Shown: positions 1 through 64,000 of the stretch, one piece after another
How the letters are laid out: each line of letters opens with the position of its first letter
Numbering within the stretch: the stretch's first letter is position 1
Assembly (NCBI RefSeq): GCF_024436435.1
Contig: NZ_JAFMZP010000004.1
Coordinates: 124,001 to 188,000 of the forward strand
DNA: 64,000 nt
Source: Desertivirga xinjiangensis
GTDB taxonomy: Bacteria; Bacteroidota; Bacteroidia; Sphingobacteriales; Sphingobacteriaceae
Direction: 5' to 3'
The notes under the pieces: model-generated
Database searches by the model: none
Seen by the model: only the letters and a program-made list of their open reading frames with translations
What the model was told of the DNA's origin: nothing
Program-made: the position numbers and the translations under genes

Positions 1-2283
1 GAGATCGAGGGGATTGCTCAGGGACGAAACACCAACTGGCAGGATCTGGTGTATAAGGACGGTTTGATGACCGACAACAACATCACTGTTTCAGGAGGTA
101 GCGCCCAGAGCAGGTTCTCAATAGGATCAGGATATTTCAAACAAACAGCCGTGCTGCCAGGTCAGGACTATACACGTGGTTCTCTGCGTGCTAATGCAGA
201 CTTTAACGTAGGCAAACGGGTGACTGTTGGATTGACTTCTTTAAATAGTCTAGGAGTTGCCAGCGGTACACAGAACCCATTGGATATGTATCCGTTGTTG
301 TCTCTAAGCCCGTTAACTTCCCCATATAATGCTGATGGGACTATCAATGTGAGACCAGCAGGCAGTCAGATCGATAAACCCTCTTATTACAACCCGTTAA
401 TATTTTTGAATGAGGAGCGGGATGTAGACAGGGTGCGGCGTTTTCGGACGTTTAACACTTTGTATGGTGAGGTGAAGATCATTGACGGCTTAAAGTATCG
501 TGCAAATGTGGGTTTATCTTTCGTACAGGCCAATACGGCTGTGTTTCTACCGGCGGATACTGAAACCCAACCATCCTATTATAGAATAGCTCAAGGCAAT
601 ACCGCAAGGGTAAACAATGAGCAGCAGTGGGGATACACATTTGAAAATCTCCTTAGTTATGAAAAAACCTTTGCAAAAAAACACCGTATCTCAGCTACTG
701 CATTATTTAGTGTTCAGGAGCAACAAGGTTGGAATACACAAGTCTCAAAAGATTCAATCAACGCTGATTTCATTCAATTCTATGACCTAAGCCAGTCTAA
801 TCAGTCGGCAACTAATGCTGCAGATCTATCGGGAGGTGAAAATGCCTGGGGGCTGGTCTCCTATATGGCCAGAGCATTTTATTCGTATGACGACCGTTAT
901 TTGATTACACTTACCGGAAGGGTTGACGGCTCATCAAGGCTGGCTGATAAATGGGCGCAATATCCGGCAGTTTCTGTGGGGTGGAACATCAGCAATGAAC
1001 AGTTCATGAGGGGTATCCAACCTGTTTCAAACCTTAAACTTCGTCTTTCTACAGGAACTACCTCAAATCAATCCGTAAACCCTTATACCACTTTGGGAGG
1101 TGTGACCTCGGGAACCATACGGTATAATTATGGTACGAACGAACTGGTGCAGGGATATAGTGTGAGTAGTTTACCTGATAAAACCCTGGAATGGGAATTT
1201 ACGAAATCGAGTAACGTTGGGTTAGATTTCGGGTTTTTAGATAATCGGATTACGGGTAGTATCGAATGGTATAAGCAAAAAACCACAGGCATTTTATATG
1301 CGGTAGGTTTACCTCCCTCCTCTGGTATAGCTGGTAGCTTTACGACAAATGTTGGTTCAATGAAAAACCACGGGATGGAGTTTTCAATATCTACCGACAA
1401 TATCCGCGCAAAAAAGGACAGAGGATTCAGCTGGAGTACTGATTTTAATGCCTTTTTTAACAAAAACAAGTTGTTAAGCCTGAATAGTGGGTTTACGAGA
1501 GATATTCCAAACCAGTTACATATCGGACAACCTTTAAGTGTTATTTATGACTATAAAAAACTTGGTATCTGGCAATTAGATGAGGCATTGGAAGCGGCAA
1601 AGTTTGGGCAGGTTCCCGGCCAGCTGAAACTTGCAGATATCAGCGGGCCTGATGGAGTGCCCGATGGACGGATAACAGAAGATTACGACAGAACTTATGT
1701 TGGTAATGGCGATCCTAAGGTTCAGGGAGGAATTACAAACCGATTCAGTTACAAAGGCTTTGACCTCGATATTGTTGCCTATGCCCGGCTGGGCGGAACG
1801 CTGGTAAGTCAGCTTCATCAGCCGAGCTCAGCTTACTTAACAGTAAATGATGGGAGAAGAAATGGACTTAAAGTTGATTATTGGACTCCCTCCAATCCAA
1901 CGAATGATTTTCCTATGCCTTCTACGCGAATAACTCCTCCGCAGGCTACCAGTGCATGGACAACCCTGGGTTATTATGATGCTTCTTTTGTAAAAATCAG
2001 AACGATCAATCTGGGATATACATTTTCAAATATGTTGACCCAAAAAGTTGGAGCTCAAAGGATGCGCCTGTATGTATCAGTCCAGGACCCCTTCATCTTA
2101 TTTTCACCGTATATTAAAAAAGGAGGAATGGATCCCGAGCCGACAAGTGATACTGGAAATAGCGGTGTAGGAAATCCACCGAACCTTCGAAGCGGGGCCG
2201 GCCAGGCGAACCGGGCATTAGTTATTGGTGCTACCGCACCTGCACTAAGGACCTTTTTAGCAGGAATCAATGTTTCTTTTTAA
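1..2283 (+). CDS. SusC/RagA-family TonB-dependent outer-membrane transporter, 5' end missing
   Basis: This is the C-terminal portion of a SusC-type outer-membrane channel that imports oligosaccharides with its SusD lid. The frame is open from base 1, so the real start lies upstream of the window. The carboxypeptidase-like domain, TonB box and plug are not visible. What is present is the beta-barrel: an early strand region with VSGGS typical of the plug-barrel junction, alternating aromatic strands, and the family's closing motifs (KIRTINLGY about 80 residues from the end, then RLYVSVQDPF). It ends immediately before a SusD gene, which is the canonical susCD order, and heads the xylan locus. 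Identification is by family pattern; the xylan substrate is inferred from downstream GH10 and GH115 genes. Confidence 0.93.
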   Translation, partial: EIEGIAQGRNTNWQDLVYKDGLMTDNNITVSGGSAQSRFSIGSGYFKQTAVLPGQDYTRGSLRANADFNVGKRVTVGLTSLNSLGVASGTQNPLDMYPLLSLSPLTSPYNADGTINVRPAGSQIDKPSYYNPLIFLNEERDVDRVRRFRTFNTLYGEVKIIDGLKYRANVGLSFVQANTAVFLPADTETQPSYYRIAQGNTARVNNEQQWGYTFENLLSYEKTFAKKHRISATALFSVQEQQGWNTQVSKDSINADFIQFYDLSQSNQSATNAADLSGGENAWGLVSYMARAFYSYDDRYLITLTGRVDGSSRLADKWAQYPAVSVGWNISNEQFMRGIQPVSNLKLRLSTGTTSNQSVNPYTTLGGVTSGTIRYNYGTNELVQGYSVSSLPDKTLEWEFTKSSNVGLDFGFLDNRITGSIEWYKQKTTGILYAVGLPPSSGIAGSFTTNVGSMKNHGMEFSISTDNIRAKKDRGFSWSTDFNAFFNKNKLLSLNSGFTRDIPNQLHIGQPLSVIYDYKKLGIWQLDEALEAAKFGQVPGQLKLADISGPDGVPDGRITEDYDRTYVGNGDPKVQGGITNRFSYKGFDLDIVAYARLGGTLVSQLHQPSSAYLTVNDGRRNGLKVDYWTPSNPTNDFPMPSTRITPPQATSAWTTLGYYDASFVKIRTINLGYTFSNMLTQKVGAQRMRLYVSVQDPFILFSPYIKKGGMDPEPTSDTGNSGVGNPPNLRSGAGQANRALVIGATAPALRTFLAGINVSF

Positions 2284-2301
2284 TTGATCAAAGATATTAT
2301 C

Positions 2302-4257
2302 ATGAAAATCACTAATAAATTATCTGTTACACTTTTAACTCTGGCTCTGTTATCCCAAGCTTGTAAAAAGATACTGGAGGAGGAGCCTAAGACCTCTTTT
2401 ACTACTGAATATTTTAAAACTCCCCAGGGAATTCAGCAGGCAATAAATACTATTTATTCTGGGATGAGATATAATTATGGTCCTACCGGAGGTATCGCCG
2501 TAACTGTTCAGGGCACCGATGAATTTACATTTGGCGATCAGCCAAGAATTGACGGAACAGGGGACAATCTTCAACATAACCAACTAGGAACTTACAATAT
2601 CAACCCGGATAACGGCGCCATTCAAACTCCATGGAATCGCAATTATCAACACATCAACCTGTGTAATGCCGTTATTGAGTTTGCGTCGGAAACCGGACTC
2701 CCTGAGTCGCAACAAAATGTGCTGGTTGGCGAAGCAAGATATATGAGGGCTCATTATTACATGCTCCTGGTGACTCAGTTTGGTGCAATTCCCTTAGATA
2801 TGGGCGCTGGGGATCTGAAGTTCAATACCGTTCCATATTCTGGTTTTAAGCGACCTGCGGCAGGTCCGGAAAGAGAGGCATTGGTTGGTAAGAATTTTCA
2901 GGCAATGATTGATGACCTAAAGTTTGCAAGTGAGAACTTGCCCGATCAGCGCCCTTCAACACCGGTAAATGGAGTGCAGTCTTTTACTTCATTCAAGCTT
3001 TCTAAAGCAGCTGCCTTATTGTTGCTTTCCAAAATGTATATTTTTAGAGGCTATTCAGCCCATGCCCAGCCGGACGACTGGCGAAATGCGTATAATGCAG
3101 CTAACGAATTAATAAGCAATCAGTCAAAATACGGCGTTGCCTTACAGCAAAACTTTGCTGATATATACAAACCCGGAAACGATTACAATTCTGAGATTCT
3201 GTATTCGGTAGAACGGGTAGCGCTGAATAACGAATCGAACGAAGTGCCTTCCCCGGGAACAACCTTTGACGGAAAAGCTAATTTTTCGAACAACGCTTTC
3301 ACCTCAAACTACGAGAATAATCCGCCCGCAACTTACTTCAATGCCAATATCCGTGGCTTTGACTTAATTGATGGAAGGCCCCTGGTATTCAATCGTCCAT
3401 TAAGACGTCTGGCTCCCACACGGTTCCTTCTTAGACAAATATTCGCCGACAAGGTGAACGACAGTCGTTATAACGGATCATTCAGGGATGTATATTATGC
3501 TGCTTCACAGAATGCAGCGGGAACTGAGAATTACAATAATTATGTAACAAACCTTGGAACTAAGGGGTTTGCACTTGGAGATACCGTAATTTACATGACT
3601 CCTACTAATGAGATAGCAACTGCTTTAAAGGCACTCACAGGGGCAAACATGAAAAAGTACTGGATCATTTCACCTGATGAATTCTATACTAACCAAAATA
3701 CAGGGCTGACCATTTATCCAAGCCTGAGTAAGAATGAAGCACCAAACAGAGCCGCATTTAATGACGCCTCGGGAAGACCGTATATTGTAAGTAAGCTTGG
3801 CGAGGCATACCTGCTGGCCGCAGAGGCTGCTATGCAAATGGGTGACCAGGGCAATGCAAGGAAACATATAGTTACTTTAAGGGAGCGCGCAGCATACCGT
3901 TCGGAACGTGCAGGGATGAATGCGACACAAAACGCCGAAGCTAATGCTGCAGCCAAAATAGGCAATGTGTTGAGCATTCCTGCCACCATAGACCTGGATT
4001 TTATACTGGATGAGCGTTCAAGAGAGTTAGCTGGTGAGAGTATGAGATGGGCCGATTTGGCCATGCGTGGTAAACTCCTGGAAAGGATTAAGAAAACATA
4101 TACAACGACCGTAAATGGGCAAACTGTGACCAGTGCAGCTAATCCCGACGCTGCACCGGGAATTAAAGAGTTCCATGTTTTGCGACCGATCCCGAAAGGA
4201 CAGTTAGATGCGGTTGATGATCCCGACAAGGCTAAATTTCAAAATCCAGGGTACTAG
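2302..4257 (+). CDS. SusD/RagB-family glycan-binding lipoprotein
   Basis: This is the surface glycan-binding lid partner of the preceding SusC. The open frame begins at a TTG at 2284, but the ATG at 2302 gives a clean lipoprotein signal: a hydrophobic stretch ending in LSQAC with the acylated Cys at residue 21. The 651-residue length is at the long end for SusD proteins. The SusD_RagB C-terminal region is recognisable (YIVSKLGEAYLLAAEAAMQ, then LDERSRELAGESMRW and the final FQNPGY). It follows SusC by about 18 bases and precedes GH10 by 24, so it is probably co-transcribed. Ligand assignment to xylan rests on neighbours only. Confidence 0.93.
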   Translation: MKITNKLSVTLLTLALLSQACKKILEEEPKTSFTTEYFKTPQGIQQAINTIYSGMRYNYGPTGGIAVTVQGTDEFTFGDQPRIDGTGDNLQHNQLGTYNINPDNGAIQTPWNRNYQHINLCNAVIEFASETGLPESQQNVLVGEARYMRAHYYMLLVTQFGAIPLDMGAGDLKFNTVPYSGFKRPAAGPEREALVGKNFQAMIDDLKFASENLPDQRPSTPVNGVQSFTSFKLSKAAALLLLSKMYIFRGYSAHAQPDDWRNAYNAANELISNQSKYGVALQQNFADIYKPGNDYNSEILYSVERVALNNESNEVPSPGTTFDGKANFSNNAFTSNYENNPPATYFNANIRGFDLIDGRPLVFNRPLRRLAPTRFLLRQIFADKVNDSRYNGSFRDVYYAASQNAAGTENYNNYVTNLGTKGFALGDTVIYMTPTNEIATALKALTGANMKKYWIISPDEFYTNQNTGLTIYPSLSKNEAPNRAAFNDASGRPYIVSKLGEAYLLAAEAAMQMGDQGNARKHIVTLRERAAYRSERAGMNATQNAEANAAAKIGNVLSIPATIDLDFILDERSRELAGESMRWADLAMRGKLLERIKKTYTTTVNGQTVTSAANPDAAPGIKEFHVLRPIPKGQLDAVDDPDKAKFQNPGY

Positions 4258-4281
4258 TCACAACTATTCTATTTATATAAT

Positions 4282-5925
4282 ATGAAAAAGAATTTATTTG
4301 TTCCAGTTATACTTGCATCATTTATAACTGTGATAAGCTCTTGTAAAAGAGAAGATATTGGGATACTCAACTATGCCTCCTATGCTGATACTTCGGGAAC
4401 CTTAAAAGAACTCGCTAATTTTCCGATCGGAATGGCTGTTGAGTATCCTTTAGCGAGTACAAATTCCAGATACTGGGGTACAGTAAAGAGGGAAGCCAAT
4501 TCGATCACTTTTGGAAATGAATTAAAGAACAGTTCCATTGTAAAGGCTGGTGGTACTTATGATTTTACAACAGCCGATAACTTTTATAACCTGGCCACGA
4601 ATGCAGGTTTACAAGTCTATGGTCATACATTAGTTTGGCATTCTCAGCAAAGAGCAGATTATTATACGAGTCTGATAGGAGGAGATGTCAGCGGCCCTAC
4701 CGTAACTAATTTAGTAGTTAATCCAGGTTTTGAAGTAACAGCGAACAGCAACGGAGACATAGCGCAGGGCTGGCAGATTTTAAATGGAGCCGGACAATTT
4801 TCTATCAGCAGCACGAACAGCAACTCTGGAACAAACGCCTTGCAAGCAAATGTTCCGGCTGGAGGGCAGAATTATAACACTCAGATTATTACGAGAACAC
4901 CAATACCCGTAACTGCAGGTAAAACGTACACTATTTCATATTTTATTAAAGGGGCAGCGGCTCAGAATATTCAGTTTGAAATAAGGCCCTCTTCTGGTTC
5001 GGTAAACTATCAGGGTGGTAAACCTGTAAGTACAAGTTACAGTAAAGTTAGCTACGATTATCTTGTTCCAGCTGGAGTAACAACTATTCAGCTCGCCTTC
5101 GACCTTGGTGGAACTGCAAATACACTGTATATCGATGATGTTAGTATCGTGGATGCAACGACTGTCCCCCCACCTTCAAATACCGAAATAGCGGCTATTG
5201 TTGATAATGAGATGAAAAGGCATATTCAGACTGTTGTTGGCCGTTATGCAGGTAAGATTAAATCCTGGGATGTAATAAACGAGCCATTTACAGATGGAGG
5301 CGGAGAATTACGTAATAATACAAATTCATTGAAAGAAGACCGCACTGACATATTCGTTTGGCAGAACTACCTCGGCAGAGGCTATGCTGCAAAAGCCTTT
5401 CAATATGCCAGAGCGGCTGATGCAAATGCAGATTTATTTATGAATGATTTTAATCTGGAATCTGATGAAACGAAATTGAATGCGTTTGTCCAACTGGCTA
5501 GTGAATTAAAAGCTGCGAATGCAGGAATAACCGGTGTGGGAACTCAAATGCATATTGATGCTGCCACTGCCGACTTTGGTAAGATTGCGATGTGCTTTGA
5601 CCGCCTTGCATCCACGGGATTAAAAGTGAGGATCACTGAATTAGATATCCGGATCAATGCAACTAAAAAGGAATACTTTGTGCCTACTGAGCAGCAATTA
5701 CGTCACCAGGCGACAGTATACAAATTTGTAATCGATAGTTACTTCAGGTATGTTCCTGTTGCGCAGCGTGCGGGTATTACATTCTGGGGTGTTCATGATC
5801 CGGACAGCTGGTATAATTCTAATAACGCACCCAACGTTTTTGAGTACCCTCTTCTATTCGATAAAGACTACAATAAAAAAGTTGTCTATTCTGCAGTAAA
5901 ACAGGCCTTAATGGATAATAGATAG
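4282..5925 (+). CDS. GH10 endo-beta-1,4-xylanase lipoprotein with CBM inserted in the catalytic barrel
   Basis: This is an endo-xylanase, probably surface-anchored. Residues 1-21 form a lipoprotein signal ending ISSC. The GH10 barrel starts about residue 40 and includes YGHTLVWHSQ, is interrupted at about 143-292 by a beta-sandwich module resembling CBM4/CBM22 (it opens with VVNPGFEV and ends with LYIDDVSIVD), then resumes. The acid/base Glu334 lies in WDVINEP and the nucleophile Glu453 in ITELDI. The C-terminal barrel has FWGVHDPDSW. This split GH10 layout is known from Bacteroidota xylan loci (Prevotella and Bacteroides Xyn10-type enzymes). It follows susCD directly and is followed by a hairpin terminator, so susC-susD-GH10 may be the most abundant transcript. 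Confidence 0.95.
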   Translation: MKKNLFVPVILASFITVISSCKREDIGILNYASYADTSGTLKELANFPIGMAVEYPLASTNSRYWGTVKREANSITFGNELKNSSIVKAGGTYDFTTADNFYNLATNAGLQVYGHTLVWHSQQRADYYTSLIGGDVSGPTVTNLVVNPGFEVTANSNGDIAQGWQILNGAGQFSISSTNSNSGTNALQANVPAGGQNYNTQIITRTPIPVTAGKTYTISYFIKGAAAQNIQFEIRPSSGSVNYQGGKPVSTSYSKVSYDYLVPAGVTTIQLAFDLGGTANTLYIDDVSIVDATTVPPPSNTEIAAIVDNEMKRHIQTVVGRYAGKIKSWDVINEPFTDGGGELRNNTNSLKEDRTDIFVWQNYLGRGYAAKAFQYARAADANADLFMNDFNLESDETKLNAFVQLASELKAANAGITGVGTQMHIDAATADFGKIAMCFDRLASTGLKVRITELDIRINATKKEYFVPTEQQLRHQATVYKFVIDSYFRYVPVAQRAGITFWGVHDPDSWYNSNNAPNVFEYPLLFDKDYNKKVVYSAVKQALMDNR

Positions 5926-5931
5926 TTCGGG

Positions 5932-5966
5932 AACCGGCAGGTGTTCCATCCTGCCGGTTTTATTTT
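5932..5966 (+). terminator. Intrinsic terminator after the first GH10
   Basis: A 9-bp perfect stem (AACCGGCAG at 5932-5940 with CTGCCGGTT at 5951-5959) encloses a 10-base loop and runs into TTTTATTTT. It begins 6 bases after the GH10 stop and ends just before the next gene's start at 5980. It fits a rho-independent terminator that would reduce read-through from susCD-GH10 into the esterase/GH10/GH115 genes. Confidence 0.8.
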
Positions 5967-5979
5967 AAAGCAGCCTGCA

Positions 5980-7917
5980 ATGAGACCATTCTTTTTAATA
6001 ATCAGCTTTTTCTTATTTGCTTTCAATTCATTGTTGGCGGAGGTGCGTCTTCCCCGCCTGATCAGCAATAATATGATCCTGCAGCGAGATCAAATAATTA
6101 ACATTTGGGGGTGGGCAAAGACCGGAGAGAAAGTTACTGTGCGCTTCAACAATAAAAGCCTGTCTGCTAAAGCTGGATCAAACGGCAAATGGCAGATCGC
6201 CTTTCCTGCCATGAAAGCTGGCGGACCCTATATTATGCAAATAGACGCAGATAATCACATTACTTTATCTAATATTCTTCTTGGGGATGTTTGGGTTTGT
6301 TCAGGTCAGTCGAATATGGAGTTGCCCATGTCAAGAGTGAAGCCGAAGTTTGGGCAGGTAGTCTCAGCGTCTGCTAATCCGAATATCAGGCAGTTCGATG
6401 TGGCAATGCGTTATTCTTTTAGAGCTCCGAAAGAGGATTTTGATAGTGGAAGCTGGGTTGAGGCAAATCCTGAAAGTGTTTTAAATTTTACGGCTGTTGG
6501 TTACTTCTTCGCAAAAGAACTGTATGAAAAGTATAAGGTGCCTATTGGCTTGATTAAATCAGCGGTAGGTGGCTCTCCGGCCGAAGCCTGGTTAAGTGAG
6601 AAGGCACTGTTGCGATATCCCCATTTTTTAGAACTGACGAGGCGATATAAAGACAGTACTTTGGTTGACAGTATTAAAAAAGCCGATGCTCAAATTGTAA
6701 ACAGCTGGAATGCCCGTCTTGATAAAGAGGATAAAGGTTTAAGAGAATCCCCGGTATGGTACAGCCTTGATTATAAGGCTAATGACTGGGAGCTTACCCA
6801 AATCCCCGGTTATAAAAATACTAATGGAGTGGTTTGGTTCAGAAAGGAAATAGATGTACCTGTGTCTATGACTGGCAAACCAGCTCTATTGATCTTAGGA
6901 GCGATAGTAGACCGCGATGTGGTGTATGTGAATGGAAAGTTTGCCGGTTCCACCGGCTACCAGTATCCACCACGAAGATATAAGCTTCCTGCTGGGCTGT
7001 TAAAGCCTGGTAAAAACGAGATCGTGATTAGGGTGATCAGTTATTCCGGTCGCGGAGGTTTTGTCAAAGATAAAGAATATGCCCTTCAGGCTGAAGGACA
7101 AAGTATTAATCTGCAGGGCGACTGGCAATACAAATTAGGCTATGCTTCAGAACCAATGCCGGGCGGCGGCACAACCTTTCAATACCAGCCAGGTGGTTTG
7201 TTTAACGGAATGATCGCCCCTTTGTTGAAATATTCAATCAAAGGTGTGATCTGGTACCAGGGAGAATCAAATACGGGCAGGGAAAAAGAGTATCAGCAGC
7301 TTTTTCCAGATGTAATCAGAAACTGGCGCAGTAGCTGGAAGCAAGGAGAGTTTCCGTTTCTCTTTGTTCAGCTAGCCAACTTTATGGAAGTAAAAGCTCA
7401 ACCATCTGAAAGTGAATGGGCTGAATTGAGGGAAGCTCAATCAATGGCCTTAAGCTTGCCCAATACGGCTATGGCCGTAACGATCGATGTGGGTGAATGG
7501 AATGACATTCATCCTTTGGATAAACAAACAGTCGGAAGGCGATTGTCGCTGGCTGCTCAAAAAATAGCCTACGGGGACAATGGCGTAGTTTACTCAGGAC
7601 CCACTTATCAGTCGGATACACTAGAAGGTAACAAGGTGGTGATCATCTTTGATAATATAGGATCTGGATTAGTGGCAAAAAATGGCGGATTAAAAGGCTT
7701 TGCTATTGCAGGAGCGGATAAACGATTTGTTTGGGCACAGGCTCGGATAGAGGGGAATAGGGTGATTGTCTGGAATGATGAGATTCGGCACCCTGTTGCT
7801 GTTAGATATGCCTGGGCAGATAATCCGGAAGGTGCTAATCTTTACAACAAGGAAGGCTTGCCCGCTTCTCCATTCAGAACGGATGCTTACAGTTTCAATA
7901 CTCACACACTTAGATAA
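5980..7917 (+). CDS. Sialate-O-acetylesterase-family (SASA) carbohydrate esterase with inserted beta-sandwich
   Basis: This is an SGNH-fold esterase, likely removing acetyl groups from xylan or xylo-oligosaccharides. The open frame starts at a GTG inside the terminator loop, but the ATG at 5980 gives a good Sec signal (FFLFAFNSLLA). The nucleophile Ser111 is in CSGQSNMELP, and the catalytic His511 is in NDIHP. Between these, about residues 270-400, lies a GH2-like jelly-roll (WFRKEIDVP, VNGKFAGSTGYQYPPRRY), giving 645 residues against about 470 for the compact paralogue at 18626. SASA enzymes with such an insertion are known among plant-polysaccharide acetylesterases (CE20-like). It sits between two xylanases, which supports acetylxylan as substrate. 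No lipobox, so it is probably periplasmic. Confidence 0.88.
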   Translation: MRPFFLIISFFLFAFNSLLAEVRLPRLISNNMILQRDQIINIWGWAKTGEKVTVRFNNKSLSAKAGSNGKWQIAFPAMKAGGPYIMQIDADNHITLSNILLGDVWVCSGQSNMELPMSRVKPKFGQVVSASANPNIRQFDVAMRYSFRAPKEDFDSGSWVEANPESVLNFTAVGYFFAKELYEKYKVPIGLIKSAVGGSPAEAWLSEKALLRYPHFLELTRRYKDSTLVDSIKKADAQIVNSWNARLDKEDKGLRESPVWYSLDYKANDWELTQIPGYKNTNGVVWFRKEIDVPVSMTGKPALLILGAIVDRDVVYVNGKFAGSTGYQYPPRRYKLPAGLLKPGKNEIVIRVISYSGRGGFVKDKEYALQAEGQSINLQGDWQYKLGYASEPMPGGGTTFQYQPGGLFNGMIAPLLKYSIKGVIWYQGESNTGREKEYQQLFPDVIRNWRSSWKQGEFPFLFVQLANFMEVKAQPSESEWAELREAQSMALSLPNTAMAVTIDVGEWNDIHPLDKQTVGRRLSLAAQKIAYGDNGVVYSGPTYQSDTLEGNKVVIIFDNIGSGLVAKNGGLKGFAIAGADKRFVWAQARIEGNRVIVWNDEIRHPVAVRYAWADNPEGANLYNKEGLPASPFRTDAYSFNTHTLR

Positions 7918-9024
7918 ATGAATTTAATATTTAGAGTAATAATGTTTTCCTTTTTGGGAGCTTTGATGTTTGCAAGCTGCAAACCGAGAAAGGGTCATGC
8001 TGTAAAGGAAGCGGATCAAAAGGGCATGAAAGATCATTACAGAAGTTATTTTCCGGTTGGTGTTGCGGTGGGGCCACAATCTTTAAAAGGGGATGAAGCG
8101 GTTCTGATAAAACAACATTTTAACAGCATTACTGCTGAGAATGCTATGAAGATGGGACCGATCCATCCCCAGGAAAACCGGTATTTCTGGCGGGATGCGG
8201 ATTCTATTGTGAGCTTTGCCGAAAAGAACGGACTTAAGATAAGAGGACATAACTTGTTATGGCATGAGCAGACACCCGACTGGCTGTTTAAAGATGGCAG
8301 TGGAAATCAGGTGAGTAAAGAGGTGTTGCTCCTGCGTCTTAAGGATCATATTACTAGTGTAGTAAAGCGATATAAAGGGAAGATCTACGCATGGGATGTA
8401 GTGAATGAAGCGATCGACGATAGTCCGCAAAACTATTTGAGAAACTCCGAATGGTACCGGATATGTGGGGATGAGTTCATTTCAAAAGCCTTCCAATATG
8501 CGCATGAGGCTGATCCGGAAGCTTTGCTTTTTTACAATGATTACAATACGGAACGTCCTGAGAAGCGGGAGCGGATCTATAGGCTGCTGAAAGAACTGCT
8601 GAATGCGAAAGTGCCTGTTCATGGCGTCGGTTTACAAGCGCATTGGTCGATCTACGAGCCCACGGAACAAGACTTGCGGGCGGCAATTGAAAAATACTCA
8701 TCACTGGGATTGCAGCTTCATATCACTGAACTGGATATGTCTGTGTATCCGTGGGAGAAGGATCGCCGAGAGAAAAGGCCGGATGAAGCTGATTCACTTA
8801 GTCCTGAATTAGAACAAAAGCAAATTGCGCAGTACAGCATGGTGTTTAAAGTATTCCGGGAGTATAAAAAGAACATTACCAGCGTGACCTTCTGGAACGT
8901 TTCAGACAGGTACACATGGCTGGATAGCTATCCGGTTGCCGGAAGGAAAAATTACCCGCTCTTATTTGATATCAACCTTAAACCTAAAAAGGCTTATTGG
9001 GAAGTCGTGAATTTTAAGAAATAA
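7918..9024 (+). CDS. GH10 endo-beta-1,4-xylanase, single-domain lipoprotein
   Basis: This is a second xylanase, 368 residues with no inserted module. The lipoprotein signal ends FASC with Cys21. GH10 hallmarks are ITAENAMKMGPIHP, GHNLLWHEQTPDW, acid/base Glu164 in WDVVNEA, and nucleophile Glu271 in HITELDMSVYPW, then VTFWNVSDRYTW. The start ATG directly abuts the previous stop (TAAATG), indicating translational coupling with the esterase. A compact GH10 beside a modular surface GH10 usually handles shorter xylo-oligosaccharides in the periplasm; that split of labour is inferred here. Confidence 0.95.
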   Translation: MNLIFRVIMFSFLGALMFASCKPRKGHAVKEADQKGMKDHYRSYFPVGVAVGPQSLKGDEAVLIKQHFNSITAENAMKMGPIHPQENRYFWRDADSIVSFAEKNGLKIRGHNLLWHEQTPDWLFKDGSGNQVSKEVLLLRLKDHITSVVKRYKGKIYAWDVVNEAIDDSPQNYLRNSEWYRICGDEFISKAFQYAHEADPEALLFYNDYNTERPEKRERIYRLLKELLNAKVPVHGVGLQAHWSIYEPTEQDLRAAIEKYSSLGLQLHITELDMSVYPWEKDRREKRPDEADSLSPELEQKQIAQYSMVFKVFREYKKNITSVTFWNVSDRYTWLDSYPVAGRKNYPLLFDINLKPKKAYWEVVNFKK

Positions 9025-9030
9025 GCTTGT

Positions 9031-11862
9031 ATGAAAAAACTAAATTGCCTGTTCCTGGGGACCCTGCTGCTGCTTTTTATGCAGGTAAAAGCGAATGACG
9101 ACATCAGCTATGTATCGAATAAACCTGTCAGCAATGGGTTTGCCTTAATTGCTGATAGTAAGCCCGTTCCTGTTTTATGTACTAATGCTGATCATCCCGG
9201 AGTATTAAGAGCCGTTAAGGATTTTCAGAATGACCTTAAGCTGGTTTCGCAATCACAGCCAGCTCTATTAAACTCGCCGGAAGGTAAACTGCTTGTGCTT
9301 ATTGGTACAATCGGTAAAAATAAATGGATAGACGTGCTTATTAGGGAAAAGAAGCTGAACGTTTCTGCTGTGAAAGGGAAATGGGAGGCTTCAATTACTC
9401 AAATAATAAATAAACCTTTTCCTGGAGTTGAAAAAGCTCTGGTTATAGCAGGAAGTGATAAGCGTGGTACTATTTATGGAATTTATGATCTTTCTGCGCA
9501 GATAGGAGTATCTCCCTGGTATTACTGGGCGGATGTCCCGGTAAAGCAGCAAAAAGAGGTTTATGTGCTTCCTATGATTCATGTGAGGAAGGAGCCGGTA
9601 GTTAAATACCGGGGAATCTTCATTAACGATGAAGCTCCGGCACTTTCGGGCTGGTCGCGGGAGAAGTTTGGAGGGTTTAATCATAAGTTCTATGAAAAAG
9701 TATTTGAATTGATTCTGCGCTTAAAAGGAAATTATCTGTGGCCGGCGATGTGGGGAAGTGCGTTTTACGATGATGATCCGCAGAATCCAAAACTTGCCGA
9801 TGAAATGGGAATAGTCATAGGCACTTCTCACCATGAACCATTGATGCGTGCGCATGATGAATGGCGAAGGTATGGCAAAGGCGCCTGGAACTACAATTCG
9901 AATGCAGCTGCTTTACAAGAATTCTGGCGTGGCGGCATTAAACGCATGGGCAATAATGAAAGCATTGTGAGTATAGGAATGCGGGGCGACGGAGACGAAC
10001 CTATGAGTGAGGAAAGCAACATTGCTTTGCTTGAAAAAATTGTAAAGGATCAGCGCGAGATCATAAAAGAAGAAACCGGTAAACCGGCTGATCAGACTCC
10101 CCAGTTATGGGCCTTGTATAAAGAAGTTCAGGAATACTACGATAGGGGAATGCGGGTGCCAGATGATGTAACCTTGCTTTTATGCGATGATAACTGGGGT
10201 AATATCCGGAAACTTCCGAAGCTGGATGAGAAACCGCGCAAAGGGGGATATGGTATTTATTATCACTACGACTATGTTGGAGGGCCGCGGAATTATAAAT
10301 GGGTTAATACGAATCCGATCACGAAAGTCTGGGAACAAATGAACATGGCTTACGAATATGGAGCTAACCAGATCTGGATCGTTAATGTTGGCGATATTAA
10401 ACCTATGGAGTTTCCTACGGAGTTTTTCCTTGATTTTGCTTGGAACCCCAGGCGATGGCCGGCTGAGCGATTGCAGGAGTATACAAGGCTTTGGGCTGAG
10501 AAGCAATTCGGTGCGGAGCATGCTTCAGAAATTGCTGATATTATATCCAAATACACCAAATATAATGGCCGCCGTAAACCGGAATTGCTGTCTCCGGAGA
10601 CGTACAGCCTGACGAATTACAGGGAGTTTGAGCGTATCGTCTTTGATTATAATAGCTTACTTGGAGAAGCGGAGAAAATTAATCTGGCATTGCCGGTTGA
10701 GTTCCGGGATGCCTATTATCAATTGGTCCTTCATCCCGTTAAGGCATGCGCCAACCTGAATGAGCTATATTATACCGTTGCAAAAAACCGGCTTTATGCT
10801 ACGCAAGGCCGTGCTTCTACTAATAGACTTGCTGAGAAAGTTAAATTGCTGTTTGACAGAGACGCTGCGATATCAGAGGAATATAATAAAGGGATCGCTA
10901 ATGGGAAGTGGAATCACATGATGGATCAGACGCATATAGGTTATACCGGCTGGCAACAGCCTGAAAGGAACACTATGCCTGCTGTGGAACGGATTGATCT
11001 GCCTGCAACCGCAGAGTTGGGAGTAGCCATAGAAGGCTCTGATAATTTCTGGCTGGAGGGCTCTACAGCTGTGTTGGAAATGAGTTCATTGGAACAGGAA
11101 TCACGTTACTTTGATGTTTTTAACCGGGGAACTGGGATATTAATCTACAGTATCTCTTGTCCTGTCTCATGGGTTAAACTAAGCAGCAATAAAGGTAGTG
11201 TTGAGGAAGAGCAAAGAGTATGGTTAAGTGTGGATTGGGAAGCTGCTCCGATGGGAGTGAGCAAGGTTCCGGTGGGTATTATTGCCGGGGACAAAACAGT
11301 CTTCGTGGAGGTGTTGGTCGTTCGTTCCAGCCTTAAAGCCGGATACGGGTTTAGTGATACTCAGGGCTATGTCGCTATTGAGGCTGAGCACTTCAACCGG
11401 GCGGTAAACAAAGGAAAGACTTCCTGGAAAAAGATTCCCGACTATGGCAGAACCTTGTCGGGAATGACGACACTTCCTTCAACCGCCGCTGCATCGAAGC
11501 CAGGCGTGGATAGCCCGCGGCTTGAGTATGAAGTGGGTTTTGAGAAATCGGGTGAGGTCACCGTACATACGTATATATCTCCAAGCCTTGATTTTACCAA
11601 TTCCAATGGTTTACGATATGCGATCTCAATTGATGATGAAGTGCCACAGGTTATTAACCTTCATGCGGATAACACCGAAGAGGCATGGAACGTATCGGTA
11701 GCCGACAATATCAAAGTCTTAAAGTCTAAGCATCTGCTCAAGACAGCCGGAAGGCATGTTCTAAAGTTCTGGCGGGTTAGCCCGGGAGTAGTATTGCAAA
11801 AATTGGTAATTGACACCGGCGGTTTGAAAGAAAGTTATCTGGGACCGCCGGAAACAAACTAG
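9031..11862 (+). CDS. GH115 xylan alpha-1,2-glucuronidase
   Basis: This 943-residue enzyme removes (4-O-methyl)-D-glucuronic acid side chains from glucuronoxylan, including internal ones. A Sec signal covers about residues 1-21 (LLLLFMQVKA). The family is recognised by YRGIFINDEAP, LKGNYLWPAMWGSAFYDDDP, GTSHHEPLMRAHDEW, SIGMRGDGDEPM and YEYGANQIWIVNVGDIKPMEFP. The C-terminal part holds WNHMMDQTHIGYTGWQQP and a beta-sandwich tail beginning GYVAIEAEHFNRA, as in full-length GH115 proteins. It starts 6 bases after the second GH10 and ends just before a strong terminator, closing the xylan operon. Its presence is the best evidence that region 1 targets glucuronoxylan. Confidence 0.94.
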   Translation: MKKLNCLFLGTLLLLFMQVKANDDISYVSNKPVSNGFALIADSKPVPVLCTNADHPGVLRAVKDFQNDLKLVSQSQPALLNSPEGKLLVLIGTIGKNKWIDVLIREKKLNVSAVKGKWEASITQIINKPFPGVEKALVIAGSDKRGTIYGIYDLSAQIGVSPWYYWADVPVKQQKEVYVLPMIHVRKEPVVKYRGIFINDEAPALSGWSREKFGGFNHKFYEKVFELILRLKGNYLWPAMWGSAFYDDDPQNPKLADEMGIVIGTSHHEPLMRAHDEWRRYGKGAWNYNSNAAALQEFWRGGIKRMGNNESIVSIGMRGDGDEPMSEESNIALLEKIVKDQREIIKEETGKPADQTPQLWALYKEVQEYYDRGMRVPDDVTLLLCDDNWGNIRKLPKLDEKPRKGGYGIYYHYDYVGGPRNYKWVNTNPITKVWEQMNMAYEYGANQIWIVNVGDIKPMEFPTEFFLDFAWNPRRWPAERLQEYTRLWAEKQFGAEHASEIADIISKYTKYNGRRKPELLSPETYSLTNYREFERIVFDYNSLLGEAEKINLALPVEFRDAYYQLVLHPVKACANLNELYYTVAKNRLYATQGRASTNRLAEKVKLLFDRDAAISEEYNKGIANGKWNHMMDQTHIGYTGWQQPERNTMPAVERIDLPATAELGVAIEGSDNFWLEGSTAVLEMSSLEQESRYFDVFNRGTGILIYSISCPVSWVKLSSNKGSVEEEQRVWLSVDWEAAPMGVSKVPVGIIAGDKTVFVEVLVVRSSLKAGYGFSDTQGYVAIEAEHFNRAVNKGKTSWKKIPDYGRTLSGMTTLPSTAAASKPGVDSPRLEYEVGFEKSGEVTVHTYISPSLDFTNSNGLRYAISIDDEVPQVINLHADNTEEAWNVSVADNIKVLKSKHLLKTAGRHVLKFWRVSPGVVLQKLVIDTGGLKESYLGPPETN

Positions 11863-11893
11863 TTGTTGTCCCTCCTGTAAATTGGTTAATAGT

Positions 11894-11933
11894 AAATAGC
11901 CAGTTCTCTCCCCGGGAACTGGCTATTTGTTTT
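11894..11933 (+). terminator. Strong intrinsic terminator closing the xylan operon
   Basis: A 13-bp perfect stem (11894-11906 with 11916-11928; core TAGCCAGTTC/GAACTGGCTA) has a 9-base loop and is followed by GTTTTAGTT. It lies 31 bases after the GH115 stop. The 3' arm's TTT plus the following T run make it a convincing rho-independent terminator, and the AAAT on the left could also serve the other strand. Confidence 0.88.
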
Positions 11934-12017
11934 AGTTATATCTAACAAAAAAAAATTGTTTTGGTTAAACCTCCCTGTGGGACGGTTCATTATGGAGAGC
12001 TATTTTATAATTCCTGT

Positions 12018-12025
12018 TATCTTTG
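12018..12025 (+). promoter_or_regulatory. Candidate -7 element for the Hsp70-like gene
   Basis: TATCTTTG matches the Bacteroidota -7 consensus TAnnTTTG exactly and lies 61 bases before the ATG at 12087. No clear TTG was found at the expected upstream spacing, so this is a half-promoter match only. Confidence 0.35.
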
Positions 12026-12086
12026 CCGATCAGCACCCTGAATTTGGCAGGCTTGCCTGTAGCAGGAAAAGACTTTCTCCCTTATT

Positions 12087-13358
12087 ATGAACAAGTTTAT
12101 TTACGGTCTGGATTTCGGAACCACCAACTCTGTATTGTCTATTTATGATGAAGATAAAAACGAGATAGTCGACACCATAAGAGTTCCATCTCTTATTTAT
12201 TTTCCTGAGTTTCCTGTGGAAGGGTCGACAAATTACATAATAGGAGAACAGGCGATCACTGCTTATCTTGAAGATGGGATGAGAGGCAGATTTATCAAAT
12301 CTGTCAAACAGATCTTGGCTAGATCAAGCTTTATTGAAACAAGGATACACAGCCGGAGATACAATGCGTCTGACCTGGTGGCCCTTATTCTTAAAGATCT
12401 GAAGACAAAGGCGGATCAAATTATTGGATACGATTGTAAGAAAGCTGTGATTGGTCGCCCGGTGTTTTTTGATGATGACAGCAGCGCAAAAGATACGCTG
12501 GCACAAACAAGACTCAGCACGGCCGTAGAAAAAGCCGGTTTTACTGAAGTGCGTTTTCAGTTCGAACCTATAGGAGCAGCCTTTGCTTACGAAAAAATGA
12601 TCCTTAAGAAAGAGAAAGTTCTGGTTGCAGACCTTGGCGGAGGAACAACCGACTTTACTTACCTGGAGCTGGATCCTGCCAGAGCAAATACCACAGACCG
12701 GCAGAAGGATATGATTGCCAGCGGAGGGATTTACATTGGCGGAGATAGTTTTGATTCTGCATTTATGTGGGAAAGGGGTACTCCTTACTTTGGCAAAGAC
12801 ACGTTATATGAAGCGAGCCCAGGCAAGTTGTTAAAAGTTCCGATATCGCTTTTTGATAATATTTGTTCCTGGGATAAAATGAACTTCTTCAACAATGTCA
12901 GGATAAGAAGGAGCATGGAGGATTACTACCATTACTCAAATGAGGACCGGAATTTTAAAAACCTGCTTACCCTTGTAGATAATAACCTCGGTTATTCGGT
13001 ATTTCAGGCTATTGAAAGAACTAAGATAGGACTCTCAGAATACGATGTTTTTTCGTTTCAATATGGTAACATGGGAATTGAGATAGATGAAGAGATAACT
13101 ATTCAAAGTTACAATGCTATTATTCAGAAAGACCTGGAAAGGATATCAGCCTACCTGGACAAGTTTATGTTGGCTAATGGAATTAAAAAGGAAGATGTTG
13201 ACAGCTTGTTCCTTACAGGAGGAATCTCTTTGGTTCGGGGGGTGAAAGAATTGTTTCAAGATAAGTTTCCTGGCAGTAAAATAAATTCGGGAGATAATTT
13301 TATAAGTGTAGCGAATGGGTTGGCGTATAGTGGGTATTTGTTTGAGGAGGAGATTTAA
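12087..13358 (+). CDS. Hsp70-family ATPase, YegD-like, without substrate-binding domain
   Basis: This 423-residue protein is an actin-fold ATPase of the Hsp70 superfamily. Phosphate-binding loop 1 is GLDFGTTNS (residues 7-15), loop 2 is DLGGGTTDFTYLEL (from 182), and a C-terminal adenosine motif reads FLTGGISLVRG. The length matches YegD-type proteins, which have the nucleotide-binding domain but lack the classical peptide-binding domain of DnaK. No signal peptide, so it is cytoplasmic. It is isolated between a terminator and a convergent LacI gene and has no obvious tie to glycan use. Client and function are unknown. Confidence 0.85.
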   Translation: MNKFIYGLDFGTTNSVLSIYDEDKNEIVDTIRVPSLIYFPEFPVEGSTNYIIGEQAITAYLEDGMRGRFIKSVKQILARSSFIETRIHSRRYNASDLVALILKDLKTKADQIIGYDCKKAVIGRPVFFDDDSSAKDTLAQTRLSTAVEKAGFTEVRFQFEPIGAAFAYEKMILKKEKVLVADLGGGTTDFTYLELDPARANTTDRQKDMIASGGIYIGGDSFDSAFMWERGTPYFGKDTLYEASPGKLLKVPISLFDNICSWDKMNFFNNVRIRRSMEDYYHYSNEDRNFKNLLTLVDNNLGYSVFQAIERTKIGLSEYDVFSFQYGNMGIEIDEEITIQSYNAIIQKDLERISAYLDKFMLANGIKKEDVDSLFLTGGISLVRGVKELFQDKFPGSKINSGDNFISVANGLAYSGYLFEEEI

Positions 13359-13397
13359 AAGTTAAAAATGCCTTAATTCGGTAAAACTGCCCATTCT

Positions 13398-14420
13398 TTA
13401 GCTTTTGACAGTAGAATTTCGTACAATAAGCTCAGTATTCAATACTTTGATCAGCGGTTTCCATTTTGAAATATCGTTGTCAATCTGGTCAAGCAGTAAA
13501 TTCATCGCAACTTCGCCCATTTCTTTTACAGGCTGGGATACTGTGGTCAGACTGGGTTCGATAAAGTTTGAAGCATAGTTGTCACTAAATCCAACCACAG
13601 CTATATCTTCCGGAATCCGTTTGCCCATTTGCTTAATAACCTGGATAGCCTCAATAGCTGTTGGATCATTTATTGCGAACAACGCGTCTGGTGGATTAAT
13701 GCTGTCCAAAAGGTGTTTGACATATATTCTAACCTTACTTAACGTAAGATCATAAGATATTATCAGATCCTCATCGATATCAATATTATGTTTTATCAAA
13801 GCGTCTCTGTATCCATTTAATCGTTTGCGGCTGATTGCTAAAGAATCCGGACCGGCAAGGTGAGCAATTCTTTTTTTGCCGATCAAAATTAGATGTTCAA
13901 CGGCCTTAAAGGCTGCATCATAATCGTCCACCACTACTTTAGGTACCATCATTTCTTCGCATACGCGGTTGAAAAACACGATGGGAATCCCCCTTTTTTG
14001 AAAGGTCTTTAAATGGTCAAAGTTTCGGGTCTCCTTACTTAGTGAGATAAGCAGGCCATCCACCCGGTTATTCAGCATAACTTTGGCATTAGCAACTTCG
14101 GTTTCATAGCTTTCATTCGACTGGCTTATCAATACATTGTATCCGGCTTTTGAAGCGGCTTCCTGCGCACCAATAATCGCATGTGGGAAAAATGATGTAT
14201 GAAAATCGGGTACTATCAGGCCGATCGTTTTTGTTTTGTTTGTAATCAAACTAATTGAAAAGATATTGCGCTGGTAATCCATTTCTTCCGCCAGCGCTAA
14301 CACAGCCTTCCGTGTTTCTTCTTTCACATTTGGGTGGCCTGTTAACGCCCTCGATACAGTCGACTTTGAAAGGTTGAGCTTATGAGCAATATCAATGATT
14401 GTAGTTTGATGACTTTTCAT
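13398..14420 (-). CDS. LacI-family transcriptional regulator
   Basis: This 340-residue protein is a LacI/GalR-type sugar-responsive DNA-binding regulator. The ATG at 14420 is preferred over the upstream in-frame codon at 14474 because it places the helix-turn-helix (TIIDIAHKLNLSKSTVSRAL) at the very N-terminus, as in the family. The hinge region is RNIFSI, followed by a periplasmic-binding-protein-like effector domain (TIGLIVPDFHTSFF, LISLSKETRNFDHL, AIQVIKQMGKRIPEDIAVVGFSDN, PSLTTVSQPVKEMG). The family's hallmark hinge-adjacent residues are present. It is divergent from the oxidoreductase/symporter/esterase unit, and a double operator lies just upstream of its own start, predicting autoregulation. 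The effector is unknown; a xylan or uronate-derived sugar is a guess from neighbours. Confidence 0.93.
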   Translation of the reverse strand: MKSHQTTIIDIAHKLNLSKSTVSRALTGHPNVKEETRKAVLALAEEMDYQRNIFSISLITNKTKTIGLIVPDFHTSFFPHAIIGAQEAASKAGYNVLISQSNESYETEVANAKVMLNNRVDGLLISLSKETRNFDHLKTFQKRGIPIVFFNRVCEEMMVPKVVVDDYDAAFKAVEHLILIGKKRIAHLAGPDSLAISRKRLNGYRDALIKHNIDIDEDLIISYDLTLSKVRIYVKHLLDSINPPDALFAINDPTAIEAIQVIKQMGKRIPEDIAVVGFSDNYASNFIEPSLTTVSQPVKEMGEVAMNLLLDQIDNDISKWKPLIKVLNTELIVRNSTVKS

Positions 14421-14465
14421 AGTTCTAAAGTAATAACAAAAAAGGGATTCTATAATTGATTTGAT

Positions 14466-14506
14466 ACTTTGCAACCGGTCCCAATTATTGGGAACGGTTG
14501 CAAAGT
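14466..14506. promoter_or_regulatory. Double LacI-type operator in the lacI/oxidoreductase divergent region
   Basis: A 20+1+20 base inverted repeat with a single mismatch contains two sites: TGCAACCGGTCCCA (14470-14483) and TGGGAACGGTTGCA (14489-14502). Each fits the LacI/CcpA-type operator TGnAAnCGnTTnCA with one deviation. The two starts are 19 bp apart, close to two helical turns. They lie about 50-80 bp upstream of the LacI start and 110 bp before the oxidoreductase start. The same two-site arrangement recurs at 20130-20162. Confidence 0.8.
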
Positions 14507-14613
14507 GTTTTTTTGGACATTGCTCCTATTTGGACTGAGGATGCTGAATATCTTCGACATAATTATAAACCGCTTTTTATCAGAAAAGGATTAAATAGTT
14601 TGACTCATATTTA

Positions 14614-16896
14614 ATGAAACAAGAAACATTTTGCGAAAAGAGAGAATTGCGGACCATTAGTCTAATTGCGGATTTAGGTATCGTTGGAGGCGGCCTTTCC
14701 GGGGTCTGTTCTGCTATTACGGCTGCTCGTGCCGGTGTAAAGGTCGTGTTGGTACAGGACCGGCCTGTGCTGGGTGGTAATGCTTCAAGTGAAATTCGTT
14801 TGTGGATTTTGGGAGCAACCTCGCATTTGGGAAATAATAACAGGTGGTCAAGGGAAGGGGGAGTTATCGACGAGATCCTTGTCGAGAATACCTATAGAAA
14901 TCCGGAGGGAAATCCTGTCATCTTTGATATGATCCTGCTGGACAAGGTGAAAATGGAGAGTAACATAACTTTGCTTTTAAATACTGCAGTCTATGACCTT
15001 GAAAAAAGAGATGCAGAGACCATTGATCATTTGAAAGCGTATTGCAGTCAGAATTCTACTACGTATTATATCCGCGCACCTTTTTTCTGCGATGCGTCAG
15101 GTGACGGCGTCATCGGATTTCTGGCAGGTGCCGCTTTCAGAATGGGTGCTGAAAGTTGTGCGGAATTTGGTGAAAAAATGGCGCCAAGCGCAGAGTATGG
15201 CGAGCTTCTTGGGCATTCATTATATTTTTACAGCAAGGATACTGGCAAACCGGTCACTTTTGTGCCTCCTTCATTTGCTTTACAAGATATTACAGAGGTT
15301 CCCCGATTTAGGAATTTTAATTCCAAAGAGTTTGGCTGCAAATTGTGGTGGGTTGAATACGGGGGGCGTTTGGATACGGTTCATGATACAGAAAAGATCA
15401 AATGGGAGCTTTGGAAAATTGTTTACGGCGTTTGGAACTATATAAAGAATTCAGGTGAATTTCCCGATGCTGAAAACCTCACGCTGGAGTGGGTGGGGGC
15501 TATTCCCGGTAAAAGGGAAAGCAGAAGATTTGAGGGCGATTATATATTAAGTCAGAAGGACCTGATAGAACAAAGACATCATGACGATGCGGTAGCATAC
15601 GGTGGCTGGTCAATTGATCTTCATCCGGCTGACGGCGTTTATAGTGAGCGCCCAGGTTGCAACCAGTGGCATAGTAAAGGGATTTTCCATATCCCTTATA
15701 GAACTCTATATAGTAAAAATTTAAAGAACCTGTTTTTAGCTGGAAGGATAATCAGTGTCAGTCATGTGGCTTTTGGTGCGACCCGGGTAATGGCTACAAG
15801 TGCTTATGTTGGACAGGCAGTAGGAATGGCAGCTAAGCTATGTATTGATCAGAATCTTCAACCAAGGGATTTGTCAGAAGGTATGCAATTAAAGGAATTG
15901 CAGCAACTGCTATTGAAGAGCGGTCAGTTCATCCCGGGCTTTAAAGTTGAAGATAATGATGACCTGGTTCAGCATGCTCAAATTATTCCTTCAAGCGAAC
16001 TATTGTTTAAAGGATTCGCTGCCGAAGATAAATGGAAACCATTGGAGATGTCCTCTGCTCAATTACTTCCCATCGAAAAAGGGAAGGTTCCGGTTTTCAA
16101 AACCAAGGTTAAAGTACTAAAAGATACTGTTCTTGAAGTTGATCTTAAATCCAGTGAAAGGAGCGGAAACTTTACTCCTGACCTGAATCTGGCTCGGAAG
16201 GAGATCGTACTTGGGAAGGGAGAGTACGAGTTAATGTTGGATTTTGATGTCGCAGTTCAGGCAGATGCATATGTATTTGTAATGTTCCATAAAAATCAGG
16301 ACGTTCATTTAGGATTTACTGAGAAAAGGGTGACTGGAGTGCTGTCGGTATTTAATCTTGTGAATAAAGCTGTTTCTAACTATGGTAAACAGATGCCCCT
16401 GCCAGATTCGGGTGTGGATGAGTTTGAATTTTGGTGCCCGCAACGTCGCCCCGCCGGCCAAAATCTGGCCGTAGAGGTACTCAAGGGTTTACCTGTATTT
16501 TGTGCTGAAAATATCCGAAATGGGGTTGACCGACCGACGACCTTACCAAATGCCTGGGTGGCTGATCCTGTTGACGAGTCACCCTCATTAGCATTATCTT
16601 GGGATACTCCACAGCAAATTGCACGCATTGAACTATGGTTCGACACTGACTTTGATCATCCTATGGAGTCTGTTCTGATGACACATCCCGAAACGGTTAT
16701 GCCGTTCTGTGTGCGAAATTATTCAATATATGATGATTCAGGTATTGAACTAGCAGTTGTAAAAGATAATTATCAAACTTGCAATCGTATAACTTTTAAC
16801 AAGCCAGTACAAACCTGCAGGGTTCTGATTAAGATGGAACACCCATCTGAAAATGTTCCGGCCGCTGTGTTTGCTGTTCGTTGCTATTCATATTAA
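14614..16896 (+). CDS. FAD-dependent oxidoreductase (FAD_oxidored family) of unknown substrate
   Basis: This 760-residue flavoprotein has no signal peptide and is probably cytoplasmic. An N-terminal Rossmann motif GIVGGGLSG (residues 22-30) and LGGNASSEIRLW (from about 54) mark the FAD_oxidored (PF12831-like) family, often found beside plant-polysaccharide loci. A second FAD-site segment is SVSHVAFGATRVMATSAYVGQAVGMAA near residue 385-415. The C-terminal about 110 residues (SLALSWDTPQQIARIELWFDTDFDHP) look like a discoidin-type beta-sandwich, unusual in a cytoplasmic enzyme. It heads a probable operon with the symporter (18-base gap) and esterase, under LacI control. The natural reaction is not known; oxidation of an imported sugar or uronate is only a hypothesis. 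Confidence 0.8.
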   Translation: MKQETFCEKRELRTISLIADLGIVGGGLSGVCSAITAARAGVKVVLVQDRPVLGGNASSEIRLWILGATSHLGNNNRWSREGGVIDEILVENTYRNPEGNPVIFDMILLDKVKMESNITLLLNTAVYDLEKRDAETIDHLKAYCSQNSTTYYIRAPFFCDASGDGVIGFLAGAAFRMGAESCAEFGEKMAPSAEYGELLGHSLYFYSKDTGKPVTFVPPSFALQDITEVPRFRNFNSKEFGCKLWWVEYGGRLDTVHDTEKIKWELWKIVYGVWNYIKNSGEFPDAENLTLEWVGAIPGKRESRRFEGDYILSQKDLIEQRHHDDAVAYGGWSIDLHPADGVYSERPGCNQWHSKGIFHIPYRTLYSKNLKNLFLAGRIISVSHVAFGATRVMATSAYVGQAVGMAAKLCIDQNLQPRDLSEGMQLKELQQLLLKSGQFIPGFKVEDNDDLVQHAQIIPSSELLFKGFAAEDKWKPLEMSSAQLLPIEKGKVPVFKTKVKVLKDTVLEVDLKSSERSGNFTPDLNLARKEIVLGKGEYELMLDFDVAVQADAYVFVMFHKNQDVHLGFTEKRVTGVLSVFNLVNKAVSNYGKQMPLPDSGVDEFEFWCPQRRPAGQNLAVEVLKGLPVFCAENIRNGVDRPTTLPNAWVADPVDESPSLALSWDTPQQIARIELWFDTDFDHPMESVLMTHPETVMPFCVRNYSIYDDSGIELAVVKDNYQTCNRITFNKPVQTCRVLIKMEHPSENVPAAVFAVRCYSY

Positions 16897-16914
16897 CTAA
16901 AAAAAGAGATCACA

Positions 16915-18633
16915 ATGGCAAACCTGGATTTTATAGTAATGGGCGTTTTTGCTCTGCTGATATTTGCAATCGGCCTTACCTTTACAAGGGTAGGAAGCAA
17001 AAGCGGGCAGGCTTTTTTTGAGGCCGGAGGTGAAACTCCCTGGTGGATAAACGGACTTTCCCTGTTTATCAGTTATTTCTCGGCCGGAACTTTTGTGGTT
17101 TGGGGATCTATAGCCTACAAATTTGGATTGGTGGCAAATGCCATTCAGCTTACTATGGCAATAAGCGGATTAATTGTTACTCTGTTTATTGCTGCAAGGT
17201 GGAAAAGAACTGGGGTTGCAACAGCGGCGGAATACATTGGGAAGAGGTTTGGCGCTTCTGAAAAGCAGTTCTATACTTACCTGACGTTGCTTCTAAGTTT
17301 GTTTACCACAGCTGCAGTTCTCTATCCCGTCGGGAAAATGGTGCACGTAGTAACTGCACTTCCGGTAAACTTAAGTATCCTGATCATTGGCCTTATCATC
17401 GTATTGTATACTGCTGCAGGCGGCTTGTGGGCTGTTCTGGTTACCGATGTTGTTCAGTTCGTAATACTGTCTGCTGCAGTTGTTATTGTAATTCCAATTG
17501 CTTTCGCGAATATTGGTGGAATCAATAATCTAATTACAAAAGCTCCTCCGCAGTTCTTTGAGCCTTTTAACGAGGATTACACTTTCGGATTCATGCTCGC
17601 CTTTATCGTTTATCAAACTTTTTATATTGGCGGGAACTGGTCGTATGTTCAGCGTTACACCAGTGTTTCATCGGAAAGAAATTCAAAGAAGGTAGCTGGA
17701 ATCTTCACGATACTATATTTTATTAGTCCCGTGATCTGGATGATCCCTCCGATGGTTTATCGCATAATAAATCCTGATTTACAAGGGCTCGATACTGAGG
17801 ATGCCTATATGATGCTGATCCAGGAGGTAATGCCGGCGGGGTTAATTGGGTTGGTTCTGGCAGGAATGGTTTCTGCCACTTCCAGTAAAGCAAATACAAC
17901 GATCAATATGGCTGCAACTGTATTCGCCCAGGATATTTATAAGAATTTGATCAGACCCCTCGCATCTGAGAGTGAAGTGATATGGATGGCAAGGTTTTTT
18001 ACCCTGTTATTTGGCGGAGCCACTATAGGAGTTGCTATCTGGATACCAAGTGCCGGAGGTATCGTAGAAGTAGTACTAAGTACGGCCTCCATTGCGGGAG
18101 GCGCGCTTTTTGCGCCAATTATCTGGACCTTATTTTCCAAACGCCAAACAGGCTTTTCGGTAGTAACTACCACCATCGTCTCCTTAAGTATAAACCTGTT
18201 TTTAAAGATAGGAACTCCGGTATTGTTCGATATCAAACTTAACCGGACCTTAGAAACAATATGTGGGATGGGAATACCGGTAGGTATCCTCGCAGCATTT
18301 GAACTGGTTTATCTGCTTAACAAAAAGGTCTCGGCAAAGGCTTTAGGGTTAATGACTGAGCCTGATCCTATTAAAAATTTACTTGATATAGAATCAAAAG
18401 AGGCACACGCTGATGCAGAAAAACAGAATATTTTTGGAATCAGAGTGATTGCTATTGCAATGGGATGTGTGGGAATCGGGATTGTCACTCTCGGCGTACT
18501 AGCCAGCAGCTTTTCAGGAATTGTAATTAGCGTTGGTGCTATAGTTGCGATGGCAGCTGCTTTCATCGGAAGGATATCATTAAAAATGGGAAAGAAATTG
18601 AAGGTCACTAAAGAGCAACTTCAACATGCATAA
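16915..18633 (+). CDS. Sodium:solute symporter (SSS family)
   Basis: This 572-residue inner-membrane protein has about 13-14 hydrophobic segments and belongs to the sodium/solute symporter family. Supporting features are the N-terminal GLTFTRVGSKSGQAFFEAGG, SLFISYFSAGTFVVWGS, TAAEYIGKRFG, ATSSKANTTINMAATVFAQDIYKNLI and the cytoplasmic loop YVQRYTSVSSERNSKK. The C-terminal extension carries two more helices. It is sandwiched between the oxidoreductase and an acetylesterase, so it probably imports the monosaccharide or uronic acid that the unit processes. Its 3' end overlaps the next gene by 8 bases, indicating coupling. Confidence 0.9.
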   Translation: MANLDFIVMGVFALLIFAIGLTFTRVGSKSGQAFFEAGGETPWWINGLSLFISYFSAGTFVVWGSIAYKFGLVANAIQLTMAISGLIVTLFIAARWKRTGVATAAEYIGKRFGASEKQFYTYLTLLLSLFTTAAVLYPVGKMVHVVTALPVNLSILIIGLIIVLYTAAGGLWAVLVTDVVQFVILSAAVVIVIPIAFANIGGINNLITKAPPQFFEPFNEDYTFGFMLAFIVYQTFYIGGNWSYVQRYTSVSSERNSKKVAGIFTILYFISPVIWMIPPMVYRIINPDLQGLDTEDAYMMLIQEVMPAGLIGLVLAGMVSATSSKANTTINMAATVFAQDIYKNLIRPLASESEVIWMARFFTLLFGGATIGVAIWIPSAGGIVEVVLSTASIAGGALFAPIIWTLFSKRQTGFSVVTTTIVSLSINLFLKIGTPVLFDIKLNRTLETICGMGIPVGILAAFELVYLLNKKVSAKALGLMTEPDPIKNLLDIESKEAHADAEKQNIFGIRVIAIAMGCVGIGIVTLGVLASSFSGIVISVGAIVAMAAAFIGRISLKMGKKLKVTKEQLQHA

Positions 18634-20032
18634 AATTCTTAGCTGTACCTTAGTTCTCACAATATCTACTGTTTTATCTGTCTCTGCGGAGATTAAACTG
18701 TCGGCCCTCTTTACAGATAATATGGTGCTTCAGCAAAGAAGTAGGGTTAAAATTTGGGGAACGTCATCTTTAAAGGAAAAGGTAAGGATCAGAACTTCAT
18801 GGAATAGTAACAGATATGAAATAAGGCCAGACTCTACAGGGCGCTGGATCATCGAAATTCAGACGCCTGTTGCCGGAGGTCCCTATCAAATAGATGTCTC
18901 AGGACAAAATCAGCTTTCCCTGAAAAACGTCCTGATAGGAGAGGTGTGGCTATGTTCCGGGCAGTCAAACATGGATATGCCGGTTAAAGGTTATTACAAT
19001 TCACCTGTTTTGCATTCAAATGATATTTTAGCAAATTCATCCAACAGCCGTATCAGGATGTTTCATGTCGCAAAGAAAACGTCTTCCGTTCCTTTGGTAG
19101 ATGTAAACGGACAGTGGGAACAGGCATCTTCATCCTCAGTCAAGGAATTTAGTGCTGTAGGGTATCTTTTTTCTGCGTATCTGAGTAAGCAGCTCAATGT
19201 GCCGGTAGGTATAATTCAGGTAACATGTGGAGGCTCTCCGATTGAATCCTGGATCGATGAAACGGCCTTGAATGATTTAACCAGAGCCGGCGTCCTCAGT
19301 GGAGGTGCTACTACTAAAGCTGTGCACCATGTGCCATCCAGTTTGTTTAATGGAATGATCTCTCCTTTAGTGGGATATGGTATTGCCGGAGTAATATGGT
19401 ATCAGGGCGAACAGAACCGTTATAATTATGAGGATTATAGTTTCCTTCAACCTGCTATGGTTGAATCCTGGCGCAAGTTATGGCGAATAGGGAACTGGCC
19501 CTTTTTTTATGTGCAGATAGCACCCATGCATTATCCCGAAACTCAAAAGCGCCTTCTCCCATTTTTAAGAGAAGTGCAATTGCAGGCTACAGAAAAGATC
19601 CCGAATTCTGGAATGGCGGTGTCTTTAGATGCCGGAGAGGAAAATAATATACATCCTGCAAATAAAGATATTATTGCTAAGCGGCTTGCCTATCTTGCTT
19701 TGGTAAAGACCTATAACAGGACAGGGGTTTCTGCTATCGCCCCTCAATACAAATCATTTAAGATCCTAAAAGATTCTATCAGTGTTCAGTTTTCGCATTC
19801 TCCCATGGGTATGACAACATTTGGAAAAAAGTTAAGCCAATTTGAACTTGCTGGAAGTGACCGTGTCTTTTACAAGGCAACAGCTGAAATAAAAGGAAGT
19901 AATGTTCTTGTTTACAGCGATGCTGTAAAACTTCCAGTAGCTGTTCGATATGCATTCAAGGATTGGGCTGTTGCTGAGCTTTACAGTATTGAGGGACTGC
20001 CGGTATCTCCTTTCAGGTCTGATGATTGGTGA
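18626..20032 (+). CDS. Sialate-O-acetylesterase-family (SASA) esterase, compact form
   Basis: This 468-residue exported esterase is a paralogue of the enzyme at 5980 but lacks the inserted jelly-roll. A Sec signal covers about residues 1-21 (LVLTISTVLSVSA). The nucleophile Ser114 is in CSGQSNMDMP, an oxyanion-type segment is TCGGSPIESW, GVIWYQGEQN follows, and the His343 motif reads NNIHP. The ends match the paralogue closely (ELYSIEGLPVSPFR). Predicted to deacetylate hemicellulose oligosaccharides in the periplasm. It is the last gene of the LacI-divergent unit. Confidence 0.87.
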   Translation: MHKILSCTLVLTISTVLSVSAEIKLSALFTDNMVLQQRSRVKIWGTSSLKEKVRIRTSWNSNRYEIRPDSTGRWIIEIQTPVAGGPYQIDVSGQNQLSLKNVLIGEVWLCSGQSNMDMPVKGYYNSPVLHSNDILANSSNSRIRMFHVAKKTSSVPLVDVNGQWEQASSSSVKEFSAVGYLFSAYLSKQLNVPVGIIQVTCGGSPIESWIDETALNDLTRAGVLSGGATTKAVHHVPSSLFNGMISPLVGYGIAGVIWYQGEQNRYNYEDYSFLQPAMVESWRKLWRIGNWPFFYVQIAPMHYPETQKRLLPFLREVQLQATEKIPNSGMAVSLDAGEENNIHPANKDIIAKRLAYLALVKTYNRTGVSAIAPQYKSFKILKDSISVQFSHSPMGMTTFGKKLSQFELAGSDRVFYKATAEIKGSNVLVYSDAVKLPVAVRYAFKDWAVAELYSIEGLPVSPFRSDDW

Positions 20033-20035
20033 AAC

Positions 20036-20067
20036 AGAGCGATTATCGATTGTTAGCTCTTTATTTT
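20036..20067 (+). terminator. Weak terminator-like hairpin after the esterase
   Basis: AGAGC (20036-20040) can pair with GCTCT (20056-20060), followed by TTATTTT. The stem is only 5 bp with a long loop. A third copy, AGAGC at 20069-20073, could pair with the same GCTCT instead, so two alternative hairpins exist. Confidence 0.35.
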
Positions 20068-20129
20068 GAGAGCCAATTTGAAAGACGTTTTTAAACAGAT
20101 GTTAACTTGCAATATCTATCATGAAGTTA

Positions 20130-20162
20130 TGGGAACGGTTGCAAAAAATGGAACCGTTCCCA
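20130..20162. promoter_or_regulatory. Second double LacI-type operator, upstream of susC/susD
   Basis: TGGGAACGGTTGCA (20130-20143) is identical to the right-hand operator at 14489-14502. A second site TGGAACCGTTCCCA (20149-20162) follows. Their starts are 19 bp apart, the same spacing as in the lacI region. The pair forms an inverted repeat (GGGAACGGTT and AACCGTTCCC). The lacI product is the obvious candidate ligand, extending its regulon to the tandem susCD genes. Confidence 0.78.
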
Positions 20163-20183
20163 GCACGAAGAAGAGGGTTTTTA

Positions 20184-20216
20184 TTGTTATCATCCTGTTT
20201 CGCCTTGCTATTTTTA
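20184..20216 (+). promoter_or_regulatory. Candidate promoter of the tandem susCD operon
   Basis: TTG at 20184-20186, 22 bases, then TATTTTTA at 20209-20216 fits the Bacteroidota TTG-N17-23-TAnnTTTG pattern with one mismatch in the -7 box. It is 22 bp downstream of the double operator, so the operator would sit around -60 to -90. A near-match TACTTTCG at 20281-20288 is an alternative. Confidence 0.35.
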
Positions 20217-20225
20217 GCCTATATA

Positions 20226-20238
20226 ATTAACCAATCAA
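20226..20238 (+). repeat. 13-base direct repeat in susC leader, copy 1 (copy 2 at 20355-20367)
   Basis: ATTAACCAATCAA occurs twice in the leader, 129 bases apart, the second copy ending 23 bases before the susC ATG. Duplicated short elements in a leader may be a remnant of a leader duplication or a regulatory site; no function is known. Confidence 0.6.
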
Positions 20239-20253
20239 TATAAACCCAAAGTG

Positions 20254-20373
20254 ATGAGAAAAGTATACTTTCAAACAAAGTACTTTCGCCCTTTTTATAC
20301 TCTACCCTGTATAAACTGTGCTTCTGAGATTTTAAATAATAAGTTCTGTTTATCATTAACCAATCAAATTTAA
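20254..20373 (+). other. Possible 39-residue leader ORF before susC
   Basis: An ATG preceded by ATAAACCCAAA opens a 39-codon frame (starts MRKVYFQTKYFRPF, ends LSLTNQI) that stops 17 bases before the susC ATG. The same 11 bases ATAAACCCAAA precede the ATG of the susC at 40592, which makes this start context notable. It could be a leader peptide or the remnant of an ancestral susC start. No family is recognised and it may be fortuitous. Confidence 0.3.
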
Positions 20374-20390
20374 AGCTAAATAAAATTGCT

Positions 20391-23228
20391 ATGGGAAAAA
20401 TTAAGCGAGATATTCTTGTTCTGGTTTGTTCTGCAACAGCATTGGTGTGTGGTCACGCCGGCTTTGCGGGCGATAGTCCCGGTAAACGCATTCAAGCTGC
20501 CCTCAAAGATTCCATACAGCACGACTCCCTGGAACTTCGCAAACAGCAAATTTACTTTCAGACACCTCAAGCGCTTTCTACTGCCTCTACTGCATTTGTA
20601 TCAGGCCAGGATATTGCAAGCGTACCTGTGGTTTCTTATCCAATGGCACTTGGCGGTCGACTGGCTGGCTTGAATATAATTCAAAGCTCCGGACATCCTT
20701 TAAGTGAGGGTTTTTCTTTTAGCCTGAGAGGTCAGACGCCACTAATTTTCATTGATGGTATTCCAAGATCTGTTACAGAGATTGGAATGCAGGAAATTGA
20801 ATCGATTACGGTTCTAAAAGATGCTGTTGCTACCGCAATGCTAGGCATCAGAGGATCCGGAGGAGCGATAGCAATTACGACTAAAAAAGGGTTTACTGGT
20901 AAGCAACAGGTGAATTTCAACATACAAACCGGTACCTCAAGGTCGACGGATAATCTTATTTCTAAACCACTTGACTCATATCGTTATGCACAGCTTTACA
21001 ATGAAGCTCTCGCCAATGACGGTCTTCCGGCAGGTACATATGGGTTCAGCTCCGAAGCTATTTCTGGCTTTCAATCCGGGTCAGATCCTTATAAATACCC
21101 GAATGTTAACTGGAGAGATCAGGTACTGAAGAACTCAGCGACCGTGGCGCGATATAATATTGATACGCGGGGAGGCAATCGTTTTGTTAAATATTTTGTA
21201 TCGGTTGAACATTTTCGGCAGGATGGAATCCTGCAAACCAGTGATGTAAATAAATATAATACAAATTCGGATTTGAAAGGATATTTCGCCCGGTCAAATG
21301 TAGATGTGCAATTAACGGATGCACTCAGTGCAGGTATTTATATTCAGGGCCGGATATTAAATACGACTAGTCCGGGGGATGAGGGTACAGCCGGTATCTT
21401 TTCTTCATTGGTTAGTACTCCAAGCAGCGCTTACCCTATTTATAATCCAGACGGAACCTATGCCGGAGTCCCGCAATTCCAGAATAACATCCTTGCCCAG
21501 AATATCTCCTCAGGATATTCATTGAACAATACCAGGACAGTTCTTTCTGACTTTTATCTCAAAAGAACACTTGACGAATTAACAAAGGGACTTTGGATTA
21601 AAGCCAGGGCATCCTTTTTTAGTAATCTAAGTGAGGGGATCACCAGAAACAAATCATTTGCGGTATTTGAACGGACTGGCACTGCTTCGAACGGTGATCC
21701 GGTGTATCAGCAATATAAAACAAATGGTGTGCAGGCAAATGCTAATGGAATTAATTTTCAGAACCGGTCCGACTTCCAGGAACTATCACTGGGCTATACC
21801 CGCGATTTTGGCATACATGGACTTGACGCAGTAGTACTAGCAAATCGTGATAACCTGGTTAACGGCTCTAATTTACCGTATACTATTCAGGGGATTTCAG
21901 GGCATGCAGCTTATAATTTCAACAAAAAATATCTGGCGGAATTTTCCTTCGCCTATAATGGCGCAAATCGTTATCCTGATGATGGTGGATTTAAGTATGG
22001 CTTTTTTCCTGCATTGGGCTTAGGTTGGAATATTTCAGAGGAAGATTTTTTAAGTTCGGTGGATTGGTTGAGTCATCTTAAACTGTATGGGTCGTATGGA
22101 AAAACGGGGCAGGACAATGGAGCGTATTTTCAATACCAGCAAGTATATAACGCCAGTCCAAGCGCCTATTTTGGTTCCAGTGCAGGCGCAGCTGCTACCG
22201 TTGGTGAATCTTACCTGGCGAACCCTGATATAACCTGGGAAAAGGCTAAGAAGCTGAATGTAGGGATAGACGCCGCATTCTTAAAAAATCAACTTGGGTT
22301 CGGAATAGAATATTATGCGAATCGGTTTTATGACCTAAGCATTGTTCGCGGCACCAATTCGGGCTTGCTGGGTATTAGTTATCCTAATGAAAATATAGGA
22401 CGTGAGCGCAATTCGGGCTGGGAGACTCAATTGTCATGGCAACAGAATCTGAAGAAGATAGGTTACTTTATAGCATTTAATGCAAGTTTTCAACGTTCCA
22501 AGCTGCTCTATAATGCAGAAGCCAGTCAAAGGTATGATTGGATGCAGAGGACCGGACAGCCAGTTGGAATTCAATTCGGATACGTTGCTGAAGGGCTTTT
22601 TCAAAATCAGGATGAAATCAATTCACATGCAAGCATTGAAGGGTACCGAGCTCAGCCAGGAGATATCAGATATAGAGATTTAAATGAAGATGGCGTGATT
22701 AATCAGTATGACCAAACCGCCATTGGTCAAAAAAAGCCCGCCGTTCTTTTAGGAACTACGCTGGGATTTAAAGCAGGCAGTTTCGATTTCTCTACGTTAC
22801 TGCAGGGCAGGGCCAACCGCAAGATCTATTTATCGGGTAATAGCTACTGGGAATTTCAAAACAGCGGAAGTGGTCAGGCCTTTGAAAACCAACTGAACAG
22901 ATGGACCCCGGAAACAGCTGCAACGGCGTCTTATCCGCGACTAAGTACAGGAATGGGCCCAAGGGACGGGTCTGTAAACAATTGGGTTACATCATCGTAC
23001 TGGCTTAGGGACGGAAACTACCTGAGGGTTAAAACCATCGAACTAGGATATAAGATCCCTTCTGTTTATTCCAAAAAGGTTGGCTTGAACATGGCTCGTC
23101 TCTATGTAAATGCCCTTAACCCATTCACCATAAGTTCCGGCGATTTAAATGGAGCGGATCCTGAGAATTTTTCTGGCAGCTATCCGATTCAAAAAGTTTT
23201 TAATATCGGCGTAAATGTTCAATTATAG
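20391..23228 (+). CDS. SusC-type TonB-dependent transporter lacking the N-terminal domain and TonB box
   Basis: This 945-residue outer-membrane transporter has a signal peptide (about residues 1-25, ending GHAGFAG). The plug is clear: ALGGRLAGLNIIQSSG, LIFIDGIPR, IESITVLKDAVATAMLGIRGSGGAIAITTKKG. The barrel follows, with YKIPSVYSKKVGLNMARLYVNALNPF near the end. Unlike the SusC at 24971, there is no carboxypeptidase-D-like domain, and the EVVVVGYG-type TonB box is absent: only about 45 residues separate the signal peptide from the plug. It is followed by a SusD and then a second, full-length SusCD pair. Coupling to TonB may differ or be lost. Confidence 0.9.
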   Translation: MGKIKRDILVLVCSATALVCGHAGFAGDSPGKRIQAALKDSIQHDSLELRKQQIYFQTPQALSTASTAFVSGQDIASVPVVSYPMALGGRLAGLNIIQSSGHPLSEGFSFSLRGQTPLIFIDGIPRSVTEIGMQEIESITVLKDAVATAMLGIRGSGGAIAITTKKGFTGKQQVNFNIQTGTSRSTDNLISKPLDSYRYAQLYNEALANDGLPAGTYGFSSEAISGFQSGSDPYKYPNVNWRDQVLKNSATVARYNIDTRGGNRFVKYFVSVEHFRQDGILQTSDVNKYNTNSDLKGYFARSNVDVQLTDALSAGIYIQGRILNTTSPGDEGTAGIFSSLVSTPSSAYPIYNPDGTYAGVPQFQNNILAQNISSGYSLNNTRTVLSDFYLKRTLDELTKGLWIKARASFFSNLSEGITRNKSFAVFERTGTASNGDPVYQQYKTNGVQANANGINFQNRSDFQELSLGYTRDFGIHGLDAVVLANRDNLVNGSNLPYTIQGISGHAAYNFNKKYLAEFSFAYNGANRYPDDGGFKYGFFPALGLGWNISEEDFLSSVDWLSHLKLYGSYGKTGQDNGAYFQYQQVYNASPSAYFGSSAGAAATVGESYLANPDITWEKAKKLNVGIDAAFLKNQLGFGIEYYANRFYDLSIVRGTNSGLLGISYPNENIGRERNSGWETQLSWQQNLKKIGYFIAFNASFQRSKLLYNAEASQRYDWMQRTGQPVGIQFGYVAEGLFQNQDEINSHASIEGYRAQPGDIRYRDLNEDGVINQYDQTAIGQKKPAVLLGTTLGFKAGSFDFSTLLQGRANRKIYLSGNSYWEFQNSGSGQAFENQLNRWTPETAATASYPRLSTGMGPRDGSVNNWVTSSYWLRDGNYLRVKTIELGYKIPSVYSKKVGLNMARLYVNALNPFTISSGDLNGADPENFSGSYPIQKVFNIGVNVQL

Positions 23229-23244
23229 ATTACAACCTCAAGTC

Positions 23245-24939
23245 ATGAAAAGAGTTACCCATTTGTTAACAATGGCCCTGATATTTGCAAGTGTATCTTG
23301 CACTAAAAAGTTTGAGACTTATCCGGAGGAAAGAACATTTGAGACAGACGTTTTTGATCCCACCGACAAACAAGGTGTATTAGCAACAAACTATTTGCTG
23401 GGCATTTTTTCTTTCCTGCCATCCGGTTTTAACCGCATAGATGGAGATTTCCTGGATGCCGGAACTGATGATGCAGTTCCCTCATCTTTTGCCTCTTCAA
23501 TCAGTTTATTTACCAATGGTCAGCTAACATCGTCAAACTATCCTGACAACAACTGGTCAAACAGCTATACTATTATCCGTAGGAGCAATGTTTTTTTGAA
23601 GAATATCGGCATTGTACCCATCCCTGAGGCTAAGCGGAAGACTCAGGTTGCTGAAGCGCGGTTTCTAAGGGCATTCGCTTATTTCGAATTGCTGAAAAGA
23701 TATGGAGGAATTCCCCTGGTTGGTGATACAGTATTCAACCTGGAGGATAATCTGGATCTGCCACGGAATACTTTCGAAGAATGTGTAAACTACATTGTGT
23801 CAGAATGCGACGCTATTACGACTGAACTGCCAAGAGGCTCCACAATCCCGGCGACTGATTTTGGACATATACCTTCAGAAGCTGCAATGGCTTTAAAATT
23901 GCGCGTGCTCCTGTATGCTGCCAGCCCCTTATATAATGGAGGAGGAGTTGAATCTAATCCGGAGATTAGGGTGCTTACAGGCTACCCAACAGCTAGTGAG
24001 GCCCGGTGGGTTAAAGTCATTGAAGCGGCAGAACCTTTGATAGCGATTGGGTATTACAAATTACCAACAGGATCCGGAACAAGTGTGTATTCGTCTGTTT
24101 TTACCACCAAGATAAATACAGATATCATTCTTTCAAAGCAATCTCCTAACTCAACTACCATTGAAAATGCTAACGCTCCCGTAGGATACGTGGCCCCGGC
24201 CACCAGTAACGGACGCACAAGTCCTACACAGAATTTTCTGGATGCTTTTCCTAATTTAAACGGAACTCCGTACACAGGATCAACATTAACCTCTGTCCAA
24301 TACGATAACAGGGACCCGCGATTGAAAGCAATTATCTTTTATAATGGCGTACAATGGCTTGGTCGTGGGGTTCAAACTTTCGAAGGGGGACTGGACAAAC
24401 CCAATGTTCCTTTCAAAACACAAACCCGCACATCTTATTATTTGAGAAAGTTTATGGGCGACTTTACAAGTTCCAGCACATATTCCAACCAAAGTCACAA
24501 TTTTCCCTATTTCAGGTTTGCGGAGGTGCTTTTATCTTATGCAGAGGCTTTAAACGAATTGGGACGAACTGAGGATGCAGTAAAAGAAATTGCTAAAATA
24601 CGTTCTCGGGCAGGGATAACTGCTGGCCCAAATTCCAGGTATGGAATCAAAACCAATATTGATCAACTGGAGATGGCCGACCTGATAAAGAATGAACGCC
24701 GGATAGAACTTGCATTTGAGGAGCACCGCTTCTGGGATGTAAGGAGGTGGAAAATTGCATCCACAGTATTGAACGGTACGGCCAGAGGATTAAGCATTAC
24801 TCCGAACGGCAGTTCTTTCGAGTTTGAGCATCAGGATGTTGCCACTCTTACCTTTAAAGATAAGTACTATCACATGCCTGTTCCGTACAGCGAAGTTATC
24901 AAAAACAAAAAGCTTATTCAAAATGAGGGGTATTACTAA
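23245..24939 (+). CDS. SusD/RagB-family lipoprotein
   Basis: This is the partner of the preceding short SusC. The ATG at 23245 gives a lipobox FASVSC with Cys19; the longer frame starting at 23215 overlaps the end of susC and would bury the signal. The mature 564-residue protein has SusD landmarks: AEARFLRAFAYFELLKRYGGIPLV, FAEVLLSYAEALNELG, IKNERRIELAFEEHRFWDVRRWKI and a C-terminal IQNEGYY. Its ligand is unknown; regulation by the LacI operator pair upstream of the operon is predicted. Confidence 0.93.
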   Translation: MKRVTHLLTMALIFASVSCTKKFETYPEERTFETDVFDPTDKQGVLATNYLLGIFSFLPSGFNRIDGDFLDAGTDDAVPSSFASSISLFTNGQLTSSNYPDNNWSNSYTIIRRSNVFLKNIGIVPIPEAKRKTQVAEARFLRAFAYFELLKRYGGIPLVGDTVFNLEDNLDLPRNTFEECVNYIVSECDAITTELPRGSTIPATDFGHIPSEAAMALKLRVLLYAASPLYNGGGVESNPEIRVLTGYPTASEARWVKVIEAAEPLIAIGYYKLPTGSGTSVYSSVFTTKINTDIILSKQSPNSTTIENANAPVGYVAPATSNGRTSPTQNFLDAFPNLNGTPYTGSTLTSVQYDNRDPRLKAIIFYNGVQWLGRGVQTFEGGLDKPNVPFKTQTRTSYYLRKFMGDFTSSSTYSNQSHNFPYFRFAEVLLSYAEALNELGRTEDAVKEIAKIRSRAGITAGPNSRYGIKTNIDQLEMADLIKNERRIELAFEEHRFWDVRRWKIASTVLNGTARGLSITPNGSSFEFEHQDVATLTFKDKYYHMPVPYSEVIKNKKLIQNEGYY

Positions 24940-24970
24940 GCAGCCCGAATTAAAAATCAACGATAAGACT

Positions 24971-27900
24971 ATGAGAAGGTTATTATATATAATTTCAGCT
25001 CTCTTACTTAACTGCGTATCTGCCCTGGCGCAACCAAAGGTAATAACAGGAACAGTGAGTGATAAAAGCGGACCTCTTCCAGGTGTTAGCATCACAGAAA
25101 AGACTAATCCCCGTAATTTAACCGCTACTAACGCCGACGGTAATTTTAAAATTACCGTTAATAGCAATATAATTGTTTTGACATCTATCGGCTATATAAC
25201 TCGCGAGATCAATGTTCAGAACCAAAGCAACATCAATGTTGTGATGAATGCAGATCAAAAATCCCTCGAGGAGGTAGTTGTTGTGGGATATGGCACACAG
25301 AAAAAAATTACACTTACGGGTGCAGTCAGTTCTGTGAGTGGAAAGGAGATCAGGCAAAGCCCTTCACCAAGCTTGCAAAATACAATGGCTGGACGGATCA
25401 CCGGCTTTTCCAGTCAGCAAACTTCCGGGCAGCCTGGCAGGGATGGAGCAACGTTTAACATCCGTGGGGTTAGTTCTTATGTGGGAAGCAATAATCCTTT
25501 GATCCTGGTAGATGATATTGAATTCACCTATAGCCAGTTTTCTGCACTGAACGCCAATGAAGTAGAGTCGATCAGCATATTAAAAGATGCTTCTTCGACC
25601 GCTATTTACGGTATAAGAGGAGCAAATGGTGTAGTCTTGGTAACCACAATGAGAGGAAAAGCCGGAAAGCCGCAAATTTCTTTTCAAACGGAATATGGCC
25701 TCAGTCAACTTACAAAAAGACCTGAATACCTGGATGCCTATGGTGCTGCAACGGTATTCAATACGGCACAGGTAAATACCAATAACCTAAATCCAAACAG
25801 TAATTTTGTGCGGACATTTTCGGATGAAGATCTGGAATTGTATAGAAATGGCACTGACCCCTACGGGCATCCAAACAATAACTGGACCGATATTTTACTA
25901 AAGGAATTCGCACCCCAGTTGCGCGCAAACTTCAATATTACGGGAGGTACTGACCGCGCGAAATATTTCGTGTCTCTCGGATACCTTGATCAGGGAGGAC
26001 AACTGAAAGATTTTAGCGAGGATCTGAACAGCAAGTATTACTATAAGCGCTATAATTACCGCTCCAACATTGATCTCAGCATCAATAAAACACTTGATTT
26101 GAAGTTTGACCTTTTCGGGAATGTGGATGAAATAAATACGAATAATGCAAGTGCTAACAGTAATCTGTTTAGCGACATTGGCAGGTTGGCAGAAACAGCC
26201 GCTTTTAATTATCCGGTATATAACCCCGATGGAAGTTTAGGCTATAGTATGTGGCAAAGGAGTTCATCAGGAAGAAACAACAACAACCTGATCGGCCGCT
26301 TGATGTATAATGGTTATTCCCGGTCATTTTCAAACAATATTAATCTTTCCACTACAGCCATACAAAAACTTGATTTTCTTACCAAGGGATTATCTGCAAA
26401 AGCTACGGTAGCTTATCGGAATTTTTATACTTATGGCAGGAACCTTCAGCGCCCGGTTAGCGGAACAGGTTTTATATCTTATATCTATAATCCCCAAACG
26501 GAAGCCTATTCCTTTGGGCAGAGGGATGATGTGTACAGACTGAGTACACCTTCGATGTCTTATAGCCCTGGAAGTACTGTTCGGGCTTTAACTGTACAGG
26601 GTTTTCTAAACTATAACAGGTATTTCGGTAAACATAATATATCAGCACTTGCCTTATACAGCATAAACAGTAATACATCATCAAACACCGAAAACCGGGA
26701 CTATAACTTTATCCCTGAAAATTTTGCGGGATATACAGCACGTATAAATTACAATTTTAATCAAAAATATCTTCTTGAGCTTAGTGGTGCTTATAATGGG
26801 AGTGACCGGTTCGCAGACAAAAATCAAAAAAGATTAGGTTTTTTTCCGGCAGCATCAATTGGGTGGAATCTTTCCGAAGAAAAGATCTTCAAAGAGCATG
26901 TTAAATCGATCAATACCTTAAAGCTGAGAGCATCTTACGGTCTGGTAGGTCAGGACAATGTTATCGGTGGGGTGTACGCATATAAGTCGATTTATACCAC
27001 CGGTACCGGCACCGGACTTTTTGGTATTGCCCCCAATAATGCCTTTGCTACCGCTATTGAAGGAATGTTAGGAAATGAGGAAGTGACCTGGGAGAAGGAA
27101 AGGAAGCTGGATATAGGTATTGATTTCTCTGCCGTTAACAGAAAGGTCACAGGTTCATTAGATTATTTTAATAACAACCGGTACGATATTATGACTACCC
27201 GGGGAACTGTGTCAGATGTTATGGGGCAACTTTTACCTGTAGTAAACCTCGGTAAGACAAATAACAAAGGCTGGGAAGCGGAATTAGGTTACAATGACAA
27301 GATTGGGCGCAACTGGAATTATTCGTTTAGGGGCACCTACTCGTTCGCTAGGAATAAAATTGACTTTATGGATGAAGCTTTGCCACTGTATGAATATCAG
27401 CGGTTAACGGGACAGGCTATCGGTTCTCAATTGAAATATTCATGGACAGGGGAGTTCTATACAGCGGAAGAAATCGCTGATCCATCCGTGCCGAAACCTA
27501 CCATTGGCGGTCGGCCTGGTGATCTTAAATATAGGGATCTGAATGATGATGGTGCTATCGATGCCAGTGACCGTTCGTATTTTGGCTTAACGAATCTTCC
27601 CAATACAACCTATGGGATTACGCTTGGCGTAGGGTACAAAGGGTTAAATGTCACCGCGTTATTTCAGGGAGCGGCTAATTTTGTGGCCAGTGCCCAGGGG
27701 GCAGTCATCCACCATAATGCAAGTAATGCATTGCCGATCCATTTAGAGCACTGGACCCCTGAACGTGGTAATAGTGCCAAATATCCTCAACTATATACAA
27801 CAGCCCTAAGTCAAAGCCCTAGAGATTTTTATTCGGACTTCTGGGCAATTCGAGGAGACTATATCAGATTGAAGACTGCAGAGATCAGTTATACCTTGAA

Positions 27901-28087
27901 TCAAAAACTGGCAGCTAAACTCCGGACAAAATCTATAAGGGTTTATACGAATGGTTATAACCTGCTAACCTGGACGAAGCTGGATAAGTTGTACAGCAAT
28001 CTTGATCCTGAAGTTTTAGAGTCGAGCGGAGATTTGCCATATCCTCCGACCCGGATTATTAACATGGGCTTAAACGTCACTTTTTAA
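24971..28087 (+). CDS. SusC/RagA-family TonB-dependent transporter, full length
   Basis: This 1038-residue protein has a signal peptide (SALLLNCVSALAQ), a carboxypeptidase-D-regulatory-like domain at about residues 22-100 (ITGTVSDKSGPLPGVSI), the TonB box EEVVVVGYGTQKK, a plug with NPLILVDDIEF and SISILKDASSTAIYGIRGANGVVLVTT, and the barrel ending IINMGLNVTF. The longest open frame begins at 24824 inside the previous susD, but the ATG at 24971, 31 bases after that gene's stop, gives the only sensible export signal. It forms the second SusC of a tandem SusCD pair, an arrangement compatible with uptake of two sizes or decorations of one glycan. Confidence 0.94.
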   Translation: MRRLLYIISALLLNCVSALAQPKVITGTVSDKSGPLPGVSITEKTNPRNLTATNADGNFKITVNSNIIVLTSIGYITREINVQNQSNINVVMNADQKSLEEVVVVGYGTQKKITLTGAVSSVSGKEIRQSPSPSLQNTMAGRITGFSSQQTSGQPGRDGATFNIRGVSSYVGSNNPLILVDDIEFTYSQFSALNANEVESISILKDASSTAIYGIRGANGVVLVTTMRGKAGKPQISFQTEYGLSQLTKRPEYLDAYGAATVFNTAQVNTNNLNPNSNFVRTFSDEDLELYRNGTDPYGHPNNNWTDILLKEFAPQLRANFNITGGTDRAKYFVSLGYLDQGGQLKDFSEDLNSKYYYKRYNYRSNIDLSINKTLDLKFDLFGNVDEINTNNASANSNLFSDIGRLAETAAFNYPVYNPDGSLGYSMWQRSSSGRNNNNLIGRLMYNGYSRSFSNNINLSTTAIQKLDFLTKGLSAKATVAYRNFYTYGRNLQRPVSGTGFISYIYNPQTEAYSFGQRDDVYRLSTPSMSYSPGSTVRALTVQGFLNYNRYFGKHNISALALYSINSNTSSNTENRDYNFIPENFAGYTARINYNFNQKYLLELSGAYNGSDRFADKNQKRLGFFPAASIGWNLSEEKIFKEHVKSINTLKLRASYGLVGQDNVIGGVYAYKSIYTTGTGTGLFGIAPNNAFATAIEGMLGNEEVTWEKERKLDIGIDFSAVNRKVTGSLDYFNNNRYDIMTTRGTVSDVMGQLLPVVNLGKTNNKGWEAELGYNDKIGRNWNYSFRGTYSFARNKIDFMDEALPLYEYQRLTGQAIGSQLKYSWTGEFYTAEEIADPSVPKPTIGGRPGDLKYRDLNDDGAIDASDRSYFGLTNLPNTTYGITLGVGYKGLNVTALFQGAANFVASAQGAVIHHNASNALPIHLEHWTPERGNSAKYPQLYTTALSQSPRDFYSDFWAIRGDYIRLKTAEISYTLNQKLAAKLRTKSIRVYTNGYNLLTWTKLDKLYSNLDPEVLESSGDLPYPPTRIINMGLNVTF

Positions 28088-28096
28088 GAATCAATT

Positions 28097-29848
28097 ATGA
28101 AAAAGATATTCGCTATAGCTTTCATTGCAGGCGCCCTTGCCGCTTGTCAAAAATCATCCTTCCTGGATGATAAAACCAATGGCCTGACGGAAGAAGCTGT
28201 TTTTACCGACAGTATTCAGACAATGAACTTCCTGACCAAGATCTATCAGGATGCCGGATATACCTTCGGCCCTTCACGTTTTTCTTCTGCCGGAGGGTCT
28301 GGCAACACAGAATTGGCTACTGATAATGCGGAAGGAAATAATAATTTGTCGGTGTGGGGAAATGCCTATGCACAGGGGGTGATTGGACCTTCAAATGTGC
28401 TTACCGGCTTTGCAGCCGATAAAGATCTCTGGAAAACTCCATATAAAAATATACGTCGCGTTAACCTCCTGTTATCAAAACTGCCTGATGCTCCGTTCGC
28501 AGAGGCTACCAAAACACGTTTACGTGCGGAAGCACGATTTTTAAGAGCTTTTTACTATCATAACATGGTGGCGGCTTTCGCCGGAGTTCCTTTAATTGGG
28601 GATAAGGTTTTTGGGATAAGCGATATTATCGATATTCCCAGGTCCTCTTACAGTGATTGTGTAAATTACATCACTTCAGAGCTTGATGCCGCTGCTGCGG
28701 ACCTGGCTCCCATTGTATATAAGGATATCGATTATGGGAGGATAACAGAAGGAGCCTGCCGGGCTTTAAAGTCGCGGGTATTACTTTATGCTGCCAGCCC
28801 CTTATTCAATGGAGGGTCTGTATCTACAGACCCCGCTGTAATTCCCCTGACGGCTTATCCATCCAGCGACAATAATCGCTGGAAACTGGCTGCTGATGCT
28901 GCCGAGGATGTGATTGGGATGAATGATTACTCTTTGTATGTCGACAATACAACGCGCCCGGGGTTCGGTTTTTATCAGGTGTTCTTAAGGCGTGTCAATA
29001 ACGAATATATTTTCGCTTTCAACCGTCCGGCACAGAAAGAGTTTGAAGCCTACTATCTTCCTCCAACCAGATCTGGCGCCAGTATCATGCGTCCAACCCA
29101 GAATCTTGTGGAAAGCTTTCCAATGAGAGACGGAACGCCGATATCGGAGAGCGGTACGTATGATGCGAATAATCCCTATATTAACAGAGATCCCCGCCTC
29201 GACAACTCAATCATTTACAACGGGATGGTGTACCAAAATAATTCGGGTACCAAAACAGCAGTGTTAACCTACACAAGCTTAGGGTCAACTATTGCCAACA
29301 CTACGTCCGATGCTTATACCACTGCAAATAATTTTACCGGTTATTTCTCAAGAAAAATGCTGGATGAAAATCTAAGCAACAGCAGTGCAGGATCAACTGA
29401 GCGTGCCTGGCCTCTTATCAGGTACGCAGAAATCCTGCTGAATTATGCAGAGGCTGTTAACGAAATGGGAGAGCCGGAGAAGGCGGTAGAGAAATTGATA
29501 TTGCTGCGCGAAAGAGCTGGAATATTGCCTGGTGCAGACGGCCGGTATGGGATAAAGCCAAACATATCGGCGGGTGATTTGCAAGATTTAATACGCAATG
29601 AACGCAGGATTGAACTGGCATTTGAAGATCATCGGTTTAATGATATCAGGAGATGGAAAATTGCTTCAACCGTTCTGAAAGGCTTTAATAAGATCGATAT
29701 AATTAAACGGACAGGCACGAATACCTATGTGCATACTATCGGAACGGCTCCACGGCCTCTTAATTTCCGCGATGCGATGTACCTTTTGCCAATTCCGCTT
29801 TCAGAAAGGCAAAAAATGCCGTCGATGCTTCAGAATCCTGGGTATTGA
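28097..29848 (+). CDS. SusD/RagB-family lipoprotein
   Basis: This 583-residue surface lipoprotein pairs with the SusC ending 9 bases upstream. The signal ends ALAAC with Cys17. SusD motifs are RLRAEARFLRAFYYHNMVAAFAGVPLIG, IRYAEILLNYAEAVNEMG, IRNERRIELAFEDHRFNDIRRWKI and the terminal LQNPGY. It is clearly related to the SusD at 23245 (shared YAASPLFNGG/YAASPLYNGG and NERRIELAFE segments), so the two pairs probably arose by duplication of a susCD unit. Ligand unknown. Confidence 0.94.
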   Translation: MKKIFAIAFIAGALAACQKSSFLDDKTNGLTEEAVFTDSIQTMNFLTKIYQDAGYTFGPSRFSSAGGSGNTELATDNAEGNNNLSVWGNAYAQGVIGPSNVLTGFAADKDLWKTPYKNIRRVNLLLSKLPDAPFAEATKTRLRAEARFLRAFYYHNMVAAFAGVPLIGDKVFGISDIIDIPRSSYSDCVNYITSELDAAAADLAPIVYKDIDYGRITEGACRALKSRVLLYAASPLFNGGSVSTDPAVIPLTAYPSSDNNRWKLAADAAEDVIGMNDYSLYVDNTTRPGFGFYQVFLRRVNNEYIFAFNRPAQKEFEAYYLPPTRSGASIMRPTQNLVESFPMRDGTPISESGTYDANNPYINRDPRLDNSIIYNGMVYQNNSGTKTAVLTYTSLGSTIANTTSDAYTTANNFTGYFSRKMLDENLSNSSAGSTERAWPLIRYAEILLNYAEAVNEMGEPEKAVEKLILLRERAGILPGADGRYGIKPNISAGDLQDLIRNERRIELAFEDHRFNDIRRWKIASTVLKGFNKIDIIKRTGTNTYVHTIGTAPRPLNFRDAMYLLPIPLSERQKMPSMLQNPGY

Positions 29849-29913
29849 GCTACTCATCAGTCATTTCCAGGGTTCTGTAAATGTAAAAGTTTTATTGATT
29901 TCAGATATTCATA

Positions 29914-32232
29914 ATGAGGATACAAAGATTCTTTTCTCAGGCTTTCATACTTATAGTCTTAAATATTATTTCAGCGAAAGCACAAGAAGGAGAAAATAAA
30001 TTACCACAGTTGGGAAAAAGCTCGGTCAAAGAAATTGTATCGGCTATGACCCTTCATGAAAAAGCGCAACTGGTAGTGGGAGCAACTGAGTTGAAAAAAG
30101 CATCTTCATCTGAAAATGGCACCGTTATTGGCTTCACCGAACAAAAAGTACCCGGAGCTGCTGGGATAACGGCTGCGATCCCACGGCTTGGAATTCCGGC
30201 GCTTATTGTAAGTGATGGACCTGCAGGAGTCCGTATCAATCCAAGGAGAAAAGGAGACACTAACACTTATTATGCCACCGCTTTTCCCGTGGGCACCTCA
30301 CTGGCTTCCACCTGGGACCCGGCTCTGGTGGAAGAAGTCGGGCGCGCTTTCGGAAACGAGGTAAAAGAATATGGTATTGATATCTTGTTGGCGCCAGGAA
30401 TGAACATTCACAGAAATCCTCTCAATGGTAGAAATTTTGAATACTATTCCGAAGATCCTCTAATATCAGGAAAGATTGCTGGAGCAATAGTTAGAGGTAT
30501 CCAGTCGAATGGTGTAGGAACCTCTGTGAAACATTTTTCAGGAAACAATCAGGAATCTAACCGCAACGGAGTGAATGTCGTTGTTTCTGAAAGGGCTTTG
30601 AGGGAGATATACCTGAAAGGATTCCGTATTGCCATTGCAGAATCTAATCCCTGGACAGTAATGTCTTCTTATAATAAATTGAACGGTGCTTTTACAGCAG
30701 AAAGCTATGACTTGCTTTCTACTATTTTACGTGATGAATGGAAGTTTGAAGGATTTGTGATGACAGATTGGGGCGGAGGCCGAGACAGACCTGGGACAAT
30801 TAAAGCGGGCAATGATCTGATCATGCCTGGCCGGCCCGGACAATCAGACCTGATCGTAGCAGCGGTCAAAAATGGGACCCTGGATATAAAGGCTCTTGAT
30901 ACAAGTGTAGAACGAATTGTAAAGGTCATTCTTAAATCTCCAACCTTTAATAAGTATGTATATTCTGATAAGCCGGATCTTAAAGGTCACGCCGCAATGG
31001 TAAGAAAAGCAGGTGCTGACGGAATCGTTCTTTTAAAGAACGAACAGCATACATTGCCGCTTAAAACTCAAACTAAGGGGATTGCTGTTTTTGGGAACAC
31101 CTCCTTCAAAACAATTGCCGGAGGAATGGGAAGTGGCGATGTGAATAAAGCTTACATCATATCAGTAATGAAGGGACTCGCTAATGCAGGCTACACTCCC
31201 GATGCTGATTTGAAGAAAGATTACCTAACCTATTTTTCGAAAGATTCTGCAGCGCAGATGGCGGCAGGGGCTAAGTGGCCAAAGGCCGCTCCTGAAATGA
31301 CGATTTCCGACAGTGTCATTTCTAAAAAAGCTGAAGACTGTGCTGTTGCCTTAATAACGGTTGGAAGGAATTCTGGTGAGGTGAATGATCGTAACCTGGA
31401 AACGAATTATCATCTTACGAACTTCGAGATAGAACAAATCAAGAAAATTGGCGCAGAATTCCACAGAAAGGGGAAGAAAGTTGTAATTGTACTGAATATC
31501 GCTGGTGTTATTGATATGAAAGACTGGAAGGATGTGGCTGATGCGATACTGCTTGTATGGCAACCTGGGCAGGAAGCAGGAAATTCCATAGCAGATGTAC
31601 TAAGTGGAAAAGTAAACCCATCGGGCAAGCTTGCTACAACCTTTCCTGTGAATTATACTGATGTCTCTTCTGCAAAGAACTTCCCTGGAACGCCAGTGGA
31701 AAAGCCTTTAAATGTAACTTACGAGGAAGGTATTTATGTTGGCTACCGATATCATGATATATTTAAAGTGCCTGTTGCCTATGAGTTTGGCTTTGGGTTG
31801 TCATATACCGATTTTATCATAAGTGATTTGAAGCTAGGAAGGATTTCATCTGATGGCTCTTTTGACATAGCTTGTAAAGTAAAAAACACCGGTTCGGTGG
31901 CCGGTCGGCAAGTCGTTCAGGTATACATCTCGGCTCCAGGAAAGACAATCGATAAGCCTTCGCAGGAACTTAAAGCATTCTTAAAAAGTAAAGTCCTGGC
32001 CCCAGGAGAATCCGAGAAGATGAGGTTCAGTATTAAAGGATCAGAGCTCGCATCTTTTTATTCAGACCGTTCCGAATGGATCACTGAATCGGGAAAATAT
32101 GAAGTAAGACTCGGCTTCTCATCTAAAAATATTCAGAAAAACGCTTCCTTTCAGATAAAGAATGAGATTGTTATTGAAAAGACCCACAAAGTACTGCAGC
32201 CTGGGGTACATCTCAACGAATTAAAACCATAA
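29914..32232 (+). CDS. GH3 beta-glycosidase (xylosidase/glucosidase type)
   Basis: This 772-residue exported enzyme has a Sec signal (LIVLNIISAKA), the GH3 N-terminal barrel, the C-terminal alpha/beta sandwich and a fibronectin-III-like end (VKNTGSVAGRQVVQVYIS). The nucleophile is Asp285 in VMTDWGGG. Other landmarks are SDGPAGVRINP, GRNFEYYSEDP, KHFSGNNQE and VSERALREIYLKGF. The exact sugar cannot be read from sequence; a beta-xylosidase or beta-glucosidase role fits the xylan and hemicellulose setting. It ends the tandem susCD operon, 65 bases after susD. Confidence 0.88.
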   Translation: MRIQRFFSQAFILIVLNIISAKAQEGENKLPQLGKSSVKEIVSAMTLHEKAQLVVGATELKKASSSENGTVIGFTEQKVPGAAGITAAIPRLGIPALIVSDGPAGVRINPRRKGDTNTYYATAFPVGTSLASTWDPALVEEVGRAFGNEVKEYGIDILLAPGMNIHRNPLNGRNFEYYSEDPLISGKIAGAIVRGIQSNGVGTSVKHFSGNNQESNRNGVNVVVSERALREIYLKGFRIAIAESNPWTVMSSYNKLNGAFTAESYDLLSTILRDEWKFEGFVMTDWGGGRDRPGTIKAGNDLIMPGRPGQSDLIVAAVKNGTLDIKALDTSVERIVKVILKSPTFNKYVYSDKPDLKGHAAMVRKAGADGIVLLKNEQHTLPLKTQTKGIAVFGNTSFKTIAGGMGSGDVNKAYIISVMKGLANAGYTPDADLKKDYLTYFSKDSAAQMAAGAKWPKAAPEMTISDSVISKKAEDCAVALITVGRNSGEVNDRNLETNYHLTNFEIEQIKKIGAEFHRKGKKVVIVLNIAGVIDMKDWKDVADAILLVWQPGQEAGNSIADVLSGKVNPSGKLATTFPVNYTDVSSAKNFPGTPVEKPLNVTYEEGIYVGYRYHDIFKVPVAYEFGFGLSYTDFIISDLKLGRISSDGSFDIACKVKNTGSVAGRQVVQVYISAPGKTIDKPSQELKAFLKSKVLAPGESEKMRFSIKGSELASFYSDRSEWITESGKYEVRLGFSSKNIQKNASFQIKNEIVIEKTHKVLQPGVHLNELKP

Positions 32233-32315
32233 ATTCTTTTTCGTTTCGGTGGCAACATCTCATGGGTTAATAGAATCTTTACTTGAAGATATAAAACTAT
32301 AGATTATTATTTTTA

Positions 32316-32323
32316 TATTTTTG
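32316..32323 (+). promoter_or_regulatory. Candidate -7 element of the hybrid regulator gene
   Basis: TATTTTTG matches TAnnTTTG exactly, 60 bases before the GTG start at 32384. A matching TTG at 17-23 bases upstream is not seen. The same bases, ATATTTTTGA, recur in the promoter at 63621. Confidence 0.35.
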
Positions 32324-32367
32324 ATGTGAACCATTGTTTACACGTAATTGAATACTGTTAATTTTCC

Positions 32368-32372
32368 GGAGG
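32368..32372 (+). promoter_or_regulatory. Shine-Dalgarno GGAGG supporting a GTG start
   Basis: GGAGG lies 11 bases before GTG at 32384. Good Shine-Dalgarno sequences are uncommon in this phylum, so it helps choose this start over the TTG at 32348, which lies directly after an in-frame stop and upstream of the GGAGG. Confidence 0.55.
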
Positions 32373-32383
32373 CCAAAGAATTC

Positions 32384-35300
32384 GTGTATATTAAGAGAGA
32401 GAAGCCAACTGCGATACTGGCCTTCTTTTTCTTTCTGTGTATATTTTCTGCTCATCAGTTATTCTCACAAAGTAATCCTGAATTTAACCATATTACAGTA
32501 GAAAACGGCTTATCTCAAAGTACCGTGTATGCTATTACACAAGATTCAAAAGGATTTATCTGGTTTGCCAGTCGGGATGGATTAAACCGCTATGATTCAC
32601 GAAATATAAAAGTTTATAAGAATATTACCGGAGATAAAAGTTCATTATCCGGAAATCTGGTTACCTGCTTGCTGTCGGACTCTAAAGGTAATTTGTGGAT
32701 AGGTACTGCAAATGGGCTAAATAAATATAATCGAAATCTGGAGACGTTTACCCGGTTGCTTCAGGAACAAGATCAGGTCAAGTGTAATATCTCTCAAATT
32801 TACGAAGACCGGAAGGGTAATCTTTGGATAGGTACGAATCGCGGCCTTTATTTCAAAGGCGTTACAAGTGATAACATTAGACTTTTATCCTTTTCAACTT
32901 ACAGGCACAAGCAATCATGGAAAGAGGTTCTAACCATTAAAGAAGATCATAAGGCAAACATCTGGATCGGCACAGATAACGGTTTATTCAAAATGAATAC
33001 CAAAGGGAAAGTTGATATTTACCGCAATTCGACTGATCCGAAATACAATTATATTCGAACAATAACCCAGGATGAAAAACATAATTTATGGGTTGGTACA
33101 GACGGGGGCCTTCAATATGTAGATTCCTCAAGCATTACGTTGGTATCAAAAAGGAATAAGCACCCTGTTGTTTCCAAAAGTGTTCGTAAAATAATGATAA
33201 GCAAAACGGGTAAGATCTGGTTGGGAACTTCAAATGGTATTTTGGTTTATAATCAGACAAGTGGCACTTTAAAATCGTTTGTAAACGATCCAGGTGATTC
33301 AAAAAGCTTAAATCAAAATTCAGTGTATGATATCTATGAAGATAAAGCGGGTACTATATGGATTGGGACATTTTACGGCGGCGTAAATTATATCCTTAAG
33401 TACCCTCCTAACTTTATTGCCTATCAGAAAAGGAATGATGCAAATGCTTTGGAAAGCAATATAATAAGTGGAATTGCAGAGGACGATAACCACAATCTGC
33501 TGGTAGGCACTCAGGAAGCCGGATTAAATTATTATGACAGAACCACTGGAAAATTTCTGTCATATAAGAGTAGAGACGGCGATGCCAACAGTCTGAGTTC
33601 GGATATAGTCAAGCTGATCTACAAAGACAGTAAAGGAAACATCTGGGTCGGAAGTCATTACCTGCAGTTATACAACCAGCAAACTAAAAGCTTCAAAACT
33701 TTTAAAAATAAGATTAATCAGCCTGCTTTCATTAATGCCATTTGTGAATATAAAAATAATACCTATTGGGTCGGAGTCCGTGATGGCGGCATTTACTTGT
33801 TTGACTACTCAACTGAAACCGTAGTGTCGGCTGACTCTATAACTGGTGGCAGATTCAAAAATAAGGTTATTAAATACATCTTTAAAGATGTATCTGCCAA
33901 TATTTGGTTTGGTACGGATGCCGGCCTCTTTTTGCTGAATGGCAAAACTGGCGAAATTGAAAAATACGAAAGTCGCCCCCCCGGTCAGGGCACACTCGGT
34001 TCCGATAATATAAACGTGATTAGCCAGGATCGTAAGCAACGTATTTGGGTTGGTACAGCCAGCGGTGGCCTAAGCTTATTTGATCGGGCTAACCGGAAGG
34101 TTACAAATTTCACTGTAAAAGATGGATTGCCAAGTAATACTATCAATGGCCTTCTGGCAGATGATTACGGTTATCTGTGGCTAAGCACAGATAAAGGTTT
34201 ATGCAGGTTTGATTCGGAAAAATATACCACCAGAAACTACAATATCCAGGATGGTTTGCCAGGAATTGTATTTAATTTGAATTCTTTTTTGAAAGATCAT
34301 CAGGGTAATTTCTTTTTTGGCGGATATAATGGATTAGTTCAGTTTAATCCCTCAAATATATCCGCTAACGATGAAGTGGCAGACCTTCATTTTCTTGATA
34401 TACATGTTGCGAACGAACTAAATTCAGCAAATAAGTATATAAGCCAGCTGACTAAACCATTACCTTCAGTCGCTTTTAGTTATCGACAGAATGTATTTAC
34501 TGTCGATTTTGCATTGTTGAATTACGTAAGGCCGTTGAAGAACAAATATGCCTATCAATTATTAGGTTATGAGAAAGGCTGGACGTATGTAAATGTGCCT
34601 TCTGCTACCTTTACTAACGTGCCTGCCGGAGAGTATACCTTGTTGGTTAAGGGGGCGAATAACGACGGGAAGTGGACTGCGGAACCAATCAGATTGGGAA
34701 TTTCCATTTCGCCTCCACCATGGTTGAGTTGGTGGGCCTACCTTTTCTATTTCATTATCGCATCAGGAATAGCATTGATTATTGTCAGATTTATCGTTAT
34801 AAGGGATCGCTTAAAACGTGAAGAACAGATCCACCAGATGAAACTTGACTTTTTTACTAACATTTCTCATGAGTTGAGAACTCCCTTAACCCTTATTTTA
34901 GGACCGATTGAATCTATTATTAAAAGTGCCGAGGCTGATACGAAAATTAAAAATAAGCTGTCTCAAGCAAAATTTAACGTCGACAGGCTTTTAAGATTAG
35001 TAGGGGAGCTTCTCGACTTCCGTAAAACAGAAACAGGAAACTTAGAGATACATGTGGCTAAGCATAACATTGTGAGTTTTGCCAGGAAGATCTTTCTATC
35101 TTTTGACGACTTTGCAGAAAAAAGAAGTATCGATTATAAATTTATAGCGGAAAAGCAAGATATTGATTTGTATTTCGACGATGTGCAGCTTGAAAAAGTT
35201 TTATATAATATTCTTTCAAACGCATTTAAATTCACCACTCAGGGAGGAAAGATTACACTGGAGATAATTGCAGACCAATCAGATGTTTTGATTAAGATAT

Positions 35301-36391
35301 CAGATAACGGAATAGGTATTCCGTCGCATAGTTTATCTAAGATCTTCACCAATTATTACCAGGTAAAAGATTACGGGCAGCAATCTTTGGGCTCTGGTAT
35401 CGGTCTGGCATTGTCAAAAAGTATTATCGAGTTGCATCATGGTGCTATTTCTGTTGCAAGCCGCCAGGCTGAGCACACGGAGGAACGTTTAACCTGTTTT
35501 ACCATACTAATGAAAACTGGGAGCGCTCATTTTTCAGCAAATGAGATGCTGCCCGATCGCATCTCAAACCTTCCTTTAGCGCCTAAGCTGACAGACACTC
35601 TGCCTGATACCGATTCAATGCCTGGTATTGATGGTAAGAAGTTTGATATACTGATCGCTGAAGACAACGATGCGATACGGAAATTCATCGCAGAAAATTT
35701 ATCAGGTAATTTCAATATAACACAGTGCGCCAACGGGCAGGAAGGACTGGACGCTGCATTCAGGAACATCCCTGATCTGATAATAAGTGATGTGATGATG
35801 CCGGAAATGGATGGGCTTGAGTTTAGCAAAAAGATAAAAGAGGACGACCGTACCAGCCACATACCGCTTATTTTACTCACTGCACTATCAGATACAATTC
35901 ATCAGATTGAAGGCCTGCAGATGGGAGCAGACCTTTATCTGAGCAAGCCATTTAGCATCCAGGTATTAGAACTTAGCATAAACAATTTGCTGGCATCTCG
36001 CGATTTAATGCGACGCAAGTTTAGCCAGGAGTATACTCTCCAACCTTCTAATGTTGTAATAGATTCTAAGGATGACGCTTTTTTAAATAAGCTGGTCAAC
36101 TGTATAGAGTTGAATATGACCAACAACGATTTCAGCGTGGATAAACTAGCGGTAGATATGGGTATGAGCCGTAATGTCCTGTACCGTAAGATTGACGCAT
36201 TGACGGGAATGTCGGTTAACGATTTTATTAAATCAATTCGTTTAAAGAGAGCTTTACAACTCCTGGAATCGCAGGAATACGCGGTGTACGAAGTGGCAAC
36301 TTTGGTTGGGTTCAACGACCATAAATATTTCAGTAAAGAATTTAAGAAATGCTTCGGTAAATCTCCCAGTGAGTTTAAAGTAATCAAATAG
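32384..36391 (+). CDS. Hybrid two-component system regulator (HTCS), one-piece sensor kinase and AraC-type activator
   Basis: This 1335-residue protein senses glycan fragments in the periplasm and activates polysaccharide-utilization genes. No ATG exists near the N-terminus; GTG at 32384 with a GGAGG upstream gives the signal/anchor AILAFFFFLCIFSAHQLFSQ. Fourteen propeller repeats of the WIGT.xGL type suggest two seven-bladed propellers, followed by a Y_Y_Y domain and a membrane helix (WWAYLFYFIIASGIALIIV). Then come HisKA with His829 in FFTNISHELRTPL, an ATPase with SDNGIGIP and GSGIGLALSK, a receiver domain with Asp1136 in IISDVMMPEMDG, and a C-terminal AraC helix-turn-helix (VYEVATLVGFNDHKYFSKEFKKCFGKSP). 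Its targets are probably the loci on either side. Confidence 0.95.
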   Translation: MYIKREKPTAILAFFFFLCIFSAHQLFSQSNPEFNHITVENGLSQSTVYAITQDSKGFIWFASRDGLNRYDSRNIKVYKNITGDKSSLSGNLVTCLLSDSKGNLWIGTANGLNKYNRNLETFTRLLQEQDQVKCNISQIYEDRKGNLWIGTNRGLYFKGVTSDNIRLLSFSTYRHKQSWKEVLTIKEDHKANIWIGTDNGLFKMNTKGKVDIYRNSTDPKYNYIRTITQDEKHNLWVGTDGGLQYVDSSSITLVSKRNKHPVVSKSVRKIMISKTGKIWLGTSNGILVYNQTSGTLKSFVNDPGDSKSLNQNSVYDIYEDKAGTIWIGTFYGGVNYILKYPPNFIAYQKRNDANALESNIISGIAEDDNHNLLVGTQEAGLNYYDRTTGKFLSYKSRDGDANSLSSDIVKLIYKDSKGNIWVGSHYLQLYNQQTKSFKTFKNKINQPAFINAICEYKNNTYWVGVRDGGIYLFDYSTETVVSADSITGGRFKNKVIKYIFKDVSANIWFGTDAGLFLLNGKTGEIEKYESRPPGQGTLGSDNINVISQDRKQRIWVGTASGGLSLFDRANRKVTNFTVKDGLPSNTINGLLADDYGYLWLSTDKGLCRFDSEKYTTRNYNIQDGLPGIVFNLNSFLKDHQGNFFFGGYNGLVQFNPSNISANDEVADLHFLDIHVANELNSANKYISQLTKPLPSVAFSYRQNVFTVDFALLNYVRPLKNKYAYQLLGYEKGWTYVNVPSATFTNVPAGEYTLLVKGANNDGKWTAEPIRLGISISPPPWLSWWAYLFYFIIASGIALIIVRFIVIRDRLKREEQIHQMKLDFFTNISHELRTPLTLILGPIESIIKSAEADTKIKNKLSQAKFNVDRLLRLVGELLDFRKTETGNLEIHVAKHNIVSFARKIFLSFDDFAEKRSIDYKFIAEKQDIDLYFDDVQLEKVLYNILSNAFKFTTQGGKITLEIIADQSDVLIKISDNGIGIPSHSLSKIFTNYYQVKDYGQQSLGSGIGLALSKSIIELHHGAISVASRQAEHTEERLTCFTILMKTGSAHFSANEMLPDRISNLPLAPKLTDTLPDTDSMPGIDGKKFDILIAEDNDAIRKFIAENLSGNFNITQCANGQEGLDAAFRNIPDLIISDVMMPEMDGLEFSKKIKEDDRTSHIPLILLTALSDTIHQIEGLQMGADLYLSKPFSIQVLELSINNLLASRDLMRRKFSQEYTLQPSNVVIDSKDDAFLNKLVNCIELNMTNNDFSVDKLAVDMGMSRNVLYRKIDALTGMSVNDFIKSIRLKRALQLLESQEYAVYEVATLVGFNDHKYFSKEFKKCFGKSPSEFKVIK

Positions 36392-36746
36392 GTTCTTAAT
36401 AAGTCTTTATCCGGGAAAAGTCTTTATCGCTCCTCGGGTTAAATCTCAATAATCTCAGAAAGTTCAAGAAGTTCAGGCTGCGTACGTCCTGGAATTTATG
36501 AATATTGCTTTTTAGGGCTTTAAAGGAGGATTTTCCTCCCCTTTAGTGCAGATTTTCACCCCTCCCTTTCGCTTAAAAGGTTCAATTTTACACTCAAACC
36601 AATTCTGAAAACCGGTTCAAATATACATCGAAACCTACACGGGTTTTCCCTGAGCATTCAGTAGGTGTGCAATGTCTGTTGGAGGATTTCATGGTGTTGA
36701 AAGTAAAACTCAATCATTTTGTAAGCATTATTAAACCCTAACTCTG
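36392..36746. other. 355-base intergenic region before the sigma factor
   Basis: No ORF with coding character was found. The region holds an 11-base direct repeat AAGTCTTTATC (36401-36411 and 36418-36428), a GGAGGA/TCCTCC hairpin at 36525-36539 with no T tract, and an AACCGGTT palindrome at 36610-36617. No convincing TTG/TAnnTTTG promoter could be recognised, although the sigma gene downstream needs one. Confidence 0.55.
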
Positions 36747-37292
36747 ATGGATAATAGTGATGAGATCATTTTAAATAGTTTGAAAACAGACTCAGTTGAG
36801 TCCTATGAATTGCTTTTCAAGAAATATTATAAGCTACTAACAATGCAGGCATTTTATATTCTTGAAGATGAAATGGAATCAGAAGATTTAGTGCTGGCTT
36901 TTTTCTCTGAAATATGGGAGAACAAACTTTACAATAATATCCAGAGTTCCTTGAAGGCATATCTCCAGGTATCGGTACGCAATAAGTGTTTCAAGATATT
37001 GGATAAACGAAAAACCGCTTCAAAGCGTATGGATAACTACGTCTCCACCTTGCAGACTGATCTTGATGAAGTTGATGACAAGAATGAATACATATCTACA
37101 GACCAGATTCAAGTAGTATTATCGGACTTCCCAAGACAAAGATTACAAGCTTTTACCCTTGTTTACATGCAGGAAAAAAGATATAAAGAAGCTGCGCTGG
37201 AGATGGGTATTTCTATAAATTCAATAAAAACACATTTAAAGCTGGCCATAAAAGAGTTGCGAAAAAGGCTGGTTGTATCTTCAAATAGCTAG
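36747..37292 (+). CDS. ECF-type RNA polymerase sigma factor
   Basis: This 181-residue protein belongs to the extracytoplasmic-function sigma-70 group common in Bacteroidota. Region 2 includes YELLFKKYYKLL and SEDLVLAFFSEIWEN; region 4 has RYKEAALEMGISINSIKTHLKLAIKELRKRL, the recognition helix. The linker between the domains is acidic (DLDEVDDKNEY). It is followed by a short FecR-like anti-sigma fragment and then GH3 and susCD genes. In classical arrangements the sigma factor is held by a membrane FecR protein and responds to a SusC with an extra N-terminal signalling domain; neither is complete here. Confidence 0.92.
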   Translation: MDNSDEIILNSLKTDSVESYELLFKKYYKLLTMQAFYILEDEMESEDLVLAFFSEIWENKLYNNIQSSLKAYLQVSVRNKCFKILDKRKTASKRMDNYVSTLQTDLDEVDDKNEYISTDQIQVVLSDFPRQRLQAFTLVYMQEKRYKEAALEMGISINSIKTHLKLAIKELRKRLVVSSNS

Positions 37293-37375
37293 CTTTTACT
37301 AGAGATCCCTCTGGCTTGTGTCCATCTCTTGCGGAGCCATTCACCCGTTTTGATCAAAAAAGGGTCTGCCTTCAA

Positions 37376-37612
37376 ATGGAGTACAATAAAAAGCATCCTG
37401 TGCATGCTCTCTTGGTAGAAAAGATCACTGGTTATATCAACCCGAAGGACGATCTGGATCTGCAAAGGGCTATTGATAGTGATGAAGAAATCAGGTGTTT
37501 ATGGAAAAGTATCTGCGATATGCATGCGGCCCGCGGAGGTGCTTTTTTTCATTCTCTGGACGAAGGCAAAGCCTGGGAAAAGATGAAAGCCAAAACAACA
37601 GGCCATAAATGA
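37376..37612 (+). CDS. Short FecR-like anti-sigma domain protein, lacking membrane and periplasmic parts
   Basis: This 78-residue protein resembles the cytoplasmic N-terminal domain of Bacteroidota FecR anti-sigma factors: an alpha-helical segment ending in DEGKAWEKMKAK, matching the family's FDADKAWEKVKARI-like motif that precedes the membrane helix. Here a stop codon follows six residues later; full-length FecR proteins have 300 or more residues. I found no continuation in other frames of the 115 bases to the next gene. The ATG at 37376 is preferred to a TTG at 37316. It follows the sigma gene by about 80 bases. It may be a functional soluble anti-sigma factor or a decayed remnant; similarity was judged by eye. 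Confidence 0.6.
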   Translation: MEYNKKHPVHALLVEKITGYINPKDDLDLQRAIDSDEEIRCLWKSICDMHAARGGAFFHSLDEGKAWEKMKAKTTGHK

Positions 37613-37727
37613 CGGATTTCACCCTTTTTTCAGGCCAAACCGGGTCTTATATTAAGAAAGTTTTTTAGACATTTAGGCAGCCTCTCCTTTAACCTGCCTG
37701 TGTGCAGGAAAACCAATTACAATTTTT

Positions 37728-40061
37728 ATGAGGATCAATACTTTTATTTACATCAGTTTTATTTTAGTTTCGGCAAAAGGCTTCTCTCAAACCTCCAATT
37801 ATATTGATCGCAATGGAAATGGGCGTCAGGATGTGTTTGAAAATCCTGCAAGAACGCCGGATGAGCGTATTCAGGATTTGATGCGGCAGATGTCCATCGA
37901 GGAAAAAGTTGGCCAAATGGTACAGTACCCGGTTCCTTCTTTTGTCGGCGATCCTAACAGCCCTGATGAATTTGTCACCAGGAATAAAAAGCAGACCGCA
38001 GAACTAAAGAAATTGGTTGAAAAAGGTTTGATAGGTTCCGTTCATGCAAATTTGAGAGAAACTCCCAGGAATATTCAGCAGTCTGTAAGTCAGGTTAATA
38101 AGTGGCTGGATCAATCGCGGTTAAAAATTCCATTTTTAGTTGCAGTTGACGCTGTTCATGGAAACTCACTGGCCATCGGTGCCACTGTTTTCCCAAGTAC
38201 CATTAATATGGGAGCTTCTTTTGACGAGACTCTATCTTATAAGGTAGCAGACGCTACATCTAAAGAATGTGTTGTTTTAGGGCAGAACTGGACAATGGGG
38301 CCGAATATCGAAGTTGCAAGGGACATGAGATGGGGTAGGATAGGTGAGACTTTCGGAGAAGATCCGTTACTCGTTTCCCGGCTTGGCGTGGCAACCATAA
38401 AGGGATTTCAAAAGGAATTGTCTCATAAATATAGTATGGCTACTTGCGCAAAACATTTTATAGCTGGAAGCCAGCCATCAGACGGTAGAAATAATAGTCC
38501 GACTGATGTTTCTGAAAGAACGCTTAGAGAGGTGTTTTATCCGCCATTTAAAGCGGCATTCGAAGCAGGCGTTGCCTCTGTTATGCTCGCCCATAATGAA
38601 GTGAACGGAATTCCTTGCCACAGCGACAGCACCATGATTAATGATTGGATTAAGGCTCATCAGGGCTTTTCGGGAGTTGTCATAAGCGATTATATGGATG
38701 TGCCAAGACTGGTGTCTATGCATCATGTAGCGGCTAATGAATCTGATGCCTACAGGATGGCAGTTAAGGCTGGATTGGATATGAATATGATGGGTCCGGG
38801 TTTTTACGAACCGGTATTAGAAGGCGTAAAAAGTGGGGAAGTTCCTCTGGCAAGAATCGACGACGCCGTAAAAAGAATACTTTATATCAAGTTTAGGCTG
38901 GGCCTTTTTGACAAAGTTATTGAGCTGAAGAAAGAAGATCTTTCCATTATTGCCAATGCCGGACATAAAGCCCTTGCTTTGGAAGCGGCTAGAAAATCAA
39001 TTGCCTTATTGAAAAACAATAAAAATATTTTACCAATAAAGACAGGGACACAAATATTCCTTACCGGTCCATTGGCAAATAATGAGGCAATCCTGGGTGA
39101 CTGGGTAGCTCCGTTTGAGCACTCGAATTCCACAACAGTCCTGAAGGGCTTCACGGCACTCGCAGGAAAAAATAACTTGACGTATTTTGATTGTGGCTCG
39201 TTGGAAAGTATTACAGATAAAATTATTGCGGAGGCAGTTGAAAAAAGTTCAAGCAGTGAAGTTATTGTCATTGTTGCAGGCCAGAATCCAAACCGCTCAT
39301 CTGCACCTGGAACAAAAACTGAAGGTGAAAATATTGACCGGAACACTTTGGTCTTGCCCGGCAATCAGGCAGCACTGGTGAATAAACTTGCAGAGACAGG
39401 AAAACCGGTTATAATAGTTTACATCAATGGAGGTCCCATTGCAGATGATGCGGTGGAGAAGAATGCTGCGGCTATCATTAATGCTTTTTATCCCGGCATG
39501 GCTGGAGGCCAGGCAATTGCTGAAATAATTTACGGTAAGGTAAATCCAAGCGCTAAAATGCCTTATTCAGTTCCTCGCGGGACAGGGTATCTTAATTCAT
39601 GGTATAATCAGCGTCCTTCCAAATATTCGACACTCAGAGGCCGGTATGCTATGGACGAAATTTCAAATGGCGTCACTCCATTGTACGATTTTGGCTATGG
39701 GCTGAGCTATACCCAGTTTGTATATTCAGATCTCAAGGTGCCTGCAAGCATAAAAAAAGGGGAAAGCTTCGAGATTTCTGTCAGGATAACAAACCAGGGG
39801 AAAATGGAGGGAGAAGAGGTGGCCATGTTATTTATGAATGATATCGTAAGCAGGGTAACTACTCCTTTGAGGCAGCTCACAGATTTCAAAAGGATACACC
39901 TTAAGACGGGAGAAAGTAAAGTCCTGAAATTTTTGATTAAGCCGGAGCAATTGATGTATCTGAATGAAAAGTTAAATCTCGAATTGGAAAAAGGTGATTT
40001 TAGATTTACTGTAGGAACTCACTCGTCTTCACCCCAAACGGCCATATTGCAAGTAAATTAA
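37728..40061 (+). CDS. GH3 beta-glycosidase with N-terminal calcium-loop-like motif
   Basis: This 777-residue exported GH3 enzyme has a Sec signal (FILVSAKGFSQ), then IDRNGNGRQDVFENP, an EF-hand-like D-x-N-x-N/G-x-D pattern, shared with the GH3 at 63687. The barrel motifs are VAVDAVHGNS, MRWGRIGETFGEDP, KHFIAGSQPSDGRN and nucleophile Asp321 in VISDYMD. A fibronectin-III-like end (RITNQGKMEGEEVAMLFMND) closes it. The H-G-x-S segment before GATVFPS is typical of GH3 glucosidases of the exo-beta-glucan type; the substrate cannot be stated. It is distant from the GH3 at 29914. Confidence 0.9.
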   Translation: MRINTFIYISFILVSAKGFSQTSNYIDRNGNGRQDVFENPARTPDERIQDLMRQMSIEEKVGQMVQYPVPSFVGDPNSPDEFVTRNKKQTAELKKLVEKGLIGSVHANLRETPRNIQQSVSQVNKWLDQSRLKIPFLVAVDAVHGNSLAIGATVFPSTINMGASFDETLSYKVADATSKECVVLGQNWTMGPNIEVARDMRWGRIGETFGEDPLLVSRLGVATIKGFQKELSHKYSMATCAKHFIAGSQPSDGRNNSPTDVSERTLREVFYPPFKAAFEAGVASVMLAHNEVNGIPCHSDSTMINDWIKAHQGFSGVVISDYMDVPRLVSMHHVAANESDAYRMAVKAGLDMNMMGPGFYEPVLEGVKSGEVPLARIDDAVKRILYIKFRLGLFDKVIELKKEDLSIIANAGHKALALEAARKSIALLKNNKNILPIKTGTQIFLTGPLANNEAILGDWVAPFEHSNSTTVLKGFTALAGKNNLTYFDCGSLESITDKIIAEAVEKSSSSEVIVIVAGQNPNRSSAPGTKTEGENIDRNTLVLPGNQAALVNKLAETGKPVIIVYINGGPIADDAVEKNAAAIINAFYPGMAGGQAIAEIIYGKVNPSAKMPYSVPRGTGYLNSWYNQRPSKYSTLRGRYAMDEISNGVTPLYDFGYGLSYTQFVYSDLKVPASIKKGESFEISVRITNQGKMEGEEVAMLFMNDIVSRVTTPLRQLTDFKRIHLKTGESKVLKFLIKPEQLMYLNEKLNLELEKGDFRFTVGTHSSSPQTAILQVN

Positions 40062-40170
40062 ACCAATTTAATCCTTAATAATAAATATTCTTCACCCCTT
40101 TTTCTTAAAAATAGGTCTATAAACCGAACCACGATCTGTACAATCAAATTACTAACATATAACCGGAATT

Positions 40171-40524
40171 ATGAAACGATTAAGCTTATTAGCCGCATTT
40201 TTTTTATTAAGTATTTCTTTTGTTATGGCGCAGGATAAGCCAGCCAGAATTTTATTTAAATGGGATCAGTCAACGATGGAGGAAGTAGGTTTTACGCAGG
40301 AGCAGATTCAAAGATTTGAAGAAATCCAGAAGGAAACTAATCTGGCTTCTTCTGCCCTACGAAAAGATGCCAGCTTGACCGCGGAACAAAAAAAGGAGAA
40401 AATGAATGCTTTGGTTAAAGAAAGAAGAGATAAACAGTATAGTGTCCTTACGCCTGAACAACTGGTAAAAACTAAGGCTATAATAAAAAGAATTCAGGCG
40501 GCAAATGCCGCAGCAGGATATTAG
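40171..40524 (+). CDS. Small Spy/CpxP-like periplasmic protein
   Basis: This 117-residue protein has a clear Sec signal (AAFFLLSISFVMAQ) and an all-alpha mature part with two LTxEQ-type motifs (SLTAEQKKEKMNAL, VLTPEQLVKTKAI), as in Spy/CpxP-like periplasmic chaperones and the DUF4890-type proteins of Bacteroidota. A helical segment rich in Lys, Glu and Gln lies between. It lies just upstream of a susC start with a hairpin between the two. Function in this locus is not known; helping fold exported glycan-handling proteins would be an inference. Confidence 0.65.
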   Translation: MKRLSLLAAFFLLSISFVMAQDKPARILFKWDQSTMEEVGFTQEQIQRFEEIQKETNLASSALRKDASLTAEQKKEKMNALVKERRDKQYSVLTPEQLVKTKAIIKRIQAANAAAGY

Positions 40525-40540
40525 TACTTTTTTTAATCTC

Positions 40541-40568
40541 ATTCAGGAGCGGGAAATCCCCTCTGAAT
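40541..40568 (+). promoter_or_regulatory. Hairpin in the susC leader
   Basis: ATTCA/TGAAT, GAG/CTC and GGG/CCC pair around an AAAT loop with two single-base bulges (G and C), giving an 11-bp stem 24 bases before the susC ATG. A T run precedes it and no T run follows, so it is not a normal terminator on this strand. It may be a processing site or translational control. Confidence 0.45.
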
Positions 40569-40591
40569 AGTATACCAGATAAACCCAAATT

Positions 40592-43500
40592 ATGTGCAGT
40601 TTTTTATTCAGGAAAATAAATGTGTTGTTGGTAATTATTACGGTAATCACAACAACGCAGACTTCGGCTAAAGTTCCGGGTACAGTATCAGCTACGTATT
40701 TAAAAGAGGTTCCGGCGCAAAACCTGAAAGTTACCGGGAAGGTAACAGATCAAAAAGGCGAACCTTTAATTGGTGTAACAGTTAAAGTAAAAGGCGTTAA
40801 TACAGGTACAACTACAGATGTTCAAGGTAACTATTCTATAACCGTCAAAGACAGATCTGTTGTTCTGGTATTTTCCTATCTGGGTTTTGCAACCAGGGAA
40901 GTGCCGGTGACCCAGAATGTGCTGAACGTTAAACTGACCGAACAGAAGACAGGACTAGATGAAGTTGTAGTAATTGGTTATGGTACCCAAACAAGAAAAG
41001 ACGTAACCGGGGCCGTATCACAAGTTAACGTGAAAGACATGCAAAAGGCCCCTGTTAAGTCTTTTGATGAAGCCCTGGCTGGTAGGGTTGCAGGTGTGCA
41101 GGTTTCGGGGAACGATGGGCAGCCTGGATCGCTTAATAATATTATTATACGGGGAGGGAATTCTGTTACCCAGGATAATACACCCTTATATGTGGTTGAT
41201 GGTTTTCCTTTAGAAAATCCAGACTACAATATGATCAGTCCGGCTGACATCGAAAGCATTGACGTGTTGAAGGACGCCTCAGCTACGGCGATTTATGGCG
41301 CAAGGGGAGCCAACGGGGTAATTATAATTACTACCAAAAAAGGGGTGGAAGGCATTCCCGAGGTCAGCTATAGCGGCTATTATGGGGCACAGAAGATATC
41401 AAAAACGATGGACCTGATGAGTCCTTATGAGTTTGTTAAATATTTCCATGAATTAAACCCTCAAGTGGCAGAGATAGCTTATTTAAGCAATGGCAAAACT
41501 TTAGAGTCATACAGAGACGTAGAAGGGGTAGATTTCCAGGATCATGCATTCCGCACAGCTCCTATTCAAAATCATGATATTGCTTTAAGGGGAGGAACTA
41601 AGACCACTAAGTATTCCGTTTCCGGGAATATTTTCCGGCAGGATGGAATTTTTGTTAACTCAGGCTTCGAAAGAAACCAGGGGCGATTGACACTTGACCA
41701 GACCGTAAGCAAAAAGCTTAAAGTATTTACAACTATCAATTTAAGTAATTCCTCTTCGTTTGGTAGTTTGATAGGAGCGGCTGAGGAGAGAGGATCCACA
41801 GCTAGTGCGCTGTATGGAGTCTGGGCTTACCGGCCCGTTCCTATTAATGATGAGAATCTGTTAAGTGATCTCATCAACCCAGATTCTGAGGGAACTACCT
41901 ATTCAGATTACAGGGTAAACCCTATTCTTAATGCTAAAAATGAGTTGCGAAGACAAACTAATAATAGTCTCAATCTGAATGGATATGCAGATTATGACCT
42001 CAGCCCGGATATTAAGATCCGAATAAGAGGAGGCGTAAACATTGGCTCAAGAAAAGAAGAAAATTTCTTCAACAGGTTTACTTCCTCTGGCTACTGGAGC
42101 GTGCCAAACGGTTCAATATATAATAATCAGACAACTAACTGGCTTAATGAAAATACGATTACCTACAAAAAGACATTTGAAAAGATACATCGTTTAGAAG
42201 TTCTGGGAGGTTTCACGTTACAGGGAGATAAATTCAGTAGAAATGGATTCTCTGCAAGAGATCTGGTGACAGAATCTCTGGGGATCGATGGACTGGATAA
42301 TTCACGAAGCATTGTACCGTACTCCGCTACATCACGATGGGGATTGGTTTCTTATTTGGGCAGGGCAAACTATAGTTACAAATCGAAGTATCTGTTCACT
42401 GCATCGCTAAGAGCAGATGGTTCTTCTAAATTTATAGGTGATAACCGCTGGGGCTATTTTCCATCGGGCTCCGTAGCCTGGAGGATGAGCAGCGAAAACT
42501 TTATGAAAAAGTTTGATTTTATCACCGATGCAAAATTACGTTTAAGTTATGGCGCAACGGGAAATAACAGGATAGCTGATTTTCCCTACTTATCTTTATT
42601 TGAAACCAATAATTCTTATTATTCATTTAATAACCTGGAGCCACTTCCTGGTTTAGATGTTTCACAATTCGGAAATACTGATTTAAGATGGGAAACAACC
42701 TATCAGACTAATTTAGGCTATGATCTTAACCTCTTCAGGGGAAGGGTAGAATTTACGGCTGAAGTATATCAGAAAAAGACTAAAGATCTTTTGCTGAACG
42801 CAGATGTTCCTTTTACAACGGGCTTAGCCAGTGTCTTTAGAAATGTCGGTTCCATAAAAAACGAAGGCCTGGAGCTGAGTTTAAATACAGCTAATATTAA
42901 AAAAGAAAATTTCTCGTGGAGCACCAGTTTTAATATAAGTTTTAACCGCAATAAAGTTATCGAACTTGCAGAAAATCAGCAAACTCTCACGAAAACAACT
43001 CTGCTTAGACCTGGATATAACAATTTGTACCCCTACATAGCAATTGTCGGCCAGCCTGTGGCTCAATTTTATGGTTTAATCTGGGATGGTGTTTATCAGT
43101 ATAAAGATTTCGATTTACTGCCCAATGGAACATATTCGCTTAAAGATAATATTACCGACAACGGCGAAGCCAGAGGGGCAGTTAAACCTGGTGATATAAA
43201 ATACAGGGATATCAACGGTGATCGGAAAGTCAACGCTTCAGATTATACGGCTATAGGGAGGGCATTACCAATTCATACCTGTGGATTCAATAATAATTTG
43301 GCTTTTAAAAATTTTGATCTGAATATATTCTTTCAATGGTCTTATGGTAACAAAATTTTGAATGCGAACAGGATCTTTTTGGAAGGAAATGAGGTGGGGT
43401 CGCCCTATGTAAATCAGTTTGCCTCTTATGAAGATCGCTGGACCCCAGACAATCCGAGTAATACATTATACAGCTCAACCGGTAGAGGTCCTCTTGCTTA

Positions 43501-43765
43501 TTCGTCAAGGTTACTTGAAGACGGCTCCTTCCTGAGACTAAAGACGCTTGCATTAGGTTACCGTATTCCTGATCGCCTGGTAAGAAGTGTAAAAATGAAA
43601 AATCTGAGAGTTTATGTCTCCGGGCAAAACCTTCTTACATGGACAAATTATTCGGGTTTAGATCCAGAAGTATCCGTTAGAAATTCGCCCCTCAGTCCCG
43701 GCTTTGATTATTCAGCCTATCCGAGATCTCGAGTCTTCACATTCGGTTTAAGTGCTTCACTATAA
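40592..43765 (+). CDS. SusC/RagA-family TonB-dependent transporter
   Basis: This 1057-residue protein has a signal segment (VLLVIITVITTTQTSA), a carboxypeptidase-D-like domain (KVTGKVTDQKGEPLIGVTVKVKG), the TonB box DEVVVIGYGTQTRK, a plug with TPLYVVDGFPLENP and SIDVLKDASATAIYGARGANGVIIITTKKG, and a long barrel ending FTFGLSASL. It lacks the additional N-terminal STN signalling domain that couples SusC to FecR-type anti-sigma factors. The ATG is preceded by ATAAACCCAAA. It leads the second large utilization locus and pairs with the SusD 10 bases downstream. Confidence 0.95.
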   Translation: MCSFLFRKINVLLVIITVITTTQTSAKVPGTVSATYLKEVPAQNLKVTGKVTDQKGEPLIGVTVKVKGVNTGTTTDVQGNYSITVKDRSVVLVFSYLGFATREVPVTQNVLNVKLTEQKTGLDEVVVIGYGTQTRKDVTGAVSQVNVKDMQKAPVKSFDEALAGRVAGVQVSGNDGQPGSLNNIIIRGGNSVTQDNTPLYVVDGFPLENPDYNMISPADIESIDVLKDASATAIYGARGANGVIIITTKKGVEGIPEVSYSGYYGAQKISKTMDLMSPYEFVKYFHELNPQVAEIAYLSNGKTLESYRDVEGVDFQDHAFRTAPIQNHDIALRGGTKTTKYSVSGNIFRQDGIFVNSGFERNQGRLTLDQTVSKKLKVFTTINLSNSSSFGSLIGAAEERGSTASALYGVWAYRPVPINDENLLSDLINPDSEGTTYSDYRVNPILNAKNELRRQTNNSLNLNGYADYDLSPDIKIRIRGGVNIGSRKEENFFNRFTSSGYWSVPNGSIYNNQTTNWLNENTITYKKTFEKIHRLEVLGGFTLQGDKFSRNGFSARDLVTESLGIDGLDNSRSIVPYSATSRWGLVSYLGRANYSYKSKYLFTASLRADGSSKFIGDNRWGYFPSGSVAWRMSSENFMKKFDFITDAKLRLSYGATGNNRIADFPYLSLFETNNSYYSFNNLEPLPGLDVSQFGNTDLRWETTYQTNLGYDLNLFRGRVEFTAEVYQKKTKDLLLNADVPFTTGLASVFRNVGSIKNEGLELSLNTANIKKENFSWSTSFNISFNRNKVIELAENQQTLTKTTLLRPGYNNLYPYIAIVGQPVAQFYGLIWDGVYQYKDFDLLPNGTYSLKDNITDNGEARGAVKPGDIKYRDINGDRKVNASDYTAIGRALPIHTCGFNNNLAFKNFDLNIFFQWSYGNKILNANRIFLEGNEVGSPYVNQFASYEDRWTPDNPSNTLYSSTGRGPLAYSSRLLEDGSFLRLKTLALGYRIPDRLVRSVKMKNLRVYVSGQNLLTWTNYSGLDPEVSVRNSPLSPGFDYSAYPRSRVFTFGLSASL

Positions 43766-43775
43766 TTTTTAAGTT

Positions 43776-45383
43776 ATGCAAAATAGAAAGATAATATATT
43801 CACTATTGGTTGCTCTTGTACTTGTTAGTTCATCCTGTGAAAAAATATTGAATCCAGAGCCCACGGACCTGATTTCAAAAGAGCAATATTACAATAATGA
43901 GGCTGAGCTGCAAATTGCCTTAACCGGCGTTTATGATAAATTATCCTCATTGGATATTTATGGAAGCAATCAGTCCTTCTGGCTCACATTTGGTACAGAT
44001 GAATCCACCTCCCGGCTTTCGTTGACAAATGAACCAATTGCCGAATATTCATATGATCCGGCCAATCCGCGGTTAACGAATTTCTGGCAGGCATTGTATG
44101 AAGGCATAGAGCGGGCGAACCTTCTGCTGGCAAACATAAAAAAGCCAGCAATGGATGATACCAGAAGAGGGTATATAGAAGGCGAGGCTTTATTTTTAAG
44201 GGCATACTATTATTTTCTGCTGGTGAGTAGTTTTGGCGATGTTCCATTAAAATTAACGCCTACGAGTAGTATTGTAAATACAGATATCCCACGAACACCA
44301 TCGAAAGTGGTATACGAGCAAATTATTGCCGATATGACAAAGGCTGAAGCCTTAGTTCAGGATGTGGTAAAATATGACCTGGCTGGCTCTGCAGATGGTG
44401 GCCTAATGTATGCCGGACGGGTTACAAAATCGGCAGTTCAAGGTATACTTGCGCGGGTTTGTCTTACTATGGCAGGCTATCCTGTACGGGATGTTTCAAA
44501 GTATCAGTTGGCATATGAATGGGCCCTTAAAGTAAAGAGTTCTGGCCGACACAGGTTAAACCCTGATTATAGTGATGTATTTATAAGGTTAGCATCAGAC
44601 AGATATGATACGCAGGAAAGTATTTGGGAAGTAGAGTTCTATGGGAATAATACGGGTGGTTATAATGAGGGCGGGCAGGCTTTAGGCTCTCTGATAGGTA
44701 TACTTAATAACGTAACTACTAATAATACGATTGGTTATAGTGCTGCATATGTGAGAGTTTCTAAAAATCTGTATGATGCCTATGCGGTAAAAAATGGCAT
44801 TTTGATAGACACCCGGCGTACCTGGAATTGTCCGAACTTTACATATTCAGATGGGGTGAAGGTAACTCAAACAAACGTTTGGGTTTTTCCAGCAGGTAAA
44901 TTTCGCCGGGAGTATGAAGTCGTATTTCCTAAGGACAAGAATTTTTCTCCCATAAACTTCCCGGTGCTCCGTTACTCTGATGTTTTGTTGATGATCGCAG
45001 AGGCTGAAAACGAAATGACCAATGGAGAATTTACGTCTGTAGCTACAGAAGCAGTGGAAGAGGTGAGGCGCAGGGCTTATACAGATCCATCAGAAGCCAC
45101 TTTAAAGCCGGCAGAAGTTGCCAATAAAGAAGCTTTTGCTGAAACGATCCGAAACGAACGGTTTAAAGAACTTTGTTTCGAGGGTTTAAGAAAACCTGAC
45201 TTAATCAGGTGGGGTATGTTTTATGATACCATGAAGGAATTCGCTTCATATTCTGATCGGAATGGAGGTACATCTATTGGAGCCATACCCGCAAAAAATC
45301 TGGCTCAGAGGCACTGGCTGCTGCCCATCCCGAGCAGGGAAATGTCGTTAAATAAAGCACTTGTTCAAAATGTAGGTTGGTAA
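43776..45383 (+). CDS. SusD/RagB-family lipoprotein
   Basis: This 535-residue lid lipoprotein is partner of the SusC just upstream. The signal ends VSSSC with Cys21. Landmarks are EGEALFLRAYYYFLLVSSFGDVPLKL, VLRYSDVLLMIAEAENEM, IRNERFKELCFEGLRKPDLIRWGM and the C-terminal LVQNVGW. It differs markedly from the SusDs at 23245 and 28097, so this locus probably binds a different glycan. The following gene starts within 10 bases. Confidence 0.95.
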   Translation: MQNRKIIYSLLVALVLVSSSCEKILNPEPTDLISKEQYYNNEAELQIALTGVYDKLSSLDIYGSNQSFWLTFGTDESTSRLSLTNEPIAEYSYDPANPRLTNFWQALYEGIERANLLLANIKKPAMDDTRRGYIEGEALFLRAYYYFLLVSSFGDVPLKLTPTSSIVNTDIPRTPSKVVYEQIIADMTKAEALVQDVVKYDLAGSADGGLMYAGRVTKSAVQGILARVCLTMAGYPVRDVSKYQLAYEWALKVKSSGRHRLNPDYSDVFIRLASDRYDTQESIWEVEFYGNNTGGYNEGGQALGSLIGILNNVTTNNTIGYSAAYVRVSKNLYDAYAVKNGILIDTRRTWNCPNFTYSDGVKVTQTNVWVFPAGKFRREYEVVFPKDKNFSPINFPVLRYSDVLLMIAEAENEMTNGEFTSVATEAVEEVRRRAYTDPSEATLKPAEVANKEAFAETIRNERFKELCFEGLRKPDLIRWGMFYDTMKEFASYSDRNGGTSIGAIPAKNLAQRHWLLPIPSREMSLNKALVQNVGW

Positions 45384-45393
45384 TTTGAAAAAT

Positions 45394-46305
45394 ATGAGGT
45401 ATTTAGTAATGTTATGTATTGGTGTCTTTACATTAAGTGCTTGTACAAAAAACGAAGTAGGAAGTCCCGTGTTTGAAGTATCTTTTGATAAGAGCAAGAC
45501 ATATAAGGAGGGAGATACTGTAGTTTTCAATATAACAGGAAACGCAGAAAACTTTAGTTTTTATCCCGGATCGTCCGGCTTTAATTATGCTTATAAAGAC
45601 AGGATCCAGTTGGATGGAACCCCCGTTCTTAATTTTTCGACTCTTTTAAATTATGCAGGGCAGGTAAATACCATTAAACTATGGGCATCGGTTGATTTTA
45701 ATGGTAAATACACTGAAAGTGATGTCAAAGCAGCTACATGGAAGGAGCTGAATGCTTCTTATGCAACAGCAGCAACCGAACGCCCATCGGGAGAAATAGA
45801 CTTAACTGAGTTCTTGAATCCCGAAAATAAACCACTCTATCTTGCATTTCAATATCTCGGATACTTTCATGCCACTTTAAGGCAACCTAAATGGACCATA
45901 AGGTCTTTTAAGATCGATAACAAAGTAACCGATGGGAGTATAATACCTGTAGTTTCTACAGCTGAAATTGGCTGGTCGCAGCTGGATTTTAAAAACAACA
46001 CTACAGTATGGAGCTTGCCTGCAACCGGATTGATATCCATTGATGGTACAACTGTTCCTGCAAGCGGAATCAAGACAAAGGATGACAATGATGACTGGGC
46101 TATCTCGAAGCCGATAGATCTGCGAAAAACTAAGCCTGATCAGAGTATTCCGGTTAAACATCTGCTCTCTGGTAATTTAGACAGCTATAAGTATGTATAC
46201 ACAAAGGCAGGTACATATAAAGGTGTATTTGTTGCTTTTAACCAGAATATAGATTCGCGCGAAGAAGTAATTAAGGAGTTTACCATCACCATAAATCCAA
46301 AATAG
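45394..46305 (+). CDS. SusE-position surface lipoprotein, DUF5017-like
   Basis: This 303-residue lipoprotein has the signal FTLSAC with Cys17 when read from the ATG at 45394 (the TTG at 45385 adds only three residues). An early beta-rich segment, FEVSFDKSKTYKEGDTVVFNITGNAENFSFYPG, looks like an N-terminal immunoglobulin-like domain, and the rest resembles DUF5017-type proteins found right after SusD. The gene position is where surface glycan-binding lipoproteins (SusE/SusF analogues) sit. Ligand not known; family assignment is by eye and moderately sure. Confidence 0.65.
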   Translation: MRYLVMLCIGVFTLSACTKNEVGSPVFEVSFDKSKTYKEGDTVVFNITGNAENFSFYPGSSGFNYAYKDRIQLDGTPVLNFSTLLNYAGQVNTIKLWASVDFNGKYTESDVKAATWKELNASYATAATERPSGEIDLTEFLNPENKPLYLAFQYLGYFHATLRQPKWTIRSFKIDNKVTDGSIIPVVSTAEIGWSQLDFKNNTTVWSLPATGLISIDGTTVPASGIKTKDDNDDWAISKPIDLRKTKPDQSIPVKHLLSGNLDSYKYVYTKAGTYKGVFVAFNQNIDSREEVIKEFTITINPK

Positions 46306-46308
46306 CTT

Positions 46309-47694
46309 ATGAAATTAAAGCTCATTCTGAATTTGCTTTTAGTATTAAGTATTTCTGCTTTTGCACAGACATCCACACAACAATCGCAAACAGTTCCTGC
46401 ATGGGCAAAGGAAAGCCCCGAACAAAAGTGGAAAAGGATGGAATGGTGGAGAGAAGCCCGGTTTGGTATGTTTATACATTGGGGACTGTATTCGGTTCCG
46501 GCAAGACATGAATGGGTCCAAAGCCGTGAAAAAATACCCGTCGAAGGTTATCAGAAATATTTTGAAGCTTTTAATCCCGACCTATATAATCCAAAAGACT
46601 GGGCGCAAAAGGCAAAAAATGCCGGAATGAAGTATGTGGTGATTACGGCCAAACATCATGAAGGTTTTTGTTTGTGGGATACTAAATATTCTGATTTTAA
46701 AGCCACTAATACGGCTGCTAAAAGAGATCTGTTAAAACCCCTGGTAGATGCTTTCAGAGCGGAGGGAATACGAATAGGTTTTTATTATTCCCTGATAGAC
46801 TGGCATCATCCGGAGTTTACCATTGACAGGGCGCATCCATTGAGAGACAATAAGGACGCACGTTCAGATAAGCGTGATATGTCAAAATACAGAACTTATA
46901 TGCGCAACCAGCTTACTGAGCTATTAACGCAGTTTGGACAAATAGATCAGTTGTTTTTAGATTACTCTTACCCCGGCGAGAACGGGAAAGGTCATGCTGA
47001 CTGGGATTCTGAAGGTTTATTGAGACTGGTCAGAAAGTTACAGCCGCAAATTATTGTAGATGACCGACTCGATTTATACCATACCAGCTGGGGCTGGGAC
47101 TATAAAACTCCCGAGCAGTTTATGCCTCAGGAATGGCCTAAGGTAGACGGTGTAAAAGTGCCATGGGAAACATGCCAGACATTCTCGGGATCATGGGGTT
47201 ATAATCGTGATGAATATACCTGGAAAAGCCCTCAGCAATTAACCGCTATGCTTTCTGAAGTAGTAAGTAAGGGAGGCAACCTTTTATTGAATGTAGGGCC
47301 GACAGCCAGGGGAGAGTTTGATAGCAGAGCAAATGAAAGATTAGCTGCAATAGGCCATTGGATGAAATACAACAGTCGCTCCATTTATGGCTGTACTGAG
47401 GCTCCACCAGAATTTAAGAAACCTGATAATTGTTTCTTAACCTATAATCCCTCAACCAGAAGACTTTATGTGCATGTTCTGGAATGGCCATTTAAATCGC
47501 TTCACCTCAAGGGATATAAAGGCCTGGTTAAATATGTTCAGTTATTAAGTGATGGATCAGAAATAAAATTCAGGGAGAATATTGCTCCGGGTAGTCACAC
47601 AACCGAAACCACTGGAGATAATGATATCATGCTTGAGCTTCCTGTTCAGAAACCGGAAGGTGCCATACCGGTAATCGAAATAATCTTAAAATAG
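46309..47694 (+). CDS. GH29 alpha-L-fucosidase
   Basis: This 461-residue exported enzyme hydrolyses terminal alpha-L-fucose. The Sec signal ends ISAFAQ. GH29 motifs are WWREARFGMFIHWGLYSVPA, MKYVVITAKHHEGFCLWDTKYSDF, FYYSLIDWHHP and the nucleophile Asp218 in QLFLDYSYPGE, then SKGGNLLLNVGPTARGEF. The usual sequence around the nucleophile is WFDGG-like, so LDYSYPG is a variant. A C-terminal beta domain starts about residue 370. Fucose removal is the clearest hint about the substrate of this locus. It lies 3 bases after the DUF5017-like gene. Confidence 0.92.
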   Translation: MKLKLILNLLLVLSISAFAQTSTQQSQTVPAWAKESPEQKWKRMEWWREARFGMFIHWGLYSVPARHEWVQSREKIPVEGYQKYFEAFNPDLYNPKDWAQKAKNAGMKYVVITAKHHEGFCLWDTKYSDFKATNTAAKRDLLKPLVDAFRAEGIRIGFYYSLIDWHHPEFTIDRAHPLRDNKDARSDKRDMSKYRTYMRNQLTELLTQFGQIDQLFLDYSYPGENGKGHADWDSEGLLRLVRKLQPQIIVDDRLDLYHTSWGWDYKTPEQFMPQEWPKVDGVKVPWETCQTFSGSWGYNRDEYTWKSPQQLTAMLSEVVSKGGNLLLNVGPTARGEFDSRANERLAAIGHWMKYNSRSIYGCTEAPPEFKKPDNCFLTYNPSTRRLYVHVLEWPFKSLHLKGYKGLVKYVQLLSDGSEIKFRENIAPGSHTTETTGDNDIMLELPVQKPEGAIPVIEIILK

Positions 47695-47719
47695 GAATAA
47701 CCATTTTAAACCAAAAACG

Positions 47720-49645
47720 ATGAAACAGAATTACCCCGTTTTACTTTTTATACTGCTATTCTTTACTTTCAATGCCATAGCGGAGACCAGAACATCTGTA
47801 CAAAGTGGCCCCTGGAATAATGCCGCTACATGGGGTGGCGCTGCCGTGCCTGCCAGCTCGGACGATGTAATTATCGCAGCGGGACATACCGTTTCGTTAC
47901 AAGCAGCTTCTTCAGGGAAGACCCTCCAGGTCGAGGGGACATTAGCTTTTGGAAGTTCGTCCGGATTTTTAACGATTTACGGGGATGTGACAGTTGCAGC
48001 TGCAGGTAATATAAATGCTTATGTTACCACTAGTCCTGCAACAGGAAAACCCCTGACTGTGCGCGGAAATTTTATTAACAATGGCACTGTTGATTTTTCA
48101 CAGGCTAGTGCTAACCTGATTATGGGGGAGCCTCTCAGCAAAACTGCGAGTTCGATTTCAGGCACTGGGAATTTTGGGGTAATAAGGATGCTGACTATCG
48201 ATAATCAGTTCGGCGTAAATTTAAGTTCTCCGATCAATATATCTAACCGCCTGTACTTAACAAGCGGTGTGTTTAATAACGGAAATAACTTAACATTAAA
48301 TAACTCCAATGTTGGCAACGGCCCACCTGCACCACAAATGATTGTTATCCGGTCGCAGTTAAGTAGTCTGGAAAGCGCATTTATACCAGGATCTAACGTT
48401 GCTCTCTTTATTCAATATACTGCTAACGAGGATGCAGAAAATGCACAAATAGTTGCAGGGTATGAGATACCTGCCAGTAATTCTATAGCAAGGCTTACAC
48501 TTGAAAATCCCGGAGGTCTGCTTTTAACTAATGACCTGAGACTTACCTCGTCAAGTATCGCCCTGGTGCTTACCGCGGGTATAGTAACTGTTCCAAAAGA
48601 AAAGGCAATCACAGTTACCAATACCACCGTAGGAGCTACATTAATAAGTCAAGGTACCGCATCCAGCTATGTAGATGGGGCAATTATTGTTACTGCATTG
48701 ACTACCGCCCAGATTAGAAATATACCTATTGGAAGTAATGGGAAGAACAGGAAAGTTGTGTTAACCGGATTAAAATCTGATGGTTCCTCATCGGCTTTAG
48801 TCAAATTTCATATTGAAGATGCGAATGGCGGCACTCCTGCCTCAGGTACAACTATCGCCAATACGCGCCGCTGGGTAGGAGAGTTGCTAAGTGGCGGTGT
48901 AACTTATACCGGTATCAGTATCGATTATAATGATGATGATAAAATTAAATCGATAGTTCCTGATCTTCTATCAAAGTCTGCCTCTTCAAACGGATCATAT
49001 AATATTCTAGGTTCAGGTTCTACCACAGGGAACAGCGTTTCTTCGGCAATTGGAACTTATACTGACTTTGGCTTTTTTGCTTTGACGCACACCGGTGTTC
49101 TTCCGGTTGTTTTAACATCTTATAATCTCAAAAGAGAAACAGAAGGTATTAAAATAAGCTGGACTACTGGTTCCGAAACTAACAACCGGCATTTTATAAT
49201 TGAGCGTTCTTCTGATGGTAGATCATTTACTACTCTGCAAACCATTGAAGGGAAGGGAAATTATATCGGCAACTCTGAGTATATATTTTATGATAAAAAG
49301 CCATTGAGTGGAATTGCTTATTACCGTTTAATGCAAGTAGACTTCGATGGGAGAACAACTGATCTTGGTTTGGAATCTATCCGTTACTCTTTAGAAAGTA
49401 AGGTAGAACTAACTGTTTATCCTAATCCTGTAACAGATAAGGTTAGTATATCATTAACCAACAGCCCCCTTAAATTAGCTGACATCGCCATGTTTGACAT
49501 GAACGGTAGTATCGCGCATAAAGAAGTCAACGTAAATATTGAAAACGGCTGTCAGATAAATGTTGATCATTTGAGAAAAGGTCAATACCTGATAAAGATA
49601 TCCGGAGCGGGATACGCAAAGGTTGCAAAGGTGTTGATCAATTAA
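47720..49645 (+). CDS. T9SS-exported beta-rich surface protein of unknown function
   Basis: This 641-residue secreted protein has a Sec signal (LFFTFNAIA), a repetitive beta-rich body starting GPWNNAATWGGAAVPASSDDVIIAAGHTVSL, a segment NRHFIIERSSDGRSFTTLQTIEGKGNYIGNSEY (fibronectin-like) and a type IX C-terminal sorting domain starting about residue 560 (VYPNPVTDKVSI, then FDMNGSI and LRKGQYLIKI). The N-terminal part looks like the parallel-beta adhesin repeats common in Bacteroidota surface proteins. No catalytic motif is visible. Its position between a fucosidase and an esterase suggests a surface glycan-binding or scaffolding role, which is an inference. Confidence 0.75.
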   Translation: MKQNYPVLLFILLFFTFNAIAETRTSVQSGPWNNAATWGGAAVPASSDDVIIAAGHTVSLQAASSGKTLQVEGTLAFGSSSGFLTIYGDVTVAAAGNINAYVTTSPATGKPLTVRGNFINNGTVDFSQASANLIMGEPLSKTASSISGTGNFGVIRMLTIDNQFGVNLSSPINISNRLYLTSGVFNNGNNLTLNNSNVGNGPPAPQMIVIRSQLSSLESAFIPGSNVALFIQYTANEDAENAQIVAGYEIPASNSIARLTLENPGGLLLTNDLRLTSSSIALVLTAGIVTVPKEKAITVTNTTVGATLISQGTASSYVDGAIIVTALTTAQIRNIPIGSNGKNRKVVLTGLKSDGSSSALVKFHIEDANGGTPASGTTIANTRRWVGELLSGGVTYTGISIDYNDDDKIKSIVPDLLSKSASSNGSYNILGSGSTTGNSVSSAIGTYTDFGFFALTHTGVLPVVLTSYNLKRETEGIKISWTTGSETNNRHFIIERSSDGRSFTTLQTIEGKGNYIGNSEYIFYDKKPLSGIAYYRLMQVDFDGRTTDLGLESIRYSLESKVELTVYPNPVTDKVSISLTNSPLKLADIAMFDMNGSIAHKEVNVNIENGCQINVDHLRKGQYLIKISGAGYAKVAKVLIN

Positions 49646-49655
49646 CAGTCCCGTT

Positions 49656-51035
49656 ATGATGAGATTAGGGTTTCTTATTTACTTAGTACTGTCTTCCTGG
49701 TGTGCAACAGCGCAGAAAGCTAAAACACCATTATTTAAAAACGGGGATAAAGTATGTTTTATAGGTAATAGCATAACCAATAGTGGAGAGTTCTACAATT
49801 TTATTTACTTGTACTATGCTACCCGCTATCCACAGGAACAACTACAATTTATTAACTGTGGTATTTCCGGAGATGTTGCCGCAGGGGTTTTAAAGCGCAT
49901 GGATAAGGATATACTTATTCACCAACCCAACTGGACCGTATTAATGGTTGGAATGAATGATGTAAGACGAAATTTGTATACTACAGAGGCATCGAAAAAA
50001 ACAGGTATAGAGAATGAACGAACGAAAGTATTAAATACCTACAGGAACAACACTGAAGATATTGTAAAAATCCTTGGTTCAAAAAGTAAGGTGATTTTAC
50101 AAAAGCCGACAATCTACGATCAGACTGCGGTGTTAAAAGCGGCTAATGACTTTGGAGTGAATGATGCGCTTGGAAAATGTGCAGATCAGGTTCAAAAACT
50201 TTCTGATAAATACAATACAAAACTGGTTGATTACCGGACCATTATGAACCAGGTGAATTCTCAGTTGCAGCAAGATAATCCTGCGGCGACTATCATTGGT
50301 CCAGATAGAATACATCCTGCCTCTCCCGGACATTTGCTGATGGCCTATCAGTTCTTAAAATCCACAGGTTCATCCAGGTATGTTTCTAAGATCATTATTG
50401 AGAAAAACCTATACCAAAGCAACGAGAGAAGTCTCAACTGTGAAATAAATAACCTCAAAACAGAACCTGATGGCATATCGTTCAGATGTTTAGAAAACAG
50501 CCTTCCTTTTCCTGTAAGGCCCGAAGCCATGGAAGCATTGGGTTGGATTCCCTTTACTGAAGATTTAAACCAGCAAATACTACAGGTTAGCGATGTTAAA
50601 GCGGGTAATTATGATTTGCAGATAGATGGTCGGCTGGTCGCAAGCTATTCTTCTGAGGAATTAGAGAAAGGTATCAATTTATCTTTACTTAAAGCTACAC
50701 CGCAATATCAGCAAGCTTTAAAAGTCATGAATCTCTGTATGAACCTCAGAAAACATGAAAGTTTGTTAAGAAGCTTGAAATTTGTCGAGATAGGACATCT
50801 GGAAGACTTGAAAATAAGAACAGATACAGCCCAAATTAAGCAGTTTCTCGATGACCGGTTAAAGAAATATGAAAACAGCGGGCACTATAGTTATTATAAG
50901 ACCCAGTTTCAAAAATATCTTTTGAATAAGCCGAGGGAAGAACGGACAGAAAAGCAGATGGAGAGTATAAGAAATGAGATCTACCAGGTAAATAAGCCTG
51001 TCCCTCATGTCTTTAAATTGGTTAAAAAGAGTTAA
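49656..51035 (+). CDS. SGNH/GDSL-type carbohydrate esterase
   Basis: This 459-residue exported protein has a Sec signal ending CATAQ and SGNH blocks: block I IGNSIT with nucleophile Ser39, block II CGISGD, block III VGMND, and block V DRIHP with Asp217 and His220. A C-terminal extension of about 200 residues (from LYQSNERSLNCEINN) is helical and of unknown role. Such enzymes typically remove acetyl groups from polysaccharides. The gene follows the T9SS protein by 10 bases and precedes an alginate-lyase-family gene. Confidence 0.85.
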   Translation: MMRLGFLIYLVLSSWCATAQKAKTPLFKNGDKVCFIGNSITNSGEFYNFIYLYYATRYPQEQLQFINCGISGDVAAGVLKRMDKDILIHQPNWTVLMVGMNDVRRNLYTTEASKKTGIENERTKVLNTYRNNTEDIVKILGSKSKVILQKPTIYDQTAVLKAANDFGVNDALGKCADQVQKLSDKYNTKLVDYRTIMNQVNSQLQQDNPAATIIGPDRIHPASPGHLLMAYQFLKSTGSSRYVSKIIIEKNLYQSNERSLNCEINNLKTEPDGISFRCLENSLPFPVRPEAMEALGWIPFTEDLNQQILQVSDVKAGNYDLQIDGRLVASYSSEELEKGINLSLLKATPQYQQALKVMNLCMNLRKHESLLRSLKFVEIGHLEDLKIRTDTAQIKQFLDDRLKKYENSGHYSYYKTQFQKYLLNKPREERTEKQMESIRNEIYQVNKPVPHVFKLVKKS

Positions 51036-51064
51036 TCAACAAGTTAAGTCTAAATTGCCCAATT

Positions 51065-52282
51065 ATGAATAGGATTTTTTTATGGCTGATCGCGACAGCC
51101 TGCTGCACGATATTATCCGGAGTTTGTTTGGCATGGGCAAAAAAGAACGAACCAAGCTGTATCGCTTTTAGTTACGACGATTTGTCGGCTATCCGGAAAA
51201 GCATAAAAGCTGGCAAGACTGATTATTTGCCAGCATATAATCAGTTGCTGAAGTATGCTGCACAGCTGCTGGAGACACAGCCGGAAAAAGTAACCGATGG
51301 CGACCGACCACCTACCGGTGATGTCCATGATTTTTATTCGATCGGCAAGTTCTCCTGGCGTAACCCTAACACGCCCGATGGCATGCCTTATATTCGTGGC
51401 GACGGCAAGTATAATGAGGAGGCGTTTGGTGACAGGTATGATCTTACACGTTTTGAAACGACCGTGAAAAATGTCAACATCCTCACGCTGGCCTGGTTTT
51501 ATTCAGGCGATGAAAGATATGCCGTAAAAGCTGGCGAGCTGCTAAAAAACTGGTTTATTGATCCTGAAACGCGGATGAATCCCAATATGAAGTGTGCTGC
51601 TGCATTGCCAGGTGTAAATGATGGTTTGCCGACAGGGATTATCTTTACAGTAATGCTGGTTGAGATGACCGATCATGTGCAGTTGCTCCGCTTGTCTAAA
51701 TCGTGGGATGCAGATTCCGATAAAAATTTAAGAAAATGGTTTGCCGAATATAAAACCTGGCTCGAAACGAGCGATTTTGGAAAAATAGAAAAGGCCGCTA
51801 AAAACAATCACGGCACATGGTACGCTGCCCAAATCGTAGCCTACAATTTGTTTATTGGAGAGAAAGATGGAATGAATGAGGAGTTTCAACAGGCCAAAAA
51901 CAAACTCAGCTCGCAGGTAATGCCCCGAGGCGAATTGCCGCTTGAGATTAAACGGGTTGAAGGTTTTCACTATTTTATTTATGGCCTTAAGGCTTTTAAC
52001 GTGCTGGCAAACGGATTGCAGAAGTTCGGATATGATTTATGGGCATATCAAACGCCTGATAAGAAAAGTTTGATGCTCCCTTATAAATACATCATTCCTT
52101 ACATAACGCGGGAAAAGTCCTGGACCAGTGGAGGAGTAGTTTCAGGTAACGCACGGGACCAAATAATTATGATCAAACAGGCCGCAGCAAGGTATGACCT
52201 GCCTGAAAGCAAGAAGGCGGTTGATCTGCTAAATGCGGCTATGAAGCCTAACGACATTGGCCAGCTCTATATATTTAAATGA
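51065..52282 (+). CDS. Alginate-lyase-family (alpha/alpha toroid) polysaccharide lyase
   Basis: This 405-residue protein has a Sec signal (IATACCTILSGVCLAWA) and the fold motifs of the alginate lyase superfamily (PF05426): NNHGTWYAAQ with Asn247, Asn248 and His249, ETTVKNVNILTLAWFYSGDERYAVKAGELLKNWFIDPETRMNPNM and RVEGFHYFIYGLKAFNVLANGL. Members cleave uronic-acid-containing polymers by beta-elimination and include PL5 and PL38 (glucuronan lyase) enzymes. Substrate assignment is not possible from sequence. Its stop overlaps the next start (ATGA at 52279), indicating translational coupling. Confidence 0.82.
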   Translation: MNRIFLWLIATACCTILSGVCLAWAKKNEPSCIAFSYDDLSAIRKSIKAGKTDYLPAYNQLLKYAAQLLETQPEKVTDGDRPPTGDVHDFYSIGKFSWRNPNTPDGMPYIRGDGKYNEEAFGDRYDLTRFETTVKNVNILTLAWFYSGDERYAVKAGELLKNWFIDPETRMNPNMKCAAALPGVNDGLPTGIIFTVMLVEMTDHVQLLRLSKSWDADSDKNLRKWFAEYKTWLETSDFGKIEKAAKNNHGTWYAAQIVAYNLFIGEKDGMNEEFQQAKNKLSSQVMPRGELPLEIKRVEGFHYFIYGLKAFNVLANGLQKFGYDLWAYQTPDKKSLMLPYKYIIPYITREKSWTSGGVVSGNARDQIIMIKQAAARYDLPESKKAVDLLNAAMKPNDIGQLYIFK

Positions 52283-55074
52283 ATAATCATCCCGTGACAT
52301 ATCAAGCAAAGTCGTTTGTAGGCTTGATTCATAAACTTTTTCTGCACAAGTATGGAATAATTTTGCTTTTCCTTTTACTCGTTGCGGAATCCTCTTTCTC
52401 GCAAACCGCTCTTTCTGAAAAGGAATTTGAGAAGTTAAACCACTCGCATGATATAACAGCACCCGATTGGGGGCCCTATTCTAAATCTTACGCAGGCGTA
52501 TCGCATATTGCAAATAGGGATCAGGGCATCAGGTTCGATTTTACTGTTGTTACGGGCTATTATAGAGGTAAACTTGTTATTCCTAACCACTTATTTGAAT
52601 CTGATTTTCACCCATGGACCGCTACAACGGATTTAAATAGTTTTTCATTTAGACAGGAGATTGCATGGAAGGATAAAATATTTGCAGACCTTTCTGTTAC
52701 TAAATTTAAAGAGGACGCTCGCCTGGTGCAGATAAAATTGTCAAATAATACGCTCGAAACCCAGGCTTTATCTGTCAACATGCTGGCCGGTATCAGTTAT
52801 CCTGAAGTAAGACCCATGCAGGTTAAACTTCCTTTTGGAAGAAAATGGACAGGCGGCATCGAATATGATACGTTAGAATATGTAGTTCCCCGTCCGGATG
52901 ATCAGCTACGCCCTGATGGCCTGCTTAAAGGTGAATGGCGGAGCAGTCAGTTTACAAATGGGAGCGCGCTGGCTGATGGCTTTGGAAGACATAAAGGCGA
53001 CTTCGTATCTTATAAGTTTGATGCTGATGGATATGAAAATGCTCATTTGGTATTAAGATATAGAGTTGCTGAGGGAAGTTCTGCCATTTTGAAAACCGAT
53101 GGCTTAGCACAAAAGATATTGTCTTTAAAAGGCACCGGAAAGATGGAGCAATATGTTGTACCGATTGGTAAGATGGCGGCAGGTTCCCAAATTCTTAGGT
53201 TTGTTGCTGCCAACTCAACAAGTGTGGAAATAGACGGCTTCACGCTCGTAGAAAAAGACGAACTAGCGTCGGTAAGTTTTGAAAAAAGTTCTTCCGATTT
53301 TTTGCCTGTGCAGGAGATAGGCGATAAAAGTTTAATATTGAAGTTCCCGGGCTTACAGCAGCACTATGGTATTTCCTGGAAGAGTTCAGAACCTTATATA
53401 TTCCGCGACCTTTATGGTAAGTACATGGACGTTTCTCTAAGGAAAGTAGCTGGCGATAATATTTATCCGAGTGTGACTGATAAGAGTGAGGGCCATCATG
53501 CAAATGTCTTTATTCGTCCTATAGAACTGGCTCCCTTATCCAGCAAGACAATTTTTGTAATACTTTGTCAGGGCGATAAAGAGCACTTAGAGAATGTATT
53601 TAAGGACTTCGCAAATGAGGATCTTGTTCCACTTGTAAACGAAGTGGAAACGTTAGGTTCCATTAATCCTGAGGGGAAACCCTATGTTTTTAGCCAAGAA
53701 AGGATGAAAGCCACACTTCTGCAAAACGTAGTGTATCCTATTTATAACGGAGGTAAATACACACGTCATTTTACTCCCGGGAAGCGTTGGAATAGCTTAT
53801 ATACCTGGGATTCAGGTTTTATAGGCTTGGGGATGGCTGAGGTCGACCTGCGGCGTGCGGTAGAAAGCCTGAATTCATATACCAATAATGAAAGCAACCC
53901 TAATGCTTTTGTTCAGCATGGTTCTCTTGTACCCGTACAGTTTTTCCTTTATCAGGAGCTTTGGAATAAAACGCAGTCGACAGAACTGCTTAAGTATTTC
54001 TATCCCAGGCTTCGTAAATATTATCTGTTTTTTACCGGGCAGTATGGAAGTTCAACTATGAATAATTTGAAATCCGGCCTGCTGCGTCCTTTTGATTATT
54101 TTTATAATTCAGGAGGATGGGATGATTACCCGGCCCAGGAGTATATGCATCACAGGGGGCTTGCTGCTCATACGGCACCTGTTATCACTACAGCGATGGC
54201 CATACGGATCGCAAAAATAATGTCGATGGCCGCGGCTACTTCAGGAAATCTTAAAGATGTTGCGGCTTACCAAAAGGATATTTCTTCGTTTACAAAAGCG
54301 ATTCAGAAAAATAGCTGGGATAAAGAGTCAAGATATTTCGGTTATGTGGTTCACGATAGGATAACTAAAGAAGCGTCATATATTTTAAGAACGCCTGAAG
54401 GTGAGAATTTCAATAAGGGGCTCGACGGGCTATATCCGCTTATCGCAGGAATTTGTACTGAGGATCAAAAGGCCGAGGCACTAAAAAAACTATTCACTTC
54501 CGGTAAGTTATGGACAGATATCGGGCTTTCAGTGGTCGATCAATCGGCCGGCTATTTTAGTAAGAACGGCTATTGGAATGGAGCTATATGGTTTGCCCAT
54601 CAATGGTTTGTCTGGAAGACCATGCTCGATCTGGGTGAAACCAGGCATGCCAATAAAATAGCTAAAACCGCGCTGGATCTGTATAAAACGGAAGTGGATT
54701 CCACCTATAACACTTATGAAATATTCCGGGTACAAACAGGGCGAGGAAACGGCTGGCATCAGTTTTCAGGCTTGTCGGCACCGGTTTTAAATTGGTTTGC
54801 TGCCTACTACAAGCCTGGAACCATAACTTCGGGTTTTAACAGTTGGATCGAATCTAAAACTTATCAGCCCGGTTCGGATACACTAGAAGCCAGGATAATG
54901 TTTGGAACCATGGAAGAACAGCAGACGGTATTAATATGCATGCCGGCCGGGAAAAAATACCAGGTATTTGTAAACGGAAAAAAAGCCGGGTTTAGGGAAA
55001 GTCTTGCTGGCTTACTCGAAATCAGCATACGGCAGTTAAAAGCAAAGGAAGTTTCAATTTCTGTTCACCCATAA
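52279..55074 (+). CDS. Six-hairpin (alpha/alpha)6 glycoside hydrolase, trehalase/GH63-like
   Basis: This 931-residue protein has an export signal (about residues 24-42, IILLFLLLVAESSFSQ) preceded by an unusually long 23-residue N-tail. Beta-rich domains cover about 43-470, followed by an (alpha/alpha)6 barrel: RWNSLYTWDSGFIGLGMAEVDLRRAV, NSGGWDDYPAQEY, GLDGLYPLIAG, YWNGAIWFAHQWFVWKTM and NTYEIF. This matches clan GH-G enzymes such as GH37, GH63 and mannosylglycerate-hydrolase-like proteins. The Asp pair in GGWDDYP and the Glu in TYEIF are candidate catalytic residues. The substrate is unknown. It is coupled to the lyase gene, so it probably acts on the same polymer. Confidence 0.75.
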   Translation: MNNHPVTYQAKSFVGLIHKLFLHKYGIILLFLLLVAESSFSQTALSEKEFEKLNHSHDITAPDWGPYSKSYAGVSHIANRDQGIRFDFTVVTGYYRGKLVIPNHLFESDFHPWTATTDLNSFSFRQEIAWKDKIFADLSVTKFKEDARLVQIKLSNNTLETQALSVNMLAGISYPEVRPMQVKLPFGRKWTGGIEYDTLEYVVPRPDDQLRPDGLLKGEWRSSQFTNGSALADGFGRHKGDFVSYKFDADGYENAHLVLRYRVAEGSSAILKTDGLAQKILSLKGTGKMEQYVVPIGKMAAGSQILRFVAANSTSVEIDGFTLVEKDELASVSFEKSSSDFLPVQEIGDKSLILKFPGLQQHYGISWKSSEPYIFRDLYGKYMDVSLRKVAGDNIYPSVTDKSEGHHANVFIRPIELAPLSSKTIFVILCQGDKEHLENVFKDFANEDLVPLVNEVETLGSINPEGKPYVFSQERMKATLLQNVVYPIYNGGKYTRHFTPGKRWNSLYTWDSGFIGLGMAEVDLRRAVESLNSYTNNESNPNAFVQHGSLVPVQFFLYQELWNKTQSTELLKYFYPRLRKYYLFFTGQYGSSTMNNLKSGLLRPFDYFYNSGGWDDYPAQEYMHHRGLAAHTAPVITTAMAIRIAKIMSMAAATSGNLKDVAAYQKDISSFTKAIQKNSWDKESRYFGYVVHDRITKEASYILRTPEGENFNKGLDGLYPLIAGICTEDQKAEALKKLFTSGKLWTDIGLSVVDQSAGYFSKNGYWNGAIWFAHQWFVWKTMLDLGETRHANKIAKTALDLYKTEVDSTYNTYEIFRVQTGRGNGWHQFSGLSAPVLNWFAAYYKPGTITSGFNSWIESKTYQPGSDTLEARIMFGTMEEQQTVLICMPAGKKYQVFVNGKKAGFRESLAGLLEISIRQLKAKEVSISVHP

Positions 55075-55137
55075 TTATTTCAGGGGGTCTATACTTCAAA
55101 AATCAGACATTTTCTTGCCCGTAATAATTATAAACAC

Positions 55138-56418
55138 ATGCAAAACAGAAGACAATTTTTAAAGCAGGCTGCTTGTCTTACTTCTATCCCTTTTTTAGGT
55201 TCCGTTGTAAATGCTCTCGCCGCCAGTCCGGGAAGCGCAAGACCCACGATACTGTTAAGATCATCCTGGCAGACAGTGAATATTGGAGATATTGGACATA
55301 CGTTTGGAATAATGGAACTTTTTCAGCGACACATTCCTGATGCTGACGTTATTCTCTGGCCTGTCAGCATCAATAATGGAGTAGATGAATTATTAAAAAA
55401 GAGCTTTCCATCGCTGAAAATTGTAATCGGCAATCTTGACGCCCAGGGCAATCCGGGTAACACTGAATTAAAAAAAGCTTTTGAAGATTGTCAATTAATG
55501 GTGCATGGATCTGGTCCCTGGGTGGCGGCGAGCGCTGATTTAAATGCATGGTCAAAACTTACGAAAAAGCCTTTCGGGATTTATGGTGTATCTCTGGAAA
55601 CAGCAAGTGCCGGTTTAAAGGATCTGCTTAACAAAGCTTCTTTTTTCTATGCGAGGGATACAATTTCTCTTAAGTTTATTAAATCTTTGAATTTAAAAAT
55701 TCCCGTGCTTGAATTCGCCCCAGATGCTACTTTTGCTATTAAGCTGCATAATGAAGAAAAAGCCGACAGGTATTTAAAGTCGACGGGCTTAAAAGCTGGA
55801 GAGTTTATATGCGCCATTCCACGTTTGCGGTATACTCCGTATTTCCAAATAAGAAATATCCCTCCCACAGAAGAGGAGAAAAAGAAATACGAAAATTCTC
55901 TTAAATATAAAGAGGCTGATGCCGCTAAATTGAGGGAAGTAATTATACGTTGGGTAAGGGAAACTAATCTTAAGGTGCTTGCCTGCCCGGAGATGACCTA
56001 TCAGGTAGCAATGGCTAAAGAAGTTCTTGTAGATCCTCTACCGGAAGACGTCAAAAAGAATGTAGTTTGGAGGGATCGTTATTGGAATCCCGACGAGGCT
56101 GGATCTGTTTATGCAAAAGCAAGAGCATTGGTCAGCTATGAAATGCACTCTCCTATCATTGCATTTACCGAAGGAGTTCCATCTATCCATTTAAAGCAGC
56201 CGACAGATACCACGAAAGGCCAAATGTGGAGAGATATCGGGCTTTCAGATTGGTTATTTGAAATTGAAGACACCTCCGCGAAACAGATTGGAGATGCATT
56301 AATGAAAATTCATAACAACTATTCATGGGCGTTATCAGAAATGAAGAAATCGGATGGAAAAGTAAAATCCCTTCAGAAGAAATCAATGCAACTAGTAAGG
56401 AAGATAAGCAATTCGTAA
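55138..56418 (+). CDS. Tat-exported polysaccharide-pyruvyltransferase-family protein
   Basis: This 426-residue protein belongs to the pyruvyltransferase fold (LLRSSWQTVNIGDIGHTFG near residue 40, LMVHGSGPW, FGIYGVS, FYARDTISLKFIKSL, LEFAPDATFAIKL, YEMHSPIIAFTEGVPSI), which uses phosphoenolpyruvate to ketalise sugars. It starts NRRQFLKQ, a twin-arginine signal (residues 3-9), with a likely cleavage after ALA at 28. An exported member of a PEP-dependent family inside a catabolic locus is unexpected. The region 55075-55137 before it holds nothing recognisable. It is followed by two beta-helix proteins. The actual reaction is unknown; see findings. Confidence 0.75.
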   Translation: MQNRRQFLKQAACLTSIPFLGSVVNALAASPGSARPTILLRSSWQTVNIGDIGHTFGIMELFQRHIPDADVILWPVSINNGVDELLKKSFPSLKIVIGNLDAQGNPGNTELKKAFEDCQLMVHGSGPWVAASADLNAWSKLTKKPFGIYGVSLETASAGLKDLLNKASFFYARDTISLKFIKSLNLKIPVLEFAPDATFAIKLHNEEKADRYLKSTGLKAGEFICAIPRLRYTPYFQIRNIPPTEEEKKKYENSLKYKEADAAKLREVIIRWVRETNLKVLACPEMTYQVAMAKEVLVDPLPEDVKKNVVWRDRYWNPDEAGSVYAKARALVSYEMHSPIIAFTEGVPSIHLKQPTDTTKGQMWRDIGLSDWLFEIEDTSAKQIGDALMKIHNNYSWALSEMKKSDGKVKSLQKKSMQLVRKISNS

Positions 56419-56446
56419 CAAAAAACCTCCGTAAAATCAGTAGAAC

Positions 56447-58417
56447 ATGACAGTGAACTTTTACTTATCTAAAATAACCTGCCTATGCTTATTTATTTTC
56501 ATTTCAGCGACGGGCATTGCGCAAACTACCTATTACGTTTCAGCTACAGGGAGCGATCAGGCCGGCGGAACATCAGAAGCCAGCGCATGGAAAACGCTTA
56601 AAAAGGTGAACCGTACAGCTTTCAGGCCCGGAGACAGAATATTGCTTAGAAGAGGAGATGTATTTTATGGCCAATTAAGGATCGCTTCGAATAAGCTTAT
56701 TGTGGATGCTTATGGAAAGGGACAAAAGCCAATAATTAGTGGTGCAGAATTAGTTACTAATACCTGGAAGCATAGGGGAAAGGGGATATGGGAAGTTCAG
56801 ATAGGAAACAAGCCCGCACAAATAAATACTTTATTCAAAAATGAAGTGCCTCAGCCCATTAGTCGTTATCCTGATACAGACGTAAATAATGGCTATTTAA
56901 ATTTCGAATCTCATGAAAGTGCAAATAAGTTCACCGATAAAGACTTAGACGATGAAATAAACTGGACGGGTACTGATATGATTGTTCGGTCGGAGCTTTG
57001 GCGCATGGAAAAAGTGAGGGTTTTAAATCATGAGGGACAAATTATTGAGTTTAAGCAGGTGAAATCGATACCCCGCTTGCGCGACGGTTTCGGATATTTC
57101 TTTGTAAACGACCTAAAAGCTATCAACCAGGAGGGAGAGTGGGCCTATGATCAGGCCATCGGCAAAATATATCTTTATTCTGCCATAGACCCTAATAAAT
57201 CCAGGATCACTGTCTCGCTAACCGATACCTTGGTTTCGGTGACAAAGGCTCAGAATGTAACTTTAAAAAATATTAAAGTAATGTATTCCGGTAAATTGGG
57301 GATTTCGGTGAGCAGATCTTCCGGGGTAATAATTGACAACGCCGAAATCCTGTATTCCGGCGGAGATGGTATTGTTTTTAACAGCAGTACTAATTCTGCT
57401 TTACAAAATACGCTCATTGCCGATGCAAACTGGAGCGGTGTAGTTAGTACAAAGTCCTCCAGTCACATTAAGTTCGCGAATAATATAGTCCGGAACATTG
57501 GAAATCCTGCTTATGGTAAAAGTAAAACTTTCATTGGCATAGATTGCAACTCTTCGTTTTCAGAGCTGCTTAATAATAAGGTAAATAACACAGGTTACGC
57601 CGGCATAATTGCATGCGGAGAAAATAACCTGGTAAGAAGGAATATTGTTGATGGCGTTTGCAGGATACTGGAAGATATGGGAGGGATTTATACGAACAAT
57701 AACATTAATAATACCTCAGGTACCATCATCGAAGAAAATATTGTGATGAACAGCTCATGTCTGCCAGGCGGAGGTGCTGGTGAGCATAGTTTGGCGAATG
57801 GTATTTATCTGGATAACCGGTCACAAGGCGTCACGGTGCGTAACAACACGGTAGCCTTTGTAGATGGGAGCGGCATATTTATTCATTCCACTCTTCGTGA
57901 TAATAAGATCTATGATAATACATCGTTTCAGAGCGGTTACAGCGAGTTTTACATCACTAACCCAGATACTCTTCCCCAATACGATGTACAGAGGAACATT
58001 CTGGTATCTAATAATCCAGCTGAGAATCATCTGGTTTTCCTGATAGGTAAAACTAATAAGTATACTTTTCACGAGATCGGCCTATTTAAGAATAATCATA
58101 TCATTAACCCATTCCATGCAAAAACTGTAAAAGTGAATTATAAAAGCGGAATTAAGGCTGAACTTAAACGTTTATCAGTTGAAGAATGGGAAGGTCTGGC
58201 TGCTAATACAGTGATTGACAATAGGGTTTCGCCGGTAAAATACACCGCTGATACACCTAAAGATGCTATACAATTTTTTTATAATACCACTAACTCAGTT
58301 CAGAAGTATAGTCTTGCTAAGGGATTGTTTGTAGATGCAAAAAATAAAGAATATATGGGTACTGTTTCTGTTTCTCCCTATTCTTCATTGGTGCTGTTTA
58401 AAAAAGATAAAATATAA
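56447..58417 (+). CDS. Secreted right-handed parallel beta-helix protein (lyase or esterase candidate)
   Basis: This 656-residue protein has a Sec signal (LFIFISATGIAQ), an N-terminal YYVSATGSDQAGGTSEASAWKTLKKVN typical of secreted beta-helix proteins, and a helix body of repeated NxI/NNxV-type coils (about residues 250-560: LKNIKVMYSG, LLNNKVNNTG, VRRNIVDG, VRNNTVAFVDGSGIF). This fold hosts polysaccharide lyases and hydrolases (PL6, PL1 and GH28 among others). No specific family motif was recognised. It ends VLFKKDKI without a sorting domain. It is about as long as the shared core of the next gene, a clear tandem paralogue. Confidence 0.8.
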   Translation: MTVNFYLSKITCLCLFIFISATGIAQTTYYVSATGSDQAGGTSEASAWKTLKKVNRTAFRPGDRILLRRGDVFYGQLRIASNKLIVDAYGKGQKPIISGAELVTNTWKHRGKGIWEVQIGNKPAQINTLFKNEVPQPISRYPDTDVNNGYLNFESHESANKFTDKDLDDEINWTGTDMIVRSELWRMEKVRVLNHEGQIIEFKQVKSIPRLRDGFGYFFVNDLKAINQEGEWAYDQAIGKIYLYSAIDPNKSRITVSLTDTLVSVTKAQNVTLKNIKVMYSGKLGISVSRSSGVIIDNAEILYSGGDGIVFNSSTNSALQNTLIADANWSGVVSTKSSSHIKFANNIVRNIGNPAYGKSKTFIGIDCNSSFSELLNNKVNNTGYAGIIACGENNLVRRNIVDGVCRILEDMGGIYTNNNINNTSGTIIEENIVMNSSCLPGGGAGEHSLANGIYLDNRSQGVTVRNNTVAFVDGSGIFIHSTLRDNKIYDNTSFQSGYSEFYITNPDTLPQYDVQRNILVSNNPAENHLVFLIGKTNKYTFHEIGLFKNNHIINPFHAKTVKVNYKSGIKAELKRLSVEEWEGLAANTVIDNRVSPVKYTADTPKDAIQFFYNTTNSVQKYSLAKGLFVDAKNKEYMGTVSVSPYSSLVLFKKDKI

Positions 58418-58420
58418 AAT

Positions 58421-61400
58421 ATGACAGTATTCCGGAATGTCCTTAAAGTTGTATGCCTGTGCCTGTTCATTCTGGTGTCGGCATCAGGTTTTGCACAAAC
58501 AACCTATTATGTTTCAGCTAGCGGGAGCGATCTGGCTGCAGGAACCTCAGAGGCAGCAGCGTGGAAAACGCTTGCAAAAGTTAATAGCTTCAACTTCAAC
58601 GCCGGTGACAGAATATTACTTGAAAAAGGAAATATCTTTATCGGAAAGCTAAGGATCATTTCCTCGGGTGTCACTATCGATGCTTATGGTTCAGGAAATA
58701 ATCCAGTACTAAGCGGCTCAGAACAGGTGAGCAGTACCTGGACGGTTTTTAGCGGTTCTGTATGGGAAACTACTTTTTCAGGTAACAAGCCTGTGGCTGT
58801 GACAAATCTTTTTAATACAGATACCAGGTTACCTATCTCCAGGCATCCAAATAAAACGGTAAATAATGGCTATTTCAACTTTGAATCGCATGCAGGATTA
58901 ACTCAGATAACAGATAATGATCTTAGCGGATCTCCCGATTGGACCGGCTCAGAAATAGTAATTCGTTCAGAGAGATGGCGGCTTAACCGCACAAAGGTTA
59001 GCTTACACTCCGGAAATTCGATCACTATACCCTCGGTTACTGGGATACAAAATTTGAGGGACGGGTATGGCTATTTTTTTGTAAACGATATCAAGGCAAT
59101 AGATACCGAAGGAGAGTGGGCATACAATTCAGCCAGCGGCAAGCTTTACTTACATTCTGCAATTGATCCAAATACTCAGTCAATTCGTTTTCCTCGTACA
59201 GATACTATTATACACATTCGTAGTGCTTCAAATGTCACCCTTAAAAATGTAGATGTTACCTGTGCGGGAAAGATCGCAGTTTGTCTTACAAATAGCCCGG
59301 GCTCTGTTATTGAAAATGTGAACATCAGCGCTTCGGGAGGTGACGGAATTGTCTATACGGGCTGTATAGGCGGGTTATTTCAGAACAATTCTATAAGCGA
59401 TATAAATAACACTGGAGCCTTTGCCAATACCACCAACAGCCAGCTAGTATTTAAAAATAACGTGGTGAGGAATATTGGTAATGAAGCGTATGGAAAAAGC
59501 AAGACCTTTATAGGTATAGACATTAATTCTCCAAATACCGAAGTGTCAAATAACCATGTGTCGAAAACGGGTTACACCGGTATCCTTTCCGCAGGACTCA
59601 ATAATCTGGTAAAAAGAAATGTAGTAGATAGTGCCTGTTTGATATTGGAAGATATGGCTGGAATTTATACAAACTACCAGAACGGCGCTAACTCTGGCAT
59701 GATCATCGAAGAGAATTTCGTTTTCAATAGTGTAGGAGAGATGCTGGGGGCTCCCGGTGAATACAGTAAAGCGAATGGGATTTATGTAGATAATCTAAGT
59801 ACCGGAGTGACTGTAAGAAACAATACCGTAGCATTTGTAAATGGCGCAGGACTATTTGCAAATTATAACAGGGAAGGCAATCAGTTTTATAATAATACTT
59901 CTTTCAGCTCTGGAGTCAACGAATTTTCTATATATAAGCCGTATAGCAGTCCTGAGTATCTGGTTAAGGAAAATATTCTGGTAAGTGATAGTACAGTGCC
60001 GCATTATGTAATTAATTTAGATAATACGGAACAATTTACCTTTCAGGAGCTGGGTAATTACGTAGATAATTATGTGATCAACCCCTTCCAGGATACGATA
60101 GTGCAGGTTTATGTTAAGGAAAGCGGTGTACAACAGATTCAAAAATATACCCCTTATGACTGGGAAATAGCAGCACCAGTAATAAATGGTACTCTTCCAT
60201 CTCCGGTTAGATACGATATAAATACCGATCCTGGAGAAGTAATCAAGTTCTACTACAATACCACAGCTTCCCCAAAGTCAATTACACTGCCTGTAGGTAG
60301 GTATATAGATGCCAAAAATGAGGCATATTGTGGTAGCACAGTTCTAGCACCTTATACCTCACTCATCTTATTCAAAAAGGACGACAACGGCTGCTCTGCT
60401 TTGCCAGCCTGTGCTACGCCATCCGATGTTTCAGTAGATAGCCTGACAGGTAAGACAGCGCGCTTAACCTGGAATGCCGTTTCCGACGCCATTAATTATG
60501 ATATCCGGTACAGGCTGGAAGCAGATTCGGTTTGGAATTACGCGCATAACTTACAGGATACTACCGTCAAATTGGGAGGGCTGCAGCCCGAAACGTATTA
60601 TTCTTATGAAATAAGAACCAGTTGCTATGGCAATGAAAGTGAATGGCATGCACTGCCGGTTTTCAAAACCATTCAGTCTGTCGCCGAACATGTTTTTATT
60701 AACGCAAATTATTCGAATTGTTCGCCTGCAACAGCCTTTTCAACCACCCATAGTGATACAGATAACAAATGGACGCTGCAAAATTCCGGAGGGATAGGTA
60801 CAGTAGACAGGGACTATATTCGCTCATCTTCGGCAACCGAAAATGCACCAGAGATCACACTTTCTGTAAATGATGGATTAGACTCCTGCAGTACCTACGA
60901 TATTTATTTCTATTATATGTCACCATCTACACAGCCATGGAAAACGAAAGCCCGGCTTAGTACAGAAAGTTCTTTTATCACTTTTGACAGGAATACAGCA
61001 GGCGCAGAATTATTAGCTGATAATACAGGAACCAGCACGTCTAACAGGTTGTACCGGGCAAAGTTGGGCACAGTACAAGGTGTAAGTGGTTTCTCGGTCA
61101 TTATTGATGACATTTATTATGGCGTTTCTTCTTCGAGAAGTGTATTTGACGGTGTAGGTTACCTCAGGCTAATGGATAATAAACCAATTGCCCCCGACTC
61201 GCTTGTCTGCACTTTACTGCAGCCGGACAAAATTGGAATTACCTGGAGAGATTTGGCCACTGATGAAACTTCTTATATAGTGGAAAGAAAAAAAGGAAAT
61301 TCAGCGTTTAGTCCAATAGCCACTTTGCCCGCCCAAACCCAGAGCTATGAGGATTCAATTACTGAGGCCGGAAAATATACTTATAGAGTATATGCTGCAA

Positions 61401-61753
61401 AAGGCGGCTGTAAATCTTCGTATTCCAATCAGCTGTTTGCCGATAATACCGATATGCAGGTATTAGGTATCCAGCAAGAGAAACAACAGGTTAAATTACA
61501 AATAGCTAAAAAAATGAGCATGGTGGTCTATCCGAATCCATCGGATGGTGTTTTTACTATAGAAATGCCTAAATCTCAGTCTAACCGGTATGGGAATATA
61601 TGGGATCTCACAGGAAAATTGCTTCAGGTGGTTAACTTTAAATCGGAGGAAACGAAGCTAAATGTCGATATTTCTTCTCAAACTTCTGGGCTATATTTAT
61701 TGGAGGTAAATGATGGGTCTAATAGATCTTACTATAAGCTTGTCAAGAAATAG
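58421..61753 (+). CDS. Secreted beta-helix protein with FN3 domains and T9SS tail
   Basis: This 1110-residue protein repeats the upstream gene's architecture (signal ending SASGFAQ, YYVSASGSDLAAGTSEAAAWKTL, VRNNTVAFVNGAG) through about residue 655, at LILFKKD. It then adds a fibronectin type III domain (about 665-750), a region containing a jelly-roll, a second FN3 (about 920-1005) and a type IX sorting domain from about 1030 (VVYPNPSDGVFTIEM, TSGLYLLEV). So it should be delivered to the cell surface or medium by the T9SS, unlike its paralogue. The two start 3 bases apart, with no spacer. Substrate unknown. Confidence 0.82.
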   Translation: MTVFRNVLKVVCLCLFILVSASGFAQTTYYVSASGSDLAAGTSEAAAWKTLAKVNSFNFNAGDRILLEKGNIFIGKLRIISSGVTIDAYGSGNNPVLSGSEQVSSTWTVFSGSVWETTFSGNKPVAVTNLFNTDTRLPISRHPNKTVNNGYFNFESHAGLTQITDNDLSGSPDWTGSEIVIRSERWRLNRTKVSLHSGNSITIPSVTGIQNLRDGYGYFFVNDIKAIDTEGEWAYNSASGKLYLHSAIDPNTQSIRFPRTDTIIHIRSASNVTLKNVDVTCAGKIAVCLTNSPGSVIENVNISASGGDGIVYTGCIGGLFQNNSISDINNTGAFANTTNSQLVFKNNVVRNIGNEAYGKSKTFIGIDINSPNTEVSNNHVSKTGYTGILSAGLNNLVKRNVVDSACLILEDMAGIYTNYQNGANSGMIIEENFVFNSVGEMLGAPGEYSKANGIYVDNLSTGVTVRNNTVAFVNGAGLFANYNREGNQFYNNTSFSSGVNEFSIYKPYSSPEYLVKENILVSDSTVPHYVINLDNTEQFTFQELGNYVDNYVINPFQDTIVQVYVKESGVQQIQKYTPYDWEIAAPVINGTLPSPVRYDINTDPGEVIKFYYNTTASPKSITLPVGRYIDAKNEAYCGSTVLAPYTSLILFKKDDNGCSALPACATPSDVSVDSLTGKTARLTWNAVSDAINYDIRYRLEADSVWNYAHNLQDTTVKLGGLQPETYYSYEIRTSCYGNESEWHALPVFKTIQSVAEHVFINANYSNCSPATAFSTTHSDTDNKWTLQNSGGIGTVDRDYIRSSSATENAPEITLSVNDGLDSCSTYDIYFYYMSPSTQPWKTKARLSTESSFITFDRNTAGAELLADNTGTSTSNRLYRAKLGTVQGVSGFSVIIDDIYYGVSSSRSVFDGVGYLRLMDNKPIAPDSLVCTLLQPDKIGITWRDLATDETSYIVERKKGNSAFSPIATLPAQTQSYEDSITEAGKYTYRVYAAKGGCKSSYSNQLFADNTDMQVLGIQQEKQQVKLQIAKKMSMVVYPNPSDGVFTIEMPKSQSNRYGNIWDLTGKLLQVVNFKSEETKLNVDISSQTSGLYLLEVNDGSNRSYYKLVKK

Positions 61754-61798
61754 CCTAAGTTTTGATCTGCCTATTTCACCCGCTCGTAGATAAAGAAA

Positions 61799-63613
61799 AT
61801 GAAACAAATACATTTGTATCAAACAGATCCTTTTCGGCTTAAGGTATGGAGTTTACTCTTTTTGTTAAAAGTCATGACCTTTCCTGTATATGCCCAGAAT
61901 GATAGCTCTGATCTTCCCGAACCGAAAATTTTTAAATCCTTTAAGAAAAATAAGAATCAAAGTGATTTAGCAGATTTCTCCTATGCCGGATATCACTATG
62001 GCGAAAAAGAGCTTCCTGGCAAGCTTAAAAATATTGTCGATGTAAGTAGACATGGCGTACTGCCAAACGGCTCACAGGATTGTACTGAGCGTGTACAGCA
62101 GATTATTGACAGCTTGGGAAAGGCTGGTGGTGGAACAGTTTGGTTTCCAAAGGGCCGGTACTTGTTGAATATGGACAGTACCCAAAAGAAATTTATTCAG
62201 ATAAATTATAGTAATATAATTATAAAAGGAGAAGGGCAGGGAAAAGATGGTTCCGTTTTTTTTATGGGAAATGACCTTTTACAATTTGACAGGCATCCCT
62301 GGCTTTCCCCTTTCTTATTCCAAACAGCTTACAGCCTCCAAGGCTCGGATGGTTTCTGGGGAATTGATTATCCTGAAGCAACCAAAGCTCAGCTAGAAAA
62401 ACAACCCAAACAAAAAGGAATTTTCTATACGGCGAAAATACTCACTCAAGTTTCTGCCGCGGCGAGTAAAGGCTCTCAAATTATTAAGGTTAAATCAAGT
62501 TCCGGAATCAAAGCCGGCGATGTAATTCTTATGGGGATGTATAACACCTCTGCCGATGGAAATCTTATTAAAGAACTTTTAAAGCCGTATAAAAACTTTG
62601 AAGCCCATCATAAAGTAGCTAATGAGGCCGGGATTTTAAAAGCTCCTAGTTTTCAATGGCTAGTAGAGGTAGAGAGCGTGGTTAACTCGTCAACAATTAA
62701 ATTGAGGCAACCATTGCGTCAGGACATTAAAATGGTCTATCAACCGGTTATTGCAGAGGCGCCCATGCTTAAGGAAATAGGTATAGAGGACATTCGTATT
62801 GAAAGCGCCTGGAAAGGTGTTTATTGTCACCATGGATGCCTTAAATCTACCAAATATGAAAGTGCTATGATGGATTATGGCTGGAATGCCATAAACTTCT
62901 GCAGGGTTGCCCATGGTTGGATAAAGAATGTAACGATGGTTGATTTCACAAACCCGACCTATCTTTTGGATAGCCGAAATCTGACAGTTACCGGACTTAG
63001 GATGGAAGGCCATGACGGACATTCCGGGATCAAAATATATGGTCATGCTTCAGATAACTTGATTCAGAACTCAGATTTTTATAGTAATTATACGCATATT
63101 TTGAGCGGAGAGGGAAATGCAATGGGGAATGTTTTTACCTCAATCAATTATCATCGTTCTGATAAGGTGCCTGGTGATTTTGACTTTCATGGTTTTATAG
63201 ACGGGAGATTTTCGCCACCTTCACACAATCTTTTTGAGAATATTAAAGGATTCCATCAGATCTCGGGTGGTGGGGGTGTGAGTAAATTGCCTCATGCCGG
63301 TAATTATAACACCTGGTGGAATATTGAAACGAAAGGACATAAGTCGTCAAGAGAAGTGTTTGTATCCTGGCTTTGGCAATCTGCTGCATACAATCATCCT
63401 GAAAAAGATCATCATAAATTATATTCAAAAAGCATCCTAATTGGCTACTTTAGTCCCGATATCAAACTTGAGCTCAATGGTAGCACGGTCGATACAAGAG
63501 ATGATTGGGTTTATACCGAGTTTTTTAACAAAGGACGAGTGGCTCCATCTTCTTTATATAAGGCACAGTTTCTATTGAGGCACAAAAGTAAGGACGCGAA
63601 GTTGACTAATTGA
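61799..63613 (+). CDS. Secreted pectate-lyase-superfamily beta-helix protein, DUF4955-like
   Basis: This 604-residue protein has a signal (LLFLLKVMTFPVYAQ) and the Pectate_lyase_3-type entry VDVSRHGVLPNGSQDCTERVQQIIDSLGKAGGGTVWFPKGRYLL (about residues 80-125). A beta-helix follows (IRIESAWKGVYCHHGC, GLRMEGHDGHSGIKIYG, LIQNSDFYSNYTHILSGEGN) with GNYNTWWNIETKGH near the C-terminus, a combination resembling DUF4955-type proteins. It is not a close paralogue of the two preceding helix proteins. No catalytic residue can be assigned. Its last bases carry the TTG of the next gene's promoter. Confidence 0.7.
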   Translation: MKQIHLYQTDPFRLKVWSLLFLLKVMTFPVYAQNDSSDLPEPKIFKSFKKNKNQSDLADFSYAGYHYGEKELPGKLKNIVDVSRHGVLPNGSQDCTERVQQIIDSLGKAGGGTVWFPKGRYLLNMDSTQKKFIQINYSNIIIKGEGQGKDGSVFFMGNDLLQFDRHPWLSPFLFQTAYSLQGSDGFWGIDYPEATKAQLEKQPKQKGIFYTAKILTQVSAAASKGSQIIKVKSSSGIKAGDVILMGMYNTSADGNLIKELLKPYKNFEAHHKVANEAGILKAPSFQWLVEVESVVNSSTIKLRQPLRQDIKMVYQPVIAEAPMLKEIGIEDIRIESAWKGVYCHHGCLKSTKYESAMMDYGWNAINFCRVAHGWIKNVTMVDFTNPTYLLDSRNLTVTGLRMEGHDGHSGIKIYGHASDNLIQNSDFYSNYTHILSGEGNAMGNVFTSINYHRSDKVPGDFDFHGFIDGRFSPPSHNLFENIKGFHQISGGGGVSKLPHAGNYNTWWNIETKGHKSSREVFVSWLWQSAAYNHPEKDHHKLYSKSILIGYFSPDIKLELNGSTVDTRDDWVYTEFFNKGRVAPSSLYKAQFLLRHKSKDAKLTN

Positions 63614-63629
63614 GGACTCTATATTTTTG
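63602..63629 (+). promoter_or_regulatory. Bacteroidota-type promoter for the last GH3
   Basis: TTG at 63602-63604, 17 bases, then TATTTTTG at 63622-63629 matches the TTG-N17-23-TAnnTTTG consensus with no mismatch. The -33 element overlaps the end of the previous gene. Transcription would start near 63636, giving about 50 bases of leader that include the (AC)7 repeat. Confidence 0.6.
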
Positions 63630-63658
63630 ACGGATTCTTATTAATAGCTGATTAAAAG

Positions 63659-63673
63659 ACACACACACACACA
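63659..63673 (+). repeat. (AC)7 simple sequence repeat in the GH3 leader
   Basis: Seven AC units plus one A end 13 bases before the ATG at 63687. It lies between the promoter and the start codon, where slippage could change leader length and translation. Confidence 0.85.
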
Positions 63674-63686
63674 TATTGTAAGTTCA

Positions 63687-64000
63687 ATGAAATTTCTGTT
63701 TTTATTATTATCTTTTTTGAGTTTTACAACAGTTTCATTTGCCCAAAAGCAATCCATCTACAAAAAAGGCTGGATTGACTTTAATAAAAATGGTAAAAAG
63801 GACATCTTTGAAGACCCTTCTCAAGAGATAGAAAAGAGAGTTCAAGATCTTCTTTCGCAAATGACACTGGAGGAAAAGACCAATCAAACTGCTACTTTAT
63901 ATGGCTTTGGCAGGGTATTAAAGGATGAACTCCCTACTCCTCAATGGAAGCAAATGATCTGGAAAGATGGCATAGCCAATATTGATGAACATCTTAACGG
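63687..64000 (+). CDS. GH3 beta-glycosidase, 3' end cut by window edge
   Basis: The first 104 codons read as a Sec signal (MKFLFLLLSFLSFTTVSFA), then IDFNKNGKKDIFEDP, an EF-hand-like loop also present in the GH3 at 37728, then VQDLLSQMTLEEKTNQTATLYG, the GH3 entry motif. A GxGRV.KDELP segment follows. The gene continues beyond the window. It has its own promoter, separating it from the upstream beta-helix genes. Confidence 0.85.
   Translation, partial: MKFLFLLLSFLSFTTVSFAQKQSIYKKGWIDFNKNGKKDIFEDPSQEIEKRVQDLLSQMTLEEKTNQTATLYGFGRVLKDELPTPQWKQMIWKDGIANIDEHLN

Follow-up and report, generated by a model that had tools for sequence, protein, structure and literature searches.

Most members of the LacI family are known as repressors, and one LacI-type protein, IpsA, is said to act as an activator. 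IpsA is a regulator of Corynebacteria and belongs to another phylum and another pathway than those considered here (PMC3899939). Double operators have been described in the family: according to the available part of a survey of LacI-family regulons, more than one site precedes about 20% of the operons, and the distances between such sites peak at 13, 22 and 32 bp (PMC4052901). RafR of Enterobacteriales and ScrR of Burkholderiales have obligatory double sites at 21–22 bp, and their occurrence only as doubles, a feature shared with the operators described below, is ascribed there to the cooperative binding of two dimers (PMC4052901). The two arrangements differ in spacing, which is 18–20 bp and nearly always 19 bp in the present case, about 70° short of two helical turns, and in the available text of the survey the RafR and ScrR distances are given to start codons, not to promoter elements (PMC4052901). 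A spacing of 19 bp is not among the peaks named in that text.

Regulation from a site upstream of the promoter is also described for this family. In Bacillus subtilis, CcpA acts from upstream of the core promoter with an effect that depends on the face of the helix; cre sites located upstream of the -35 element activate as a rule, the lev operon being an exception (PMC3463425, available text). The likeness to the present system lies in the position of a LacI-family protein upstream of the core promoter, whereas CcpA is a global regulator working with HPr-Ser-P and the present regulon is a small and local one. At the external gal operator of Escherichia coli, a GalR dimer centred at -60.5 contacts RNA polymerase, activating P2 and repressing P1 (PMC4693257, available text). 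GalR uses a single operator at this position, with a second one 113 bp away inside galE, whereas the present system has two adjacent operators with predicted centres near -65 and -84. Within the same phylum, the LacI-family regulators KdgR, UxaR, UxmR and UxuR were predicted for the uronate pathways of Bacteroides thetaiotaomicron, with some members of the KdgR and UxmR regulons being periplasmic or extracellular proteins (PMC3878776). They have in common with the present locus the control of carbohydrate genes by LacI-family proteins, but the part of that publication available to us mentions neither double operators nor a site locked to the promoter. In the open-licence literature, which holds little from subscription journals, the titles and abstract openings among the matches listed named no such operator and no LacI activator of susCD genes.

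The regulator and its locus

The locus belongs to a soil-dwelling member of the Bacteroidota and lies in a window of 64,000 nucleotides, the whole stretch of DNA that was analysed, and its features are collected in Table 1. The regulator carries an N-terminal LacI helix-turn-helix (PF00356, 48.8 bits with a cut-off of 27, residues 7–52) followed by a periplasmic-binding-protein-like effector domain (PF13377, 117.2 bits; PF00532, 122.2 bits). Among proteins of solved structure, those closest to it in sequence are CcpA proteins, PurR ranking lower; the regulator nevertheless failed the curated ccpA model (186.7 bits versus a cut-off of 442.35). The hinge SISLITNKT aligns with ARGLASKKT of CcpA, and we take the leucine of these hinges to be the one that enters the minor groove. 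The alignment with 1lbg stops at residue 326 of 340 in the query and 321 of 360 in the chain, leaving 14 residues versus 39. By these comparisons the protein is an ordinary member of the LacI/GalR family that lacks the C-terminal extension of the tetrameric E. coli LacI. The mechanical lacI reading frame starts at a TTG (14474) within the operator; since the start shared by homologues is the ATG listed in the table, double operator 1 sits 49 bp upstream of lacI.

Table 1. Genes and predicted regulatory elements of the locus (positions in the window).
Feature	Position	Strand	Remarks
LacI/GalR-family regulator, 340 aa	13398..14420	-	Pfam LacI HTH and Peripla_BP_3; ATG start at 14420 common to homologues
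Double operator 1, lacI/oxidoreductase gap	14470..14502	.	Sites 14470-14483 and 14489-14502, 19 bp apart
Predicted -7 box TATCTTCG	14549..14556	+	46 bp after double operator 1; aligned with relatives
FAD-dependent oxidoreductase	14614..16896	+	PF12831
Sodium:solute symporter	16915..18633	+	PF00474, TIGR00813
SASA-type carbohydrate esterase	18626..20032	+	PF03629
Double operator 2, before tandem susCD operon	20130..20162	.	Sites 20130-20143 and 20149-20162, 19 bp apart
Predicted -7 box TATTTTTA	20209..20216	+	46 bp after double operator 2
SusC1	20391..23228	+	TIGR04056
SusD1	23215..24939	+	
SusC2	24824..28087	+	Start codon uncertain; mechanical ORF overlaps SusD1
SusD2	28097..29848	+	
GH3 glycoside hydrolase	29914..32232	+	Probable last operon gene, inferred from 65-bp gap

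Paired operators in the window and in the source genome

The initial annotation had described a 14-mer occurring identically between lacI and the oxidoreductase gene and before the tandem susCD operon, each copy accompanied by a second operator-like site 19 bp away. This description holds in both respects. The 14-mer, TGGGAACGGTTGCA, is present exactly at 14489 and 20130 (0 matches in 100 shuffles), and a partner with one mismatch begins 19 bp from each of them, start to start, reading TGGGACCGGTTGCA at 14470 and TGGGAACGGTTCCA at 20149, both on the minus strand. When read against the LacI/CcpA operator TGnAAnCGnTTnCA, the four sites show one deviation apiece, as had been claimed, and all of them have a central CG, as in an even palindromic operator.

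No site of the source genome (G000; 26 contigs, 5,509,061 b) other than these four comes within one mismatch of the 14-mer, and the genome-wide scan that the initial annotation had called for did not return many unrelated copies of the motif. At up to two mismatches the pattern is found in 41 places, compared with 23 for a reversed-pattern control, and no other 19-bp pair exists among these 41 places. The two double operators were also the sole two matches in the 64 kb of a motif-free scan, which looks for two similar near-palindromic 14-mers 18–20 bp apart followed by a TAnnTTTG-like box at 45 or 46 bp. LacI-2, a paralogue with 61% identity to the regulator that is encoded elsewhere on this contig, has two pairs of its own, spaced at 18 bp, preceding a sulfatase gene and another susC gene. 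Four pairs are thus known in the genome among the matches listed (two patterns at up to two mismatches, a setting that more divergent sites could escape).

Conservation of the pairs in related genomes

The scan of named genomes with the regulator yielded 13 loci, 11 of which hold relatives of at least 63% identity (from Desertivirga, Pedobacter, a Sphingobacteriaceae MAG and a Chitinophagaceae genome); further relatives came from matches at 1e-60 in 30 of 60 genomes and at 1e-115 in 34 of 301 genomes of the family. A weight matrix drawn by eye from the first sites seen found TGGGAACGTTCCCA-like 14-mers paired at 18–20 bp in the regulator loci and in 18 of 26 further loci. Since a matrix made in this way favours similar sites in its scores, the motif-free scan serves as the check on this bias.

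The spacing was analysed in the window and 16 loci (348,897 b) over distances of 10–300 bp. At the strict cut-off every one of the 42 sites belongs to a pair, with 3 of the 21 pairs at 18 bp, 17 at 19 bp and 1 at 20 bp. The middle cut-off yields 61 sites and the same 21 pairs (42/61 sites paired), none at any other distance in this range, and the lax cut-off gives 22 pairs at 18–20 bp and 16 at distances scattered from 55 to 286 bp. Thirty first-order Markov controls contained no pair at 18–20 bp, with a mean of 33 single sites at the middle cut-off. Over all fetched loci, 49 distinct pairs were collected in a search limited to 17–21 bp, after removal of duplicates, defined by identity across the pair and a further 30 bp, and 45 of them are spaced at 19 bp, 3 at 18 bp and 1 at 20 bp. 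The two central bases of the relatives' sites are CG in many cases and otherwise CA, TG, GC or another combination. The only operator pair inside an open reading frame (L033) lies in the stretch that mechanical calling adds upstream of a lacI gene.

The pairs recur often before the same oxidoreductase–symporter–esterase and susCD operons in relatives. Pedobacter shows the order lacI, pair, oxidoreductase, symporter, esterase, and a pair precedes SusC1 in 7 of 8 Pedobacter genomes among the matches listed; in the eighth (G061), the oxidoreductase pair is the only one found at up to two mismatches, with none before SusC1. In D. arenae both promoters carry a pair, even with the susCD operon separated from lacI by about 30 kb (L070, L071), and the spacer ATTAT of double operator 1 is present there as well. 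An unusual half site, TGCAACC, also recurs at the two target promoters of both Desertivirga species. The regulon proposed in the initial annotation, joining the oxidoreductase/symporter/esterase unit with the susCD-GH3 operon, finds its counterpart in these two promoters paired in D. arenae and in the 7 of 8 Pedobacter genomes, and the comparison supports a genuine regulon that would be small and local.

Related genomes that have no orthologue at 1e-115 show no 18–20 bp pair at up to two mismatches in 9 of 10 cases. The tenth (G006) harbors a 19-bp pair beside a LacI of 38% identity, with neither strand showing a -7 box at 40–51 bp at the chosen cut-off. In those loci of more distant LacI proteins that it covered (flanks of about 1.5 kb for most), the motif-free scan gave no match, and the claim is therefore restricted to the clade of the regulator.

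A fixed distance between pair and promoter

The -7 consensus of Bacteroides is TANNTTTGY (PMC12632263, available text), and the -7 box of flavobacteria spans -12 to -5 (PMC9723704, available text). A TAnnTTTG box, with one mismatch of six allowed, was searched downstream from the pair to the target gene in 51 pair/target promoters, a set that excludes lacI targets and target ORFs shorter than 150 aa and uses mechanical ORF starts. In 45 of them such a box starts 45 bp (18 promoters) or 46 bp (27 promoters) past the pair. Other offsets from 0 to 99, leaving aside 42–49, hold 0.48 boxes on average and at most 4 (offset 3). Many of these promoters are orthologous and so not fully independent; when those at least 60% identical over the 75 bp downstream of the pair are removed, the box remains at 45 or 46 bp in 31 of 37 (13 and 18 cases, respectively). 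In this reduced set the best sum for any other two neighbouring offsets is 4, and the best of 500 letter shuffles is 6. A fixed upstream distance to the core promoter, as looked for in a class I-type activator, is hence present in both sets. In the locked promoters the pair is separated from the start codon by anything from 73 to 337 bp, which indicates that its position follows the promoter and not the gene. This lock, which the initial annotation had not seen, is on our reading of the promoters the new element of the system.

The genes behind locked promoters encode the FAD oxidoreductase, several SusC types, a sulfatase, GH97, GH88, a GDSL esterase and an alginate-lyase-like protein. In two of the six unlocked cases the target is a second ORF flanking a pair whose lock is to the gene on the opposite side, and for 4 of the 49 pairs (L072, L075, L106 and L109) no locked -7 box toward the called target was seen. 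On the side facing lacI the box occurs at 45 or 46 bp in 1 of 17 cases, a weak control since the gap up to the start codon is long enough to contain it in just 7 of the 17. From the flavobacterial -7 position, the operator centres would fall at about -64.5/-65.5 and -83.5/-84.5, and the predicted transcription starts in the window lie near 14561 and 20221. An absent -33 element was considered as proof of activation and rejected: no TTTG or TTG column stands out in the 31 locked promoters, and the argument was dropped because 17 control promoters likewise have no notable -33 column.

The two sites of a pair match better as mirror images in 20 of the 49 pairs and as direct repeats in 23, the remaining 6 being equal, so that the spacing is kept and hairpin symmetry is not. 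This bears on the idea that the inverted repeats act as terminators or attenuator hairpins or represent mobile palindromic repeats, which is suggested by the mutually inverted sites of the window pairs and by a T run after pair 1 on the plus strand. We consider it most improbable, given that a terminator scan called neither double operator, that the genome holds only four pairs among the matches listed, and that each pair lies upstream of the predicted start of its target and would be absent from that mRNA.

Orientation is also relevant to how the regulator may occupy the pair, for which the initial annotation had offered either two dimers side by side or a tetramer. The pairs before susC1 are mirror images in 12 of 12 cases and those before the oxidoreductase gene are direct in 15 of 18, and this lack of a conserved orientation gives no support to a symmetric tetramer. 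The PurR-like length of the protein and the missing tetramerization extension favor the first alternative over the second. A distance of 19 bp corresponds to 1.81 turns (at 10.5 bp per turn), which would place two dimers adjacent to each other and rotated by about 70°.

The LacI clade and its putative operators

The 38 homologues with at least 59% identity form one clade (100/100) against 32 more distant entries (G152, G317 and G108:C75 are left out of these counts). A TGGG-type pair is found within 600 bp of lacI in 29 of the 38, a count that includes the paralogue of D. arenae, and the other 9 constitute one inner clade (100/99) in which the hinge next to the DNA-reading head is changed, for example to SINLISRKSNLI instead of SISLITNKTKTI. 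Five of these nine genomes were read over about 20 kb, and all five contain a pair, spaced at 19 bp, in which the outer bases are altered: both sites read CGGG...CCCG in G141, G156 and G013, and G118 and G136 have mixed ends. A -7-like box is again present at 45 or 46 bp in 5/5 (the G118 case lies below the scan cut-off and was read by eye). The altered pairs are located about 4–10 kb from lacI, which makes the tie between the two looser; they likely belong to the changed-hinge LacI, and if so, protein and operator would have changed together.

That distance would also suit binding of the pairs by another factor, such as the paralogue LacI-2 or a protein of a different family, as would the 18-bp pairs that LacI-2 has for itself and the susCD pair of D. 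arenae, which adjoins a 59% paralogue and not the orthologue. Such a factor would have to account for the presence of a pair within 600 bp of lacI in most of the homologues, for the TGCAACC half site of the window and D. arenae pairs, which is unlike the sites of LacI-2 itself in the window genome, and for the absence of 18–20 bp pairs at up to two mismatches from 9 of the 10 genomes that have no orthologue at 1e-115. We regard this explanation as improbable, and LacI itself as the likely ligand of the pairs.

Proposed mode of action

From the arrangement of the pairs we infer that the LacI protein of Table 1 would bind each double operator as two adjacent dimers whose centres are 19 bp apart. 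Because the pair stands at one exact distance from the -7 box, the bound regulator is expected to touch RNA polymerase, and this contact would most likely activate the oxidoreductase–symporter–esterase and the susCD-susCD-GH3 operons. Where lacI is divergent, the same pair lies near its own start (only 20–58 bp away in 13 of 17 cases), which makes autorepression likely there; in Pedobacter, where lacI is not divergent from the target, it need not be autoregulated. A sugar derived from the substrate would switch the DNA binding of LacI.

The position by itself is no proof of activation, since GalR at -60.5 represses gal P1 through contact inhibition (PMC4693257, available text), and repression at lev, where the cre likewise lies upstream of the promoter, works through a block of LevR (PMC3463425, available text). 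The same LacI at the double operator could accordingly be a repressor, in line with the habit of its family, that holds polymerase inactive by contact or excludes an activator until an inducer releases it. On the other hand, a simple blocking repressor does not need a fixed distance to the -7 box and usually sits on the core promoter, whereas in 45 of the 51 promoters considered here the pair leaves 45 or 46 bp free before the box, and CcpA sites in an upstream position activate as a rule (PMC3463425, available text). Repression by contact or by exclusion of an activator is possible but rather unlikely, and activation is ranked above it: we consider it probable, on the strength of the promoter lock, that LacI bound at the double operator is an activator of the sugar-utilization operons which represses its own gene where this is divergent.

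Concluding remarks

The pairs of this clade provide a sequence rule, two near-palindromes 19 bp apart followed by TAnnTTTG at 45 or 46 bp, that predicts both the targets and their promoters and permits a sharp test of LacI-type activation of susCD genes. If LacI turns susCD on, the usual reading of lacI in such loci as a repressor gene would be wrong for this clade. A wider proposal, which we hold to be evenly balanced, is that a clade of LacI-family proteins in Sphingobacteriaceae and their kin consists of true PUL activators, and that the obligate double operator 45 or 46 bp upstream of the -7 box may be a further general module of susCD control, beside HTCS and sigma/anti-sigma, which has been put to renewed use at promoters of sulfatase, GH97, GH88, alginate-lyase-like and esterase genes. 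The pair would also be a natural model for an upstream regulator contacting the polymerase of Bacteroidota with its unusual promoter.

Putative double operators of other LacI regulators

In the genome of the window itself (G000), a LacI paralogue of 61% identity is predicted from its sites to control a second double-operator regulon, with a spacing of 18 bp at both places, one pair standing upstream of a sulfatase gene and the other of a susC gene, and with a -7-like box (TAnnTTTG) at offsets of 45 and 46. In genome G006 a 19-bp pair adjoins the gene of a LacI of 38% identity that falls outside the clade; ahead of this pair there appears to be a third site, an overlapping one, and no -7 box was found at 40-51 bp on either strand at the cut-off used. 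LacI-like sites that overlap at a spacing of 12 bp adjoin distant LacI genes and resemble the class of roughly 13 bp described in PMC4052901. A further double site recurs as two copies of CGGGAACGTTCCCG with starts exactly 44 bp apart; it adjoins a different LacI gene in G014 (C5:80506), and a TTAGTGTAAAAAATACACT-like repeat lies near it in the three loci read.

Coordinates of the features (L, fetched locus; G:C, genome and contig)
Feature	Position	Remark
Xylan-type locus	window 49-11862	SusC, SusD, two GH10, SASA-GH2N, GH115
HSP70/DnaK-like protein	window 12087-13358	423 aa
HTCS gene	window 32348-36391	directly after GH3 gene
Sigma-70-family (ECF-like) gene	window 36747-37292	beyond HTCS gene
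Paralogue double operators	G000:C21:437754-437785 and 441213-441244	L064 6755 and 10214
19-bp pair	L127 2519-2551	G006:C33:114018; adjoins 38% LacI
CGGGAACGTTCCCG double site	L128 3103-3160	
CGGGAACGTTCCCG double site	G064:C59:10696/10740	
CGGGAACGTTCCCG double site	G065:C27:37600/37644	
CGGGAACGTTCCCG double site	G066:C326:370/414	
Overlapping sites, 12 bp	L043 2563; L055 2616; L063 2704	

Neighbouring genes in the window

A motif-free scan of the 64 kb detected no operator pair at 18-20 bp followed by a -7-like box in the neighbouring xylan-type locus. Between this locus and lacI lies the HSP70/DnaK-like gene, whose product is related to the PRK11678 chaperones but scores below the cut-off of that model. 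LacI, HTCS and sigma-70-family (ECF-like) genes bring three kinds of carbohydrate-locus regulator together within about 24 kb.
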